Origin: a virus | IMG/VR virus record: IMGVR_UViG_3300037293_000277 | Span: 1-45,154 of that record | DNA length: 45,154 bases | Reading direction: 5' to 3' (one strand) | Shown here: piece by piece, positions 1-45,154 of the stretch | Layout: each line of letters opens with the position of its first letter | How positions within the stretch are numbered: position 1 is the stretch's first letter | Program-made: the position numbers and the translations under genes | Notes under the pieces: generated by a model | Database searches by the model: none | What the model was told of the DNA's origin: nothing | What the model saw: only the letters and a program-made list of their open reading frames with translations

Positions 1-1
1 G

Positions 2-229
2 CGCGACGCGCGGGTCTACCTGGGCCTGACGGCCTACGAGGCTGACAAGCTGTTCATTGGAGGTAACTCCGTCGCCGACCTGCGCCGGATTGTCGATGAA
101 CTGATAGCGCTTCCTGCATACGACCGCGACGACTACAACCGCCGCGGCCGCGACCGCTACGGCTACGGCCGCGACCGCGACGGTTACGACCGCGACGGTC
201 TGGACAGAATGAATTGCGCGAGGGTGTGA
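2..229 (+). CDS. Partial protein with Arg/Asp/Tyr/Gly-rich C-terminus, 5' truncated
   Basis: The frame is open from the window edge to a TGA at 227-229 and has no ATG, GTG or TTG in its first two thirds, so the start lies outside the window. The visible 75 residues begin with an ordinary hydrophilic stretch containing AYEADKLFIGG and LRRIVDELIALP. They then become a low-complexity tail of DRDxY and RDRYGYGRDRDGY type repeats. Such tails occur on nucleic-acid-binding proteins, but that is only an analogy. The stop overlaps a GTG at 226, the same coupling style as most junctions in this arm. I do not recognise the family. Confidence 0.6.
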   Translation, partial: RDARVYLGLTAYEADKLFIGGNSVADLRRIVDELIALPAYDRDDYNRRGRDRYGYGRDRDGYDRDGLDRMNCARV

Positions 230-443
230 CCACCTTCGAACGCATGGTCGTTTTGGCACACGTATCAGCAAGACCAATTCGCATCAGGCAGTCGCTAGAA
301 AACGACTGGCGACTACCAAAGAGATCACCACAGGCACACCGAGCGATTGCTGGAACCATCCCGGGTTCACCAACAAGTTCGCGTACTGCGACTGCCAATG
401 CCCGGACCTCAACTACGTCATCGACGCACAGGAAAGAACATGA
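226..443 (+). pseudogene. Small Cys-containing protein, reading frame interrupted by an apparent 1-nt deletion
   Basis: A GTG at 226 overlaps the previous stop (GTGA), as at many junctions here, and opens with VTTFE. Coding-like sequence then continues in the next frame from about 240 (THGRFGTRISKTN..., later SDCWNHPGF and CDCQCPDLNYV) to a TGA at 441-443. That TGA overlaps the ATG of the next gene (ATGA). The downstream frame has no canonical start of its own. One extra A in the GAA at 238-240 would join both parts into a roughly 72-residue protein with four Cys near its C-terminus. The interruption could be a sequencing error or a real mutation. Function unknown. Confidence 0.45.
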
Positions 444-901
444 GCCTGATCCAATATGCAAACGACGAATTGCGTCTTGTCGGTTACAGCGTAGACGCTT
501 TTGACCCTGCTGATCTCAACGGTCACATGCACGATGCGTTGATTGAACTGCTTGTCGCATTTGAACGCAAGGCACCGGACACTGCAGTCGGCCGCGCCTA
601 CCTGCTCGAAACCTTCGCTCGCTTGGCTCGCCGTCAGCCGCTCTCGCCCCTGACCGGCACCGATGACGAATGGTCTGCACCTGATGCCTATCGCGTGCAG
701 CAGAACTTGCGTTGTGAGACGGTGTACCGCGATGGTTTTGACGGTGTTGCCTACGACACGCACGCGATTCTGTTCAAGCGCCTGAACGGCAACTGCTACG
801 CACTCGCCGGCAAGAGCGTGAAGCATGTGACGTTCCCATACACCCCCAATCCGGAGATCCGCGACTACGCAGAAGATCAAAGCGCTGTTTCAAATAATTG
901 A
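440..901 (+). CDS. Conserved phage protein with a PLTG-DDEW region
   Basis: This 153-residue product starts at the ATG that overlaps the previous stop. The N-terminal part is helical. It is followed by SPLTGTDDEW, then QQNLRCETVYRD, a YDTHAILFKRLNG segment and VTFPYTPNPE. I recognise this arrangement (PLTG-DDEW, a QN-RC motif, a FPYTP end) from small hypothetical proteins in early regions of many enterobacterial, Pseudomonas and related phages; no function is established to my knowledge. The last ten residues look non-native, because coding-like sequence continues in another frame from about 880 to 1034. The real product may therefore be longer. Confidence 0.7.
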   Translation: MSLIQYANDELRLVGYSVDAFDPADLNGHMHDALIELLVAFERKAPDTAVGRAYLLETFARLARRQPLSPLTGTDDEWSAPDAYRVQQNLRCETVYRDGFDGVAYDTHAILFKRLNGNCYALAGKSVKHVTFPYTPNPEIRDYAEDQSAVSNN

Positions 902-1034
902 CGATTACAAAGAAGTAGATCGAGACGGTTGGCAGCAACTCGAATACGAGCGGCTAACCACCTGCCTCAAAGAACTGCATCCTCGTTCTTTTCGAGACAT
1001 CCAGGTTTACGAAAAACTGAAGGCCTTCCTGTGA
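876..1034 (+). pseudogene. Out-of-frame continuation of the preceding gene (about 52 codons)
   Basis: This frame encodes a plausible helical segment (KIKALFQIIDDYKEV, DGWQQLEYERL, SFRDIQVYEKLKAFL) and stops at 1032-1034, overlapping a GTG at 1031. It contains no ATG, GTG or TTG. Removing one A from the AAA at 879-881 would fuse it in frame to the 440 gene, giving a product of about 197 residues. The alternative is an independent small gene with a non-standard start (CTG 885 or ATT 897), but I see no Shine-Dalgarno sequence for it. Confidence 0.35.
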
Positions 1035-1165
1035 GTCCTCGTGACTGCAAGCATTATCGTTACGGTAACAGCAGTTGCCGAGCCGGTGCCGCACCGCGAC
1101 GCCTCCACCACATCTACCTGTCCGCACTTCGCAAGCTTGTCACTTTCCTGAAGGAAACCAAATGA
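1031..1165 (+). CDS. Small basic protein of 44 residues
   Basis: A GTG start overlaps the upstream stop (GTGA), and the TGA at 1163-1165 overlaps the ATG of the next gene (ATGA). This head-and-tail coupling is the main support for it being real. The product is rich in Arg, Lys and His, with two Cys (RDCKHYRYGNSSC) and a C-terminal helix ending LVTFLKETK. Another frame over the same bases is also open, so coding is not certain. Function unknown. Confidence 0.4.
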   Translation: MSPRDCKHYRYGNSSCRAGAAPRRLHHIYLSALRKLVTFLKETK

Positions 1166-1572
1166 ACGTTTTTCAAAGCTACCTGGTCATGCAGCTCGAC
1201 ACGATTGTGATTGGTTGCGCTATTTCAAGTGCAGTATTGGCAGTTATGTACGTGTTGACGCGCAAAGCGACTGCCGACATGAACATCGAACTCGAAACCT
1301 GGCACCGTGAAAGAAAAGACGAGCCATTTCACAATGTGAAATACCTGGAAAAAGAAACGCTGCGTGCCAAGGAATTGTGCGGACAGCGCGATCAGTCATG
1401 CAAGAGAGAACGCCGGTTTCTGTGGCTGGCTTCGACACTACTCGCTGCCGTATTCGTTCTTCCGTCGACCAAGACCGCAGCTGTGACGCTGATCTTCCCG
1501 CAGATCGCCAGTAGCGAAGTGATTCGCAGCGAAGCACTCGAACTGTACCAAACGGCAAAAGACGTTGCATGA
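1162..1572 (+). CDS. Membrane protein with two transmembrane segments
   Basis: This 136-residue protein is preceded by a good ribosome site (AAGGAA, about 8 nt before the ATG). There is a hydrophobic segment at about residues 10-30 (TIVIGCAISSAVLAVMYVL), then a charged region of about 60 residues rich in Glu, Lys and Arg with two Cys. A second hydrophobic segment lies at about 88-105 (FLWLASTLLAAVFVLP), and the tail is short. This gives two membrane passes with a soluble loop between them. It sits among small early genes about 600 nt upstream of the spanin pair, so a role in lysis or superinfection is possible but unproven. Confidence 0.75.
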   Translation: MNVFQSYLVMQLDTIVIGCAISSAVLAVMYVLTRKATADMNIELETWHRERKDEPFHNVKYLEKETLRAKELCGQRDQSCKRERRFLWLASTLLAAVFVLPSTKTAAVTLIFPQIASSEVIRSEALELYQTAKDVA

Positions 1573-1871
1573 AACGCAAGCGCCGTAATGGTGAAGTCGT
1601 CTGCCGGTGCGGTGCTTACAGGTTCCCGCACCGGTTCCTAAGCGGCGACTGCGACGGCAGTGGGTATGTCCAGGAGATATACGAACCCTGGTCGACATGC
1701 AAGGGTTGCAATTTCCTCGAAGATGGTATTACCTGTGTGGTACTGGACGGCCGGGAGCCTGTGTATCACTGCCCTGAGCTGCAAGAATTTGAACGTTACG
1801 AAGGGGTTAAACGCTATGGGATACACCGTCTTACCAAACCCACCGGCTGTCTCCGTGGGAACCCGCGCTGA
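1569..1871 (+). CDS. Cys-rich small protein, probable zinc binder
   Basis: The ATG overlaps the previous stop (ATGA). The 100-residue product starts with a basic patch (MKRKRRNGEVV) and carries CRCGAYRFPH, then SGDCDGSGYV, STCKGCNF, ITCVVL and YHCPE. This is at least seven Cys plus His, a spacing compatible with one or two structural zinc sites. The CxGSGYV piece recalls DnaJ-type zinc motifs but is too short to assign. Its last 18 codons overlap the next gene by 56 nt, unusually long for this genome, so its true end may be earlier. Confidence 0.6.
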   Translation: MKRKRRNGEVVCRCGAYRFPHRFLSGDCDGSGYVQEIYEPWSTCKGCNFLEDGITCVVLDGREPVYHCPELQEFERYEGVKRYGIHRLTKPTGCLRGNPR

Positions 1872-2124
1872 AGCCGAGCTGCTGCGCAAGGATCTGCAAG
1901 TCAACAATCCGGCCGAAGACTGGCAGCTGTACAAGAACGTCGACAAGGGTGACCTGAGCAACCCGCTCGAACGCCTCTACGCACTGACCTACCGGCTGCT
2001 GGGAGTCGAAGACTCGACCAACATGGTGCTGCTGATCCAGAACCTTGACGGCACCGAGACGGACGTCACTGCGATGCGGATCATGATCGACGCGCGATCG
2101 GCGATCGACGGACTGCCGACGTGA
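1816..2124 (+). CDS. Unrecognised soluble protein of 102 residues
   Basis: The ATG at 1816 follows an AAGGGG ribosome-site-like stretch about 9 nt upstream. The protein begins GYTVLPNPPAVSVGTR and continues with mostly helical sequence (AEAELLRKDLQV, NPLERLYALTYRLLG). It ends with a mixed segment (MVLLIQNLDGTETDV, MRIMIDARSAIDGLPT). No motif is recognised. The stop overlaps a GTG at 2121. Starts further upstream in the same frame would overlap the Cys-rich gene more deeply and are less likely. Confidence 0.65.
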   Translation: MGYTVLPNPPAVSVGTRAEAELLRKDLQVNNPAEDWQLYKNVDKGDLSNPLERLYALTYRLLGVEDSTNMVLLIQNLDGTETDVTAMRIMIDARSAIDGLPT

Positions 2125-2189
2125 GTGTCGAAACCTGCTACGGCTGCTGCAACCAGGAGAAAGTGAAATGCCTCATGTCGGCTACCTGA
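2121..2189 (+). CDS. Possible 22-residue Cys-rich peptide
   Basis: A GTG overlapping the preceding stop (GTGA) opens a short frame containing CYGCCNQEKVKC, four Cys within twelve residues. It runs 22 nt into the inner-membrane spanin gene. Support is only the junction style and the Cys pattern. It may equally be leader sequence containing the ribosome site (GGAGAAAG) of the spanin gene. Confidence 0.2.
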   Translation: MSVETCYGCCNQEKVKCLMSAT

Positions 2190-2503
2190 TCGGGCTGATC
2201 GTCGTACTGGCGATCTCCAATGCGATCATCTTGAAGCGTTGGCTTGCTGCCGATGCCAACTGCCAGGCCAGCGTCAACACTGAAGCCACGAAGGCGATGG
2301 GCGAAGATATCACCGCCGGCAACAAAGGCAACCGCCAGGCGTTCGACGCCGGCGAAAGCAGCAAAGACAACGTACGAACCGTATTCGTCCCTATCGAAAG
2401 GAAAATCCATGAAACACGCTACGTGTCTACTTGCACTGGTCGTATGCCTGACGGGATGCAGGACGCTGTTCGTGCCGCGGTCGACGCCGCAAACGATCGT
2501 TGA
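2168..2503 (+). CDS. Inner-membrane spanin subunit (Rz-like)
   Basis: This 111-residue protein has one N-terminal signal-anchor helix at about residues 5-22 (GYLIGLIVVLAISNAIIL) followed by a positively charged stop (KRW). The remainder is polar and would lie in the periplasm. It ends with MPDGMQDAVRAAVDAANDR, similar to the C-terminal helix I associate with Rz-type i-spanins of proteobacterial phages. An outer-membrane lipoprotein gene begins inside its 3' end in another frame, the classic Rz/Rz1 arrangement. Spanin complexes fuse inner and outer membranes in the final step of lysis. The placement is odd: endolysin and holin candidates are tens of kilobases away. Confidence 0.75.
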   Translation: MPHVGYLIGLIVVLAISNAIILKRWLAADANCQASVNTEATKAMGEDITAGNKGNRQAFDAGESSKDNVRTVFVPIERKIHETRYVSTCTGRMPDGMQDAVRAAVDAANDR

Positions 2504-2666
2504 CTGCCGCCAGCCGAGCACCGACGACGTCCCGCCACCACCGATCGAGACGGAAAAGGATTGGGTCGAGCGCGGCGCGCTGTGGGCCGTGGTCGTGCTG
2601 CGCACGCTGACGCAGGAACGCGCGTACCGCCAGGTCGAACACACCTGCATGGAGAAACCGAAGTGA
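2409..2666 (+). CDS. Outer-membrane lipoprotein spanin subunit (Rz1-like)
   Basis: The ATG at 2409 lies within the i-spanin gene in a different frame, with an AAAGGAAAA ribosome site just upstream. The 85-residue product starts with a signal peptide (MKHATCLLALVVCLTGC) whose LTGC is a lipobox with Cys17 as the lipidation site. Next comes a proline-rich stretch (DDVPPPPIE) and a C-terminal helical part. Short length, lipobox and Pro-rich linker match o-spanins. It would pair in the periplasm with the preceding gene product. The stop overlaps the next GTG (GTGA). Confidence 0.8.
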   Translation: MKHATCLLALVVCLTGCRTLFVPRSTPQTIVDCRQPSTDDVPPPPIETEKDWVERGALWAVVVLRTLTQERAYRQVEHTCMEKPK

Positions 2667-2950
2667 CGTACGCAGAAAGGAAATCGTCGCCGTTGAAACG
2701 CTTGCTTCCGGATTATCAACGGATCGAAGCACGGGTCTGGTGCGCGATTGCGGCACGTTTCAATTTGAACGCAGTCATTGCACCTGAAATCAAGCACGCT
2801 GACCGCATCGCGCTCATGACAGAGCGTCGCGACCTGATGGGACCGCCAGTCGAGCCGTGGTACGAAGAACTTGAAGTGCTGGCTGATCAACTTCCCACAG
2901 CGCGAATTAAACCGCAGCGGCCTTGCGCAGCGAAAGGTGCTTTTCTGTGA
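2663..2950 (+). CDS. C-terminal half of an HD-type phosphohydrolase, lacking the HD motif
   Basis: The GTG start overlaps the o-spanin stop. The 95 residues contain SPLKRLLPDYQRIEARVWCAIAARF, KHADRIALMTERRDLM and a tail ending AKGAFL. This is the layout of the second half of YfbR-like HD phosphohydrolases carried by many phages (PLK..LPDY..IEAR, then K-AD....E-RDL). The family normally has about 90 preceding residues with the metal-binding His and His-Asp. Here that space is occupied by the spanin genes in other frames. Only the last metal-ligand Asp of the signature is visible, so catalytic activity as nucleotide hydrolase is doubtful. Confidence 0.6.
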   Translation: MTYAERKSSPLKRLLPDYQRIEARVWCAIAARFNLNAVIAPEIKHADRIALMTERRDLMGPPVEPWYEELEVLADQLPTARIKPQRPCAAKGAFL

Positions 2951-2970
2951 CTTTACAATAGGTACAGAGC

Positions 2971-3144
2971 GTGAAAGTAGAAACATCAAAATGCCCGCGT
3001 TGCGACGCCAACATGCCGATCGGGCTGTTCTGCAAAGGCAACTCACCTGCCGATCCGTGCCCGCTTGCCCGTTGTCCGCACCCAGGCTGCGGAACGCCGT
3101 ATCAACCAGGCCCGTGCGCCTATCAGGAGTGCCCCAGGAAATGA
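2971..3144 (+). CDS. Small Cys-rich, probable zinc-binding protein (57 residues)
   Basis: The GTG start at 2971 follows a weak ribosome site, and the stop overlaps the ATG at 3141 (ATGA). The sequence has CPRCDANMPIGLFC, then CPLARCPHPGCG, ending GPCAYQECPRK. That is nine Cys and one His in 57 residues, arranged as CxxC-type pairs typical of zinc ribbons. No named family is recognised. Small zinc ribbon proteins in early phage regions often act on host transcription or DNA processes, but nothing here shows a target. Confidence 0.6.
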   Translation: MKVETSKCPRCDANMPIGLFCKGNSPADPCPLARCPHPGCGTPYQPGPCAYQECPRK

Positions 3145-3566
3145 ACCTGCAAACCGTCATCAGCGAAACCTTTGCACATACGTTCTTTGCCAGCCTGCTC
3201 GCTGCTGTTCGCGAAGCGTTACAGCAGAACGGTATGGACCCGTGCGAATGCGAAATGTACGACATCGACGACAACACCGCCGGGATCCGCTACCGCGGTT
3301 CTCTGATGTTGAAGATCCACAAGCCCGACATCAAGATACTGCCGTCGGGGATTGGTGACGCGTGCACGGATCACTACAATAACGCATTGACACCCTGCGC
3401 AACGTATGCCTATCCCTCCCCTCTCCCAAAACAGGCGTTACCGATGATCCGCCATTCGTTTCATATCTCGCCAGTCACGCTCAAAAAACTGAAAACCAAG
3501 GCCAAGAAGCAGGGAATTTCGACTGCAGAATACCTGCGCCGTATCATCGACGCCGAACTGAAGTAA
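3141..3566 (+). CDS. Protein with a C-terminal ribbon-helix-helix DNA-binding segment
   Basis: The ATG overlaps the preceding stop. Residues 1-85 form an unassigned domain (FAHTFFASLLAAVREALQ, CECEMYDIDDN, RYRGSLMLKI). After a low-complexity stretch, the last 40 residues read IRHSFHISPVTLKKLKT, then KKQGISTAEYLRRIIDAEL. This strand-helix-helix pattern matches CopG/Arc-like ribbon-helix-helix repressors. An internal ATG at 3444 would express that 40-residue piece alone, and a TTGACA lies upstream at 3387-3392, so this stretch may be two genes. As a regulator it would be well placed just before the replication module. Confidence 0.6.
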   Translation: MNLQTVISETFAHTFFASLLAAVREALQQNGMDPCECEMYDIDDNTAGIRYRGSLMLKIHKPDIKILPSGIGDACTDHYNNALTPCATYAYPSPLPKQALPMIRHSFHISPVTLKKLKTKAKKQGISTAEYLRRIIDAELK

Positions 3567-3569
3567 GTC

Positions 3570-5726
3570 ATGTCGCCAGGGGCCGCCGCACATGAATGGG
3601 ATGCGTTTTCGCGTCTCAATTTGAGAGATCTATTGCCTGTCGTGTGTGACCCGAACATTCCGGTGTCGCCCGGCAGCAAGGTCAAGCAAGGTTCATCTGT
3701 GCCTTCGATGATCCTGGCCAACAATCACATGGTCGGGTTCGCAAATTGGCCGCGCCGCGTCACGACCAGCGTTGACGACTGGCGTTTGGATCCGCGACTT
3801 GGGATCTGCATGATCACCCGCACGGTGCATGCGATCGACGTCGATGTAACCAATCCGGAACTCGCCGCTCGGATCGAAGGCTTCATCCGCTTCACCGCTC
3901 CCGGCGGCTATCAGATGCCGAAGCGCGGCCGCGAGGGTACTTCCAAATTCGCGCTGCTGTACCGTTTGGTCGAAGCGCCAGAGTTCGTCAAGAAAACCGT
4001 CATGCAAGTCTCGACCGACGGCACGCAGCAGATCGAATTCCTGCACCACAGCCAGCAACTGCTGATCGCCGGCACCAACCCGCACCGCGGCGGCCGCTAC
4101 ACGTGGCCAGACGGTATTCCTGCGCAGCTGTCCGACATTCCGGCACTCACGTTCGCCGAGTTCGCCGAGCTGCATCGCGAGCTGGCAACAGAATTCGTCC
4201 CGGGCGGAGGTATCCGTGAGATTTCACTGAGCGACCAGACCAGCATCACGTTTGGTGTCCGCGGCCGGCTGCAGGTCGACTACGAAAACGACCCGATCCT
4301 CAAACGCATTGTTGACCAGGGCATGCTGCGCGGCATCGCGCCAGACGGTAAGGTCTTTGTCGACTGCCCTTGGGCCGACGATCACAAGCACCCCACGCCG
4401 GACAACGAAACCGAAGCGTGCTATTTCCCGCTCGGACTCGGTGGATTCGACGAACACCCCGGCTTCAAGTGCATGCACGCCACGTGCGCCGAGCGCACGC
4501 ACCAGGGCTTCCTCAGCGCGATCGGCTACGGCGACGAGCAATTTCCGATCGTCGAGACACCGAAGGCCGCGCAGACCAGGCCGCAATTTAGCTACAAAGG
4601 CAAGAGCCAGCTGATCGCGCCGAACCTGTCGAACATCGTGAAGGCGCTGCGCTGGTCCGACGGTACCGGTTATCTGTTCTTCTACGACACCTTCCTCGAC
4701 CAGCTCTGCTACATGTACGAAGACCACCGCTATCTGGTCAGCGACGAGACGTATACCGAAACGCGCTTGATGCTCACTGCGCTCGGTGTAGAAGACGGCG
4801 GCGCCAAAGAAACAGTGCGCGATGCGATGCACTTCGTCGCCAAGGAAAACACGCGCGATGCGGCGAGCATGTGGTTGAAAGAACTGTCGTGGGACGGTAC
4901 GCCCAGGCTGGTGACGTTCCACGTTGACGCGATGCGGCTCGACGATACGCCGTACTACCGAGCAGTGGTCGAGTACATGTGGTCGGCGCTTGCCGGCCGC
5001 GTCCTGTCGCCAGGCTGCAAGGCGGACATGGTCCCGATCCTCATGGGTCCGCAGGGACTGCGCAAATCAACGTTCATCGAAATGCTGGCACCGTCCGGCG
5101 ACGAGTTCGCGCAGATCAACCTGAGCGAGCGCGACGCCGACCTGACGCGCCAGCTCCGCGGCAAGCTCGTTGCGGAGTGGGAGGAAATGCGCGGTTTGAA
5201 CACACGTCACGAAGACGACGTGAAGGGCTGGATCTCACATTGCAAGGACGAATGGATCCCCAAATTCAAGGAATTCGGCAGCCAGCGCCTGCGCCGGTTC
5301 GTGGTGTTCGGCAGCGTCAACCGCCGGCGCATCATCGGCGACCCGACTGGCGGCCGGCGCTGGCTGCCGGTGTTCGTGAACCGCACACTGGATACCGAAT
5401 ATCTGGCCGCCAATCGCGATCAGCTGTGGGCTGAGGCCAGAGTGATGTTCGAGCGCTACGGCGTTCGTTGGAGCAAGGCCGAGCAGTTGGCGAAATACTA
5501 TTTGCCGATGATCTCGGAACGCGATGTCTGGACCGACCCGGTGAAGGAATACCTAGTCGACAACGTCGGGCAGGACGGCTGGACGAGTGCCCAACTGCTG
5601 CAGACAGTGTGCAATTTGCCGCCTTCACAGTTGACCCGCCACAGCCAGGAGCGCCTATACCGCGTGATGGTTTCACTGGGCTGGATCGAATCTGAAGAAG
5701 GCAAATGGTACAGCAATTTCGCTTGA
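3570..5726 (+). CDS. Primase-helicase, prim-pol N-terminus with VapE-type (virulence-associated E) P-loop ATPase
   Basis: This 718-residue protein should prime and unwind DNA at the phage fork. The first ~190 residues resemble bifunctional primase-polymerase domains: a conserved start, then HAIDVDVTN (acidic metal-binding strand) and the KRGREGTSKFALLYR segment. A Cys/His cluster (DCPWADDH, CMHATC) lies near residues 270-310. The VapE-type ATPase begins about residue 410, with Walker A GPQGLRKST at 493-501 and an acidic EWEEM Walker B-like segment downstream. Arg replaces the usual Gly before the P-loop Lys. The C-terminus is a winged-helix-like tail (QLLQTVCNLPPSQLTRHSQERL). It opens the replication block and is followed by a promoter. 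Confidence 0.85.
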   Translation: MSPGAAAHEWDAFSRLNLRDLLPVVCDPNIPVSPGSKVKQGSSVPSMILANNHMVGFANWPRRVTTSVDDWRLDPRLGICMITRTVHAIDVDVTNPELAARIEGFIRFTAPGGYQMPKRGREGTSKFALLYRLVEAPEFVKKTVMQVSTDGTQQIEFLHHSQQLLIAGTNPHRGGRYTWPDGIPAQLSDIPALTFAEFAELHRELATEFVPGGGIREISLSDQTSITFGVRGRLQVDYENDPILKRIVDQGMLRGIAPDGKVFVDCPWADDHKHPTPDNETEACYFPLGLGGFDEHPGFKCMHATCAERTHQGFLSAIGYGDEQFPIVETPKAAQTRPQFSYKGKSQLIAPNLSNIVKALRWSDGTGYLFFYDTFLDQLCYMYEDHRYLVSDETYTETRLMLTALGVEDGGAKETVRDAMHFVAKENTRDAASMWLKELSWDGTPRLVTFHVDAMRLDDTPYYRAVVEYMWSALAGRVLSPGCKADMVPILMGPQGLRKSTFIEMLAPSGDEFAQINLSERDADLTRQLRGKLVAEWEEMRGLNTRHEDDVKGWISHCKDEWIPKFKEFGSQRLRRFVVFGSVNRRRIIGDPTGGRRWLPVFVNRTLDTEYLAANRDQLWAEARVMFERYGVRWSKAEQLAKYYLPMISERDVWTDPVKEYLVDNVGQDGWTSAQLLQTVCNLPPSQLTRHSQERLYRVMVSLGWIESEEGKWYSNFA

Positions 5727-5750
5727 CAGCTTCAAAAACGTATGTCTAAT
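5723..5750 (+). promoter_or_regulatory. Sigma70-type promoter before the Ala/Lys-repeat gene
   Basis: TTGACA (5723-5728), a 16-nt spacer and TCTAAT (5745-5750) match the -35 and -10 consensus at 6/6 and 5/6 positions. A TG lies directly before the -10. The -35 overlaps the stop of the primase-helicase gene. Predicted start of transcription is about 5757, leaving a short leader with a GGAGA ribosome site before the ATG at 5789. Confidence 0.65.
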
Positions 5751-5788
5751 ATGCACACGCAGTAACCCATCAACACTGGAGATTGAAT

Positions 5789-6271
5789 ATGTCGCTCGAC
5801 CGCTTCCTCGCCGCATTCGAAACGCTCGCCACGCAGGCGGTTCGTTTCGTCGATCACGCTACCGCCACTCCGGCAAGCAAGCCGGCCGCCGACACCAAGG
5901 CCGACACCAAGGCTGCCGCCGATGCCAAGGCCGCTGCCGATGCCAAGGCTGCTGCCGATGCCAAGGCTGCTGCCGATGCCAAGGCTGCTGCCGATGCCAA
6001 GGCTGCTGCCAAGGCCGATGCCAAGGCCGATGCCAAGGCTGTCGATTCACCCGCACGGCTGACGGACGATACTGTCAACGAAAACGGCTTCAAGTACGGC
6101 ACGTTGAAGGCAGCTGTCATCGCCTACGGCGCAGAGCATGGCGCACCGGCGACGATGGCGATCCTGCAGGATCTAGGCGTCAGCCACGCCAAGCACATTG
6201 AGCCGGTGTTGTGGGAACAGGCTCACGCGCGTTTTACTCCCGCTCCTGGTGGTAAGGAAGAGTTCGCATGA
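5789..6271 (+). CDS. Ala/Lys-repeat protein with conserved C-terminal domain
   Basis: This 160-residue protein was given the ATG start at 5789 because GGAGA lies about 8 nt upstream; a TTG at 5783 is poorer. Residues 1-35 form an amphipathic start (SLDRFLAAFETLATQAVRF). Next comes a tract of KAAADA repeats predicted as a long charged helix. A compact C-terminal domain then has YGTLKAAVIAYGAEHGAPATM and LQDLGVSHAKHIEPVLWEQ. Proteins with a similar C-terminal helix pair occur beside DUF2800 and DUF2815 genes in other phages, sometimes mislabelled as rRNA biogenesis proteins. The role is unknown; accessory replication protein is a guess. The stop overlaps the next ATG. Confidence 0.75.
   Translation: MSLDRFLAAFETLATQAVRFVDHATATPASKPAADTKADTKAAADAKAAADAKAAADAKAAADAKAAADAKAAAKADAKADAKAVDSPARLTDDTVNENGFKYGTLKAAVIAYGAEHGAPATMAILQDLGVSHAKHIEPVLWEQAHARFTPAPGGKEEFA
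5912..6001 (+). repeat. Five tandem 18-bp repeats encoding AAADAK
   Basis: Five consecutive 18-bp units of gctgctgccgatgccaag type encode (AAADAK)5 in the preceding CDS. The last units are identical at the DNA level and the first differ at two wobble positions. Shorter GCCGATGCCAAG units flank the array. Near-identity suggests recent slippage expansion, so copy number may vary between isolates. Confidence 0.9.
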
Positions 6272-7458
6272 GTAAGCACGCCCTGTTTTCCGCCAGCGCT
6301 TCCGAGCGTTGGTCGAATTGCCCTGGTTCGCTGGCGATGTCGCAGGGTATTCCCAACGGCAGTTCCAGCTCGGCGCGCGAAGGCACGGCAGGGCACGATC
6401 TCGGCGACCGATGTTTGCGCACCGGCGCCGATCCACTCGACTCCGTCGGCGAGTTTATTCTCGTCGAAGGCGAAGAGATCCAGATTACCGATGATCTCGC
6501 CGAGGCCGTATTCGACTATGTCGAATACGTCCGCGGGTTCTCCGGCACGATGCTGTCCGAAACCCGCATCAACTATTCCGAATTGCTAGGCGTCGATACC
6601 GAAGAGGGCTTCGGTACTAGCGATGCGATCGTGCTGTGCGGCACGGAGCTGCATGTCTTCGACCTGAAGCTCGGTCGGCGCTACGTCGAGCCAAAGCGCA
6701 ACCGCCAGATGATGCTGTACGGCGCCGGCGTACTAAAGGTGCTACTCGACCTGGGTGAAACCGTCGACAAGGTCGCGCTGCATATCGTGCAGCCGCGTGT
6801 GGTCGAGCGCCCGATCCCGTTCGAGATGACGGTCGACGAGCTGAATCTCGAAATCGACTACCTGCGATCGCGCGCGGAAGTGGTCAAAGAGGCGTTCTTC
6901 ACCTACACCGGTCGCGAGGACAAGCACTGGCATTCGCTGTACCTGGTCCCGGGCGAGAAGCAATGCGAGTGGTGCCCGGCTGCTGCGTTCTGCCTAGCGC
7001 TGCGGAACGTGGCGCGCGAATACGTGGACGACGATTTCGATGTCGTCTCGCTGCAGCAGACCGTCCCTGGCGAAGAGATCGCAGAAAACCTGGGCATGCT
7101 GCCGCTGCTGGAAATCTTCGCGAAAGCGACGACGGGTGAAGCGAACCGCCGGTTGACGCTCGGCGAGAAAGTGCCGGGCTACAAGCTGGTCAAGGGCCGC
7201 GAGGGTAACCGCCGCTGGCGTGATGTCGAAGCCGCCGAAGAAGTCTTCGCTGACGTGGATGGTGATTTGATCTACGCACCGCGCAAACTGCTGACGCCGC
7301 CACAGATGGAAAAGGCGCTGAAGAAAAACGATGCCAAGTCGCGAATCGCAGACCTAGTCGTGCGCAACCCTGCGCGCCCGACGCTCGCTCCCGAAAGCGA
7401 TCCGCGCGAACCGTGGTCCGAAGCTGCGAGCGCCGACGAATTCGCGGTAGTCGAATGA
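6268..7458 (+). CDS. DUF2800 family PD-(D/E)XK nuclease with Fe-S cysteine set
   Basis: This 396-residue protein belongs to the phage DUF2800 family, related to RecB/AddB/Cas4 nucleases. The nuclease core is visible as GTSDAIVL (Asp119), HVFDLKLG (Asp132, Lys134) and RNRQMMLYG. The four cysteines expected for a 4Fe-4S cluster are present: Cys18 in WSNCPGS and Cys233, Cys236 and Cys242 in CEWCPAAAFC, the same one-plus-three spacing as in AddB and Cas4. It probably processes DNA ends or recombination intermediates in phage replication. It overlaps its upstream neighbour by ATGA and travels with a DUF2815 gene, as in many phages and prophages. Confidence 0.85.
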   Translation: MSKHALFSASASERWSNCPGSLAMSQGIPNGSSSSAREGTAGHDLGDRCLRTGADPLDSVGEFILVEGEEIQITDDLAEAVFDYVEYVRGFSGTMLSETRINYSELLGVDTEEGFGTSDAIVLCGTELHVFDLKLGRRYVEPKRNRQMMLYGAGVLKVLLDLGETVDKVALHIVQPRVVERPIPFEMTVDELNLEIDYLRSRAEVVKEAFFTYTGREDKHWHSLYLVPGEKQCEWCPAAAFCLALRNVAREYVDDDFDVVSLQQTVPGEEIAENLGMLPLLEIFAKATTGEANRRLTLGEKVPGYKLVKGREGNRRWRDVEAAEEVFADVDGDLIYAPRKLLTPPQMEKALKKNDAKSRIADLVVRNPARPTLAPESDPREPWSEAASADEFAVVE

Positions 7459-7631
7459 ACATCAATTGGCTTAACCCGCGGATACACTGGGCAAAACACA
7501 ACCTTCACACCATCGGTGATTGTCATTACGTAAGCGGCACGAGAATTCATGTAGTCACTCCTGATATCTGGAAACCAACAATGATAGACAATGCGCTGTG
7601 TTTCAGTGTCGTTGATCTGTTGACCACGTAA
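7455..7631 (+). CDS. Unrecognised 58-residue protein
   Basis: The ATG overlaps the stop of the DUF2800 gene (ATGA). The product has an aromatic, His-rich start (NINWLNPRIHWAKHNLHTIGD) and a mixed C-terminal half (RIHVVTPDIWKP, ALCFSVVDLL). No motif is recognised. Local composition is lower in GC than its neighbours, which may mean a recently acquired or loosely constrained gene. Confidence 0.5.
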   Translation: MNINWLNPRIHWAKHNLHTIGDCHYVSGTRIHVVTPDIWKPTMIDNALCFSVVDLLTT

Positions 7632-7640
7632 CCGCATTAC

Positions 7641-7871
7641 GTGATCGGCAGTGACGGTTACGCGCTCGCCACCTGCCCGTGGATTCACGAGCACGTTGCC
7701 GATCACTATCTCGACGTGCGATTTTATATTGTCAATCGTCAGTTCACCTGCATTTACCCGTCGTGCGTCAAGCGCACGTGGGATCAAGCATTGAGCCAAC
7801 TGGCTCACTCCGCTGTCGAGGCGGTTCTCTCGGCCAACTCAGAAGAGAAAACACCATGTCCACAAAAGTGA
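7641..7871 (+). CDS. Unrecognised 76-residue protein
   Basis: The GTG start at 7641 lies 9 nt after the previous stop. The product contains two Cys (LATCPWIHEH, YPSCVKRTW), a His-rich segment and a helical C-terminus (DQALSQLAHSAVEAVLSAN). Its last 16 nt overlap the start of the ssDNA-binding protein gene. There is no recognisable family. Sitting between nuclease and ssDNA-binding genes suggests a replication accessory at most. Confidence 0.5.
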   Translation: MIGSDGYALATCPWIHEHVADHYLDVRFYIVNRQFTCIYPSCVKRTWDQALSQLAHSAVEAVLSANSEEKTPCPQK

Positions 7872-8425
7872 TGCTACAAAAAGCCCGTCTGGCGTTCCCC
7901 GTGCTCGGCGAGCCCGAGCAGTTCCAGGGCCAGGGCAAACCACGCTATTCCGGCACGTTCCTGGTCCTGCCCGACAGTGACAACCATAAGCTGTCCCAGG
8001 CGGCGATGCTCGCGGCGGCCGAAGCGAAGTGGCCGGGCAAAGGCGCCGCTGCAGTGAAGTCGCTCACCGCCGGCCTGAAGGTCGCCATGCTCGACGGCGA
8101 TACGAAGTCCGACTACGACGGCTTTGAAGGCATGATCTACATCGGCGCGCACGCACAGGCATCGGCACCGCCGCGCCTGCTCGACGGCCAGAAGCGTGAG
8201 CTCCCCCGCGACACCGGCGTGATCTATGCCGGTTGCTTCGTCAACGCGGCGGTCGAGTTCTGGGCACAGGACAACCAGTGGGGCAAGCGCATCAACTGCA
8301 CCCTGCGCGGTGTTCAGTACGCCGGCGAGGGTCAGTCGTTCTCGGCATCGCGTCCGGCCGAGGCGGACGAGTTCGACGTGGTCGAAGAAGCGGTCGACGC
8401 TGCTGGCAGCGACGACTTCGCGTAA
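7856..8425 (+). CDS. DUF2815 family single-stranded DNA-binding protein
   Basis: This 189-residue protein begins STKVMLQKARLAFPVLGEPEQF, with the KYSGTF-like strand (PRYSGTFLVL), GVIYAGCFVNAAVEFWAQDNQWGKRINCTLRGVQY, and an acidic tail (EADEFDVVEEAVDAAGSDDFA). This is the layout of DUF2815 phage proteins, regarded as OB-fold ssDNA-binding proteins; acidic C-terminal tips are general in SSBs and recruit partners. The start at 7856 follows AGAAGAGAAA. It is followed at once by a terminator hairpin, so it can be made in excess over the polymerase downstream. Confidence 0.85.
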   Translation: MSTKVMLQKARLAFPVLGEPEQFQGQGKPRYSGTFLVLPDSDNHKLSQAAMLAAAEAKWPGKGAAAVKSLTAGLKVAMLDGDTKSDYDGFEGMIYIGAHAQASAPPRLLDGQKRELPRDTGVIYAGCFVNAAVEFWAQDNQWGKRINCTLRGVQYAGEGQSFSASRPAEADEFDVVEEAVDAAGSDDFA

Positions 8426-8430
8426 TACGA

Positions 8431-8456
8431 CCGGGAGGGGAAACCTCCCGGTTTTT
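8431..8456 (+). terminator. Intrinsic terminator after the ssDNA-binding protein gene
   Basis: An 8-bp perfect stem (8431-8438 pairing with 8444-8451, CCGGGAGG/CCTCCCGG) with a 5-nt loop is followed directly by TTTTT at 8452-8456. This is a textbook rho-independent terminator 5 nt after the stop codon. Its 3' arm and T-run are also part of a second hairpin (8448-8493), so the two structures cannot form together. Confidence 0.85.
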
Positions 8457-8493
8457 GGTCTGCGGCTTGCGCAGGCCGTAGACCAAAAACCGG
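8448..8493 (+). promoter_or_regulatory. Long alternative hairpin overlapping the terminator and the next ribosome site
   Basis: Positions 8448-8466 pair with 8475-8493: 19 pairs, all Watson-Crick except one G-U, with an 8-nt loop. The left arm takes the last four stem bases and all T-run bases of the terminator; the right arm ends in the GG of the GGAG ribosome site (8492-8495) of the gene at 8503. It could act as antiterminator while hiding the ribosome site, giving coupled control of the polymerase block. The pairing is seen in the sequence; the regulatory role is inferred. Confidence 0.55.
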
Positions 8494-8502
8494 AGATCAA
8501 AC

Positions 8503-8727
8503 ATGGTTACCATCAAGCGTGATCGGCTTGAAGCGTTCAAGCATTATCTTGATCGCGAATGCGTTGCGTATCGCGAACCAAGTGCTGCATCGCAGCATCA
8601 GGTGCTTCAGGTTCAAACCGGCGCAGGTTGGACACCGCTTTACAAGAGTGAAAAATACCCTTTGCACTACAGAACTTCAGGTCGCCTGATCGAAAACCTC
8701 GTTCGCAATTTTGCTCGCAATGACTGA
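8503..8727 (+). CDS. Unrecognised basic protein of 74 residues before the polymerase
   Basis: The ATG at 8503 is preceded by GGAG at 8492, part of a strong hairpin. The product is basic: VTIKRDRLEAFKHYLDREC at the start, a central QHQVLQVQTGAGWTPLYKSEKYP, and RLIENLVRNFARND at the end. The pattern suggests a small alpha/beta fold with a terminal helix. It overlaps the polymerase start by 8 nt. No family is recognised; a polymerase accessory role would fit the context only. Confidence 0.6.
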   Translation: MVTIKRDRLEAFKHYLDRECVAYREPSAASQHQVLQVQTGAGWTPLYKSEKYPLHYRTSGRLIENLVRNFARND

Positions 8728-10801
8728 CCTGCTCTACATCGACAGCGAAACGCGATCGCCGGCACCGATCAAGTACGGCACCGCCAAGTACATGGAGCAA
8801 GCGGAAGTCATGCTCGTGTCGTATGCCGTGAATGAGGAAGAACCTGAAACCTGGGATCTGATGCGCCGGCAGCCGATGCCGAAGCGGCTCCGAGAGGCGG
8901 TCAACGAATGTGTCCTGCTCGCGCACAACGCCTGGTTCGACCGCAATCTCTTCCAGCGCTGCAACACGTTCCCAGGCGTTGATCTCTCGCCCGCGCGCTG
9001 GGTCTGCACGATGGTGCAGGCCTACTGTCATGGTCTACCCGGCAGCCTCGACTCGCTGTGCACGGTGTACCAGATCAACGAAGCCGATGCGAAGAGCAAG
9101 CGCGGCAAATACTTCATCGGCCTGTTCTGCAAGCCGCGCAAGGACGGCGGCTGGAACGACGAAACCACGCATCCGAAGGAATGGGCGGAGTTCCGCGACG
9201 ACTACGCGCCGCGTGATATTCGCTCCATGCGCAAATTGCACAAGACGATGCCGAAGTGGAACTACCCCGGCATCGGCTTCCGTGAGGGCGAGTTCTCGCA
9301 GGAGCACCGCAACTGGCAGCTCGACCAGACGATCAACCAGCGCGGCTTTGCCGTCGACTTGAACCTGATCCGGTGCGCGATCGCAGCGGAAAAGGAAGAG
9401 CGCAAGCTGCTGAACGTGGCGACGCACGATGCGACCGAAGGCGCCGTCGAGGCAGCGACGCAGCGCGACGAGATGCTGAAGTACATCCTCGAAGCGCACG
9501 GCGTTCCGATGGCCGATCTCAAAGCCGACACGATCCGCCGCGCGCTGGACGACCCGGGTCTGCCGCCGGAGGTAAAAGAGCTGTTGGAGATCCGCGCAGC
9601 GTCGGCGCGCAACGCATCCAAGAAGTACCAGGCGGCAGAGAACTGCGTTAGTAGCGACGGGCGCATGCGCGGCACGCTGCAGTTCTGCGGCGCGCAAACG
9701 ACCGGCCGCTGGGCCGCGCGCCTGCTGCAGCCGCAGAACTTCATGCGCCCGACGATGAAGCCGGACCAGGTCGCCCGGGTGATCCAGGACATTCAGTCCG
9801 GCGTCGCGCATCTGGCCTACAGCAACCTGTCCGAAGCGCTCGGCAACTGCGTCCGCGGCATGATCATCGCTGGCGAAGGCCGGAAGCTCTGCGCCGCCGA
9901 TCTGGCGTCGATCGAGGGCCGCAGCTTGGCCTGGCTCGCGCGCGAGCAGGACATCGTCGACTTCTTCTATCAGGTCGATAGCAAGGAAGTCGACTACGAT
10001 AGCTACATGCTGACCTACGCCAGCATCTTCGGCGGCGATCCGGCGCTGGTGACCAAGGACGAGCGCCAGCAAGGCAAGCCGATCGACCTGAGCATGGGCT
10101 ACGGCGGTGGCGTGGCCGCGTACCTGACGTTCGCCGCGGTGTACCGCATCGACCTGCCAAAGATGGCGGAAAAGGTGTGGGAGATCGCTGACCCCGCGCA
10201 CATTCACGAGTGCGCCGGCAAGTACAGGTGGGCCGAGAAGAACAAATATCACGCCGGCCTGCCGTGCGAAATGTACGCGGCTTTCGAGTACGTGAAGCAG
10301 AAGTGGCGCGCGGCGCGACCGATGACCGTGCAGCTGTGGGAGGATCTGGAAACTGCCTTCCGCCAGGCAACACTGACCCAGGATCAAACGTTCACCGTCG
10401 GCGTGCTGAAGTTCAACCGCAAGGGTCAGTGGCTGCGCATCCGGCTGCCTACAGGGCGCATGCTCTGCTTCCTGCAGCCGCGATTCCAAGGCAACAAGCT
10501 GAGCTTCCTGGGATTGAACCGCTACACCCGGAAGTGGGGCCGGGTTTCGATCTACGGCGGCAAGATTTCTGGTCTGGTGACGCAAGCGTTCGCGCGCGAG
10601 GTGTTGATTGAAGCACTGCCGGATATCGAAGACGCGGGCTACCCGGTGGTGCTGTCGATTCACGACGAAGCAATCACCGAACCTGAAGACCACATGCCGC
10701 TGCAGCCGATGATCGACCGCCTGATCCGGCCGCGTGTGTTTGCACCGGGCTTGCCGCTTGCCGCTTCCGGTTTTGAAGCGCAACGCTACAGGAAGGATTG
10801 A
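8720..10801 (+). CDS. Family A DNA polymerase with 3'-5' exonuclease
   Basis: This 693-residue replicative polymerase uses the ATG at 8720, where it overlaps the preceding gene slightly; an upstream TTG is less likely. Proofreading exonuclease motifs: Exo I YIDSET (Asp8, Glu10), Exo II LLAHNAWFDRNLF and Exo III YAPRDIRSM. Polymerase motifs: A with Asp394 in AADLASIEGRSLAWLA, B with RQQGKPIDLSMGYGGG (finger helix), and C with SIHDEA (His648, Asp649, Glu650). No 5'-3' exonuclease domain is present, as usual for phage PolA. It should be the main replicase with the primase-helicase and the ssDNA-binding protein. Confidence 0.95.
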   Translation: MTDLLYIDSETRSPAPIKYGTAKYMEQAEVMLVSYAVNEEEPETWDLMRRQPMPKRLREAVNECVLLAHNAWFDRNLFQRCNTFPGVDLSPARWVCTMVQAYCHGLPGSLDSLCTVYQINEADAKSKRGKYFIGLFCKPRKDGGWNDETTHPKEWAEFRDDYAPRDIRSMRKLHKTMPKWNYPGIGFREGEFSQEHRNWQLDQTINQRGFAVDLNLIRCAIAAEKEERKLLNVATHDATEGAVEAATQRDEMLKYILEAHGVPMADLKADTIRRALDDPGLPPEVKELLEIRAASARNASKKYQAAENCVSSDGRMRGTLQFCGAQTTGRWAARLLQPQNFMRPTMKPDQVARVIQDIQSGVAHLAYSNLSEALGNCVRGMIIAGEGRKLCAADLASIEGRSLAWLAREQDIVDFFYQVDSKEVDYDSYMLTYASIFGGDPALVTKDERQQGKPIDLSMGYGGGVAAYLTFAAVYRIDLPKMAEKVWEIADPAHIHECAGKYRWAEKNKYHAGLPCEMYAAFEYVKQKWRAARPMTVQLWEDLETAFRQATLTQDQTFTVGVLKFNRKGQWLRIRLPTGRMLCFLQPRFQGNKLSFLGLNRYTRKWGRVSIYGGKISGLVTQAFAREVLIEALPDIEDAGYPVVLSIHDEAITEPEDHMPLQPMIDRLIRPRVFAPGLPLAASGFEAQRYRKD

Positions 10802-10802
10802 T

Positions 10803-11081
10803 ATGAAAGAATCATTGATCGAAAAGCACACGATCAAGCGCGTGAAAGAACTCGGTGGATTCACGCGCAAGGTCGTGTACCAGGGTCGAAAAGGCTCGCC
10901 GGATCGCTGGTGTTTTTTCCCTGGTGGCCTGCTCGTGATCGTCGAACTGAAAGCGACTGGCGAATCCCCTGATTCGCAGCAAGCACAGGAAATTGCCGAC
11001 CTGCGCGAGATGGGCATGAACGTTCACTGGACCGACAGCAAGCAAGGTGTCGACGAAATTTTGAGGTGCTATTTCCTATGA
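10803..11081 (+). CDS. VRR-NUC domain nuclease
   Basis: The 92-residue product consists of a single VRR-NUC domain. It has SLIEKHTIKRVKELGGFTRKV (the catalytic Glu of the first helix), GSPDRWCFFPGGLLVIVELKATGE (Asp and Glu-x-Lys catalytic strand) and SPDSQQAQEIADLREMGMNVHW. The family are PD-(D/E)XK structure-selective nucleases; small phage members cut branched DNA such as Holliday junctions. It begins 1 nt after the polymerase stop, and its stop overlaps the next ATG. Confidence 0.9.
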   Translation: MKESLIEKHTIKRVKELGGFTRKVVYQGRKGSPDRWCFFPGGLLVIVELKATGESPDSQQAQEIADLREMGMNVHWTDSKQGVDEILRCYFL

Positions 11082-11323
11082 GTCTGAAACTGCTGAAAGA
11101 GAATGATTTCGCATCAGCTATCTCCCGCGATTTGTTGGGAATGTGCCTGGACAATATGATCGGCGAAGGCAGTTTCCGCATGGTATACCCGTGGCTGCCG
11201 AATAAAGATTGGGTGCGCAAGATCGAACCTGTTCCTGGTCACTTTTCCAACGTCCAGGAATGGGATGTATGGGAACGCGTCAAGGAAACTAAACTCGCAC
11301 AGTGGTTCGCGCCAGTGCACTAG
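11078..11323 (+). CDS. Unrecognised 81-residue protein
   Basis: The ATG overlaps the VRR-NUC stop (ATGA). The product is soluble and aromatic-rich: LLKENDFASAISRDLLGMCLDNM, then FRMVYPWLPNKDWVRKIE and a helical end with WDVWERVKETKLAQWFAP. No motif is recognised. It lies between nuclease and methyltransferase genes. Confidence 0.6.
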   Translation: MSLKLLKENDFASAISRDLLGMCLDNMIGEGSFRMVYPWLPNKDWVRKIEPVPGHFSNVQEWDVWERVKETKLAQWFAPVH

Positions 11324-11350
11324 ATTTCCGCTTGCGGCATCATCATCATT

Positions 11351-11536
11351 ATGCAGTCGCGTACGAAGCCGATTGAAGCATGTGAGTTACCGAAAGAAGT
11401 CCCGGCGTTCTTCTGCGATCTGAAAGCGGCGAATTGGGGTCGTCTTGGTAAACGTATCGTGTGCCATGATTACGGCAACAACCCGCTGATGGAAAAAGGC
11501 ATGACGACTCGCATGAAGAAAGCCGTCTGGCGCTGA
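11351..11536 (+). CDS. Unrecognised 61-residue basic protein
   Basis: The ATG at 11351 begins a short basic protein (KPIEACELPKEVPAFFCDLKAANWGRLGKRIVCHDYGNNPL, ending MTTRMKKAVWR). Three Cys and one His could bind a metal but the spacing is not a standard finger. The stop TGA overlaps the ATG of the methyltransferase gene (TGATG), which supports it as a translated gene. Confidence 0.55.
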   Translation: MQSRTKPIEACELPKEVPAFFCDLKAANWGRLGKRIVCHDYGNNPLMEKGMTTRMKKAVWR

Positions 11537-12504
11537 TGATGAATTACTACAACGAAAACGATCCGCAAACCGTCGCGATCCTGAAGCAGCTGATCGCTGA
11601 CGGTGTTGTGCCGCCTGGTGATGTCGACGATCGTTCGATCGAGGATGTTGAACCTTATGAACTCTACGGATACGCCCAATGTCATTTCTTCGCCGGCATC
11701 GGCGGATGGGCATACGCACTGCAACTCGCAGGCTGGCCCAACGATCTCCCAGTGTGGACCGGATCCTGCCCATGCCAGCCTTTCAGCTCGGCAGGCAAAG
11801 GCACTGGGTTTGCTGACGAGCGGCACTTGTGGCCTGCGTGGTACTGGCTCATCCAGCAGCTCCGACCTGCAACTGTGTTTGGAGAGCAGGTTGCAAGCAA
11901 GAACGTCGATCCTTGGGTCGACCTTGTACACGCTGACATGGAAACCCTGGATTACACCTTCGGGTGTGTCGCGTTTCCGGCTGCGGGCATCGGTGCGCCG
12001 CACATCCGAGACAGAAACTACTGGGCGGGTCACGCCAACGACGAGGGACTGGAAGGACTCGCCGGGCATGGTGGCGCAGCGGGACGGCAAAGACAGGAAC
12101 GACCAGTTGCCGCGCCAGGCTTATTTAGCGGGCTGGCCGACGCCAACAGTAGGCAATGCGATGGGTTCTCAGTCATGCGCGGGAATGAGTGCGACGGGGA
12201 AGATGCCGGACGGGCGCAAAGTTTCAGTGGCGCTGCCGCATGTAGCGACGATGGCGGGATGGTCGACTCCGGTAGTGGGATCAACCGCACCGTCAGCACA
12301 CGGCCAGATCAGCGGGGATTACAGGCGAGCAATGGCGGCGGCGGCGCTCAACGGAATAACGAACCCGGCCCGGTTAACGGCGTTTGGCGTGATGCTGACT
12401 GGCTCGGCTGCAGGGATGGAAAATGGCGGCCAGTTGAACCCGGCACATTCCCGCTGGCTCATGGGGGTATCCGGTCGCGTGGGACGTCTCCGGGGTTACG
12501 GTAA
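11536..12504 (+). CDS. DNA C5-cytosine methyltransferase, frameshifted near the 3' end
   Basis: The product has motif I (FAGIGGW, from Phe52), motif IV with the catalytic Cys80 (GSCPCQPFS), motif VI as FGEQV (Glu117) and GAPHIRDRNYW, then a Gly-rich target-recognition region and CRDGKWRPVEPGTFPLAHG. The methylase C-terminal motif with GRVGRLRGYGKAI is needed next, but it lies in another frame and ends at 12580, overlapping the next gene's GTG. One G fewer in the GGGGG at 12463-12467 restores a full protein of about 347 residues. As written the enzyme lacks motif X and is probably inactive. Phage cytosine methylases usually protect against host restriction. Confidence 0.85.
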   Translation: MMNYYNENDPQTVAILKQLIADGVVPPGDVDDRSIEDVEPYELYGYAQCHFFAGIGGWAYALQLAGWPNDLPVWTGSCPCQPFSSAGKGTGFADERHLWPAWYWLIQQLRPATVFGEQVASKNVDPWVDLVHADMETLDYTFGCVAFPAAGIGAPHIRDRNYWAGHANDEGLEGLAGHGGAAGRQRQERPVAAPGLFSGLADANSRQCDGFSVMRGNECDGEDAGRAQSFSGAAACSDDGGMVDSGSGINRTVSTRPDQRGLQASNGGGGAQRNNEPGPVNGVWRDADWLGCRDGKWRPVEPGTFPLAHGGIRSRGTSPGLR

Positions 12505-12580
12505 GGCAATCGTTCCGCAGGCTGCGGCAGAATTCATCAAAACATTTGTCTTCGCAAAAACCATGAGGAATTTGTCGTGA
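11645..12580 (+). other. Long overlapping reading frame across the methyltransferase gene (dual coding)
   Basis: A frame shifted by one base from the methyltransferase is open from ATG 11645 to 12580 (311 codons). It encodes sequence that I recognise from phage proteins often deposited as hypothetical: SARQAKALGLLTSGTCG, ILGSTLYTLTWKPW, RDWKDSPGM, repeated GWPTPT-like motifs, and NGGQLNPAHSRWLMG. Both frames therefore match widely seen sequences over the same bases. Whether this frame is translated is unknown; it may be a conserved shadow of the methylase gene. The apparent extra G near 12465 puts the methylase C-terminus into this frame. Confidence 0.4.
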
Positions 12581-12837
12581 ACGATCAGTTCCAATGCGAA
12601 TTCCAAATCACCGAACGCGAGTTGCGTTTGTACGAACTAGCTCGCCAGTACGGCCAGCGCTGTGAAGCATTTGATTTGCTGGTGTGCGGCGGTATGTCAC
12701 CTGCCGGTACCGCGATACCTGTTACGCGCCATCAACGATCGGTAGTTGCCTTCAACGCTCGCCAAGTCAAGGCAGAGCTGTTTGCCGGTACCGACTTCAC
12801 ACGTGAAGAAATCAGCAGAGCGCTGCGTGACCTATGA
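12577..12837 (+). CDS. Unrecognised 86-residue protein between two methyltransferases
   Basis: The GTG start overlaps the position where the intact cytosine methylase would stop (GTGA at 12577-12580), which supports both calls. The product begins NDQFQCEFQITERELRLYELARQYG and ends VKAELFAGTDFTREEISRALRDL, helical at both ends with a Gly/Pro-rich middle. Its stop overlaps the next ATG. No family is recognised. Confidence 0.6.
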   Translation: MNDQFQCEFQITERELRLYELARQYGQRCEAFDLLVCGGMSPAGTAIPVTRHQRSVVAFNARQVKAELFAGTDFTREEISRALRDL

Positions 12838-14045
12838 GCAGATTTGAAATTCATCAAGGCGAGTGCTTAGAAGTCCTGCGGAGCATGCCGGACAACAGTG
12901 TTGATTCGATCGTCACAGATCCGCCGTACGGCCTCGGTAAAGAACCCGATGCGTTTGCAATGCTGTGCGATTGGATGAATACCGGTCACCATGACGCACA
13001 AGGCTCCGGGTTCATGGGGAAGGAATGGGATGCTTTCGTTCCGCAACCTGCTGTGTGGCGCGAGTGCCTGCGCGTACTGAAACCCGGCGGACATCTGCTT
13101 TCGTTTGGCGGTACCCGCACGTACGATCTTGTACTGCTGGGTCTGCGCATCGCCGGATTCGAAATCCGTGATTGCATTATGTGGTTGTACGGCAGTGGAT
13201 TTCCGAAGTCACGTAACGGAACGTGGGGCGGCACCGCGCTCAAGCCCGCCCACGAGCCTGTCGTCGTTGCTCGTAAGCCGTTGGAAGGCACAGTGGCTGC
13301 GAACGTGCTGGCGTACGGCACAGGTGCCTTGAATATCGACGGGTGCAGGGTTCCGGCAACCAGTGAAAACCGAACACGTATCGGGGAGTCTTCTCAGGAA
13401 ACTCGATATACGGAAATAGGCACCACGAATTTTGCCGCAACACCAGGCACCCGCGGCGGCGATCCGGCTGGTCGCTGGCCTGCCAACATCATCCACGACG
13501 GCAGCGACGAAGTGCGAGCAGCGTTTCCTGATGCCAAAGGCCAACAAGGCGACCTGAAAGAAACAGGGCATGCTCGTCTTTCATCCGGTAGATTTGGCGA
13601 CATGCCGCCGGCGTGCGCGCACCCCGCCAGGATTGAGACTGACACCAGCGCTGCTCGCTTCTTCTATTGCGCAAAAGCCAGCAAGACCGATCGGAACGAA
13701 GGCTGCGAAGCGCTTCCGCTACGAGCCTCCGGTATGGTTTCTAACACATCAGGTCAGCACATCACGCGACGTGACGGCGGCGCACCGAAGCCAACAGCGA
13801 ATAACCACCCAACCGTCAAACCAACCGAACTCATGCGTTATCTTTGCCGGCTGGTGACACCGCACAACGGAATCGTGCTTGACCCGTTTGCAGGATCAGG
13901 TAGCACCGGAAAAGCTGCTGTTATTGAAAATTTTCGTTTTATAGGGATTGAACTTGATCGCGATAAAGACGGCAATTCACTTGGCTACATTAGGCTTGCA
14001 CATGCAAGAATAGCAGCTGTTTTGAAACCGGAAGATTTAGCGTGA
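12834..14045 (+). CDS. DNA amino-methyltransferase (N6-adenine or N4-cytosine, beta-type order)
   Basis: This 403-residue protein has the catalytic motif DPPY at residues 29-32 near the N-terminus and the S-adenosylmethionine site DPFAGSGSTG at about residue 350, close to the C-terminus. This is the order of beta-class methyltransferases. Other typical parts: FEIHQGECLEVLRSMPDNSVDSIVT at the start, WRECLRVLKPGGHLLSFGGTRTYD, and NNHPTVKPTELMRYLCRLVTP before the AdoMet site. The central region from about 110 to 320 would hold target recognition. It forms a cluster with the cytosine methylase, suggesting multi-base modification of phage DNA. No cognate endonuclease is present. Confidence 0.9.
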   Translation: MSRFEIHQGECLEVLRSMPDNSVDSIVTDPPYGLGKEPDAFAMLCDWMNTGHHDAQGSGFMGKEWDAFVPQPAVWRECLRVLKPGGHLLSFGGTRTYDLVLLGLRIAGFEIRDCIMWLYGSGFPKSRNGTWGGTALKPAHEPVVVARKPLEGTVAANVLAYGTGALNIDGCRVPATSENRTRIGESSQETRYTEIGTTNFAATPGTRGGDPAGRWPANIIHDGSDEVRAAFPDAKGQQGDLKETGHARLSSGRFGDMPPACAHPARIETDTSAARFFYCAKASKTDRNEGCEALPLRASGMVSNTSGQHITRRDGGAPKPTANNHPTVKPTELMRYLCRLVTPHNGIVLDPFAGSGSTGKAAVIENFRFIGIELDRDKDGNSLGYIRLAHARIAAVLKPEDLA

Positions 14046-15469
14046 CCGAACTCTTCGTCCCGAAGCCGTATCAAGGCAAGCTGATCACGCACATGACCGG
14101 CAACCCGCGGCACAACGGCTTCGCCTCTCCTGGCATGGGCAAAACCGTGTCGACGCTGACTGCGCTCAGCATCATGACGTTGGTCGACGACGTCTTCCCT
14201 GCGTTGGCGATTGGCCCGATGCGTGTTGCAAACAGCGTCTGGCATCGTGAGGTTGAGAAGTGGTCGCACACCAAGGGTCTGCGCGTATCGCGCGTGCTCG
14301 GCACGTTGGACGAGCGCCTGGCTGCGCTGCGCACGCCGGCCGATATCTACACCACACATTACGGGCTGCTGGCATGGTTGCACAGCTATTTCGAAGACAA
14401 GAAGTGGCCGTTCCGTTGGGTGATCGGCGACGAGTCCACGCGGCTGAAAAACAACCGCTGCAGCTTCCAGCGCAGCAAGACCGGCAAACTGTTCTTGCGC
14501 ACCGGCGGGGGTGTGAACGCTTCGGCGATAGCGCGCTACGCGCCACGTACGCCGTACTGGACAAACCTGTCAGGCACGCCGGCACCGAACGGGTTGAAGG
14601 ATCTGTGGGGTCAGCACTGGTACGTCGACTTCGGCGCGACTCTCGGCAATTCGTACGATGCCTTCACGAAGCGCTGGTTCTATCAGCGCCGCGGGACGCA
14701 GCGCGAGCAGGCCGTGTTCGACCCGCTGCCGCATGCGTTCGACGAGATCACGGAGCGCATGCGCCCGACCACGATTTCGCTTGACGCCTACGACTACTTT
14801 GATTGCGAGAAGCCTCGTGAAGTAAACCTGCCGGTCGTGCTTCCGGAAGCGAGCATGAAGCAATACCGGAAGATGGAGCGCGAAGCACTGATCAAACTGA
14901 GTAGCGAAAAAGTGATCACTGCGGTCAACGCCGGTGTCGCAACCGCGAAGTGCATGCAGATCGCCAGCGGCCACGTGTTTGACGGTGAGGGTCTGCCGCA
15001 TCTGGTACATACCGAAAAGCTGGATGCGCTGGAATCGTTGGTCGAAAACCTGCAGGGTGCACCGCTGCTGGTGGCCTATCATTTCAAACCCGATCTGGCC
15101 GCGATCCTGAAACGGTTCAAGCTCGCCGTCGCACTGCCTAGCGGCGCGAAGCAGGCCCAGGTCGAGGACGACTGGAACGCCGGCAAGATTCCGATGCTGC
15201 TCGTGCATCCGGCGAGCGCCGGCCACGGTTTGAATCTGCAGCACGGCGGGTGCAACCTGTGCATCTATACACCGTACTGGGATCTGGAATTGTACCTCCA
15301 AGTGATCGAGCGGATTGGCCCGGTGCGGCAGGTGCAAGCCGGTTACGATCGCCTAGTCAACGTATACCGCATCGTTGCCGAAGGTACGCTGGATGAAATG
15401 ATGGTCAACCAGATCATCCCCGGCAAGAGCGGATTGCAAGATGCATTCAACAAGAGGATGGCCGCATGA
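14042..15469 (+). CDS. SNF2-type DEAD-like helicase/translocase
   Basis: This 475-residue superfamily 2 ATPase has Walker A SPGMGKTVSTL (Lys34), helicase motif Ia IGPMRVANSVWHREVEKW, motif II GDEST (Asp130, Glu131), motif III NLSGTPAPNGLKDLWGQ, and motif V/VI HPASAGHGLNLQ and QVIERIGPVRQ. It matches the short phage SNF2-like helicases found with DUF2800/DUF2815/VRR-NUC genes. The expected last Arg finger region reads IERIGPVRQ where many relatives have R-x-x-R-x-G-Q, so it is slightly divergent. It probably remodels replication or recombination intermediates. The GTG start overlaps the methylase stop. Confidence 0.9.
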   Translation: MTELFVPKPYQGKLITHMTGNPRHNGFASPGMGKTVSTLTALSIMTLVDDVFPALAIGPMRVANSVWHREVEKWSHTKGLRVSRVLGTLDERLAALRTPADIYTTHYGLLAWLHSYFEDKKWPFRWVIGDESTRLKNNRCSFQRSKTGKLFLRTGGGVNASAIARYAPRTPYWTNLSGTPAPNGLKDLWGQHWYVDFGATLGNSYDAFTKRWFYQRRGTQREQAVFDPLPHAFDEITERMRPTTISLDAYDYFDCEKPREVNLPVVLPEASMKQYRKMEREALIKLSSEKVITAVNAGVATAKCMQIASGHVFDGEGLPHLVHTEKLDALESLVENLQGAPLLVAYHFKPDLAAILKRFKLAVALPSGAKQAQVEDDWNAGKIPMLLVHPASAGHGLNLQHGGCNLCIYTPYWDLELYLQVIERIGPVRQVQAGYDRLVNVYRIVAEGTLDEMMVNQIIPGKSGLQDAFNKRMAA

Positions 15470-15473
15470 AAAA

Positions 15474-15500
15474 TTGACACTCAAGCAATACAGGTATTAC
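15474..15500 (+). promoter_or_regulatory. Probable sigma70 promoter before the coiled-coil gene
   Basis: TTGACA at 15474-15479 is followed after 15 nt by TATTAC at 15495-15500, in a 60-nt gap between the helicase and the gene at 15530. The -35 is perfect but the -10 is only 4/6 with a short spacer. A good ribosome site (CGGAGA) follows at about 15519-15524. Confidence 0.45.
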
Positions 15501-15529
15501 CCTGCTCACCTCCGTGACCGGAGATCACC

Positions 15530-16045
15530 ATGTTCGAATTTTTCAGAAAACTACTCAGAGGAATCAATCGCATGAACCAGCAACTCGAAGCCCTGACCAC
15601 AGAGGTCGAACTCACCCGCGGCGTCATGGCGTCCGCAGCCGTCCTGATCGGCAGCCTCGCCGATCGCATCGATGAACTGAAGAACGATCCGGAACAGCTG
15701 ACTGCACTCGCCCAGAGCCTGCGTGATCAGCGTACCGCCCTGTCCGCCGCGATCGAAGCTGATGGCGATCTGGCCCAGGCGCGCATCAACGAACAGGCTC
15801 GTCTCGCCGCGGACCAGCGCCGGCGTGAAGAGCGCAGACAAGCAGACGCAAAAATCAGCGAGTACGGCCGTGCCGAACAGCCGCCTGTGGTCGATCCTGC
15901 GCAAGTGCCGTTGCTGAGCGAAAGCGATACTCCGCCTGCGGGCAATGTCGGTACCGACTGGTCCGGCCAGGGCGGTGAGAGCGGCGGCGCTGGTGCGAGT
16001 GCTTCCTACGACAGCGGCAATTCAGGCGGCGGCGGTGGTGGTTGA
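15530..16045 (+). CDS. Coiled-coil protein with Gly/Ser-rich tail
   Basis: This 171-residue protein starts at ATG 15530 with CGGAGA 7 nt upstream. Residues 10-105 form long helices with heptad-like spacing (MNQQLEALTTEVELTRGVM, LADRIDELKNDPEQLTALAQSL, INEQARLAADQRRREERRQAD). The last 60 residues are Pro/Gly/Ser-rich and disordered, ending in Gly repeats. It is the last gene of the plus-strand arm, has its own promoter and faces the late operon. Similar small coiled-coil proteins with Gly tails occur in tailed phages without a settled role; a virion or scaffolding accessory is possible. Confidence 0.7.
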   Translation: MFEFFRKLLRGINRMNQQLEALTTEVELTRGVMASAAVLIGSLADRIDELKNDPEQLTALAQSLRDQRTALSAAIEADGDLAQARINEQARLAADQRRREERRQADAKISEYGRAEQPPVVDPAQVPLLSESDTPPAGNVGTDWSGQGGESGGAGASASYDSGNSGGGGGG

Positions 16046-16105
16046 CATCGTAGTTTGACTGCGGTACGGTTCGCTCCGGACACCACCGTGCGGCGGCCGT
16101 GTACC

Positions 16106-16140
16106 CGAAGCCCCTGGTCGAAAGATCGGGGGCTTCGTCT
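16106..16140 (+). terminator. Terminator hairpin between the converging arms
   Basis: A 9-bp stem (CGAAGCCCC at 16106-16114 with GGGGCTTCG at 16129-16137) closes a loop that can form an inner TC-GAAA-GA pairing, and is followed by TCTTT on the plus strand. It lies between the plus-strand gene ending at 16045 and the minus-strand gene ending at 16141. There is no T-run on the minus side, so it should mainly stop plus-strand transcription. Confidence 0.65.
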
Positions 16141-19100
16141 TTACGGCGCTGTGCGTTTTGCAGGTAGGCCCTGCACTTCGGTCCGGAACAGGAACAACGC
16201 CTCGCGCTGAGCACGTTCGCGTGCCGCGTCGACTTCATTGCGCCGGCGTTCACGGGCTTCTTCGCTGATCCCCTTGGCGCGAGTGATCTGCGCTTTCTTG
16301 TTGCGGAAATCACGGTCCTGCTTGTCCCAGCGCTGCCGCCAATCCAGCATTCGTTGATCGTCCGCGGAAACAGCGGACGGACCTGCTGAGCCTTGCGACC
16401 TGATCAACTCGTTGCTTTCTTCCACCGCATCACGGAACGAGAAATAGGTGGCGACATCCGAATACGGCGAATAAAACGCAGCCGTGAAGGGATTCACGGT
16501 GTTGGCTTTTTTGCCAGCGGCAGCTGCCTTTTCCTCTTTGAACGGGTTCTCGACCAGGCCAGTCAAAACCATGTTACCCACACCGAGCGGGTAACCGCGG
16601 ATAATCGCCTGCACTTCCTCCGGCGCTAGGTCGATGCCGCTGAGCTGTCGAAGCTCGATCGCGAGATCCTTGTACAGCTCCGGTGTGCGTTTGCCGAACT
16701 GCTCCGATCGGTACTGTGTTGGATCTTCGAACTTGTCGCTGACCACTTGCGAACCAGACGTTTTGCGGTTGACGCTAACCGATGTTGGCGGCTTCAGAAT
16801 CGACGGCGTGAGCAGCATGGCCGCCGCGGCGAACGGGCGCTTCGACCAGTCGATGTTCGTGTCCTCGAACGGCGTGAACGCCGGCACGACACCGTTGCCG
16901 ATCAGCGTACCTGCTGCCGCGCCCAGATCGTCCGCTTCCCCTTCGCTGAGCGAGAATCCCAGCAGCGCTCGTGCCATGCTGTTTGCCAGTCGCGCGTGGC
17001 CGAACGCCAGCGGCAGCTTCAGCACGCCGTCTTTACCGAACGGGAGCAGCAGGTTGGCTGCATGCGTCTGATCGCTTTGTTGGTCCAGTCGGTTGCCGCC
17101 TTCGTCATCATCCGCCATCTCGCGCGCTGCAGCCTGAAGCGCCAGCAGCACGATCGCTTGGCCGACCAGCCTACGGCGCCCGCGCGGCGTGCGTAGGTAT
17201 TGCACGAGGTTGGCGCCGCCGGTAGCGGCCGGCTGCGCGAACGCCCACAGCGAGCTTGGCAGCGCCATCCACTCGCCCTTTTTTTTGAAGTTCATCAGGT
17301 CGAGCGCGCCGGCGGCCGCGTCGTCGCGGGTCATGCCGTTCTCGCGCATCGTGATGTAGGTGGCCAGCGCTGGTGCCATGTCGAAGCCGCGGTTGTAGAA
17401 CTCAACCCATTTCTTCGCTCCTTCCCACGCATTCTTGGCCACCCCCCGGTGGTCGTCGATCGCCTTGGCGATGTCAGCTGCATTCCGGTTGAATTTGTCG
17501 CCGAACACACTGGCACCGCCGGCCGCAAGGAACTCCTGCAGGTAGCGCTCTTCAACCGTGTCGTTATTGAGTTTGCGACCCAGGCCGAATTTCGCGCCGG
17601 CCTTGACCAACCGAGGCAGCTTATGTGGCGAGAGCCAAGCCAGTGTCTGCCGCGCCAGCTGCGCGCTGTCGAGCAGATCGCCGTCAGCTTTGAAGTATTC
17701 GCGCGTCCGTAGATTCTCTGTACGTTCCCACATATCGCGCGCGAGATTCTTCGGCGCAAAGAACGGATTCATCTGTGTCGCCCAGTAGGCGTACCGTTTG
17801 GTCGCCTTGCCGAAGAACGGTACCAGCTTGTCGCCTTCCAGCACGTAGGCGTTGCGCAACGCCGGCAGCAGCTTCTGGTTCTTGAAGTAGTAGGCGTGCG
17901 CGGTGTTCCCGCGCCGGCGGACGATTGCGTTCTCGCCGACACGAGTGCTGTCGACATTCTGTCGGTGCAGTCCGGCCGCCTCGCGTTCCTCCGGGCTCAT
18001 TTCCGTATACGCGTTGGCGATCGCATCCTGGAATTTGAACCAGCCGCTGTAGGAGGCGTTCTTCACGAGCGCACCGATGGTCGCGCGGATGGCGTTATCC
18101 GGCGCGGAGCTGGTGCGGCCGAGCATTTCCCGGTCGGCCGTGACGTTCGGCTGATTCGCGCCGCTCTGGATCATCTCTTCGTCCAGCGCAGTATCCGGGT
18201 TGCCGGTCAGCGGCACGTACTGCGAGGCAATCTCCGCCTGCAGGTCGCGCATCAGGGTGCTGACGCGGGCGAAGCTGTTCGGGTCGCTCGCATCAATACT
18301 GTCGCTGGCGGCGCGCAGTTCCTTGAATTGCTGCAGCAGGTCTTTGCGACCAAGGAACTCCGCGGCCCTCCCCGGCGAGGTTTTGCCGGAGGAAATCGCG
18401 ACCATCAGGTTCCAGCCGTTCAGATCATATAGCGACTGTGCGACGGATTCGAGATCAGCCCTGTCGAACTTGCGTTCGACCGCGGCCATCAGCTTGCGCG
18501 CCTGCGGATTGCTCATGCCGCCGACGCCGTAAGCGTGCGTCTTGACCCTAGTGTCGGGGTTGTTCACTGCAATGATCAGGCCGTCGAGATCCATCTGCGC
18601 AGTGTTGGCTGCGTTGATGTTCGCACGGGTCGGCTTGCGCTGCGCGAGCTTTTCCAGCGTGTCGAGCTTCTTGACTGCCTTGTCGATCAGCTTCTGGTTT
18701 GCGATTTCTGCGTAGCGTGCAGTGACCCAGTAGCCGACGTAGTGCTCGATCGTCTCCGCAGTCAGGCCTGCTTTCTTGGCCATCTCACCGAGCTTCGCGT
18801 ACATCGCGTCGCCGTATTCGGTGCGCGCGAACCGCAGGAGCTGGTCGCGAATACCGGGGGCGAGCCGCATCGCGCCGATCAGCGTGCGCTTCTGCCCGTC
18901 GGAGATCGGTAGCGCCATCGACCAGTCGACCCACGAGCGTAGATGGTCGTGGGCTTTTTCATCAATCACCCGACCAAGGTCAGCGAGCGCGGCACGCATT
19001 GCCTGGAAATCGCCTTTCCGTGCCGCCTGGCTGAAGCCGCGCATCGGCGTCGCCGGCGGGGCACCCCCCCCGGCGGCGATTCTGTCGATGATCGTCGGCA

Positions 19101-21957
19101 TGCCCTCTCGCTGCGAAGGCATCGGCTGCGTCGAGTTGTTCGCGCCCTGGCTCATTGCCTGCTGCGCACGTACTTGCCGATTCTCGACTTGCGTCGGCCC
19201 GCCAACAGCAGGTCCGACATTCGCCACTTTTGCTGTTTTACCGATGGAATGCGAAGCCGCTCGCGCCAAAATGTTCGCCACGCTGTTCTCTGCGATTTGC
19301 GAACCGGGAGCGATGTACTCGATGATGGCATTCAGCGAGCGAACAATCACTTCAAATAACGTGTCGTCTACCCTGGCTTTGAGAGTGTCGAAAGCCAACT
19401 GCGCTCCAGCGGACGGTTGGCCGTATTCAACTTGCGCTGCCACTGACAGAAACGCCGGGGACATCAGCTCCGCGAACATTTCATGCAGATTGACAGTACC
19501 GTCTCTGAATTTCGCGCTCGTGGCGTACTGCTGCGTGGTTTCCTGTGCTTGCAGCTTTTCACGGATATCGGTCAGCAAGGCAACGAAACTTTGTGCGAAC
19601 GGATCGCCGGCTTTAGCGTCAGCTTCGATTTGTAGCAAACCATTTCCGGTCAATCCGTGCAACGCTTCATGCACGACAGTACTGCCGTCTCCCGCGCGCC
19701 CGATGCGGATAGTATTCTCCGCAAATGAATAGGTGCCGAGGTGATCTTTTTTCATCTGCGTGCCGGTCTTGATCTTCGGCACCGGTACGCCGCTGTCAAC
19801 GTAGAGCTGAGCAATTGTAGCCGCCGCCGCACGCGTAACGGATGGTGTGTTCTCACTGTCAATCAGCGCCCCCAGTGTCCGCAAAGTAGTGCTCCGCCCG
19901 CCGTCACGTACCGTCTCCGCCCAGGCTTCGGTGTTGCCCTGCAGCGTGTCGCCGTAACCGAGCTGACCTGCCATGAACCCGATCGGGCTGCCGTCACGGC
20001 TGCCGATCTCGCGACCCTTCAGATCCTGCAACGCGACGTTGATCGCATCGGCGATCGCGTAGTTGCCCGGTGCCAGCGGCGTGCGGATCAGTGCCTGGGC
20101 GTTGGTCAGAGTCTGCTGATTCGTGCTCAGCGACATCGGTGCCAGTCCGTCAGTCAGCCGGCCGATCGCCTGCTCGATTTGGTTGACCTGCTCCATTGGC
20201 ACCTGCCGCGCGATCAGTGCCTTGCGGAAGCCGACGTTGAAATCCGCCGCTGCCGGCGTCATCTGTGCAATTTGCTTAGGGCTATATCCAAATTGTACGA
20301 GCGAACCGCTGACTTCTGACGGGAGCCGGGGCGCGGCCGCCTGCCCTTCGCTGATCGCCTCCGGTGATGGTGCCGTCGGCGGGACGCGCGCAGCCTGGCC
20401 TTCGACCACGCGCGCGCGGGTGCGTGCGATGTAGCTGTCGGCGCTGGGGTTGGGCACGGCGCCCGGGGCGTACGTCCAGCTGCCCTCTGTGGTCGGCACC
20501 AGCGTCGCGCCGCGGATGGTGACCGTCCCGCCGCCGCCCGCAGGCGGCGCATCTCCGCTAGGCTCACCGATGATATCGGTGAGCGACGGCGCAGGCGCCG
20601 CGGGGGCGTTCTGGCGTCCTGCGGCCAGTTCGAGCGGCCCGCCGACCGCTGCGCCGCCCAGCAGGCCCAGCAGGAAGCTCTCGCCCGCGCCGGTCAGCTT
20701 GGCGTCCGGATCCACTGTCCGTTCGCCCTGCTGCGCCGCGACGTCGCCGGACGCCTCGGTCACGCCCTCGACAACCGCTCCGCCGGCGACGCGGGTCAGT
20801 GCGCCGCCTGCTGCTCTGCCGACCGGCCGGCCGGCTGCCGCGCGCGCGGCGGCGCTTTCGAGCGACCCAGGCAACAGGCTGAGTCCGGTACCGGCCACGA
20901 AACCGATCGCGCGCGCACGGATGGCCGCTTGCTCGGCGAGCTGCGCGCGCGCCGTAGCCTCGTCGCCAGCCGCGCTCTGCAGCGCCTGCCCCCAACCGTC
21001 GGCGCGCTGCAGTGTTTCCAGCGGCAGCGCTTGGACAGCGTCGAACGCCTGGCGCGCGGCGTCGCCGCCGGTGCTGGCACCTTCCAGCGCACCTGCGACG
21101 CCCGTGCCGGCAAGCCGGCCGGCGGCAGCCGCACGCACCGCAGTGGTACCGCCGGACGTGGCCAGTCTTGAAACACCGGCGCCGACGCCGCCGCCGATCA
21201 GCACTGTCGGTGCCGCGGAGCCAAGCAGGTTGGCGATATCGTCCAGGCTCAGGTTCCGCCCGGCGAGTTTCGCTTCCTCCCACAGTCGCCGCGCCAGCGG
21301 ATCGTTAGGGTCGATCTTCGTGCGTTCAAACGCCTCCTGTTTCATTTCATCCTGGCGCACCGGCGAATAGCCGGCCTCGATGTCCTTGATCGCATCGTCG
21401 ATCGAGCGCTGGCCTACGCCAGAGAAATCCGGGTTGGCCGCTCCTGCCAGTGTGCTCACGAAACCAGTAAGGCCGGACGCAAACGCCCGACCTTTGTCGC
21501 CTGCGCTTTCCAGCAAGCTGCGCTCCGGTGCAACAGGTGCTGGGAATTTCTCGCGCAGCTGCACTGCGAGTTGCACTGCGAGTTCGTCTTCTTCGTCTTT
21601 ATCAATACTGGGGGCTTTCTTAAGCGCCGCTTCGACAGCGCCTTTGACGTATTGGTTGTGCGCTTCGAGCTGCTGCGAGTACGGCAGCGCCTCGAAGTTC
21701 GGCATACCTGTGCGCACCTGGTCCCAACCGATCGGCACCAGCGAGAGTGCTTTAGCAGGGTCATCTTTGAGCGCGCGCACGAGCTTTTTCTGCTGATCTT
21801 CCTGTGCCTTGATGGACTTCGAAAGCGAATCCGCGAGCGCTAGCGTTGGCGATGCGGCAGGCGCCGACGCCACACTGCCGATCAGCTTCATCGACTTGCG
21901 CAGCTCTTCAGCGAAATCCTGCGTCTTCGGAAACGGCACGTCGAACAAGTCGGTCAT
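16141..21957 (-). CDS. Giant internal virion (ejected) polyvalent protein with HEXXH motif
   Basis: At 1938 residues this is the largest gene. The N-terminal ~450 residues include long Ala/Gly-rich stretches with hydrophobic character (GFVSTLAGAANP, LLGSAAPTVLIGGGVGAGV), suited to membrane insertion. VVHEALHGLTG carries HEALH at 763-767, with NLHEMFAELM about 60 residues later: a gluzincin-like metallopeptidase pattern. Towards the C-terminus, LMNFKKKGEW and the following Trp/Pro-rich region resemble the LPD38 domain of large polyvalent phage proteins. It ends the late operon just after a lysozyme and a coiled-coil internal protein, so it probably enters the host with the DNA, as T7 gp16 does. 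The start is coupled to the lysozyme stop (ATGA). Confidence 0.75.
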   Translation of the reverse strand: MTDLFDVPFPKTQDFAEELRKSMKLIGSVASAPAASPTLALADSLSKSIKAQEDQQKKLVRALKDDPAKALSLVPIGWDQVRTGMPNFEALPYSQQLEAHNQYVKGAVEAALKKAPSIDKDEEDELAVQLAVQLREKFPAPVAPERSLLESAGDKGRAFASGLTGFVSTLAGAANPDFSGVGQRSIDDAIKDIEAGYSPVRQDEMKQEAFERTKIDPNDPLARRLWEEAKLAGRNLSLDDIANLLGSAAPTVLIGGGVGAGVSRLATSGGTTAVRAAAAGRLAGTGVAGALEGASTGGDAARQAFDAVQALPLETLQRADGWGQALQSAAGDEATARAQLAEQAAIRARAIGFVAGTGLSLLPGSLESAAARAAAGRPVGRAAGGALTRVAGGAVVEGVTEASGDVAAQQGERTVDPDAKLTGAGESFLLGLLGGAAVGGPLELAAGRQNAPAAPAPSLTDIIGEPSGDAPPAGGGGTVTIRGATLVPTTEGSWTYAPGAVPNPSADSYIARTRARVVEGQAARVPPTAPSPEAISEGQAAAPRLPSEVSGSLVQFGYSPKQIAQMTPAAADFNVGFRKALIARQVPMEQVNQIEQAIGRLTDGLAPMSLSTNQQTLTNAQALIRTPLAPGNYAIADAINVALQDLKGREIGSRDGSPIGFMAGQLGYGDTLQGNTEAWAETVRDGGRSTTLRTLGALIDSENTPSVTRAAAATIAQLYVDSGVPVPKIKTGTQMKKDHLGTYSFAENTIRIGRAGDGSTVVHEALHGLTGNGLLQIEADAKAGDPFAQSFVALLTDIREKLQAQETTQQYATSAKFRDGTVNLHEMFAELMSPAFLSVAAQVEYGQPSAGAQLAFDTLKARVDDTLFEVIVRSLNAIIEYIAPGSQIAENSVANILARAASHSIGKTAKVANVGPAVGGPTQVENRQVRAQQAMSQGANNSTQPMPSQREGMPTIIDRIAAGGGAPPATPMRGFSQAARKGDFQAMRAALADLGRVIDEKAHDHLRSWVDWSMALPISDGQKRTLIGAMRLAPGIRDQLLRFARTEYGDAMYAKLGEMAKKAGLTAETIEHYVGYWVTARYAEIANQKLIDKAVKKLDTLEKLAQRKPTRANINAANTAQMDLDGLIIAVNNPDTRVKTHAYGVGGMSNPQARKLMAAVERKFDRADLESVAQSLYDLNGWNLMVAISSGKTSPGRAAEFLGRKDLLQQFKELRAASDSIDASDPNSFARVSTLMRDLQAEIASQYVPLTGNPDTALDEEMIQSGANQPNVTADREMLGRTSSAPDNAIRATIGALVKNASYSGWFKFQDAIANAYTEMSPEEREAAGLHRQNVDSTRVGENAIVRRRGNTAHAYYFKNQKLLPALRNAYVLEGDKLVPFFGKATKRYAYWATQMNPFFAPKNLARDMWERTENLRTREYFKADGDLLDSAQLARQTLAWLSPHKLPRLVKAGAKFGLGRKLNNDTVEERYLQEFLAAGGASVFGDKFNRNAADIAKAIDDHRGVAKNAWEGAKKWVEFYNRGFDMAPALATYITMRENGMTRDDAAAGALDLMNFKKKGEWMALPSSLWAFAQPAATGGANLVQYLRTPRGRRRLVGQAIVLLALQAAAREMADDDEGGNRLDQQSDQTHAANLLLPFGKDGVLKLPLAFGHARLANSMARALLGFSLSEGEADDLGAAAGTLIGNGVVPAFTPFEDTNIDWSKRPFAAAAMLLTPSILKPPTSVSVNRKTSGSQVVSDKFEDPTQYRSEQFGKRTPELYKDLAIELRQLSGIDLAPEEVQAIIRGYPLGVGNMVLTGLVENPFKEEKAAAAGKKANTVNPFTAAFYSPYSDVATYFSFRDAVEESNELIRSQGSAGPSAVSADDQRMLDWRQRWDKQDRDFRNKKAQITRAKGISEEARERRRNEVDAARERAQREALFLFRTEVQGLPAKRTAP

Positions 21958-22838
21958 AGCAGCCTCGCCATGTAGCGGTTGATGGAATCTTCCAGCGGCT
22001 GCGGGAATTGAACATCAGGAACGTAATCGCGATTAAGCAAGTTCGCGACCGCTTTCTGGTGCACGCGATTGGCATCTTGTTCGAGCGCAGCGTCCTGGAA
22101 GCGATTCACGCGACGATCGCCTTCGCCGACTTGTTGTTGAATTTCGGTCACAGCGTCTTGCCATGAACGCACGCTGTTGGGTGCGGCGGAAGTTGCGCCC
22201 ACAAGGCGTCCGTAGGGATCTGGTTCAACCGCTGCCGAGGGGGGCGCACCAGTCAGCGCGAGATTGGGAACCGCTGCTGTCCCTGTTCCTGCCGCTGCGC
22301 GGTCTGTTCCAGGAACAGGGACAGCAGCGGTTGTCGGGACCGAAGGTTGGTACTTTTCGCCGCCGGGGAGTGCAGCCAGCGTGTACGCCCAGGAACGCTT
22401 CGGTTGTTTGTACGGCGACGACGGTAGCGACGCCCATACTCCGCCGAGTTTGTCGATCGCGGTCTTCCAGTCGCCCTTCAGTACGTCCGCCAGCGCCCCG
22501 CGACCCTCAATCAAACGGATGGCGGCAAGATCCTGCGCCTCCGGGCCGAAGTCCGTGATCTCGACACCGCGGTCTTTCAATTCCTTGACCGTGCTGTCCC
22601 ATGTCTTCGTTAGGAACTGATAGCGCCCGGCCGCGCTTGAGGTGTTGGTCTTACCGTCGGTTTGCGTAAAGCTGCGTCGCGCTGCGGCGCTCGGACGCGG
22701 ATGATCTGCCAGCGATCGCAGTTCCACATTACCGAATGCGGTTTTGTAGCCGTACTTCACACCTTCATTGCGCGCGATCATGTCGAGCATCGCTCGCACG
22801 TTAGGATCTTGATTGAGCGCTCTGTAATCGACTGTCAC
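21954..22838 (-). CDS. Virion-associated lysozyme (lambda R/GH104-type transglycosylase)
   Basis: This 294-residue protein has a lambda-type murein transglycosylase domain at residues 10-150. It shows NVRAMLDMIARNEG with catalytic Glu25, YGYKTAFGN, LADHPRP, then SSAAGRYQFLTKTWD and FGPEAQDLAAIRLIEGRG, followed by the LGGVWASLPSSPY segment. The remaining 140 residues are a Pro/Ala linker and a helical tail. It lies among the internal proteins rather than with the endolysin, so it should act on peptidoglycan during DNA entry, the job that T7 gp16 performs with a built-in domain. The linker region contains a perfect 23-bp inverted repeat. It is coupled by ATGA at both ends. Confidence 0.85.
   Translation of the reverse strand: MTVDYRALNQDPNVRAMLDMIARNEGVKYGYKTAFGNVELRSLADHPRPSAAARRSFTQTDGKTNTSSAAGRYQFLTKTWDSTVKELKDRGVEITDFGPEAQDLAAIRLIEGRGALADVLKGDWKTAIDKLGGVWASLPSSPYKQPKRSWAYTLAALPGGEKYQPSVPTTAAVPVPGTDRAAAGTGTAAVPNLALTGAPPSAAVEPDPYGRLVGATSAAPNSVRSWQDAVTEIQQQVGEGDRRVNRFQDAALEQDANRVHQKAVANLLNRDYVPDVQFPQPLEDSINRYMARLL
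22269..22332. repeat. Perfect 23-bp inverted repeat inside the lysozyme gene
   Basis: Positions 22269-22291 are the exact reverse complement of 22310-22332, with an 18-nt spacer. Both arms are coding and yield related peptides (TAAVPVPGT and GTGTAAVP) in the Pro/Ala linker. No T-run follows on either strand, so it is not an ordinary terminator. Confidence 0.9.
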
Positions 22839-24238
22839 GGTGCGCCTCCGTAATTGGTGATGGCTTTGTCGGCTCGTTGAATCAGTGCCGTCAGCTTCGG
22901 GTCTTTCCTAGCTGCCAGCGCATCACGATAGCGTTTCAGCTGATCGGCCAGCCACGGAATTTTGACAGCTGTCGACTGCCCCATGTCGATCAACTGATCG
23001 TATTGCACAGCCTGATCGAAGTTCTCGAAGCTGTTCGCGCCGACGGTATTTGCGGTTTGCACCTGTGCCGTTGCGGCCTGCAGTTGTTGGGTCAGCGTCT
23101 GCGCTGCGCTCTTGGCTGTTTGCCGCTGGCGAGAGATATCGTACAGCTTATTTTCCAGCGCCGAAACTTCAGCCATTGCCGCCGGGTTGTTCGTCGGGTA
23201 AACACGCGTGTACTGTGGCTGCCCTGCCGCCATCAATTCCGCAGTCGAACCAGCAGGGTAGGTCGCCTGTTCTACTTCAGGAGCGAGCTGGTCAAGTCGA
23301 GTCCTCAGTGCCTGCGCCGTCTGCTCTTGCTGTTGCGTCTGCTGTTGAACACTGGACAGGCGTATCTGCAGATCTGCGAGCGAGAACAGCGGCGCCGCGG
23401 TCAAGGACACCGTCGAGGCGCCCGGAGCGCCGGCGGTTGGTGTTGCCCCAGGTACACCTGCAGGCGCACGTGTGTCCTTGACCAGCTGCCCGGTCTTGAC
23501 GTTGATGCCGCCGCTACCGTCGGGTTTGTACGCGACATCACCTTGCATGTCAGTGAAGCCGGCAGTGATCAACGCCAGCTGATTCTGCTGTTGCGGCGCC
23601 GTGACCTGGTTGTCGCTCTGCAACAGCGCCAGCTGCCCGCCTACCGCTGTCAGCTGCGGATTGGCTTGCTTCGCTGCGGCGAGCGAGACGATTTCATTGG
23701 GCGAAAGAATGCGGCCGTTCAAGCTGTACGTGCCGTCAGGTTGCCGGCTCAGGCCACTATCAGGCTGCGACGCCCATGCGTCGAGCACGCCGGTGAGGGA
23801 TCCCATCATCTGCAACGGGTTCTGCGCTAGGCCGGTTTGCCCGAATTCGCGATAGAGCCGAGTCGCAGTTGCCGAATCGTTATTCTGCCGGTAACGGTTA
23901 GCGATGCCGATCGCGGTATCTGAAATGTTCTTCAGGATTTGCGCCTGGGATTCAGGCTGCATGTTCTGAAACGCAGGGTCGGCCATGATCGTATCTCGCG
24001 CGCGGGCGATGAAGTCGGCGTCGCTGACGCCCTCCTGCGCAGCGATCTGCTGGTAACCGTAGAGCGGCGCCAAATACGCCGTTGCCTGCTCATTGGTCAT
24101 TCGCTTCTGCCGATCAAGAAGCACGGTTTCGCGCTGGATGTCCGCAAGTTCCTGCGCCTGGCTGAAGGCGATGTCGGCCCTGTCGTTTTGCTTTGCGAGC
24201 TGCCGGCCTTTTTCGACGGCGAGAAAATCAATAATCAT
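22835..24238 (-). CDS. Coiled-coil internal virion protein
   Basis: The 467-residue product starts at the ATG at 24238. It begins with a helical Gln/Ala-rich segment (VEKGRQLAKQNDRADIAFSQAQELADIQRE) and has repeated helices in its first 150 residues. A middle part contains NGRILSPNEIVSLAAAKQANPQL. A coiled coil rich in Gln follows (SSVQQQTQQQEQTAQALRTRL, QTAKSAAQTLTQQLQAATAQV). Gene order (nozzle, small proteins, coiled-coil protein, lysozyme, giant protein) parallels the T7 internal core gp14-gp15-gp16, so it is probably a core or ejected protein. There is no sequence-level family match. Confidence 0.65.
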   Translation of the reverse strand: MIIDFLAVEKGRQLAKQNDRADIAFSQAQELADIQRETVLLDRQKRMTNEQATAYLAPLYGYQQIAAQEGVSDADFIARARDTIMADPAFQNMQPESQAQILKNISDTAIGIANRYRQNNDSATATRLYREFGQTGLAQNPLQMMGSLTGVLDAWASQPDSGLSRQPDGTYSLNGRILSPNEIVSLAAAKQANPQLTAVGGQLALLQSDNQVTAPQQQNQLALITAGFTDMQGDVAYKPDGSGGINVKTGQLVKDTRAPAGVPGATPTAGAPGASTVSLTAAPLFSLADLQIRLSSVQQQTQQQEQTAQALRTRLDQLAPEVEQATYPAGSTAELMAAGQPQYTRVYPTNNPAAMAEVSALENKLYDISRQRQTAKSAAQTLTQQLQAATAQVQTANTVGANSFENFDQAVQYDQLIDMGQSTAVKIPWLADQLKRYRDALAARKDPKLTALIQRADKAITNYGGAP

Positions 24239-24247
24239 GGCGCATCC

Positions 24248-25294
24248 TCAGTAAGTGGTTTCACCTTCGGTCAAATGATCGGCGTACGTCAGCATGAAAT
24301 CGGCCATCTTGACGACGACCACGCCGGCCGAAAGACCGATCACCGGATAGGTCATGACGCCGCTGCGAATCAGGTCGCGGTTGCCTATATCGCCTTCGTT
24401 CCATTTTTCGGACTGTGCATGATCCCACGTCGGGTTGCGCTCACCGATCTTTGAAAGCTGTGACGTATCGCCTTCGAGCGTACGTGCCGTTTCGTTCTGA
24501 CCGAATGCCGATTGATCATTCGACGGCCAGTTGCCTTGCGGGTTCATCACGTTCGGCATCCGTGTCGCAGTCGGCGTTCGGCCGCCGCGCTGCCCCAATT
24601 CGTCTAGGCGCTCGTTGGCCTGCTGGTACTGGCCGCGCGCGTATCCGAACGACATTAGTGCATTGTTGAACTGACCGCTGAGATAGTTACCCGCGGCGGC
24701 CAGACTGCGCCCTGCTGATTCGTACAGCGTCACTGCCTGGTTCATGAGATTGCGACCGAGCGCGACCGCCTGCAGCCGGCGTTCGTAATTCGTATCGTGG
24801 CGTGCCTGATACTCTGCGAACGCGATATCACGACCGAGCGCACGTGCGCTGGCGATCGCCACCGATCGCGCAAGCATGATGTCTTGCAGCACCTTGGAGT
24901 TGGCGCTGCTGCAATAACGCGGCATTTCGCATTTCAGTTCACGCATGCGCAACGCAAACGCAGCCGATACGCCGGCGATCAAGCGGCCGCCGTAGCGCCG
25001 CGACATGACCTCGATCGTTTCCAGCATTTCAGGATTTGAAAATTCGTTGAGGAACTGTTCTTCACGTGGCCAGAAGACCGTCTCCAACTGGTTTTGCTGG
25101 CGCTCCATGATCTGCAGCGTGCGGTCTGCGATATCGCGCTGTTTGCGATAGTTGCTGACCATCTGCTGCCCGTTGTCGACCGCGATAGTGATCGCTGCGG
25201 TCTGCCGAATCAGTGCAGCCTGGCGCACTGCCGCAGCACGGATGCTCTCGCCGGCGGTGTAGCCTGCGTCACCGATACACAGGTTGGGCATCAC
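24248..25294 (-). CDS. Putative internal/tail protein, paralog of the preceding late gene
   Basis: This 348-residue mostly helical protein begins MPNLCIGDAGYTAGESIRAAAVRQAALI. It shares layout with the 287-residue product just upstream in the operon: a Cys-x-x-DA-x-Y start, an Ala/Gln helix, IADR, a conserved FWPREEQFLNEF against FWPEERELVDDIF, an RELKCEMPRYCSS against ARELCMPPGRCED Cys pair, and a C-terminal helix ending GYARGQ against GYYSYRP. This one adds about 60 C-terminal residues and a final hydrophobic segment (VIGLSAGVVVVKMADFML). Helical and close to internal-protein genes, it is a candidate ejected protein. It overlaps its upstream gene by ATGA. Confidence 0.6.
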   Translation of the reverse strand: MMPNLCIGDAGYTAGESIRAAAVRQAALIRQTAAITIAVDNGQQMVSNYRKQRDIADRTLQIMERQQNQLETVFWPREEQFLNEFSNPEMLETIEVMSRRYGGRLIAGVSAAFALRMRELKCEMPRYCSSANSKVLQDIMLARSVAIASARALGRDIAFAEYQARHDTNYERRLQAVALGRNLMNQAVTLYESAGRSLAAAGNYLSGQFNNALMSFGYARGQYQQANERLDELGQRGGRTPTATRMPNVMNPQGNWPSNDQSAFGQNETARTLEGDTSQLSKIGERNPTWDHAQSEKWNEGDIGNRDLIRSGVMTYPVIGLSAGVVVVKMADFMLTYADHLTEGETTY

Positions 25295-26154
25295 ATACCT
25301 CCGTTACGACGCTCGCGTTCCATCTGATCTGCGATCTGGAATCCTTCTTCGATCTCGCTGAGCTTGCTGGTCGGTTCGCGCACAGCCGCGACCGGCAAGA
25401 TCGGTGCGCTGGGTGCGGCCGATGTCGGCCGGGCGATCACCGGCGGGGGCATCCGCGGGAGATTCCAGGTATCGGTCATCCCGACGCCCCAGCCGCGAGG
25501 CTCCGGGCGGTATGAATAATAGCCGTAGGCTTGCAGCGCGCTGTTGATCGAACCTTCGACAATATTGCCGAGGTTGCCAGCGACGCTGCCGTTGATCTGC
25601 TGATAGCTGAGCAGCGCCGTCAGCTGTCCGCGACCGAGATTCGTCATCGCCAATTGCCACGCATAACGACGATCGTTTAGCACCTGCACGCGCGATTCTT
25701 CTTGCCGCAACGAATAGGAAATAAGATCCCCGCGAATCGCTTCGGAATTTCGCTGCCAGCGGGCATCTTCGCAGCGACCGGGCGGCATGCACAGCTCGCG
25801 CGCCGTGTTGATCCAGTCGGTCCGGCCAGCGGACAGTGCATCGGTTGCGTACTGGCCGAGGATATTCGAGGCGTTGAGATAGTCTTCGGTATGCCGTCCT
25901 TCCGAAAAAATATCGTCGACGAGTTCGCGTTCCTCCGGCCAGAACAATTCAGCGTGCGCCTGGACGCGCTCGGCCAATCGCGTATTGCGATCGGCGATCT
26001 CTTCTTGCATGTTCACGATCGAGCCACTGGCGTTGCGCTGATACAGCGCAACGCCGACCTGGATTGCGGCGTCGATCACCGCTTGGTTCACGATCGCCGA
26101 AGCCTGCCGACCGGCGGCGCTGATATAGGCGGCGTCGGTGATGCAGGCAGCCAT
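25291..26154 (-). CDS. Putative internal/tail protein, first of a paralogous pair
   Basis: The 287-residue product begins AACITDAAYISAAGRQASAIVNQ. It has long Ala/Gln-rich helices, the FWPEERELVDDIF motif, a CMPPGRCED Cys pair and a Pro-rich end (NLPRMPPPVIARPTSAAPSAP). It is similar to the following 348-residue protein throughout, which points to an old tandem duplication. Its ATG overlaps the stop of the 130-residue gene (TAATG). Location between the nozzle and the internal proteins favours a virion role. Confidence 0.6.
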   Translation of the reverse strand: MAACITDAAYISAAGRQASAIVNQAVIDAAIQVGVALYQRNASGSIVNMQEEIADRNTRLAERVQAHAELFWPEERELVDDIFSEGRHTEDYLNASNILGQYATDALSAGRTDWINTARELCMPPGRCEDARWQRNSEAIRGDLISYSLRQEESRVQVLNDRRYAWQLAMTNLGRGQLTALLSYQQINGSVAGNLGNIVEGSINSALQAYGYYSYRPEPRGWGVGMTDTWNLPRMPPPVIARPTSAAPSAPILPVAAVREPTSKLSEIEEGFQIADQMERERRNGGM

Positions 26155-26546
26155 TACTGCAGCCTCAGCTCGACGATCGTGTGCAGCAACTGACTGCCAT
26201 GGTCAACGATGATATCCGCAGCTTCGTAGAAAAGCGTGGCCGCGCCGAGCGCGGTTGCAATGGTCTTGGCGAATTCCAGCATCGCTTCGGTGTTGCCTTC
26301 GCTGGCCAGAACGGTTGCTGTGAAGTCGTCAGGAAACCATCGATGGCCGACGGACATCAGCGCCATGCTGACGATCGCTCCGGTCGCGTCGCGCTCGATC
26401 AGAGCGCGCGTGCCGTTGACCCAGGCCATGAGGAAGCCCTCGCGGTGCAGCTTGATGCCGAGCCGCGCGGCAGCCTCGAACAACTCGCGCCCGACCTCGG
26501 CAAACTTGGTTTCGTCGGCCGGCGGTTGGATCACGGTGAAGGGCAT
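26154..26546 (-). CDS. Unrecognised 130-residue virion-region protein
   Basis: The product reads FTVIQPPADETKFAEVGRELFEAA, GFLMAWVNGTRALIERD, then IVSMALMSVGHRWF and a C-terminal region with LEFAKTIATALGAATLFYEAADI. The alternating strands and helices faintly recall acetyltransferase-like folds, and T7 gp13, which sits at the equivalent place, is of similar size. The resemblance is too weak to name it. It lies 1 nt after the nozzle gene and is coupled by TAATG to the next. Confidence 0.55.
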   Translation of the reverse strand: MPFTVIQPPADETKFAEVGRELFEAAARLGIKLHREGFLMAWVNGTRALIERDATGAIVSMALMSVGHRWFPDDFTATVLASEGNTEAMLEFAKTIATALGAATLFYEAADIIVDHGSQLLHTIVELRLQ

Positions 26547-26547
26547 A

Positions 26548-28161
26548 TCAGGCTCCGAGTTCGCGCATCGAGGTAGCGAGGGAAAAAAGACTTACGGTTG
26601 CGTTTCCGGTCAATCGAATTTGCCAGCGCGAGCCTGCGGCCCACATCGGCAGAGTGAAGACCTTGGCCGCCAGTACCTGCCGGTTGACCGCGATCTTGCC
26701 GTCGACGGTGATGGTAACACCTGCCGCTGCGTGCTTGTGATCAATCCGCGCTGCGCCGAAATTCAGCTGCATCGGAGTGACTACTTCAGGTGATTCCCAG
26801 ACATACGGGCGTAGCGCTGTACCGCGATCCCATTCGTAGACGCCCAGCGCCTTGTGCAAATACAAATTGCCAGCCCGGGTGACGAAGGCGTCCTTCACAT
26901 CGCGATCTGACAAGCTGCTGTGGGCGTCCAGCGCCCAGCCGTTCTCGGCACCGGCCGGGATCTGCATCACGAACGAGCCGCCGCGGGCGAAGACGAACAG
27001 CTTGCCCTCGTGCGCCACTGGCGTGACCGTGGACGGTTCGAGCTTCTGCCAGTCGTCAGGGGCGTAGAGCGGATGGGTCAGCAGCACCGGCGCGGAATTG
27101 CCGGAGAGCGCGATCAGGCCTGTGCCGGTCGGGTACACAGCTCCCTGTGGGATCGCTGCCATTCGGCGGTTGCCGCAGCCTGTCATCGGAAACGGCTGCG
27201 CCAGGCGTACTGTCTGTCGGCAGCCGGCGTTCTTGCAATCGGTCACGGCGCTGATGGCGTAAGGATGGCCGTCCGTGGCCACGTACAGGATACCGTTGCT
27301 TTCGACCAAACCGCAGATGTTGTCGTCCAGATCCTCGTAGTACGGCCACTGGTGCGGGGAATTGTTCTCACTGAAGTACACCCGGTTGCCGACGAACCCA
27401 GCCAGTGTGTTGATGCTGGCGATGCGGGTGATGCCGCGCAGCTCGGCCGGTGGCGGCGGTGCAATGTCCTCTTCTAGCGCCGACAGCAACTCCATGTTCC
27501 ACAGCGTATCGGTGAACGAGGCGGCGCCGATGGCGGCCTCGCCGACCAGCATCCAGGTCGTGTCCAGGATATTGCCCGACTCACGGCCGGTCTGGTGCGA
27601 CGTCACCGAACGGTAGATCCGTACCGTGGTCACTTCCCAGGACGCATCGGGAATTTCCCAGCCGGAAACTACCACGGTCTGCCCGTCGTGGATCATCTGC
27701 GCCGATGTGGCCTTCGACAGTGCGCCGCGCTCGCCGGCCATGTTGACGTACTGATAAGCGTAGGACCGGCCTTCGACATCGCGCGGTGCAGTCACGGCGC
27801 CCAGCACGATTGACGGCGCGGCATCGGCACAGGGCACGCCCAGCCGGCGTTTGGTGAAGCCGCACTCGTCGTAGGTCATCACGACGGGGTACGCCAGATC
27901 GCCGGTCGTGTAGAACTCTTGGCAGCCGGGCGGACCTTCAGCGAAATCGACGCAGGTCAGGAAGTCGAACCAGCAGCACGCGTGCGTGTAGGCCGTGCGC
28001 ACGGCATTGCTGACGTCATGTTCGAGCCTCGGCTCGCGCCACGCCTGCAGTTCCCCGTGCCACAGCTTGCAGTCGAGCGCCAGCGCCGCATTCTCGGCGC
28101 CGGTCAGGTGATCGGCGATGCGCGGTACCGAGCCTCCGAAGCGACGAAAGGTGATATCCAT
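26548..28161 (-). CDS. Tail nozzle-like protein (T7 gp12 role)
   Basis: The 537-residue product begins DITFRRFGGSVPRIADHLTGAENAALALDCKLWHGELQAWREP. I associate this opening (F-G-x-P-R, A-x-x-A-x-x-C/N-x-x-L-x-x-G-x-L) with tail nozzle or tubular proteins of podoviruses. The body is beta-rich with propeller-like repeats (NRVYFSENNSPHQWPYY, GILYVATDGHPYAIS, GKLFVFARGGSFVMQ). The protein would form the distal end of the short tail. Gene position after the adaptors and the collagen-like protein fits. Confidence 0.7.
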   Translation of the reverse strand: MDITFRRFGGSVPRIADHLTGAENAALALDCKLWHGELQAWREPRLEHDVSNAVRTAYTHACCWFDFLTCVDFAEGPPGCQEFYTTGDLAYPVVMTYDECGFTKRRLGVPCADAAPSIVLGAVTAPRDVEGRSYAYQYVNMAGERGALSKATSAQMIHDGQTVVVSGWEIPDASWEVTTVRIYRSVTSHQTGRESGNILDTTWMLVGEAAIGAASFTDTLWNMELLSALEEDIAPPPPAELRGITRIASINTLAGFVGNRVYFSENNSPHQWPYYEDLDDNICGLVESNGILYVATDGHPYAISAVTDCKNAGCRQTVRLAQPFPMTGCGNRRMAAIPQGAVYPTGTGLIALSGNSAPVLLTHPLYAPDDWQKLEPSTVTPVAHEGKLFVFARGGSFVMQIPAGAENGWALDAHSSLSDRDVKDAFVTRAGNLYLHKALGVYEWDRGTALRPYVWESPEVVTPMQLNFGAARIDHKHAAAGVTITVDGKIAVNRQVLAAKVFTLPMWAAGSRWQIRLTGNATVSLFSLATSMRELGA

Positions 28162-28169
28162 TCGTCAGC

Positions 28170-28979
28170 TCACGGGCAGCAGGCGTTGACTTGCGTTTGC
28201 AACGCGGCGACCTGTGCCTGTAGTGCCGCATACGACATATTGATGGGCGTCAGGATAGCGTTCAGGGCATCAATTTGCGCTTGCAGTCCGGCGATCGTCG
28301 TGTTCTGCGCCAGAATCGTTGCAGCTTGGGCACTGATCTGCGCCTGGAACCCGCCGATCGCGGCCGCGATCTGCCCTGCGAGATCGGCTTCGAGCACGGT
28401 CGTGTCGACCGTCACGCCGACACTGCCTCCAGCGTCTTTGGTGAAGCTCAGTGTGATCTTGTCCGGCGGCGTCGGGCCAGGAGTGAACGCAATCGTGTGG
28501 ATCGGCGGCCAACTGGTCGGCAGCTCTTGCGCCAATCCGTTCGTTATCACGATGTTGGCACTGTTGTAATTCAGGCCAGCCGCAGGCGGCGCGTCAGCGC
28601 CGGCAGGGCCGCGCGGAATCTGGAAGTTGAAGATTGCCGCCGAAGCAGTACCGCTGTTGGTGACCGCCGCCGGCTGGCCGGCGGCTACGGTCGTAACCGT
28701 GCCGACGCCGATCGACGCGGCGGCGCCGGGCGGACCTTGTGGCCCGTCCAGGCCGTCGCCGCCCGGGGCGCCGGCGCCGACGGTAGCGCAGCATGGATCC
28801 GGCGTGTATAGCGGCGCTTCGCCAGCGACGACGGCAGTGATACAGCCGGCTTCGACCGTAACCGTGGCGTTCGGAAAGACCCCGTTGCCGAGCGCGTTGT
28901 CGCACCGCGGGAGCACTGGTGCAGGGCCGGGCGGGCAATCTCCACAGGGAGCGCAGTTTCGAGCAGGTCGACAGTTCAC
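28170..28979 (-). CDS. Collagen-like tail fibre or appendage protein
   Basis: The 269-residue protein starts at a GTG (GTGA coupling). The N-terminus is Cys/Pro-rich (NCRPARNCAPCGDCPPGPAPV). A short collagen-like G-x-y tract follows at about residues 66-85 (GAGAPGGDGLDGPQGPPGAA) and a second short PRGPAGAD. A beta-rich domain is next, and the last 75 residues are a leucine/Gln coiled coil (LQAQIDALNAILTPINMSYAALQAQVAALQTQ) ending CCP. Collagen-like trimer plus coiled coil suggests a trimeric fibre. It sits between adaptor and nozzle genes. Confidence 0.7.
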   Translation of the reverse strand: MNCRPARNCAPCGDCPPGPAPVLPRCDNALGNGVFPNATVTVEAGCITAVVAGEAPLYTPDPCCATVGAGAPGGDGLDGPQGPPGAAASIGVGTVTTVAAGQPAAVTNSGTASAAIFNFQIPRGPAGADAPPAAGLNYNSANIVITNGLAQELPTSWPPIHTIAFTPGPTPPDKITLSFTKDAGGSVGVTVDTTVLEADLAGQIAAAIGGFQAQISAQAATILAQNTTIAGLQAQIDALNAILTPINMSYAALQAQVAALQTQVNACCP

Positions 28980-29647
28980 GATGCTTCCTCCAAACGCTCG
29001 CTCTGCTTTAGCGCGATGCCGAGCGAGTCGAAGAACATGCGGAAATGATACTGCTTGTCGGCATTGGCAGGGTTCGAGAAGCGATCACCAGACAGCATCA
29101 TTGCCAAAACGTAGTGCCATACAGCGGCGTGAAGCGGCGAATCTCCGTCGATCCTCGTGTTCACGGAGGCGACATCGTATGTCGGTGCCACGTGAACGCA
29201 CTTCACGTGGGCGAATACCTCGACACCGCACGGTACCGGCGGCTCCACGATAAAGCGACCGTCCATGTTGCGATCAAGATCCACGCTCGTGATGATAAAG
29301 CCCTGCGTTGCTTGCGATAGGCAGCTGGGCTTTTTCCATTTCGTTGACACCTTGCTGGTGGTCGAACGCATGCCCAATTCGCGAATCAGGCTGCCGTCGG
29401 CGCGCGCCTGATCCATGACGTCGATGACTTTCTTGCAGCAGCTGCGAACGTCCTGGTACCGGCCGACTTCCAACCGGATCAATTCGTATTCCGTGAACAG
29501 ATCCTCGCGATACTCGGCTGCGATGCCGAGCGCTTTGTTGTAGGCACTGATCATCTTGTCCAGTGCGTAGCGCTGAAATGGTGCGCCCGGCTCGTCATCA
29601 TTCAACGAGAACGCGACGGTACGTAGGAAGTCGTAAAGTGTATCCAT
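28976..29647 (-). CDS. Putative tail tubular/adaptor protein
   Basis: The 223-residue product starts at the ATG that overlaps the previous stop (TGATG). It begins MDTLYDFLRTVAFSLNDDEPGAPF and QRYALDKMISAYNKAL. A Cys-Cys site follows (DVRSCCKKVIDVMD), then HVKCVHVAPTYDV. The C-terminus is helical (HAAVWHYVLAMMLSGDRFSN). The recognisable pattern of a D-x-x-P-x-x-x-W/F start and helical end is typical of adaptor-like proteins of podoviruses. A role as head-tail connector is inferred from position. Confidence 0.55.
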   Translation of the reverse strand: MDTLYDFLRTVAFSLNDDEPGAPFQRYALDKMISAYNKALGIAAEYREDLFTEYELIRLEVGRYQDVRSCCKKVIDVMDQARADGSLIRELGMRSTTSKVSTKWKKPSCLSQATQGFIITSVDLDRNMDGRFIVEPPVPCGVEVFAHVKCVHVAPTYDVASVNTRIDGDSPLHAAVWHYVLAMMLSGDRFSNPANADKQYHFRMFFDSLGIALKQSERLEEAS

Positions 29648-30408
29648 CAACGCGCTCTCCGGCCGAACAGTGAACTGCCTTGGTGCCCCTTCGACATCGT
29701 CGGCAGGCCAGCGGCTTCGACCTTTGCCTGAAGCGCGGCGCGCGTAAAGCTGTCCATCGTTGCAAGTGATGCCATCAACGCTCGATCGCGAAAATGCACG
29801 GCGTTGGCGTACATGGTTCGCGCGCCGCGCGCGATCTTGGCGCGATAGTGATCGTATAGAAACCGATCCTGGGTGCAGGCACCCTCGGTCGGCGCGGCCC
29901 AGACAAGCATACGCAGTGTGCGGGCACGACAAGGGATCGACTTGTCGAATTCGATCTGGTTGCGCGCGACGTCCAGACGCCAAGCCAAACGGCTGCCGCA
30001 GGTCTGCGCACAATCATCGTCGAAGCGGTACTTCAACACGCCGATGATCTGCTCGTCTTCGTACGGGTAGATCGGGTAGGTGTAGACACCTGGCTGCAGT
30101 TCGACGTAAACCTCGCGCTGCAGTACCTGCGCGGCGCGACAGAACTCGATCGCGGCCTCGCGCACGTAGTTTGCCGCGATCTCTTCGTTTGGATCCTCGA
30201 TGCCAACGATCACCTCTGGGAGCCAGCGCTCCCAGTCGTAGGTGTCGATGGCCTCACGAATCGGAATAGGCAAGCACACCGCAGGGGCGCACTCGGTATT
30301 TCTGGGTGCTTTGCATACCGGCTGCGGCAACGCGCAGTCGGGAAATGCAACACCATTCGCGCTCCAATCCACGATCAACCAGTTGACGGGACTGTAGCGC
30401 GGATTCAT
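29647..30408 (-). CDS. Head-tail adaptor-like protein
   Basis: The 253-residue protein has a Cys-rich start (PDCALPQPVCKAPRNTECAPAVC), then IREAIDTYDWERWLPEVIVG, the helix NYVREAAIEFCRAAQVLQREVYVEL and strands PGVYTYPIYPYEDEQIIGVLKY. The A-x-x-E-F-C-x-x-x-x-V-x-x-R segment followed by a beta section with Y-x-I/L is what I know from head-tail joining proteins of many podoviruses and siphoviruses. It precedes the nozzle genes. Four Cys in the first 45 residues are unusual. Confidence 0.6.
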   Translation of the reverse strand: MNPRYSPVNWLIVDWSANGVAFPDCALPQPVCKAPRNTECAPAVCLPIPIREAIDTYDWERWLPEVIVGIEDPNEEIAANYVREAAIEFCRAAQVLQREVYVELQPGVYTYPIYPYEDEQIIGVLKYRFDDDCAQTCGSRLAWRLDVARNQIEFDKSIPCRARTLRMLVWAAPTEGACTQDRFLYDHYRAKIARGARTMYANAVHFRDRALMASLATMDSFTRAALQAKVEAAGLPTMSKGHQGSSLFGRRAR

Positions 30409-30614
30409 GCTAGGTCCGCCGCGTTGACGCTTTCGTCGGCGATCTTGACGACGGTCTTCTTGGTCGGCTTGGCGCCGATCAGACTCTTCTTGTCGAAGAT
30501 CAGATCGTTGCCGCCTGTGCTGCGGTACAGGCTGACGATCTTCGGCGCGACGTCGGGCGAAAGAGGAACGTGCAAACCGTTGACGTGGCTGCGGACGTTG
30601 ACTGTGCTGCTCAT
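30405..30614 (-). CDS. Unrecognised 69-residue protein
   Basis: The product begins SSTVNVRSHVNGLHVPLSPDV and continues IVSLYRSTGGNDLIFDKKSLIGAKPTKKTVVKIAD. It is short, soluble and basic in the middle. The ribosome site GGGAAA lies about 10 nt upstream, behind the terminator that follows the coat-region genes. It overlaps the adaptor gene start by ATGA. Function unknown; probably a small virion or assembly protein. Confidence 0.55.
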   Translation of the reverse strand: MSSTVNVRSHVNGLHVPLSPDVAPKIVSLYRSTGGNDLIFDKKSLIGAKPTKKTVVKIADESVNAADLA

Positions 30615-30632
30615 GGTGCGGTTTCCCTGAGT

Positions 30633-30661
30633 AGAAAGCCGGGAGCGGGATGCTCCCGGCT
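30633..30661 (-). terminator. Terminator-like hairpin after the coat genes
   Basis: A 10-bp perfect stem (AGCCGGGAGC at 30637-30646 with GCTCCCGGCT at 30652-30661) has a 5-nt loop. On the minus strand it is followed by TTTC. It lies 14 nt after the stop of the 220-residue virion gene. The short T-run suggests partial termination, which would raise coat over tail expression. Confidence 0.65.
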
Positions 30662-30675
30662 AGGTGGCGACGCGA

Positions 30676-31338
30676 TTAGACCGGCGCGCGGCCGATGACG
30701 TCATAGCTCGCGGCGATGTTCAGGCGGAACTCGCCAGTGATCAGGCCGCCGGCCGGCATCGTCGCGACACGGAGGATCAGTTCGTCCGCTTCGAGAACGA
30801 AGTTGCCGCTGTCGCGCGCGATGATCACACGATGGAGCTGGCCCGCCGTCAGTGCACCGAAACCGAGGAAGTCCTCGGAGGTACCCTGGGTGCGGGTCAC
30901 CTCGCACGCGCTGCCGGTGGCGATGACCGTGATGACCTGGTCGGCCGGCAGCGTCGCGCCGTTACGGGTGATCAGGTCGAACGTCAGGCCGGCTTCCTCT
31001 GTCAGCACGGTGATCATCACGCCGGTGAGGAACGAATACGTCGGCAGCGCGAGCACCGAAATGGTCGCGCCGACACCGTGCGTGTTGATCCAGTCCACGA
31101 TGCGCTTGTGGTCGGACTCCAGTCCGGTATTCGGGACGTTGATCTTGTCGTTGGCACCGGTGGGGTTGCTGTGCGCGAGCGCGTTGTCGAAGCGCGTGCG
31201 CGAACCGAGCTTGTCGTAGGTACTGACGAGCGCGGCGTCGCAGCAGCCTTCATTGCTGTGCTGGGCGAACACGTCCTGCCGCGGCTTGGAGCCGCGGAAA
31301 ATCTGCAGGTTGGTCGCCGCTTTTGCGGTACGTGCCAT
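30676..31338 (-). CDS. Putative capsid decoration or second head protein
   Basis: The 220-residue protein is encoded directly after the major coat gene with a good ribosome site (GGAGAAA). It begins ARTAKAATNLQIFRGSKPRQDVFAQHSNEGCCDAALV. A beta-rich C-terminal half has THGVGATISVLALPTYSFL, LITRNGATLPADQVITVIATG and GNFVLEADELILRVATMPAGGLITGEFRLNI. The location and beta content suit a capsid decoration or head-fibre protein. A terminator follows. No named family is recognised. Confidence 0.55.
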   Translation of the reverse strand: MARTAKAATNLQIFRGSKPRQDVFAQHSNEGCCDAALVSTYDKLGSRTRFDNALAHSNPTGANDKINVPNTGLESDHKRIVDWINTHGVGATISVLALPTYSFLTGVMITVLTEEAGLTFDLITRNGATLPADQVITVIATGSACEVTRTQGTSEDFLGFGALTAGQLHRVIIARDSGNFVLEADELILRVATMPAGGLITGEFRLNIAASYDVIGRAPV

Positions 31339-31377
31339 GATGCTTTCTCCTAGTGAGGGCCGAAGGTACGCTGTCTA

Positions 31378-32358
31378 TTACGACAGGCGCACGGTGGCCA
31401 CGGCGACGCCGTAGGGGTTGAAGACGTGGGTGTCGTAAACGAATTCGCCGACCAGGAAGTCTTCGAACTTGTCTTCCCACCACTTGTTCGTGATCACGTC
31501 GAACGCGTGCAGTACCTGCATCGGGTCGATCAGCACCACGTTGAGCAGGCCGCTGACGGCACCTACGGTGTAGAGCGGCAACCAGCGGGTCGACACCAGC
31601 TTCAGGCCGTAGATCGTGCCCAGCATGCCGGTATACAGCGCACCGTTGCGATCGCAACAACCGGCCTGGTTTTCACGCAGCAGCTTCAACGCAAACTTTT
31701 CCAGGTGCAGCGGGATAAGCACCATCGGCTCGCCACCGATGCCTTCAGCCACTTCCTCGCCTTCGCCGCACATGATGCCGGCTTCCTGCGCCACCTGGCG
31801 CAAAGCAAACAGCAGATCCTCGAACGAATCGGCCGAGTTGATCAGCAGCGCGCCGGCACCCTGGTTGCCCAGGTTGACGGAGTGCGATTCCTTGCCTGCG
31901 TTGGTACCGATGTTGTCGGGATGCGCCGACGCGATGACCTTCGGCACCGAGTACGCATCGACCAGCTTGGTGATGTTCTTGTTGATCTTGCGACGCAGTT
32001 CGTCTTCCCATGCCGAGAAGTTCTCGCACATCAGGCGCTTGTCGCGGTTCGAGATTTTCCACTCGAATGCCTGAGACTGGCATACGGTCAGCGACGCCGA
32101 ATCGACGAGCGGGCCACTCATGGTCTCCGGATGTTCGTTATTGTCGGTGTCCATGCCGAAGAAATCGAGATCCGTCTCGACGCCGTAGATGACCTGCGCA
32201 CCGCAGAACAGATTCTCGTCGGAGAGGAAATCCGAGCGGGCGATCTGCGGCGTGATGGCGCAGAGGTGGTAGTTGCGGACGATCTTGGCCGCGATTTGGG
32301 GCGGAGCGTGCAGTGAACCTGCGATGCTCTCGTAACCGACTGCGGACTGGTTTCGCAT
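31378..32358 (-). CDS. Major capsid protein
   Basis: The 326-residue protein directly follows the scaffold gene in transcription order. It carries a coat-like arrangement: QIAAKIVRNYHLCAITPQI, VIYGVETDLDFFGMDTDNN, SQAFEWKISNRDKRLMCENFSAWEDELRRKINKNI (long helix), VIASAHPDNIGTNAG, then GEPMVLIPLHLEKFALKLL and GTIYGLKLVSTRWLPLY with the C-terminal AFDVITNKWWEDKFEDFLVGEFVYDTHVF. Size, order (portal, scaffold, coat) and the strong downstream terminator support a coat of the HK97-like fold. Assignment rests on context and general pattern rather than a specific family match. Confidence 0.75.
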   Translation of the reverse strand: MRNQSAVGYESIAGSLHAPPQIAAKIVRNYHLCAITPQIARSDFLSDENLFCGAQVIYGVETDLDFFGMDTDNNEHPETMSGPLVDSASLTVCQSQAFEWKISNRDKRLMCENFSAWEDELRRKINKNITKLVDAYSVPKVIASAHPDNIGTNAGKESHSVNLGNQGAGALLINSADSFEDLLFALRQVAQEAGIMCGEGEEVAEGIGGEPMVLIPLHLEKFALKLLRENQAGCCDRNGALYTGMLGTIYGLKLVSTRWLPLYTVGAVSGLLNVVLIDPMQVLHAFDVITNKWWEDKFEDFLVGEFVYDTHVFNPYGVAVATVRLS

Positions 32359-32370
32359 GAGTGTTCTCCG

Positions 32371-33351
32371 TTAGGGCTGAGCTTCGAGTTCTTGGATGAT
32401 CTGTCCCGCTTTGACTCTGTCGGCTGGGTTTCGCGAGCGGGACAGTCGGTTCGCTTCCGCCAGTTTCGCCTTGGTTTCCGTATCGGAAAGTTTGCGAATC
32501 GGTTCGCGCCGCATGTGCTTGTCCAGAGCCGTTTTCGGATTTACAGCAGGCTCTTTCTTCTGCAGGGCGTCGAACTCGCGCAGCTTGTTGGCTGCGACTT
32601 TGGCATAGCGGTCGATGGACTCGGTGCTCGTAGCATTGAACAGCGAACTCATGACGCTTTCCAGAATGTTGTCATCATTCTCGTACCAGGCCTTGAACGC
32701 CGGATCCTGCAGCTTCTGACTCAGGAGGTGCAATCCGCGGTTCTGGTCTGTGAGCACGATCGTACGGTGATTTTTGATTTTTTCAAGCTCCCGCTGCCGG
32801 AAGCTCTTGTTGACCTCGGCCTGGACGTCGATTTTGGGCGCGGCCTTGGCTGCAATTGCCTTGGCCAGTTTCTGCACTGCGTTCAGTACACCGGGGTCCA
32901 AATCATTCAATTCGTCCTGGGTCAGAACATCGGCCGGATTGATATCGGCGCTGGCTTGGCGCTCTTCGAGCTGCCGTTCCAACTCGTGAATTCTGGTTTC
33001 GAAACCGCTCTTTTCGGACTGGCGCTGGGTTTCAGCTTCGAGCCATAGCTGGCGCGTGCGCGCCGCTTCCTGCTGCGCAGGGGCAACCCGACCCTGCAGC
33101 GCATCGTGATCCGCCTGCAGTATGGCAAGGCGCGCTGCCAGGTCATCCTCGCCCTCGCCCTCGCCCTCGCCCTCGCCCTCGCCCTCGCCCTCGCCCTCGC
33201 CCTCGCCCTCGCCCTCGCCCTCGCCCTCGCCCTCGCTCGGGCTTTGGCCAGCCGGCTTCTTATTGTCGAGCGGAGCGCCGTCGGGCTTCATGCCGGCGAG
33301 GCGCATGCGCCGCGCTTCTTGATCTGCTGCTACTTTCATCGGGTCATACAT
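32371..33351 (-). CDS. Scaffolding protein with (Gly-Glu) repeat tract
   Basis: The 326-residue acidic, helical protein has a basic start, then a run of about fourteen Gly-Glu pairs (residues 40-70), then coiled coil (DDLAARLAILQADHDALQ, KSGFETRIHELERQLEERQA). A charged C-terminal half follows (VNKSFRQRELEKIKNHRTIV, ETKAKLAEANRLSRSRNPADRV). High helix content, charge and the position immediately before the coat gene are characteristic of scaffolding proteins, which direct capsid assembly and are then lost. The Gly-Glu run is an unusual addition. Confidence 0.75.
   Translation of the reverse strand: MYDPMKVAADQEARRMRLAGMKPDGAPLDNKKPAGQSPSEGEGEGEGEGEGEGEGEGEGEGEGEGEGEDDLAARLAILQADHDALQGRVAPAQQEAARTRQLWLEAETQRQSEKSGFETRIHELERQLEERQASADINPADVLTQDELNDLDPGVLNAVQKLAKAIAAKAAPKIDVQAEVNKSFRQRELEKIKNHRTIVLTDQNRGLHLLSQKLQDPAFKAWYENDDNILESVMSSLFNATSTESIDRYAKVAANKLREFDALQKKEPAVNPKTALDKHMRREPIRKLSDTETKAKLAEANRLSRSRNPADRVKAGQIIQELEAQP
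33151..33234. repeat. Fourteen tandem GCCCTC hexamers coding Glu-Gly
   Basis: Fourteen uninterrupted 6-bp units (GCCCTC on the plus strand, GAGGGC on the coding strand) encode alternating Glu-Gly in the scaffold protein. Perfect repetition at the DNA level implies replication slippage, so length is likely to vary among relatives and may be wrong in assembly. Confidence 0.95.
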
Positions 33352-33374
33352 GGTCGTCAGTCTCCGTTAGCGCG

Positions 33375-33614
33375 TTATTCGGGCTGGTCTTTTCGAGCAG
33401 CGCCGTTGGGTAACGCGGTAATGTCTTTGAGGAATTTTTCAGCGCCTTCGGCCATGCCTGCTTGGCGGATAAGTACGGCGGCGTCGTTGGTTTGATAGCT
33501 CTGCCTGAGTGCAGTATCTGCGAACAGCTTGCCGTACTGCGTCAGCAGTCCGGCAAGCCGATCGTTGATGCCGAGTTCCTTTCGGATCTCGTGAAGGATC
33601 TGATCACGGGTCAC
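33375..33614 (-). CDS. Unrecognised 79-residue helical protein
   Basis: The product begins MTRDQILHEIRKELGINDRLAGLL and continues with TQYGKLFADTALRQSYQTNDAAVL and IRQAGMAEGAEKFLKDITAL. It is mostly helical and soluble. It precedes the scaffold gene and overlaps the next upstream gene by ATGA. Function unknown; an assembly accessory would fit. Confidence 0.6.
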   Translation of the reverse strand: MTRDQILHEIRKELGINDRLAGLLTQYGKLFADTALRQSYQTNDAAVLIRQAGMAEGAEKFLKDITALPNGAARKDQPE

Positions 33615-33757
33615 TTTTTGCTACCGCGGCAGTTCGTGCACGGACCCATTTTCATCGGGCCGTTGTTCTTGTTGCTGTTGTTCTTCGGAATCGTCATCGT
33701 CTTGGATGTCGACTTCGAATGCGTCGAATGGCCGGGTTTGCCCATGTGGTCTTTCAT
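33611..33757 (-). CDS. Unrecognised 48-residue Lys/Asn/Ser-rich protein
   Basis: I chose the ATG at 33757 because AGAGGTAG lies about 8 nt upstream; longer versions in this frame have no ribosome site. The product reads KDHMGKPGHSTHSKSTSKTMT, a Pro/Asn/Lys-rich middle and a final GPCTNCRGSKK with a CxxC. It is low-complexity and basic. It overlaps the following gene by ATGA. Function unknown. Confidence 0.5.
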   Translation of the reverse strand: MKDHMGKPGHSTHSKSTSKTMTIPKNNSNKNNGPMKMGPCTNCRGSKK

Positions 33758-33795
33758 TTTCGCTACCTCTGGATATGCCGCTGAGCGGCGAATGA

Positions 33796-33912
33796 TTATT
33801 CTGGCGGATCGGGAACAACAGCATCCTCTTCCGGCCATTCGAAGACGTTGTCGTCTCCGATCGTTTCGACGAGCAGTTCGCCGCCGTTGCAGTGAATGTA
33901 GAGTCGTTCCAT
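33796..33912 (-). CDS. Acidic 38-residue protein
   Basis: The ATG at 33910-33912 overlaps the stop of the endolysin gene (TGATG). The product reads ERLYIHCNGGELLVETIGDD and ends FEWPEEDAVVPDPPE. It is strongly acidic with a clear strand-loop-strand beginning. Coupling and clean coding make it a plausible gene though it is short. Function unknown. Confidence 0.5.
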   Translation of the reverse strand: MERLYIHCNGGELLVETIGDDNVFEWPEEDAVVPDPPE

Positions 33913-34466
33913 CAGCGATTCAGCCTTTTGAATGCTGCCGCCATTTTTTCATCGTATCGGTTGTTCCGATACGCCGGTCCGTTGTACACGCTCGCGAACA
34001 CCTGCCAGTCGAGATTGCGAATTGCTTTGAGCAGTCGCTTGTCTGCCTTGATGAAGCCGACGAACGCCTTCAACTGTTGCTGTTCGCTGTGGTACGTGGC
34101 ATTGATGAATTCCTGCAACGTCTTGAAACCTGCCCGTTGGAAATTCTGCCCCAGAATCTGGAATTTGCCCCAACTGGCGGACTTCAACGCAGCGGTTCGA
34201 TCAAGCACCGCCGCTTGATTGAGACGACCGTGTTCGGCTTGGCCGCCTTTGTAGCCGCCGGGAGCGCGGCTACTGATATCCGGATTCGTGCGATCAAATT
34301 TGCGCTGCGTCAAACGGCTGAAGATATGCCGCTCGAACAGGATCTTTGGCTCGCCTGATTCGAGAAAACCCGCGCCGGCGGCTTCTACTTCCGCAACCGC
34401 TTTGATGGCGGCCGGGAGGCACTGAAGTTCGGTTGCCGCTTCAATGAAATTCTGTTCAGTCAGCAT
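33912..34466 (-). CDS. Endolysin, N-acetylmuramidase (DUF3380 type)
   Basis: The start at 34466 is chosen because GAGGA lies 5-9 nt upstream and the result (184 residues) begins LTEQNFIEAATELQ, as family members do. The domain fills the protein: IKAVAEVEAAGAGFL with the putative catalytic Glu26, ILFERHIFSRLT, ISSRAPGGYKGG, ALKSASWGKFQILGQNFQRAGF, and WQVFASVYNGPAY. These are signatures of the DUF3380/N-acetylmuramidase family of phage endolysins that cut the glycan backbone. No signal peptide is evident from this start, so it would need a holin. Holin candidates and spanins are far away in the genome. Confidence 0.85.
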   Translation of the reverse strand: MLTEQNFIEAATELQCLPAAIKAVAEVEAAGAGFLESGEPKILFERHIFSRLTQRKFDRTNPDISSRAPGGYKGGQAEHGRLNQAAVLDRTAALKSASWGKFQILGQNFQRAGFKTLQEFINATYHSEQQQLKAFVGFIKADKRLLKAIRNLDWQVFASVYNGPAYRNNRYDEKMAAAFKRLNR

Positions 34467-34473
34467 ATCGTCC

Positions 34474-35253
34474 TCACGGGCACTGGGCGTTGACGCCAGT
34501 GACAATGCGGTAACCGCCGTAATTCTGATCAACGACAATCGCTAGATCACTAACGCGGCGAATCTGCAGATTGCCATTGATCAGTACGTTCTGGGCGCAG
34601 CCCACGTTACGAACGAAGCTGCGAGCCGCGCCGAGATTCAGCCACGTATTAGTCGGAGACGGGCCGCTGATCAGAGCTCCGATCACCCTCACTTCGTAGT
34701 CGAACGGATTGACCGTCGCACCACTGAACCACGTCAGCGGCCCGGTTTGCATGTTACTGGTCAACGAACCGTCAGGGGACAAATTTACGTATTCAGACGT
34801 GATGTTTGGTTGAGGTGGCGCGCAGTTAAACGCTATGCACGTGCCGGAAGAAGACATCAGCGAATCTTCCGGCAGCCACACCACAGTGTCATTGTCCTGG
34901 ACCGTCGTGCATGCCGGTCCAGCGCCGGCAGTGATGCGCCCGCCGGCAGGGATGGTCACGCACAAGCTCAGGTCTAGTTCTTCGTCGGTGTCGTCGAACG
35001 TCTGCACGCAAAGCTGTGCGCTCGTCTGCCCGATACCGATCACTGCGGTGGGCGCAGGGTAACCGCGCGCCGCCTGCTCGGCGCCGCTGAGCGTGCCAGT
35101 GATCGTCAACGGTGCGCCGGAGACGGGAGAATCCAGAACCACTGTCCAGCAGAACTGATTGCCTTCGACCCTCGGACCAGGGGCGAAGAAATTTACAATC
35201 GAGTGCGTGGACGGCGGCAGGCCGTCGTTATCGAATACTGTTACGCAGGTCAT
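34474..35253 (-). CDS. Calx-beta domain surface protein
   Basis: The 259-residue product begins with TCVTVFDNDGLPP, which looks like the last strand of a Calx-beta domain rather than a true start. A complete Calx-beta repeat follows at about residues 15-122 (FCWTVVLDSPVSGAPLTITGTL, GQTSAQLCVQTFDDTDEELDL, ending CTTVQDND). The last 130 residues form another beta-rich domain (FSGATVNPFDYEVRVIG, RNVGCAQNVLINGN). Calx-beta folds bind calcium or act as Ig-like spacers in adhesins. It lies 2 nt after the preceding gene, which ends within the same type of domain, and precedes the endolysin. Confidence 0.7.
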   Translation of the reverse strand: MTCVTVFDNDGLPPSTHSIVNFFAPGPRVEGNQFCWTVVLDSPVSGAPLTITGTLSGAEQAARGYPAPTAVIGIGQTSAQLCVQTFDDTDEELDLSLCVTIPAGGRITAGAGPACTTVQDNDTVVWLPEDSLMSSSGTCIAFNCAPPQPNITSEYVNLSPDGSLTSNMQTGPLTWFSGATVNPFDYEVRVIGALISGPSPTNTWLNLGAARSFVRNVGCAQNVLINGNLQIRRVSDLAIVVDQNYGGYRIVTGVNAQCP

Positions 35254-35255
35254 GG

Positions 35256-36992
35256 TCAGGCTCCACAGGGGGTGTTGTTAACGGCGGTGATGCGGGCGCT
35301 GAGGTTCACGGTCAGGCACAACTGCTGCGAACTTTCCACGGTCACATCATCGGTCGTGGTCACGGTCAGCACGCCGCTGTCCTGCCCGATGGGAATCACG
35401 ACGCTCGGTGCCGGGTAACGGTGGATGGTCTGCTCGGTGCCACTGAGCGTGGAAGTGACGACCAGATCCGAACCGGCAACCAGGCTGTCCAGCTCTACAG
35501 TCCAGGAAACGGTATCGCCTTCGGTGATGTTCGCCGGCTGCGAGATGCAGACAACCGTGTGTGTCGAGTCGCCGGTTGCCGAATCGTTGTCCAGCACGTT
35601 GATGCTGCTGGCAGCCGGTACCGCGGTTACGCGGCTGGAAACCACTGCGGCGATTGTCAGCGCGAGCGTGGCCTCGATCGTCAAATCGTCGAAGGTCTGC
35701 ACCGACACGACACCACTCGAAGCGCCGATCGGGATGATCAGGTTCGGTGCTGCGTAATTGCGCGCAACTTGCTCCGCGCCGCCGAGGGTGAAGTTGATCA
35801 GCAGCGGAGCGCCGGCGACGGGGGTATCCAGCGTAACGGTCCATCCGGCCAGCTGGCCTTCGGTGATGGTCTCGCCCACGGCAACAATCGACGTGATCTC
35901 GTGGTCACTCGTGAAGCCGGCACAGCTCTCGCCGGTGTCGACCCAGCGTTCGGTACCACACTGGTTTCTTTCCTGCCGGAATACCGAAGCGTTGAAGCAG
36001 TCTTCCAGCCCGGTCGGTGTCCACGCGATCGCCTGCTGCTCCCAGCGCACTCGGCCGCAGTCGTTGACCTGCTGCTGTTCAAACACGCTGTCGGTGCAGC
36101 GTACGCAGCAGTTGTACTGCCATTCGACCGCGCGCAGAACCGTCCAGCGCAGATCGCCGCAGGGTGTTTGTTCCTGCTGCTCGACCGTCGTATCGGTGCA
36201 ACGCGTGATGCCGTTGGCGACCCATTCCAGCGCACGGTCAAAAACCCAGCGCGCGGCACCACATTGGTTGGTTTCCTGTCGCTGCACTTCGCCATCCCGG
36301 CAGCGAATCTGGCCGGTACCGACCCATTCCACCGGTCGATCGATCGTCCATCGCGTCGTGCCGCAGGGGTTCTGCTCCTGAATTTCGACGTTGTCGCCGC
36401 GGCAACGCTCCGCGCTGGTCGCCGCCCACGGAATGATTTGACCTGGCGGCGAGACTTCACGGATATTACCGCAGTTGCTGATCTCGATGCGGTAAAGCCG
36501 GTTCGTCAGCTCGTCACAGCGCACCTGCCCAGTATCACGCCAGGTCTGCGGTTCGTCTTCACAGCACACAGGCGGGCAGCCGCGCATCGCATCGGTCAGG
36601 TTCGGTGTGCTGGTCGCGTAGGTGTGAACCGCCACCGTGCGCAGGTTGATGCCGGTGCCGTGATAGATCGCGCGCAGCAGCGCCCCCTGTGGCACGTCGA
36701 GCACGACGACCGGGTTGCGGTCGGTCAGCCGTACCGGACGCAGCGTCTGCGTTTCGCATGCCGGGCATTTCAGCTCTTCGACGCCAAGGATGGTGCCCGG
36801 CTGCATCTGCGTCATGTAGCAGCCGCAGACCGATGAAGGTGTGCCGGATCCCAGCAGCACGACCTCGAACGTGATGTAGTCGTCCGGCTCCATGCCGACG
36901 GCGACGACGGTTCGCTGACTGTTGACCTGGAAAATCCTGGAATCCAGGTTGACCGACGCGCTGTCGAAAAGAACGAGCGGTTCTGTGCTCAT
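35256..36992 (-). CDS. Modular surface/fibre protein with W-C repeats and two Calx-beta domains
   Basis: This 578-residue protein has three parts. Residues 1-145 are homologous to the next-upstream 136-residue protein. Residues ~148-356 hold six repeats of about 34 residues with the pattern W-x3-G-x2-R-C, an x-Q-x-Q/E region and CG-x2-RW. Residues ~360-578 hold two Calx-beta domains (SWTVELDSLVAGSDL, PSVVIPIGQDSGVLTVTTTDD). The second lacks its final strand, which appears at the start of the next gene. The layout suggests an elongated, perhaps disulfide-stabilised host-recognition protein; function is inferred only. The ATG overlaps the preceding stop. Confidence 0.7.
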   Translation of the reverse strand: MSTEPLVLFDSASVNLDSRIFQVNSQRTVVAVGMEPDDYITFEVVLLGSGTPSSVCGCYMTQMQPGTILGVEELKCPACETQTLRPVRLTDRNPVVVLDVPQGALLRAIYHGTGINLRTVAVHTYATSTPNLTDAMRGCPPVCCEDEPQTWRDTGQVRCDELTNRLYRIEISNCGNIREVSPPGQIIPWAATSAERCRGDNVEIQEQNPCGTTRWTIDRPVEWVGTGQIRCRDGEVQRQETNQCGAARWVFDRALEWVANGITRCTDTTVEQQEQTPCGDLRWTVLRAVEWQYNCCVRCTDSVFEQQQVNDCGRVRWEQQAIAWTPTGLEDCFNASVFRQERNQCGTERWVDTGESCAGFTSDHEITSIVAVGETITEGQLAGWTVTLDTPVAGAPLLINFTLGGAEQVARNYAAPNLIIPIGASSGVVSVQTFDDLTIEATLALTIAAVVSSRVTAVPAASSINVLDNDSATGDSTHTVVCISQPANITEGDTVSWTVELDSLVAGSDLVVTSTLSGTEQTIHRYPAPSVVIPIGQDSGVLTVTTTDDVTVESSQQLCLTVNLSARITAVNNTPCGA

Positions 36993-37399
36993 AGCGGGCT
37001 AGCCTCGCAAGGGCAGCCACGCATGTAGCTGCTGATGTTGGTGGTCGCGGTGGTCGTCATGACGACTTTCTGCGTGCTGAGGATCCCGGAGTCCAGTTTC
37101 GCGCGCAGCTTCGCACCGATTGGCGCGTCGATGACTACGTACGGGCGTTCGCGGCTGAGCATGATCGGCTCGCCACAGCAGGTCAGCTGAACTTCGTCCA
37201 GGATCTGCGGCCCGATCGGGGCCAGCGGCGGGCACGCGCAATCGTCGCTTGGCTTCAGCGGATCGGTCAGCAGCACCATCCAGAACGTCACTTCGTCTTC
37301 AGGTTCGAGTCCGAGCGCCCAGACCGTAATCTGAGAATTCAGGTCGAACACGTTCGAAACACCATCGATGAACTGCTTGTCGATGATGACGGTTCTCAT
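36989..37399 (-). CDS. Small beta-rich virion protein, paralog of the next protein's N-terminal domain
   Basis: The 136-residue product reads VIIDKQFIDGVSNVFDLNSQITVWALGLEPEDEVTFWMVLL, CACPPLAPIGPQILDEVQLTCCGE, RPYVVIDAPIGAKLRAKLDSG and ends SYMRGCP. It aligns along its whole length with the first 145 residues of the 578-residue protein (LEPEDEVTF against MEPDDYITF, RPYVVIDAPIGAKLRA against NPVVVLDVPQGALLRA, MRGCP in both). It may be the base of an appendage or decoration protein. ATGA coupling on both sides. Confidence 0.65.
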   Translation of the reverse strand: MRTVIIDKQFIDGVSNVFDLNSQITVWALGLEPEDEVTFWMVLLTDPLKPSDDCACPPLAPIGPQILDEVQLTCCGEPIMLSRERPYVVIDAPIGAKLRAKLDSGILSTQKVVMTTTATTNISSYMRGCPCEASPL

Positions 37400-37674
37400 G
37401 ATTCATACCTCGCCACAATCAGGTTGACGACATCCTGGATATCGTCGATGTTCGCCTTCGGCAGATCCAACGCAACCGGCGCGTGCCAGTACACGGCGCG
37501 CACGCCGTTGACCAGACCGCCTTCCTGCACCAGCAGCACGCGTTCGCGCGTGTTCGCGCCGATGATGCGCAGCTTGGCGGATGGACCCTCGAAACCGATG
37601 ACGGTGCCCCACGCCTGGAAGGCGGTGTGGTAGAGGGTGTCGTTCATATTGACCACACGACCTGCGATGTTCAT
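37396..37674 (-). CDS. Unrecognised 92-residue protein after the portal
   Basis: The product begins MNIAGRVVNMNDTLYHTAFQAWGTVIGFEGPSAKLRI, with RVLLVQEGGLVNGVRAVYWHAPV and a helical C-terminus (NIDDIQDVVNLIVARYES). The first 70 residues look like a small beta barrel (SH3/OB-like). It overlaps portal and downstream genes by ATGA. It is likely a virion or connector accessory, but no family is recognised. Confidence 0.6.
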   Translation of the reverse strand: MNIAGRVVNMNDTLYHTAFQAWGTVIGFEGPSAKLRIIGANTRERVLLVQEGGLVNGVRAVYWHAPVALDLPKANIDDIQDVVNLIVARYES

Positions 37675-39722
37675 AAGCCGACAGCCCCTCCAGGGGCAGG
37701 GATAGAGAGCTGGGACGCGCCGTTTGGCGCCGCGACATTCTGTGATGGTACACCGCTGCGACCGTCAAGTTTCGGTACCTGCGGCCCGCCGGCGAGGCTG
37801 GTGATCGGCTGGCTGGCGGCGACGGCGAGAGCGTTCTCCATCACCGGATCGCTTATACCCAAGGCGTCGACCGGGAAGCCGGCCTGCTCCATGAGCAGGC
37901 GAGCGGCGTATTCCCCGGCCTGCTGCGGAACCATCTGGTTCTGAGCAAGCTGAATGATGCCGGGGATGGCGGCCTGCTGTGCGATCTTCTGCTGGTCTTC
38001 TTTCAGCAGGCCGGTCATGCCGCGGACCATCATGTTGACGTCCTGGCCAACGCGCAGTTCCTTGTCCGTTTCCATGATGCTGTGGAACATGCCGGTGAAG
38101 GTCGGCTCGGTCAGGTACATGTCCTCGTTGAGCGCAGCCTGTTTCACCGTGCGCAGGGCGTTGGACATGCGCTGGCTGTACTCGCCGAGCGACGAGCGGC
38201 CGAAGTCCTGTGCGCTGTAAGCGAACGCCGGGATGCCGCAATCCTCGTCGGCCTGGCGCAAGATCGCGCCGACCTGCGACAGCAACAGATGGTACTGCGC
38301 CGACACCGTGTTCATCGGGCGCAGCGGCTCTGGCATCGTGCCGGATGTCGCGAAGCGGTCCTCGACTTCGTACTGCTCGCCAGGGCGAATCTGCGCAGCG
38401 TCGAACGGGTTCTTGAACGCGCTCGAATTCTTCATCAGTGGCGGGCGCGCGGCCCAGTCGGCGTTGTTTTCCCACAGGTGCATCATGATGTTGACGCGCT
38501 GCTCGCTGTCCCAGAGCATCGCACCCATGCCGAGGCAATCTAGCAGGCCGGTACCGCTCTTGATGAACGGTGCGCCGAAGTAGGTGCGCTCAAACCCGCC
38601 CGGCAGCGGCTTGACCTGGATGCGAATCGCGCGACCGCCGACGATCTCCACACGGGCGCTGACATATTCCAGCGTGTCGTAGCCGGTGATGCCGTAATCG
38701 GACAGCTCTTGGCCGGAGAAAAAACCCTCGTGGCGCAGCAGTTCAATGCTTTCGTCAAGGCCCCAGTAAGGCGTCACGTCGTCGGTCATCGGACCGTCGA
38801 GCCAGTTGCGCGAGCGGTAGCTGAACTGCGTGAGGATCTCCTCGATCACGCCGGCCTTGTAGCCGTATTTGGCATCCGAATTCGCCATATTAATCAGCTC
38901 GATCTTGCTGATGCTGCTGTACTCAGTGTTGCCGGTGTTGGTCTGCATGTCCGGTGCGTCGCAAACCGGATACAGATTGAACGTAGAGACGTGCCGGAAC
39001 ATCGGCACGTTCTTCATCACGTAACGCACGCCGCCCTTGGGCGTATGCTCCATCACGCGCCGGCGCTGCCAGTCCGGACACTGGATGTAGCTCGTACCGA
39101 GCAAGTAGCGCTCGAACGTATAGGCGGCGTAGGCCTGCCGATATGTGCCCTGGATCGTTGTGTCGCGCATGCGGCGTTGCATCAGCTGCGCCTGCTCCGA
39201 CGCAAGGCCGACCAGGCGTGCCTGCTCGACCTTGCGCAGCGCGCGGACCTGTTCGTAAACGAAGTCGTCGACATCTTCCGACAGCTTGCCGTCCATGTTG
39301 AGCAGCAGGTTCGGGTCGGCTAGACCTGCGGCCTGCATACGTGCCATCAGTTCGCGCTTCACACCGTTGCGGATGCGTTTGCGACTAGCGTCGTCGATCG
39401 TCGGATCCGGCGACGGGTAAGTAGTGAACATCGAGTCCAGGTTGTTGATCACCAGATCATTCGACCAGGCCACGATCGCGTTGACTTTCTGCTGCACGAT
39501 GCCGAGATAGCGCGTCGGGCAGAAGCCGAAAGCCTCTTGCAGACCGCTAGCATCGGCGGGCAGGTATTCGCGCCGGTACTGCTTGTCCGCGCGCTTGATC
39601 AGTGCATCGAATGACATGTTCTGGTGAACGATATGCTGCTCGCGGTATTCCTTCGCACGGCGGTAGCGCTGCACGACAATGCTGCCGATTGCGCATTCCA
39701 ACGGGGTGTCTGCTTCGGTCAT
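37671..39722 (-). CDS. Portal protein
   Basis: The 683-residue protein follows the large terminase with ATGA overlap, as portals usually do. It has a long helical body: KEYREQHIVHQNMSFDALIKRADKQYRREYLP, VNAIVAWSNDLVINNLDSMFT, and RVMEHTPKGGVRYVMKNVPMFRHVSTFNLYPVC. It also shows a portal-like middle (YFGAPFIKSGTGLLDCLGMGAMLWDSEQRVNIMMHLWENN) and a C-terminal Gln-rich tail. It would form the 12-subunit ring for DNA passage and bind the packaging ATPase. Length is in the usual podovirus range. Confidence 0.8.
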   Translation of the reverse strand: MTEADTPLECAIGSIVVQRYRRAKEYREQHIVHQNMSFDALIKRADKQYRREYLPADASGLQEAFGFCPTRYLGIVQQKVNAIVAWSNDLVINNLDSMFTTYPSPDPTIDDASRKRIRNGVKRELMARMQAAGLADPNLLLNMDGKLSEDVDDFVYEQVRALRKVEQARLVGLASEQAQLMQRRMRDTTIQGTYRQAYAAYTFERYLLGTSYIQCPDWQRRRVMEHTPKGGVRYVMKNVPMFRHVSTFNLYPVCDAPDMQTNTGNTEYSSISKIELINMANSDAKYGYKAGVIEEILTQFSYRSRNWLDGPMTDDVTPYWGLDESIELLRHEGFFSGQELSDYGITGYDTLEYVSARVEIVGGRAIRIQVKPLPGGFERTYFGAPFIKSGTGLLDCLGMGAMLWDSEQRVNIMMHLWENNADWAARPPLMKNSSAFKNPFDAAQIRPGEQYEVEDRFATSGTMPEPLRPMNTVSAQYHLLLSQVGAILRQADEDCGIPAFAYSAQDFGRSSLGEYSQRMSNALRTVKQAALNEDMYLTEPTFTGMFHSIMETDKELRVGQDVNMMVRGMTGLLKEDQQKIAQQAAIPGIIQLAQNQMVPQQAGEYAARLLMEQAGFPVDALGISDPVMENALAVAASQPITSLAGGPQVPKLDGRSGVPSQNVAAPNGASQLSIPAPGGAVGL

Positions 39723-41179
39723 CCGAATGCTCCCCTCGGCCCCGGCCGGCGGTTGTTTCTGGCAAGAATCTCACTCACGCGCATCTTGTTGAATTCCTGG
39801 CCCTGCAGACCCTGCAACTGGAACGGTCGGGCGATCGAAGTAATGCCGGCAGTATGCACGGCGTAGGTCATGAACGCATCCGCGTAGTGGCTCGACCAGT
39901 CGTGAACCGGGTTCTTGGACATCACGTTACGTTCTTTGTCGTATGTGAAGTGGTAGTTCTGCAGCGCGTCCATGATGAAGGTACAGTCGTCGTGCGGATC
40001 CGTAGGTTCCGCTTCGAGCACGTTGATCTCCATCATGTTCGCGAGCAGTGCCCCTGCAGCGATGCTGTCGTCCTTGGCCAGCGACGGCGAGGGTGCCTCG
40101 AAAATGATGCCGAGGCGCTTGGCGGTGGCCATACGCGAGACACCGTTGTTACCGAATTCGCGCACTTTCATGTCGTGCGGTGGGATGTGCCGACCGTAGA
40201 AATAGGGCTTCTTGCTGAGCACTTCAGCGTAATGCTCCAGGCCGGTGTCGGTGGCCATGTACCAGTCGATCAGACGGAAGCGGTTGCCGATGTGCTGCCA
40301 GAACAGGATTACCGTCGGGTCGCCAACGCCGATATCCCAGGAGGTGTCGACCGGGAAACGCGGATCGTAGGAGAACGGCGCGGCGCGGCCGTCTTCGAGC
40401 AAGTCGCGCAGCTCCTGGCCCCAGACCGCGCCGACGTTGGCCGCGTCCCAGTCGCACAGGTACTCCTGGTCGAACAGCGCCTTGCCGATCGTGTAGCCGC
40501 GGCGCGCGATGTAGCGGCGCAGCTCCTGATCCAATTGGCTGCGAGTGAAAACGTCGGTGTCGTAGGCCGAGAGGCACTGCGTGAACGCCTCGGGATCCTC
40601 CTTCAGCGTCTTGAACAACCGGTAGAAGTGATTTCGGCCGCGGGTGGAGCTGATATGCACAGACCAACCGCCGTTCTCCAACAGGATCGGACTGAAGAAA
40701 TCGAACGCGTTCGGATCGGCGAGCGCCGCTTCCGAAAGAGTGATGCCGACCGGCGTCGTGCCGACCAGCGCGTTGTAGTTGTCGCTGCCGAGCAGCTGCC
40801 AGGTCGAGTGGTTCTTGAACGTCAGCATCATCGACTGGTTGTCGACGTGCTCGATGATCTGTTCAGGGAACGCATCGCGCCAGCGCTCTTGCCCAGTGGC
40901 GGGGTTGACCGCTTCCCAGACCGCCTTGCGCGCCTGCTCCTGCATCGGGAGCATGTGCCAGTAGTTGCCGACGCGCATCTGGCTCTTGCACGCCGCGTTG
41001 TGCATCGCGATGTCGTCCTTACCGGCGCGGCGATGCCATGCCAGAGCGGCCGTGCGGCAGCCGCGCGCGAGCGCAGACCACGCGGGTAGCTGGTACCCGC
41101 GTGGCCGCCATCCTTTTGCTGGTAGTGCGAAGGTCAACTTCAGCTCGAAACGCAGGAACTGTTGCCGAACGTCAGGCAC
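39719..41179 (-). CDS. Terminase large subunit
   Basis: The 486-residue packaging motor starts at a GTG (41179), slightly overlapping the upstream decoration gene. The ATPase part has Walker A WHRRAGKDD (His49-Asp56) with the adenine-binding YQLPAW before it, the helical EQARKAVWEAVNP, and a Walker B-like GITLSEAALADP. The nuclease part begins VDTSWDIGVGDPTVILFW (catalytic Asp) and continues FRLIDWYMATDTGLEHYAEVL, with the late Asp in DPHDDCTFIMDAL and YADAFMTYAV. It should cut and pump concatemeric DNA with the small subunit and portal. Confidence 0.9.
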   Translation of the reverse strand: MPDVRQQFLRFELKLTFALPAKGWRPRGYQLPAWSALARGCRTAALAWHRRAGKDDIAMHNAACKSQMRVGNYWHMLPMQEQARKAVWEAVNPATGQERWRDAFPEQIIEHVDNQSMMLTFKNHSTWQLLGSDNYNALVGTTPVGITLSEAALADPNAFDFFSPILLENGGWSVHISSTRGRNHFYRLFKTLKEDPEAFTQCLSAYDTDVFTRSQLDQELRRYIARRGYTIGKALFDQEYLCDWDAANVGAVWGQELRDLLEDGRAAPFSYDPRFPVDTSWDIGVGDPTVILFWQHIGNRFRLIDWYMATDTGLEHYAEVLSKKPYFYGRHIPPHDMKVREFGNNGVSRMATAKRLGIIFEAPSPSLAKDDSIAAGALLANMMEINVLEAEPTDPHDDCTFIMDALQNYHFTYDKERNVMSKNPVHDWSSHYADAFMTYAVHTAGITSIARPFQLQGLQGQEFNKMRVSEILARNNRRPGPRGAFG

Positions 41180-41949
41180 CCGGCCGTTTCCGGGAGATCG
41201 GTGCCTTCCGGCACGACCAGGTAGTAGCGACTCTGCGTCGGTTCGAATACGACCGTCGCCGTCACGAACGCTGCGGCGTCGAACAACAGGTTGATCGTCG
41301 CTGTCGACGTACCGGGAGGTTCGATCTCACAGCCCGGCACGGGGCTATTGCTCAAATAGCCGAGCACGTATTGCCCGTCGAGCGGTGCGCTAACACCATA
41401 AGCGGAACCGAGTTGCGCAGGGCTGTTGATGACGCTGCCGCCGCCTTCGTACGAACTGTTGTCGATCAGAAAACCGCCTTCACATGCTTCTGTCTCAACC
41501 GGTACGCAGTAGCTGTTACCGAACGAAAAACAGCCGTTATCGGCAGGAAACTGCGTGTTCTCCGGTGCGATGAAATAGGAGCGATTTTGCGTCGGTTCGA
41601 ACACGACAGTAGCGGCAAAAAACAACACGTCGTTGAAAAGCAATTCAATAACCGGAACCGCAGGTGGAAATTCGTTTTCGCAAGCGGCTGCGAAATTGAT
41701 CAGCGCGTAACCCAGCACGAACTGTCCGTCGAGCGGCGCGCCAGCGCCGTAAGCGGAACCGAGTTGCGCGGGACTGCTGAGATACACGCTGCCGCCGTTA
41801 TCGGCCACACCATCAACGATAGGCAGGCTGTTTTCACACATGGGCACAGGCGGCGTCTCGGTGTCGGGGCACAGACCTCCGCAGCCGGCCATGTTGATAT
41901 CAACTTCTTGCGCCAACCCGTTGAACGAGGATCTGACTTGTATTTTCAT
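41140..41949 (-). CDS. Duplicated-domain Cys-containing virion protein (two tandem repeats)
   Basis: The start at 41949 is supported by GAGGAGA upstream. The 269-residue product has two similar ~115-residue halves: each has GGSVxxxSPAQLGSAYG, APLDGQ-VLGY, a Cys, LLF-D--xFxxATVVFEPTQxRxY, and CxxFGNSxC. The end overlaps the large terminase start by 40 nt. The following domain in the neighbouring 159-residue protein is a more distant copy. This looks like a head decoration or fibre family placed between small and large terminase genes; function is not known. Confidence 0.65.
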   Translation of the reverse strand: MKIQVRSSFNGLAQEVDINMAGCGGLCPDTETPPVPMCENSLPIVDGVADNGGSVYLSSPAQLGSAYGAGAPLDGQFVLGYALINFAAACENEFPPAVPVIELLFNDVLFFAATVVFEPTQNRSYFIAPENTQFPADNGCFSFGNSYCVPVETEACEGGFLIDNSSYEGGGSVINSPAQLGSAYGVSAPLDGQYVLGYLSNSPVPGCEIEPPGTSTATINLLFDAAAFVTATVVFEPTQSRYYLVVPEGTDLPETAGCLTFGNSSCVSS

Positions 41950-41959
41950 GATCGTCTCC

Positions 41960-42439
41960 TCAGACCGGAAGGGTGCAGACCGGCAGACCCAGGCTGATCC
42001 GGGTTGTGTCGAGCGGCAGGTTGACCGCGCCGTAAGCTGGGAGCAGGAAGATGCGGCCACTCGTGTGCTGCGCGAACACCGCCGTGGTGTGCCAGTTGTC
42101 ATTCGAGTACAGCTCCGTGGCGGGGAATTCACCCGGGGCGCAGTTGTCGGGAAACACGAGGAACGCCGGATCCACCCAGCCGTAGGTCAGGCCGGGGACG
42201 TACGGAATAGGACCGACAGCGGTCAGTTCGCCCGGCGAAATGTTGTAGTGCAAGAGGTCACGCAGTTCGCTCGAAACAGCGTAGTTGTCGCCGGAGGCTT
42301 CGCCGCCGGGAGCGTCGAACGAGAACGAGCGGCCGGGCGGCGCTGGTGGATCAACGCTGATGGTGCAGCCGGCGCAGAGATCGATGACGACCTGGACGGA
42401 ACCGCCGTCGGGTCGGGTGCAGGTGGCAGTGAGCTTCAT
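41960..42439 (-). CDS. Cys-containing protein with a distant copy of the neighbouring repeat domain
   Basis: The ATG at 42439 overlaps the previous stop (ATGA). The 159-residue protein begins KLTATCTRPDGGSVQVVIDLCAGC, with SFDAPGGEASGDNYAVSSELR and the pattern NDNWHTTAVFAQHTSGRIFLLPAYGAVNLPLDTTRISLGLPVC. The last part parallels ATVVFEPTQSRYYLVVPEG and LTFGNSSC in the next gene, so it is a diverged copy of that domain. It may be a virion decoration; the function is unknown. Confidence 0.6.
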   Translation of the reverse strand: MKLTATCTRPDGGSVQVVIDLCAGCTISVDPPAPPGRSFSFDAPGGEASGDNYAVSSELRDLLHYNISPGELTAVGPIPYVPGLTYGWVDPAFLVFPDNCAPGEFPATELYSNDNWHTTAVFAQHTSGRIFLLPAYGAVNLPLDTTRISLGLPVCTLPV

Positions 42440-42993
42440 GGCGAGACAATCTCCAGGTAAATGTTGTTGCCGGGGAAGACGCCCGGAAGCACCGCCCAGG
42501 CACCGTCGATCGCCACAATCCCTGTGGCGATCTGGTGACCGGAGGTGTCCCGGGCGGTGAACGCTTTGCCGACGATGCCGGCGGGATAGGGTGCGAGCAG
42601 CATGCGCTCCGCTTCGATGATGACGCCGGTGCCGGTCGGGCGGTGCTCGCCTTCTGGCAAGCAGCACTCCGGTAGCGGGACAGGTGAAAAGGTCGGTGTG
42701 TGGATGCCGCGGTGGGCCGGCTGCTGGCAGGTGTCGACGAAGACCTGGGTCTGGAAGCAGCCGCATGCCGATTCGATGCGCAGCGTGTAGACGCCGCGGG
42801 GTGTCGTGCCGGGGGGCGTCACGCCGACCGTCTGCTGGGTGTTGGCTGGAAACGGCGGCGTGCCTGGCGGGTAGGTGATGGTGAGATCGATCGCACTGCG
42901 GCCGGCGCGCGCCAACGTCGCTTTCGTCGGCATGGTGGCGCAGGCCGGGATCGCGACCTGCAGTGGTGCCGTCAGGCAGTCGACGCGGATCAC
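42436..42993 (-). CDS. Ig-like/Cys-containing virion protein
   Basis: The GTG at 42993 overlaps the previous stop (GTGA). The 185-residue product begins IRVDCLTAPLQVAIPAC, then AIDLTITYPPGTPPFPANTQQTVGVTPPGTTPRGVYTLRIESACGCFQTQVFVDTC, an Ig-like beta sandwich pattern with a terminal Cys pair. The second domain (VIIEAERMLLAPYPAGIVGKAFTARDTSG and WAVLPGVFPGNNIYLEIVSP) is also beta-rich. It looks like an extracellular or virion protein; no named family. Confidence 0.55.
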   Translation of the reverse strand: MIRVDCLTAPLQVAIPACATMPTKATLARAGRSAIDLTITYPPGTPPFPANTQQTVGVTPPGTTPRGVYTLRIESACGCFQTQVFVDTCQQPAHRGIHTPTFSPVPLPECCLPEGEHRPTGTGVIIEAERMLLAPYPAGIVGKAFTARDTSGHQIATGIVAIDGAWAVLPGVFPGNNIYLEIVSP

Positions 42994-43151
42994 AGCAGGA
43001 GGGCACCGATGATGAAGCCGATCACCGCGGCGGCGGCGATGCGTGCGCCGCTGCAACAGGGGCAGTCGGACGCGAGTTTTAGGAAGAAATTGCCGATCGG
43101 CGCCAGCGCGGGGTGCGAGTCGATATCGCAGGGATTGTATTTAGGCTTCAT
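42990..43151 (-). CDS. Small single-TM protein (53 residues)
   Basis: The ATG at 43151 follows the coupled ATGA of the previous gene. The product begins KPKYNPCDIDSHPALAPIGNF, has a CPCC motif (ASDCPCCSG), and ends in a hydrophobic segment (IAAAAVIGFIIGALLL) that is long enough to cross a membrane. Longer versions in this frame have no start support. Its role near the terminase genes is unknown. Confidence 0.55.
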   Translation of the reverse strand: MKPKYNPCDIDSHPALAPIGNFFLKLASDCPCCSGARIAAAAVIGFIIGALLL

Positions 43152-43417
43152 TTTGCGGTCAGCTCCTCGACGATGGGGTGGCGAAACAGGCTTGGGTTGC
43201 TTGACACGAACCGCTGGGTGTGCGTAACCGGGTGCATATTGCGGCAATTGCACAGAACACGGAAGAGCTGGCCGGTGCCGATGTGGATCAACGGCGTGCC
43301 GACCGGGGGATGGTACCCCGCGGCGAGCGTCTGCGGGATATCGAGGGTCGTAGTGCTCGTCGGCGGCGCGGCCTGGGTGCTGGGCGGCAGAGGCGACTGG
43401 CTGTCAACAGAGGTCAT
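43148..43417 (-). CDS. Unrecognised 89-residue protein after the small terminase
   Basis: The product has a Ser/Thr/Pro-rich disordered start (SVDSQSPLPPSTQAAPPTST), then LDIPQTLAAGYHPPVGTPLI and FRVLCNCRNMHPVTHTQRF with a CxC and His residues. It overlaps the small terminase gene by 14 nt and the next gene by ATGA. Function unknown. Confidence 0.5.
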   Translation of the reverse strand: MTSVDSQSPLPPSTQAAPPTSTTTLDIPQTLAAGYHPPVGTPLIHIGTGQLFRVLCNCRNMHPVTHTQRFVSSNPSLFRHPIVEELTAK

Positions 43418-43916
43418 GAACGGTTACCGGCGCGGGCGGGATGGGATTCTGCTGCGGTGCAGCAAGAATCTGCGTGTGCTTGATCGGCGTGAACTCGGCG
43501 TCGATCACGTTGCCGTCGGCATCCTGGGTGAAGTCCCGGATCAGGATTGTGGACGGTGTGGAATGTGTGATGTCGATCTTATTTCCGAATTGCTGTCTGC
43601 GCTTGGCTTCGAGCAATTTGATCAGCAGCGTGTCGCTGTATTGCGTTTCGGTCGCGACCAGGCTGCCCTTGTAATAGACACCCTTATCGATGCCGTCGAC
43701 AGCGCGGCGGCGCGCTTCTGCTTCCAGAACATCCGCTGCGATTTCAAGGCTTTGGTTGACGTGCTCTGCAAATTCGTCGTTGTTCTCGCGGTAACGCTCG
43801 ACCTGTTTTGGTGTGGTGCCGGCGGTGCGTGCCGCGGTGTTGAGCATCCCGTGTTCCTCCAGTTCGGCAAGGAACCGTTCGCCCCAGACGGGGTATTCAA
43901 GGAAGGTGGCCAGCAT
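43404..43916 (-). CDS. Terminase small subunit
   Basis: The 170-residue protein begins LATFLEYPVWGERFLAELEEHGMLNTAARTAGTTPKQVERYRENNDEFAEHV, a helix-turn-helix DNA-binding pattern. Then come the helices NQSLEIAADVLEAEARRRAVDGI, YKGSLVATETQYSDTLLIKLLEAKRRQQFGN, and a strand-rich tail. The phrase ..SDTLLIKLLEA-RP/RR-F.. is a hallmark of phage small terminases. It is the first gene of the minus-strand late operon, upstream of TerL by five genes rather than directly adjacent. It should recognise the packaging site. Confidence 0.85.
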   Translation of the reverse strand: MLATFLEYPVWGERFLAELEEHGMLNTAARTAGTTPKQVERYRENNDEFAEHVNQSLEIAADVLEAEARRRAVDGIDKGVYYKGSLVATETQYSDTLLIKLLEAKRRQQFGNKIDITHSTPSTILIRDFTQDADGNVIDAEFTPIKHTQILAAPQQNPIPPAPVTVHDLC

Positions 43917-43971
43917 GCTGTGCGCTCGCGACGGGTGCTAGTATGCCGCGGACTCTACAGCAGGGGGTGTC

Positions 43972-44391
43972 ATGTTTGCAAAAGAGAAAGTGGTCGCATC
44001 GGCGACCGGTGGACTCAGCTGGCTGGTACAGGATGTGCTCGTTGCAGACGAAAACGTTCTTGCTGCTGCGCTGATCGGGGGGATCCTGGGCACGTGGTTG
44101 ACGTCGGACAAACTCTGGAAGTACAGGGGAAACAGCGTGAACTGGCGTGGATTGTGGGTGCTGGGCATTGGGTTTCAGTTAGGAATGGGTCTGATATTGG
44201 TGGTCGTCTGCAGTTCCTGGGCGGTCTACTTGGTCCCGAACATCCCGGTGGTAGGCGGTCTGGTGGAGGGGGTACCGGCACCGGCGATGGCGGGTATGCT
44301 CTCCCTGTTTGCGCTCGCCGTCGTACCGCGGGTATGGCCACACGCGATCAAGGCTGCCGAGCGCTTCTTCGGATCCCGTTGGAGGACTTGA
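43972..44391 (+). CDS. Putative holin or holin-like membrane protein
   Basis: The ATG follows GCAGGGGGTG at 8-15 nt. The 139-residue protein has hydrophobic segments at about 31-44 (LAAALIGGILGTWL), about 60-88 (LWVLGIGFQLGMGLILVVVCSSWAVYLVP), and about 103-118 (APAMAGMLSLFALAVVP), with basic residues after the last (KAAERFFGSRWR). It could be a three-pass membrane protein like class I holins. It is alone with the next gene on the plus strand, diverging from the small terminase. Holin assignment is by topology only. Confidence 0.5.
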   Translation: MFAKEKVVASATGGLSWLVQDVLVADENVLAAALIGGILGTWLTSDKLWKYRGNSVNWRGLWVLGIGFQLGMGLILVVVCSSWAVYLVPNIPVVGGLVEGVPAPAMAGMLSLFALAVVPRVWPHAIKAAERFFGSRWRT

Positions 44392-44657
44392 TGGAATTCA
44401 TGTATCTGCTTTTGATGGGTGTGGGCATGCTGGTGCTAATCCACGTGCCGGCCTACCGCAAGGGTCGCTGCCTGATTGACTGGACCCGGGCGATCGCTGC
44501 CAGCGTCGGTGCAGGGATGGTGGTTTTCGGCGGCGGTACCGGTGTCTACCGCTGGTTCGTGCCGTTGGAGGTCGAGTGGCACGATCGCCTGATCATGTTC
44601 GGGTTGGTGCTAGTGCTTGGAAGCGGCATCTTGCGATTCAAACGATACAAGCCGTAA
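44391..44657 (+). CDS. Putative second small membrane protein (holin/antiholin candidate)
   Basis: The ATG overlaps the previous stop (TGATG) with GGAGGA 5-10 nt before it. The 88-residue product has a hydrophobic N-terminus (EFMYLLLMGVGMLVLIHVP), a central segment (AIAASVGAGMVVFGGGTGVY) and a C-terminal one (RLIMFGLVLVLGSGIL) followed by RFKRYKP. Three helices and a basic tail fit a holin-type protein. A terminator hairpin follows. Coupling to another membrane protein suggests a holin/antiholin pair, unproven. Confidence 0.55.
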   Translation: MEFMYLLLMGVGMLVLIHVPAYRKGRCLIDWTRAIAASVGAGMVVFGGGTGVYRWFVPLEVEWHDRLIMFGLVLVLGSGILRFKRYKP

Positions 44658-44673
44658 CGCGGCTGAGCCAAAA

Positions 44674-44697
44674 AGCCCTCGGAGACGAGGGCTTTTT
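44674..44697. terminator. Bidirectional terminator between converging genes
   Basis: An 8-bp GC-rich stem (AGCCCTCG at 44674-44681 with CGAGGGCT at 44686-44693) has GAGA in the loop. It is flanked by AAAA and TTTTT, so each strand reads stem then T-run. It separates the plus-strand membrane genes ending at 44657 from the minus-strand gene ending at 44705. Confidence 0.9.
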
Positions 44698-44704
44698 CTT
44701 TGGA

Positions 44705-44992
44705 TCATAGGCCAGCGAGCTTGTTGCGCAGCACGTAACCTTCGAGCGCCCATATTTTTTGCTTGGCGCGATCTCGTGCGATATCACGCCCTAGCTGCAG
44801 GTCGAAGTTTTCCGGCGACACTGCCGCGCATTCGCCGGTGACGGTGAAGCCGTTGCGCAACGTCAGGCAGCAGACGGTCAACGTCGTGCCTTCGAACATG
44901 TGGTACTGCGCAGCGAGAATCTGATCTTCCAATTGCTGCTCTGTCACGTGCGGCGCGGTCTGGTGCTGCGTGCGTTTTTTGATGTCTGTCAT
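44705..44992 (-). CDS. Gp49-like family protein
   Basis: The 95-residue protein has a Lys-rich start, a helix (TEQQLEDQILAAQYHMFEG) and the C-terminal pattern CCLTLRNGFTVTGECAAVSPENFDLQLGRDIARDRAKQKIWALEGYVL. This matches the Gp49 family found in many phages and prophages (L-NGF-V-GES, NFD-E-GR-IA, KIWPLEGY). Function is not known to me. It is transcribed away from the right edge, from a region with a palindrome and tandem repeats that may carry its promoter. Confidence 0.8.
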   Translation of the reverse strand: MTDIKKRTQHQTAPHVTEQQLEDQILAAQYHMFEGTTLTVCCLTLRNGFTVTGECAAVSPENFDLQLGRDIARDRAKQKIWALEGYVLRNKLAGL

Positions 44993-45007
44993 GGGTGATG
45001 CCCTCTG

Positions 45008-45026
45008 GTGTGAACAGTGAGCACAC
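45008..45026. promoter_or_regulatory. Imperfect 19-bp palindrome upstream of the Gp49-like gene
   Basis: GTGTG at 45008-45012 and CACAC at 45022-45026 frame a centre whose CA-G-TG core also pairs, leaving two mismatches per arm. It is the size of a dimeric repressor operator and sits 16-34 nt before the minus-strand start. Function inferred. Confidence 0.35.
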
Positions 45027-45080
45027 TGGAAAACTGCGGGAGTTGGGAAGTGGCCGGTTGAAAAATACGATTTGCTATTT

Positions 45081-45154
45081 GCAGGGAAGGGTAGGGGTTT
45101 GCAGGGAAGGGTAGGGGTTTGCGGGGGAAGGGTAGGGGTTTGCAGGGAAGGGTA
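45081..45154. repeat. Tandem G-rich 20-bp repeats at the window end
   Basis: Units at 45081-45100 and 45101-45120 are identical (gcagggaagggtaggggttt); 45121-45141 is a 21-bp variant with extra G; 45142-45154 is a truncated copy reaching the window edge. Each unit has G-runs of 3, 3 and 4. The array may continue beyond the window. There is no such repeat at the left edge. Confidence 0.95.

Follow-up and report, generated by a model that had tools for sequence, protein, structure and literature searches.

The analysis covered a virus record 45,154 bases long, which is referred to in full as the window. A gene encoding an Enc34/DUF2815 ssDNA-binding protein (SSB; 189 aa, 7856..8425, + strand) was recognised from its translation and its match to PF10991 (E=3.9e-29). 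A spacer of 77 nt (8426-8502) separates it from an ORF of 74 aa (8503..8727, + strand), for which weak phage homologues were found (best E=1e-4). The initial annotation had taken the polymerase to be the next gene; the 74-aa ORF precedes it, and the gene for the family A DNA polymerase (693 aa, 8720..10801, + strand) starts within the end of this ORF. The PF00476 match of the polymerase is under the curated cut-off, and its identity to the relatives found is at most about 43-45%. The same gene order is present in Bordetella phage BPP-1, in which the small ORF encodes 63 aa. As none of 50,697 phage records matched the SSB-polymerase spacer region at the DNA level, distant relatives had to be sought by protein similarity. 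Two inverted repeats were also seen further downstream in the window: an imperfect one of 19 nt directly past the polymerase stop codon (10828-10878), and a perfect one of 23 nt with an 18-nt spacer (22269-22332) within a minus-strand ORF (21954-22838).

Two hairpins, HP1 and HP2, are predicted on the + strand and together span most of the SSB spacer. HP1 (8429..8453; 9-10 bp) is the perfect intrinsic terminator that had been proposed between SSB and the downstream replication genes: nine Watson-Crick pairs between A8430 and T8452 enclose a GGAAA loop, G8429-U8453 can extend the stem, and the G+C-rich hairpin is followed at once by a run of five U (8452..8456). It was the top terminator-like site in a scan of positions 1-20000. 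HP2 pairs 8448..8468 with 8473..8493 around a 4-nt loop, and comprises 21 pairs (19 Watson-Crick and two G-U) rather than the 19 first counted. The sharing described in the initial annotation was borne out, as 8448-8452/3 (about 5 nt) belongs both to the 3' arm of HP1 and to the 5' arm of HP2, and the U-run is paired only in HP2, by an A-run at 8485-8489. At the DNA level HP2 is a 23+23 nt inverted repeat (91%), second in the list of short-range inverted repeats of the window. The 91-nt stretch folded with -47.6 kcal/mol (z = -6.1), and none of 200 shuffles folded as well. No gathering-score match to Rfam 15 was obtained in the window, with chance-level matches only at 7800-8800, and all matches to an exact pattern of the HP2 arm lacked the second arm.

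The initial annotation had interpreted the hairpins as mutually exclusive: one fold would terminate transcription, the other would permit read-through but hide the ribosome site, and SSB might set the choice. The five common nucleotides and the pairing of the U-run in HP2 alone speak for such a switch. However, the two folds coexist: HP1 with a trimmed HP2 (-44.6 kcal/mol) and a trimmed HP1 with the complete HP2 (-44.0 kcal/mol) are isoenergetic, no more than about 5 nt move from one hairpin to the other, and the cores of both hairpins (for HP1, pairs 8433-8449 to 8438-8444) have pair probabilities of P>=0.99, so that the mutual exclusion expected of an attenuator is not seen. In relatives, the overlap of HP1 and HP2 is often 0-3 nt. 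The order of synthesis also argues against a choice between stopping and continuing. In a series of folds with advancing 3' ends, HP1 was complete at 8452-8456 and the U-run became paired only once the RNA reached ~8488; as transcription passes the stop site (8452-8457) before it reaches the right arm of HP2 (8473-8493), HP2 cannot decide termination as does an antiterminator, which must be able to form before the terminator is complete. A classical attenuator likewise combines a terminator with a second hairpin that has sequence in common with it; HP2, however, follows the terminator and recruits the 3' arm and U-run of HP1 rather than the 5' arm, and therefore forms too late to prevent termination. 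Put-type antitermination RNAs were also considered, and no evidence for them was found.

The likely Shine-Dalgarno sequence of the 74-aa ORF is GGAG (8492..8495, + strand), the first two bases of which are the last two of HP2 (8492-8493). The right arm of HP2 therefore does reach the ribosome site, as had been noted, but does not hide it: the two pairs that make up its only contact with the Shine-Dalgarno sequence (8448-8493 and 8449-8492) have P<0.005, whereas a riboregulator that sequesters a ribosome site has the Shine-Dalgarno sequence paired in its stem. The same holds in relatives, in which the Shine-Dalgarno sequence sits just outside the stem. HP2 ends 9-21 nt before an ATG in nine loci (the window, L039, L149, L158, L173, L177, BPP-1, L095 and L166), with the Shine-Dalgarno sequence outside or nearly outside the stem in all of them. 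Taken with the coexistence of the two folds, these observations make the proposed switch very improbable.

Several relatives carry the layout in other sequence; in BPP-1 it reads GCGCCCCGGCCTTCGGGCCGGGCGC-TTTGGCTGGGGCG...CGCCCCAGCCAAAGCG. A scan rule was designed after several such cases had been spotted by eye among SSB relatives: a mismatch-free HP1 of >=7 bp, an HP2 whose start falls between -9 and +3 relative to the HP1 end, and a net HP2 stem of >=14. Among 75 loci of this first set, 11 had the element within 250 nt of the SSB stop (<=250 nt), against three sites elsewhere in 1.25 Mb. As the first set had inspired the scan, a second, independent set of loci was fetched by polymerase similarity; among these 68 new loci, 20 had the element within 1,600 nt upstream of the polymerase. 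The 1.28 Mb outside these intervals contained 10 sites, one of which (L140) lies just after an SSB gene. In the merged non-redundant set, 33 of 145 loci had the element, one in each, within SSB-polymerase intervals that total 104 kb; 14 sites were found elsewhere in 2.87 Mb. The densities are 3.2 and 0.049 per 10 kb, respectively, a 65-fold difference. About nine of the 33 belong to one enteric-type family and one (L052) is tRNA-like, which leaves some 21 distinct elements; about three quarters of the SSB-polymerase intervals have no element at the scan threshold, and the counts depend on the thresholds chosen. Conservation of the second hairpin among relatives, a point on which the initial annotation had let its proposal depend beforehand, was thus observed. 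The same layout in different sequences across many distantly related phages argues for a real control element.

Intergenic sequence is over-represented in the SSB-polymerase interval, and a control within terminators therefore matters. HP2 accompanied six of 33 U-run terminators in the interval and none of 287 elsewhere (0/287), and arose in 0.15 cases per replicate when the sequence downstream of the terminators was shuffled. The simplest view of the pair would be a passive one, in which HP1 is an ordinary terminator and HP2 has no regulatory part, but only shields the spacer from Rho or RNase E or makes ends more stable. Coverage of most of the 77-nt spacer is consistent with this, as is sequence that is free while pairing is kept. 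The passive view leaves unexplained why HP2 accompanies terminators only in this interval and why it starts exactly at the HP1 junction, and is considered unlikely.

Close relatives retain HP1 and its flanks where the HP2 sequence has been replaced. BPP-1, L173 and L177 have CCCGGCCYTCGGGCCGGGCGCTTTGG and AAAGCGAACAC in common, with the HP2 sequence replaced and its pairing kept; similarly, L119, L154 and L166 have CACCCGGCC..GCCGGGTG in common and a rewritten HP2 stem that still pairs. The HP2 stem is not kept everywhere, as L171 does not pass the scan although it is closely related to L166. Counts of pairs exclude alignment A3, in which L183 was wrongly cut. Because the elements had been selected for pairing, less weight is given to these pair changes than to the enrichment by location and to the strand bias described below. 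Arm spacing varies widely, and no evident common motif was found among the HP2 loops, which range from 3 to over 100 nt. The U-run is weak or absent in several elements (L027, L029, L134 and L159); termination is thus no general feature of the group.

An inverted repeat could also act as DNA, e.g., as a replication origin, an operator or a recombination boundary of gene cassettes, and the element does lie at a boundary where cassettes are inserted. The detection treats G-T and A-C oppositions alike and is therefore strand-symmetric; the 21 non-redundant elements (the tRNA-like L052/L088 was excluded) nevertheless contained 22 G-T and seven A-C oppositions (p=0.008). This excess of G-U over A-C points to RNA of the coding strand and disfavours an operator or origin at the DNA level. 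Together with the variable arm spacing, it leaves a DNA-level role scarcely credible.

In enteric-type loci, SSB, HP1, HP2, the Shine-Dalgarno sequence and the polymerase gene follow one another within about 90 nt; this form is also present between the DUF2815 and polymerase genes of an E. coli prophage (strain STEC383). In five loci (L114, L117, L124, L126 and L164), a gene cassette separates SSB from the HP1-HP2-polymerase unit, a terminator-like hairpin stands alone after SSB, and the distance from HP1-HP2 to the polymerase is 68-80 nt; the spacer has the appearance of a hot spot for insertions. As HP1-HP2 stays near the polymerase in these loci, HP2 there goes with the leader of what follows. 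A hairpin flush with a Shine-Dalgarno sequence could act on translation instead, and for loci with HP2 before the polymerase the main rival would be a translational operator: a replication protein of the phage, either the polymerase or SSB, would bind the HP2 leader and repress the gene downstream, as gp43 and gp32 of T4 and RB69 act on their own messages. The flush position of HP2 upstream of the polymerase Shine-Dalgarno sequence in enteric-type loci, and its retention with the polymerase where cassettes part it from SSB, fit this model. There is also a precedent in T4 gp43, whose target hairpin lies about 40 nt ahead of the gp43 start codon (PMC3014915), and the gp43 and gp32 operators of T4 and RB69 resemble HP2 as structured leaders of phage replication genes (PMC3014915). 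However, those operators have specific loop or pseudoknot sequences and lie as conserved hairpins in the leader of the gene for their own ligand, whereas here the loops vary without an evident common motif, and the gene next after HP2 is often not the polymerase (in the window it is the 74-aa ORF, and in L158 it is not the polymerase either). In several further loci HP2 adjoins another RNA and no ribosome site. Translational repression is therefore regarded as a doubtful account of the element.

That other RNA, structured and about 155 nt long, lies between SSB and polymerase in other relatives and has GCGGG at its 5' end. Helix P0 has its partner far downstream, between P1 and P2 a 13-nt loop faces AAC, and P3 is a further hairpin; P0 crosses P1/P2 and so forms a pseudoknot. 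In 13 sequences, aligned by sequence alone and from which the helices had also been read by eye, 87% of the pair cells form and covariation is strong, with a score of 0.535 compared with 0.07-0.13 for slid versions. A covariance model found 31 places in 1.56 Mb (L021:4588-4737, L125:3833-3984, L135:3832-3986, L024:4534-4686 and 27 others), all on the coding strand and more than ten of them outside the training sequences; the places checked were located in the SSB-polymerase interval. Burkholderia phage BcepC6B was among the hits (L090:8000-8146), and the window gave no match to the model. Nothing reached the Rfam gathering score in 17 loci, with chance-level matches only for L125; this pseudoknotted RNA is an undescribed family with no Rfam counterpart.

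The right arm of HP2 ends <=2 nt from the 5' boundary of the pseudoknotted RNA in eight loci (L015, L027, L029, L030, L045, L048, L134 and L159). In L052 (5660-5785; the same in L088/L089), a terminator-like hairpin is directly followed by a tRNA-like structure, which has an acceptor stem of 16 bp, received a four-base anticodon call and ends about 5 nt before the pseudoknotted RNA; what the scan had scored as HP2 in L052/L088 is the long acceptor stem of this structure. Judging from this one case, a tRNA-like structure may take the place of HP2, as a processing signal might allow. A small hairpin, CCTCTGGGGGTTCCCGGGGGAG, recurs with close variants inside the HP2 loop of L027, L029 and L159, and also upstream of the pseudoknotted RNA in L021-L023 and L137.

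Replication requires SSB far above polymerase, and how a single operon sets this ratio is known in few systems. The reading favoured here, to which a probability of about 0.5 is assigned, is that HP1 and HP2 together act between cistrons, as an RNA element by which a single replication operon is split into two units of expression. HP1 would end most transcripts just after SSB and protect their 3' ends, so that SSB would be made in excess; the high ratio of SSB to polymerase suggested in the initial annotation fits the placement of the terminator between SSB and the downstream replication genes. RNA polymerases that read through would make HP2, the 5' arm of which begins in the 3' arm of HP1 and would bury the U-run. 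HP2 would then stack on HP1 and end exactly where the downstream RNA begins, at the Shine-Dalgarno sequence of the following gene or, in relatives, at the start of the pseudoknotted RNA. Present only in read-through RNA, HP2 would serve for demarcation and processing, and is probably an RNase III-type processing site or a hairpin that stabilises the 5' end of the downstream message. Intercistronic RNase III sites are long, nearly perfect RNA duplexes between cistrons, and the HP2 stems are of this kind, with 14-24 pairs in 33 loci; stems of this length are only suggestive of RNase III sites.

Long hairpins between genes are processed by RNase III in phage T7 to yield separate messages. HP2 resembles them in predicted structure, as a long intergenic hairpin just upstream of the next ribosome site, but is joined to an intrinsic terminator, the U-run of which forms part of HP2. 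In the tI/sib retroregulator of lambda int, a terminator directly follows the gene and read-through RNA adds structure there; the RNase III stem specific to read-through RNA destabilises the upstream message. The first two features are predicted for HP1-HP2 as well. However, in the sequence downstream of lambda int (L097) no second stem abuts the terminator and begins within its U-run, and the analogy is structural only, since sib leads to decay of the upstream message whereas stability of the SSB RNA is expected here.

More broadly, HP1-HP2 may represent an undescribed class, in which the U-run of a terminator opens a second conserved stem, that together with the pseudoknotted RNA would process and ration the SSB-polymerase message across many phages; this extension is put forward tentatively. 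An earlier description of the element may exist, as the literature searched was mostly outside subscription journals. Phages keep structured RNA in a spacer for which Rfam has no description, and the ratio question is directly testable because an element of about 65 nt, conserved in layout and free in sequence, is present in an E. coli prophage.

In two close SSB relatives (L003 and L018), the SSB-polymerase interval contains one strong terminator and lacks HP2; these loci offer a natural comparison for the role of HP2.
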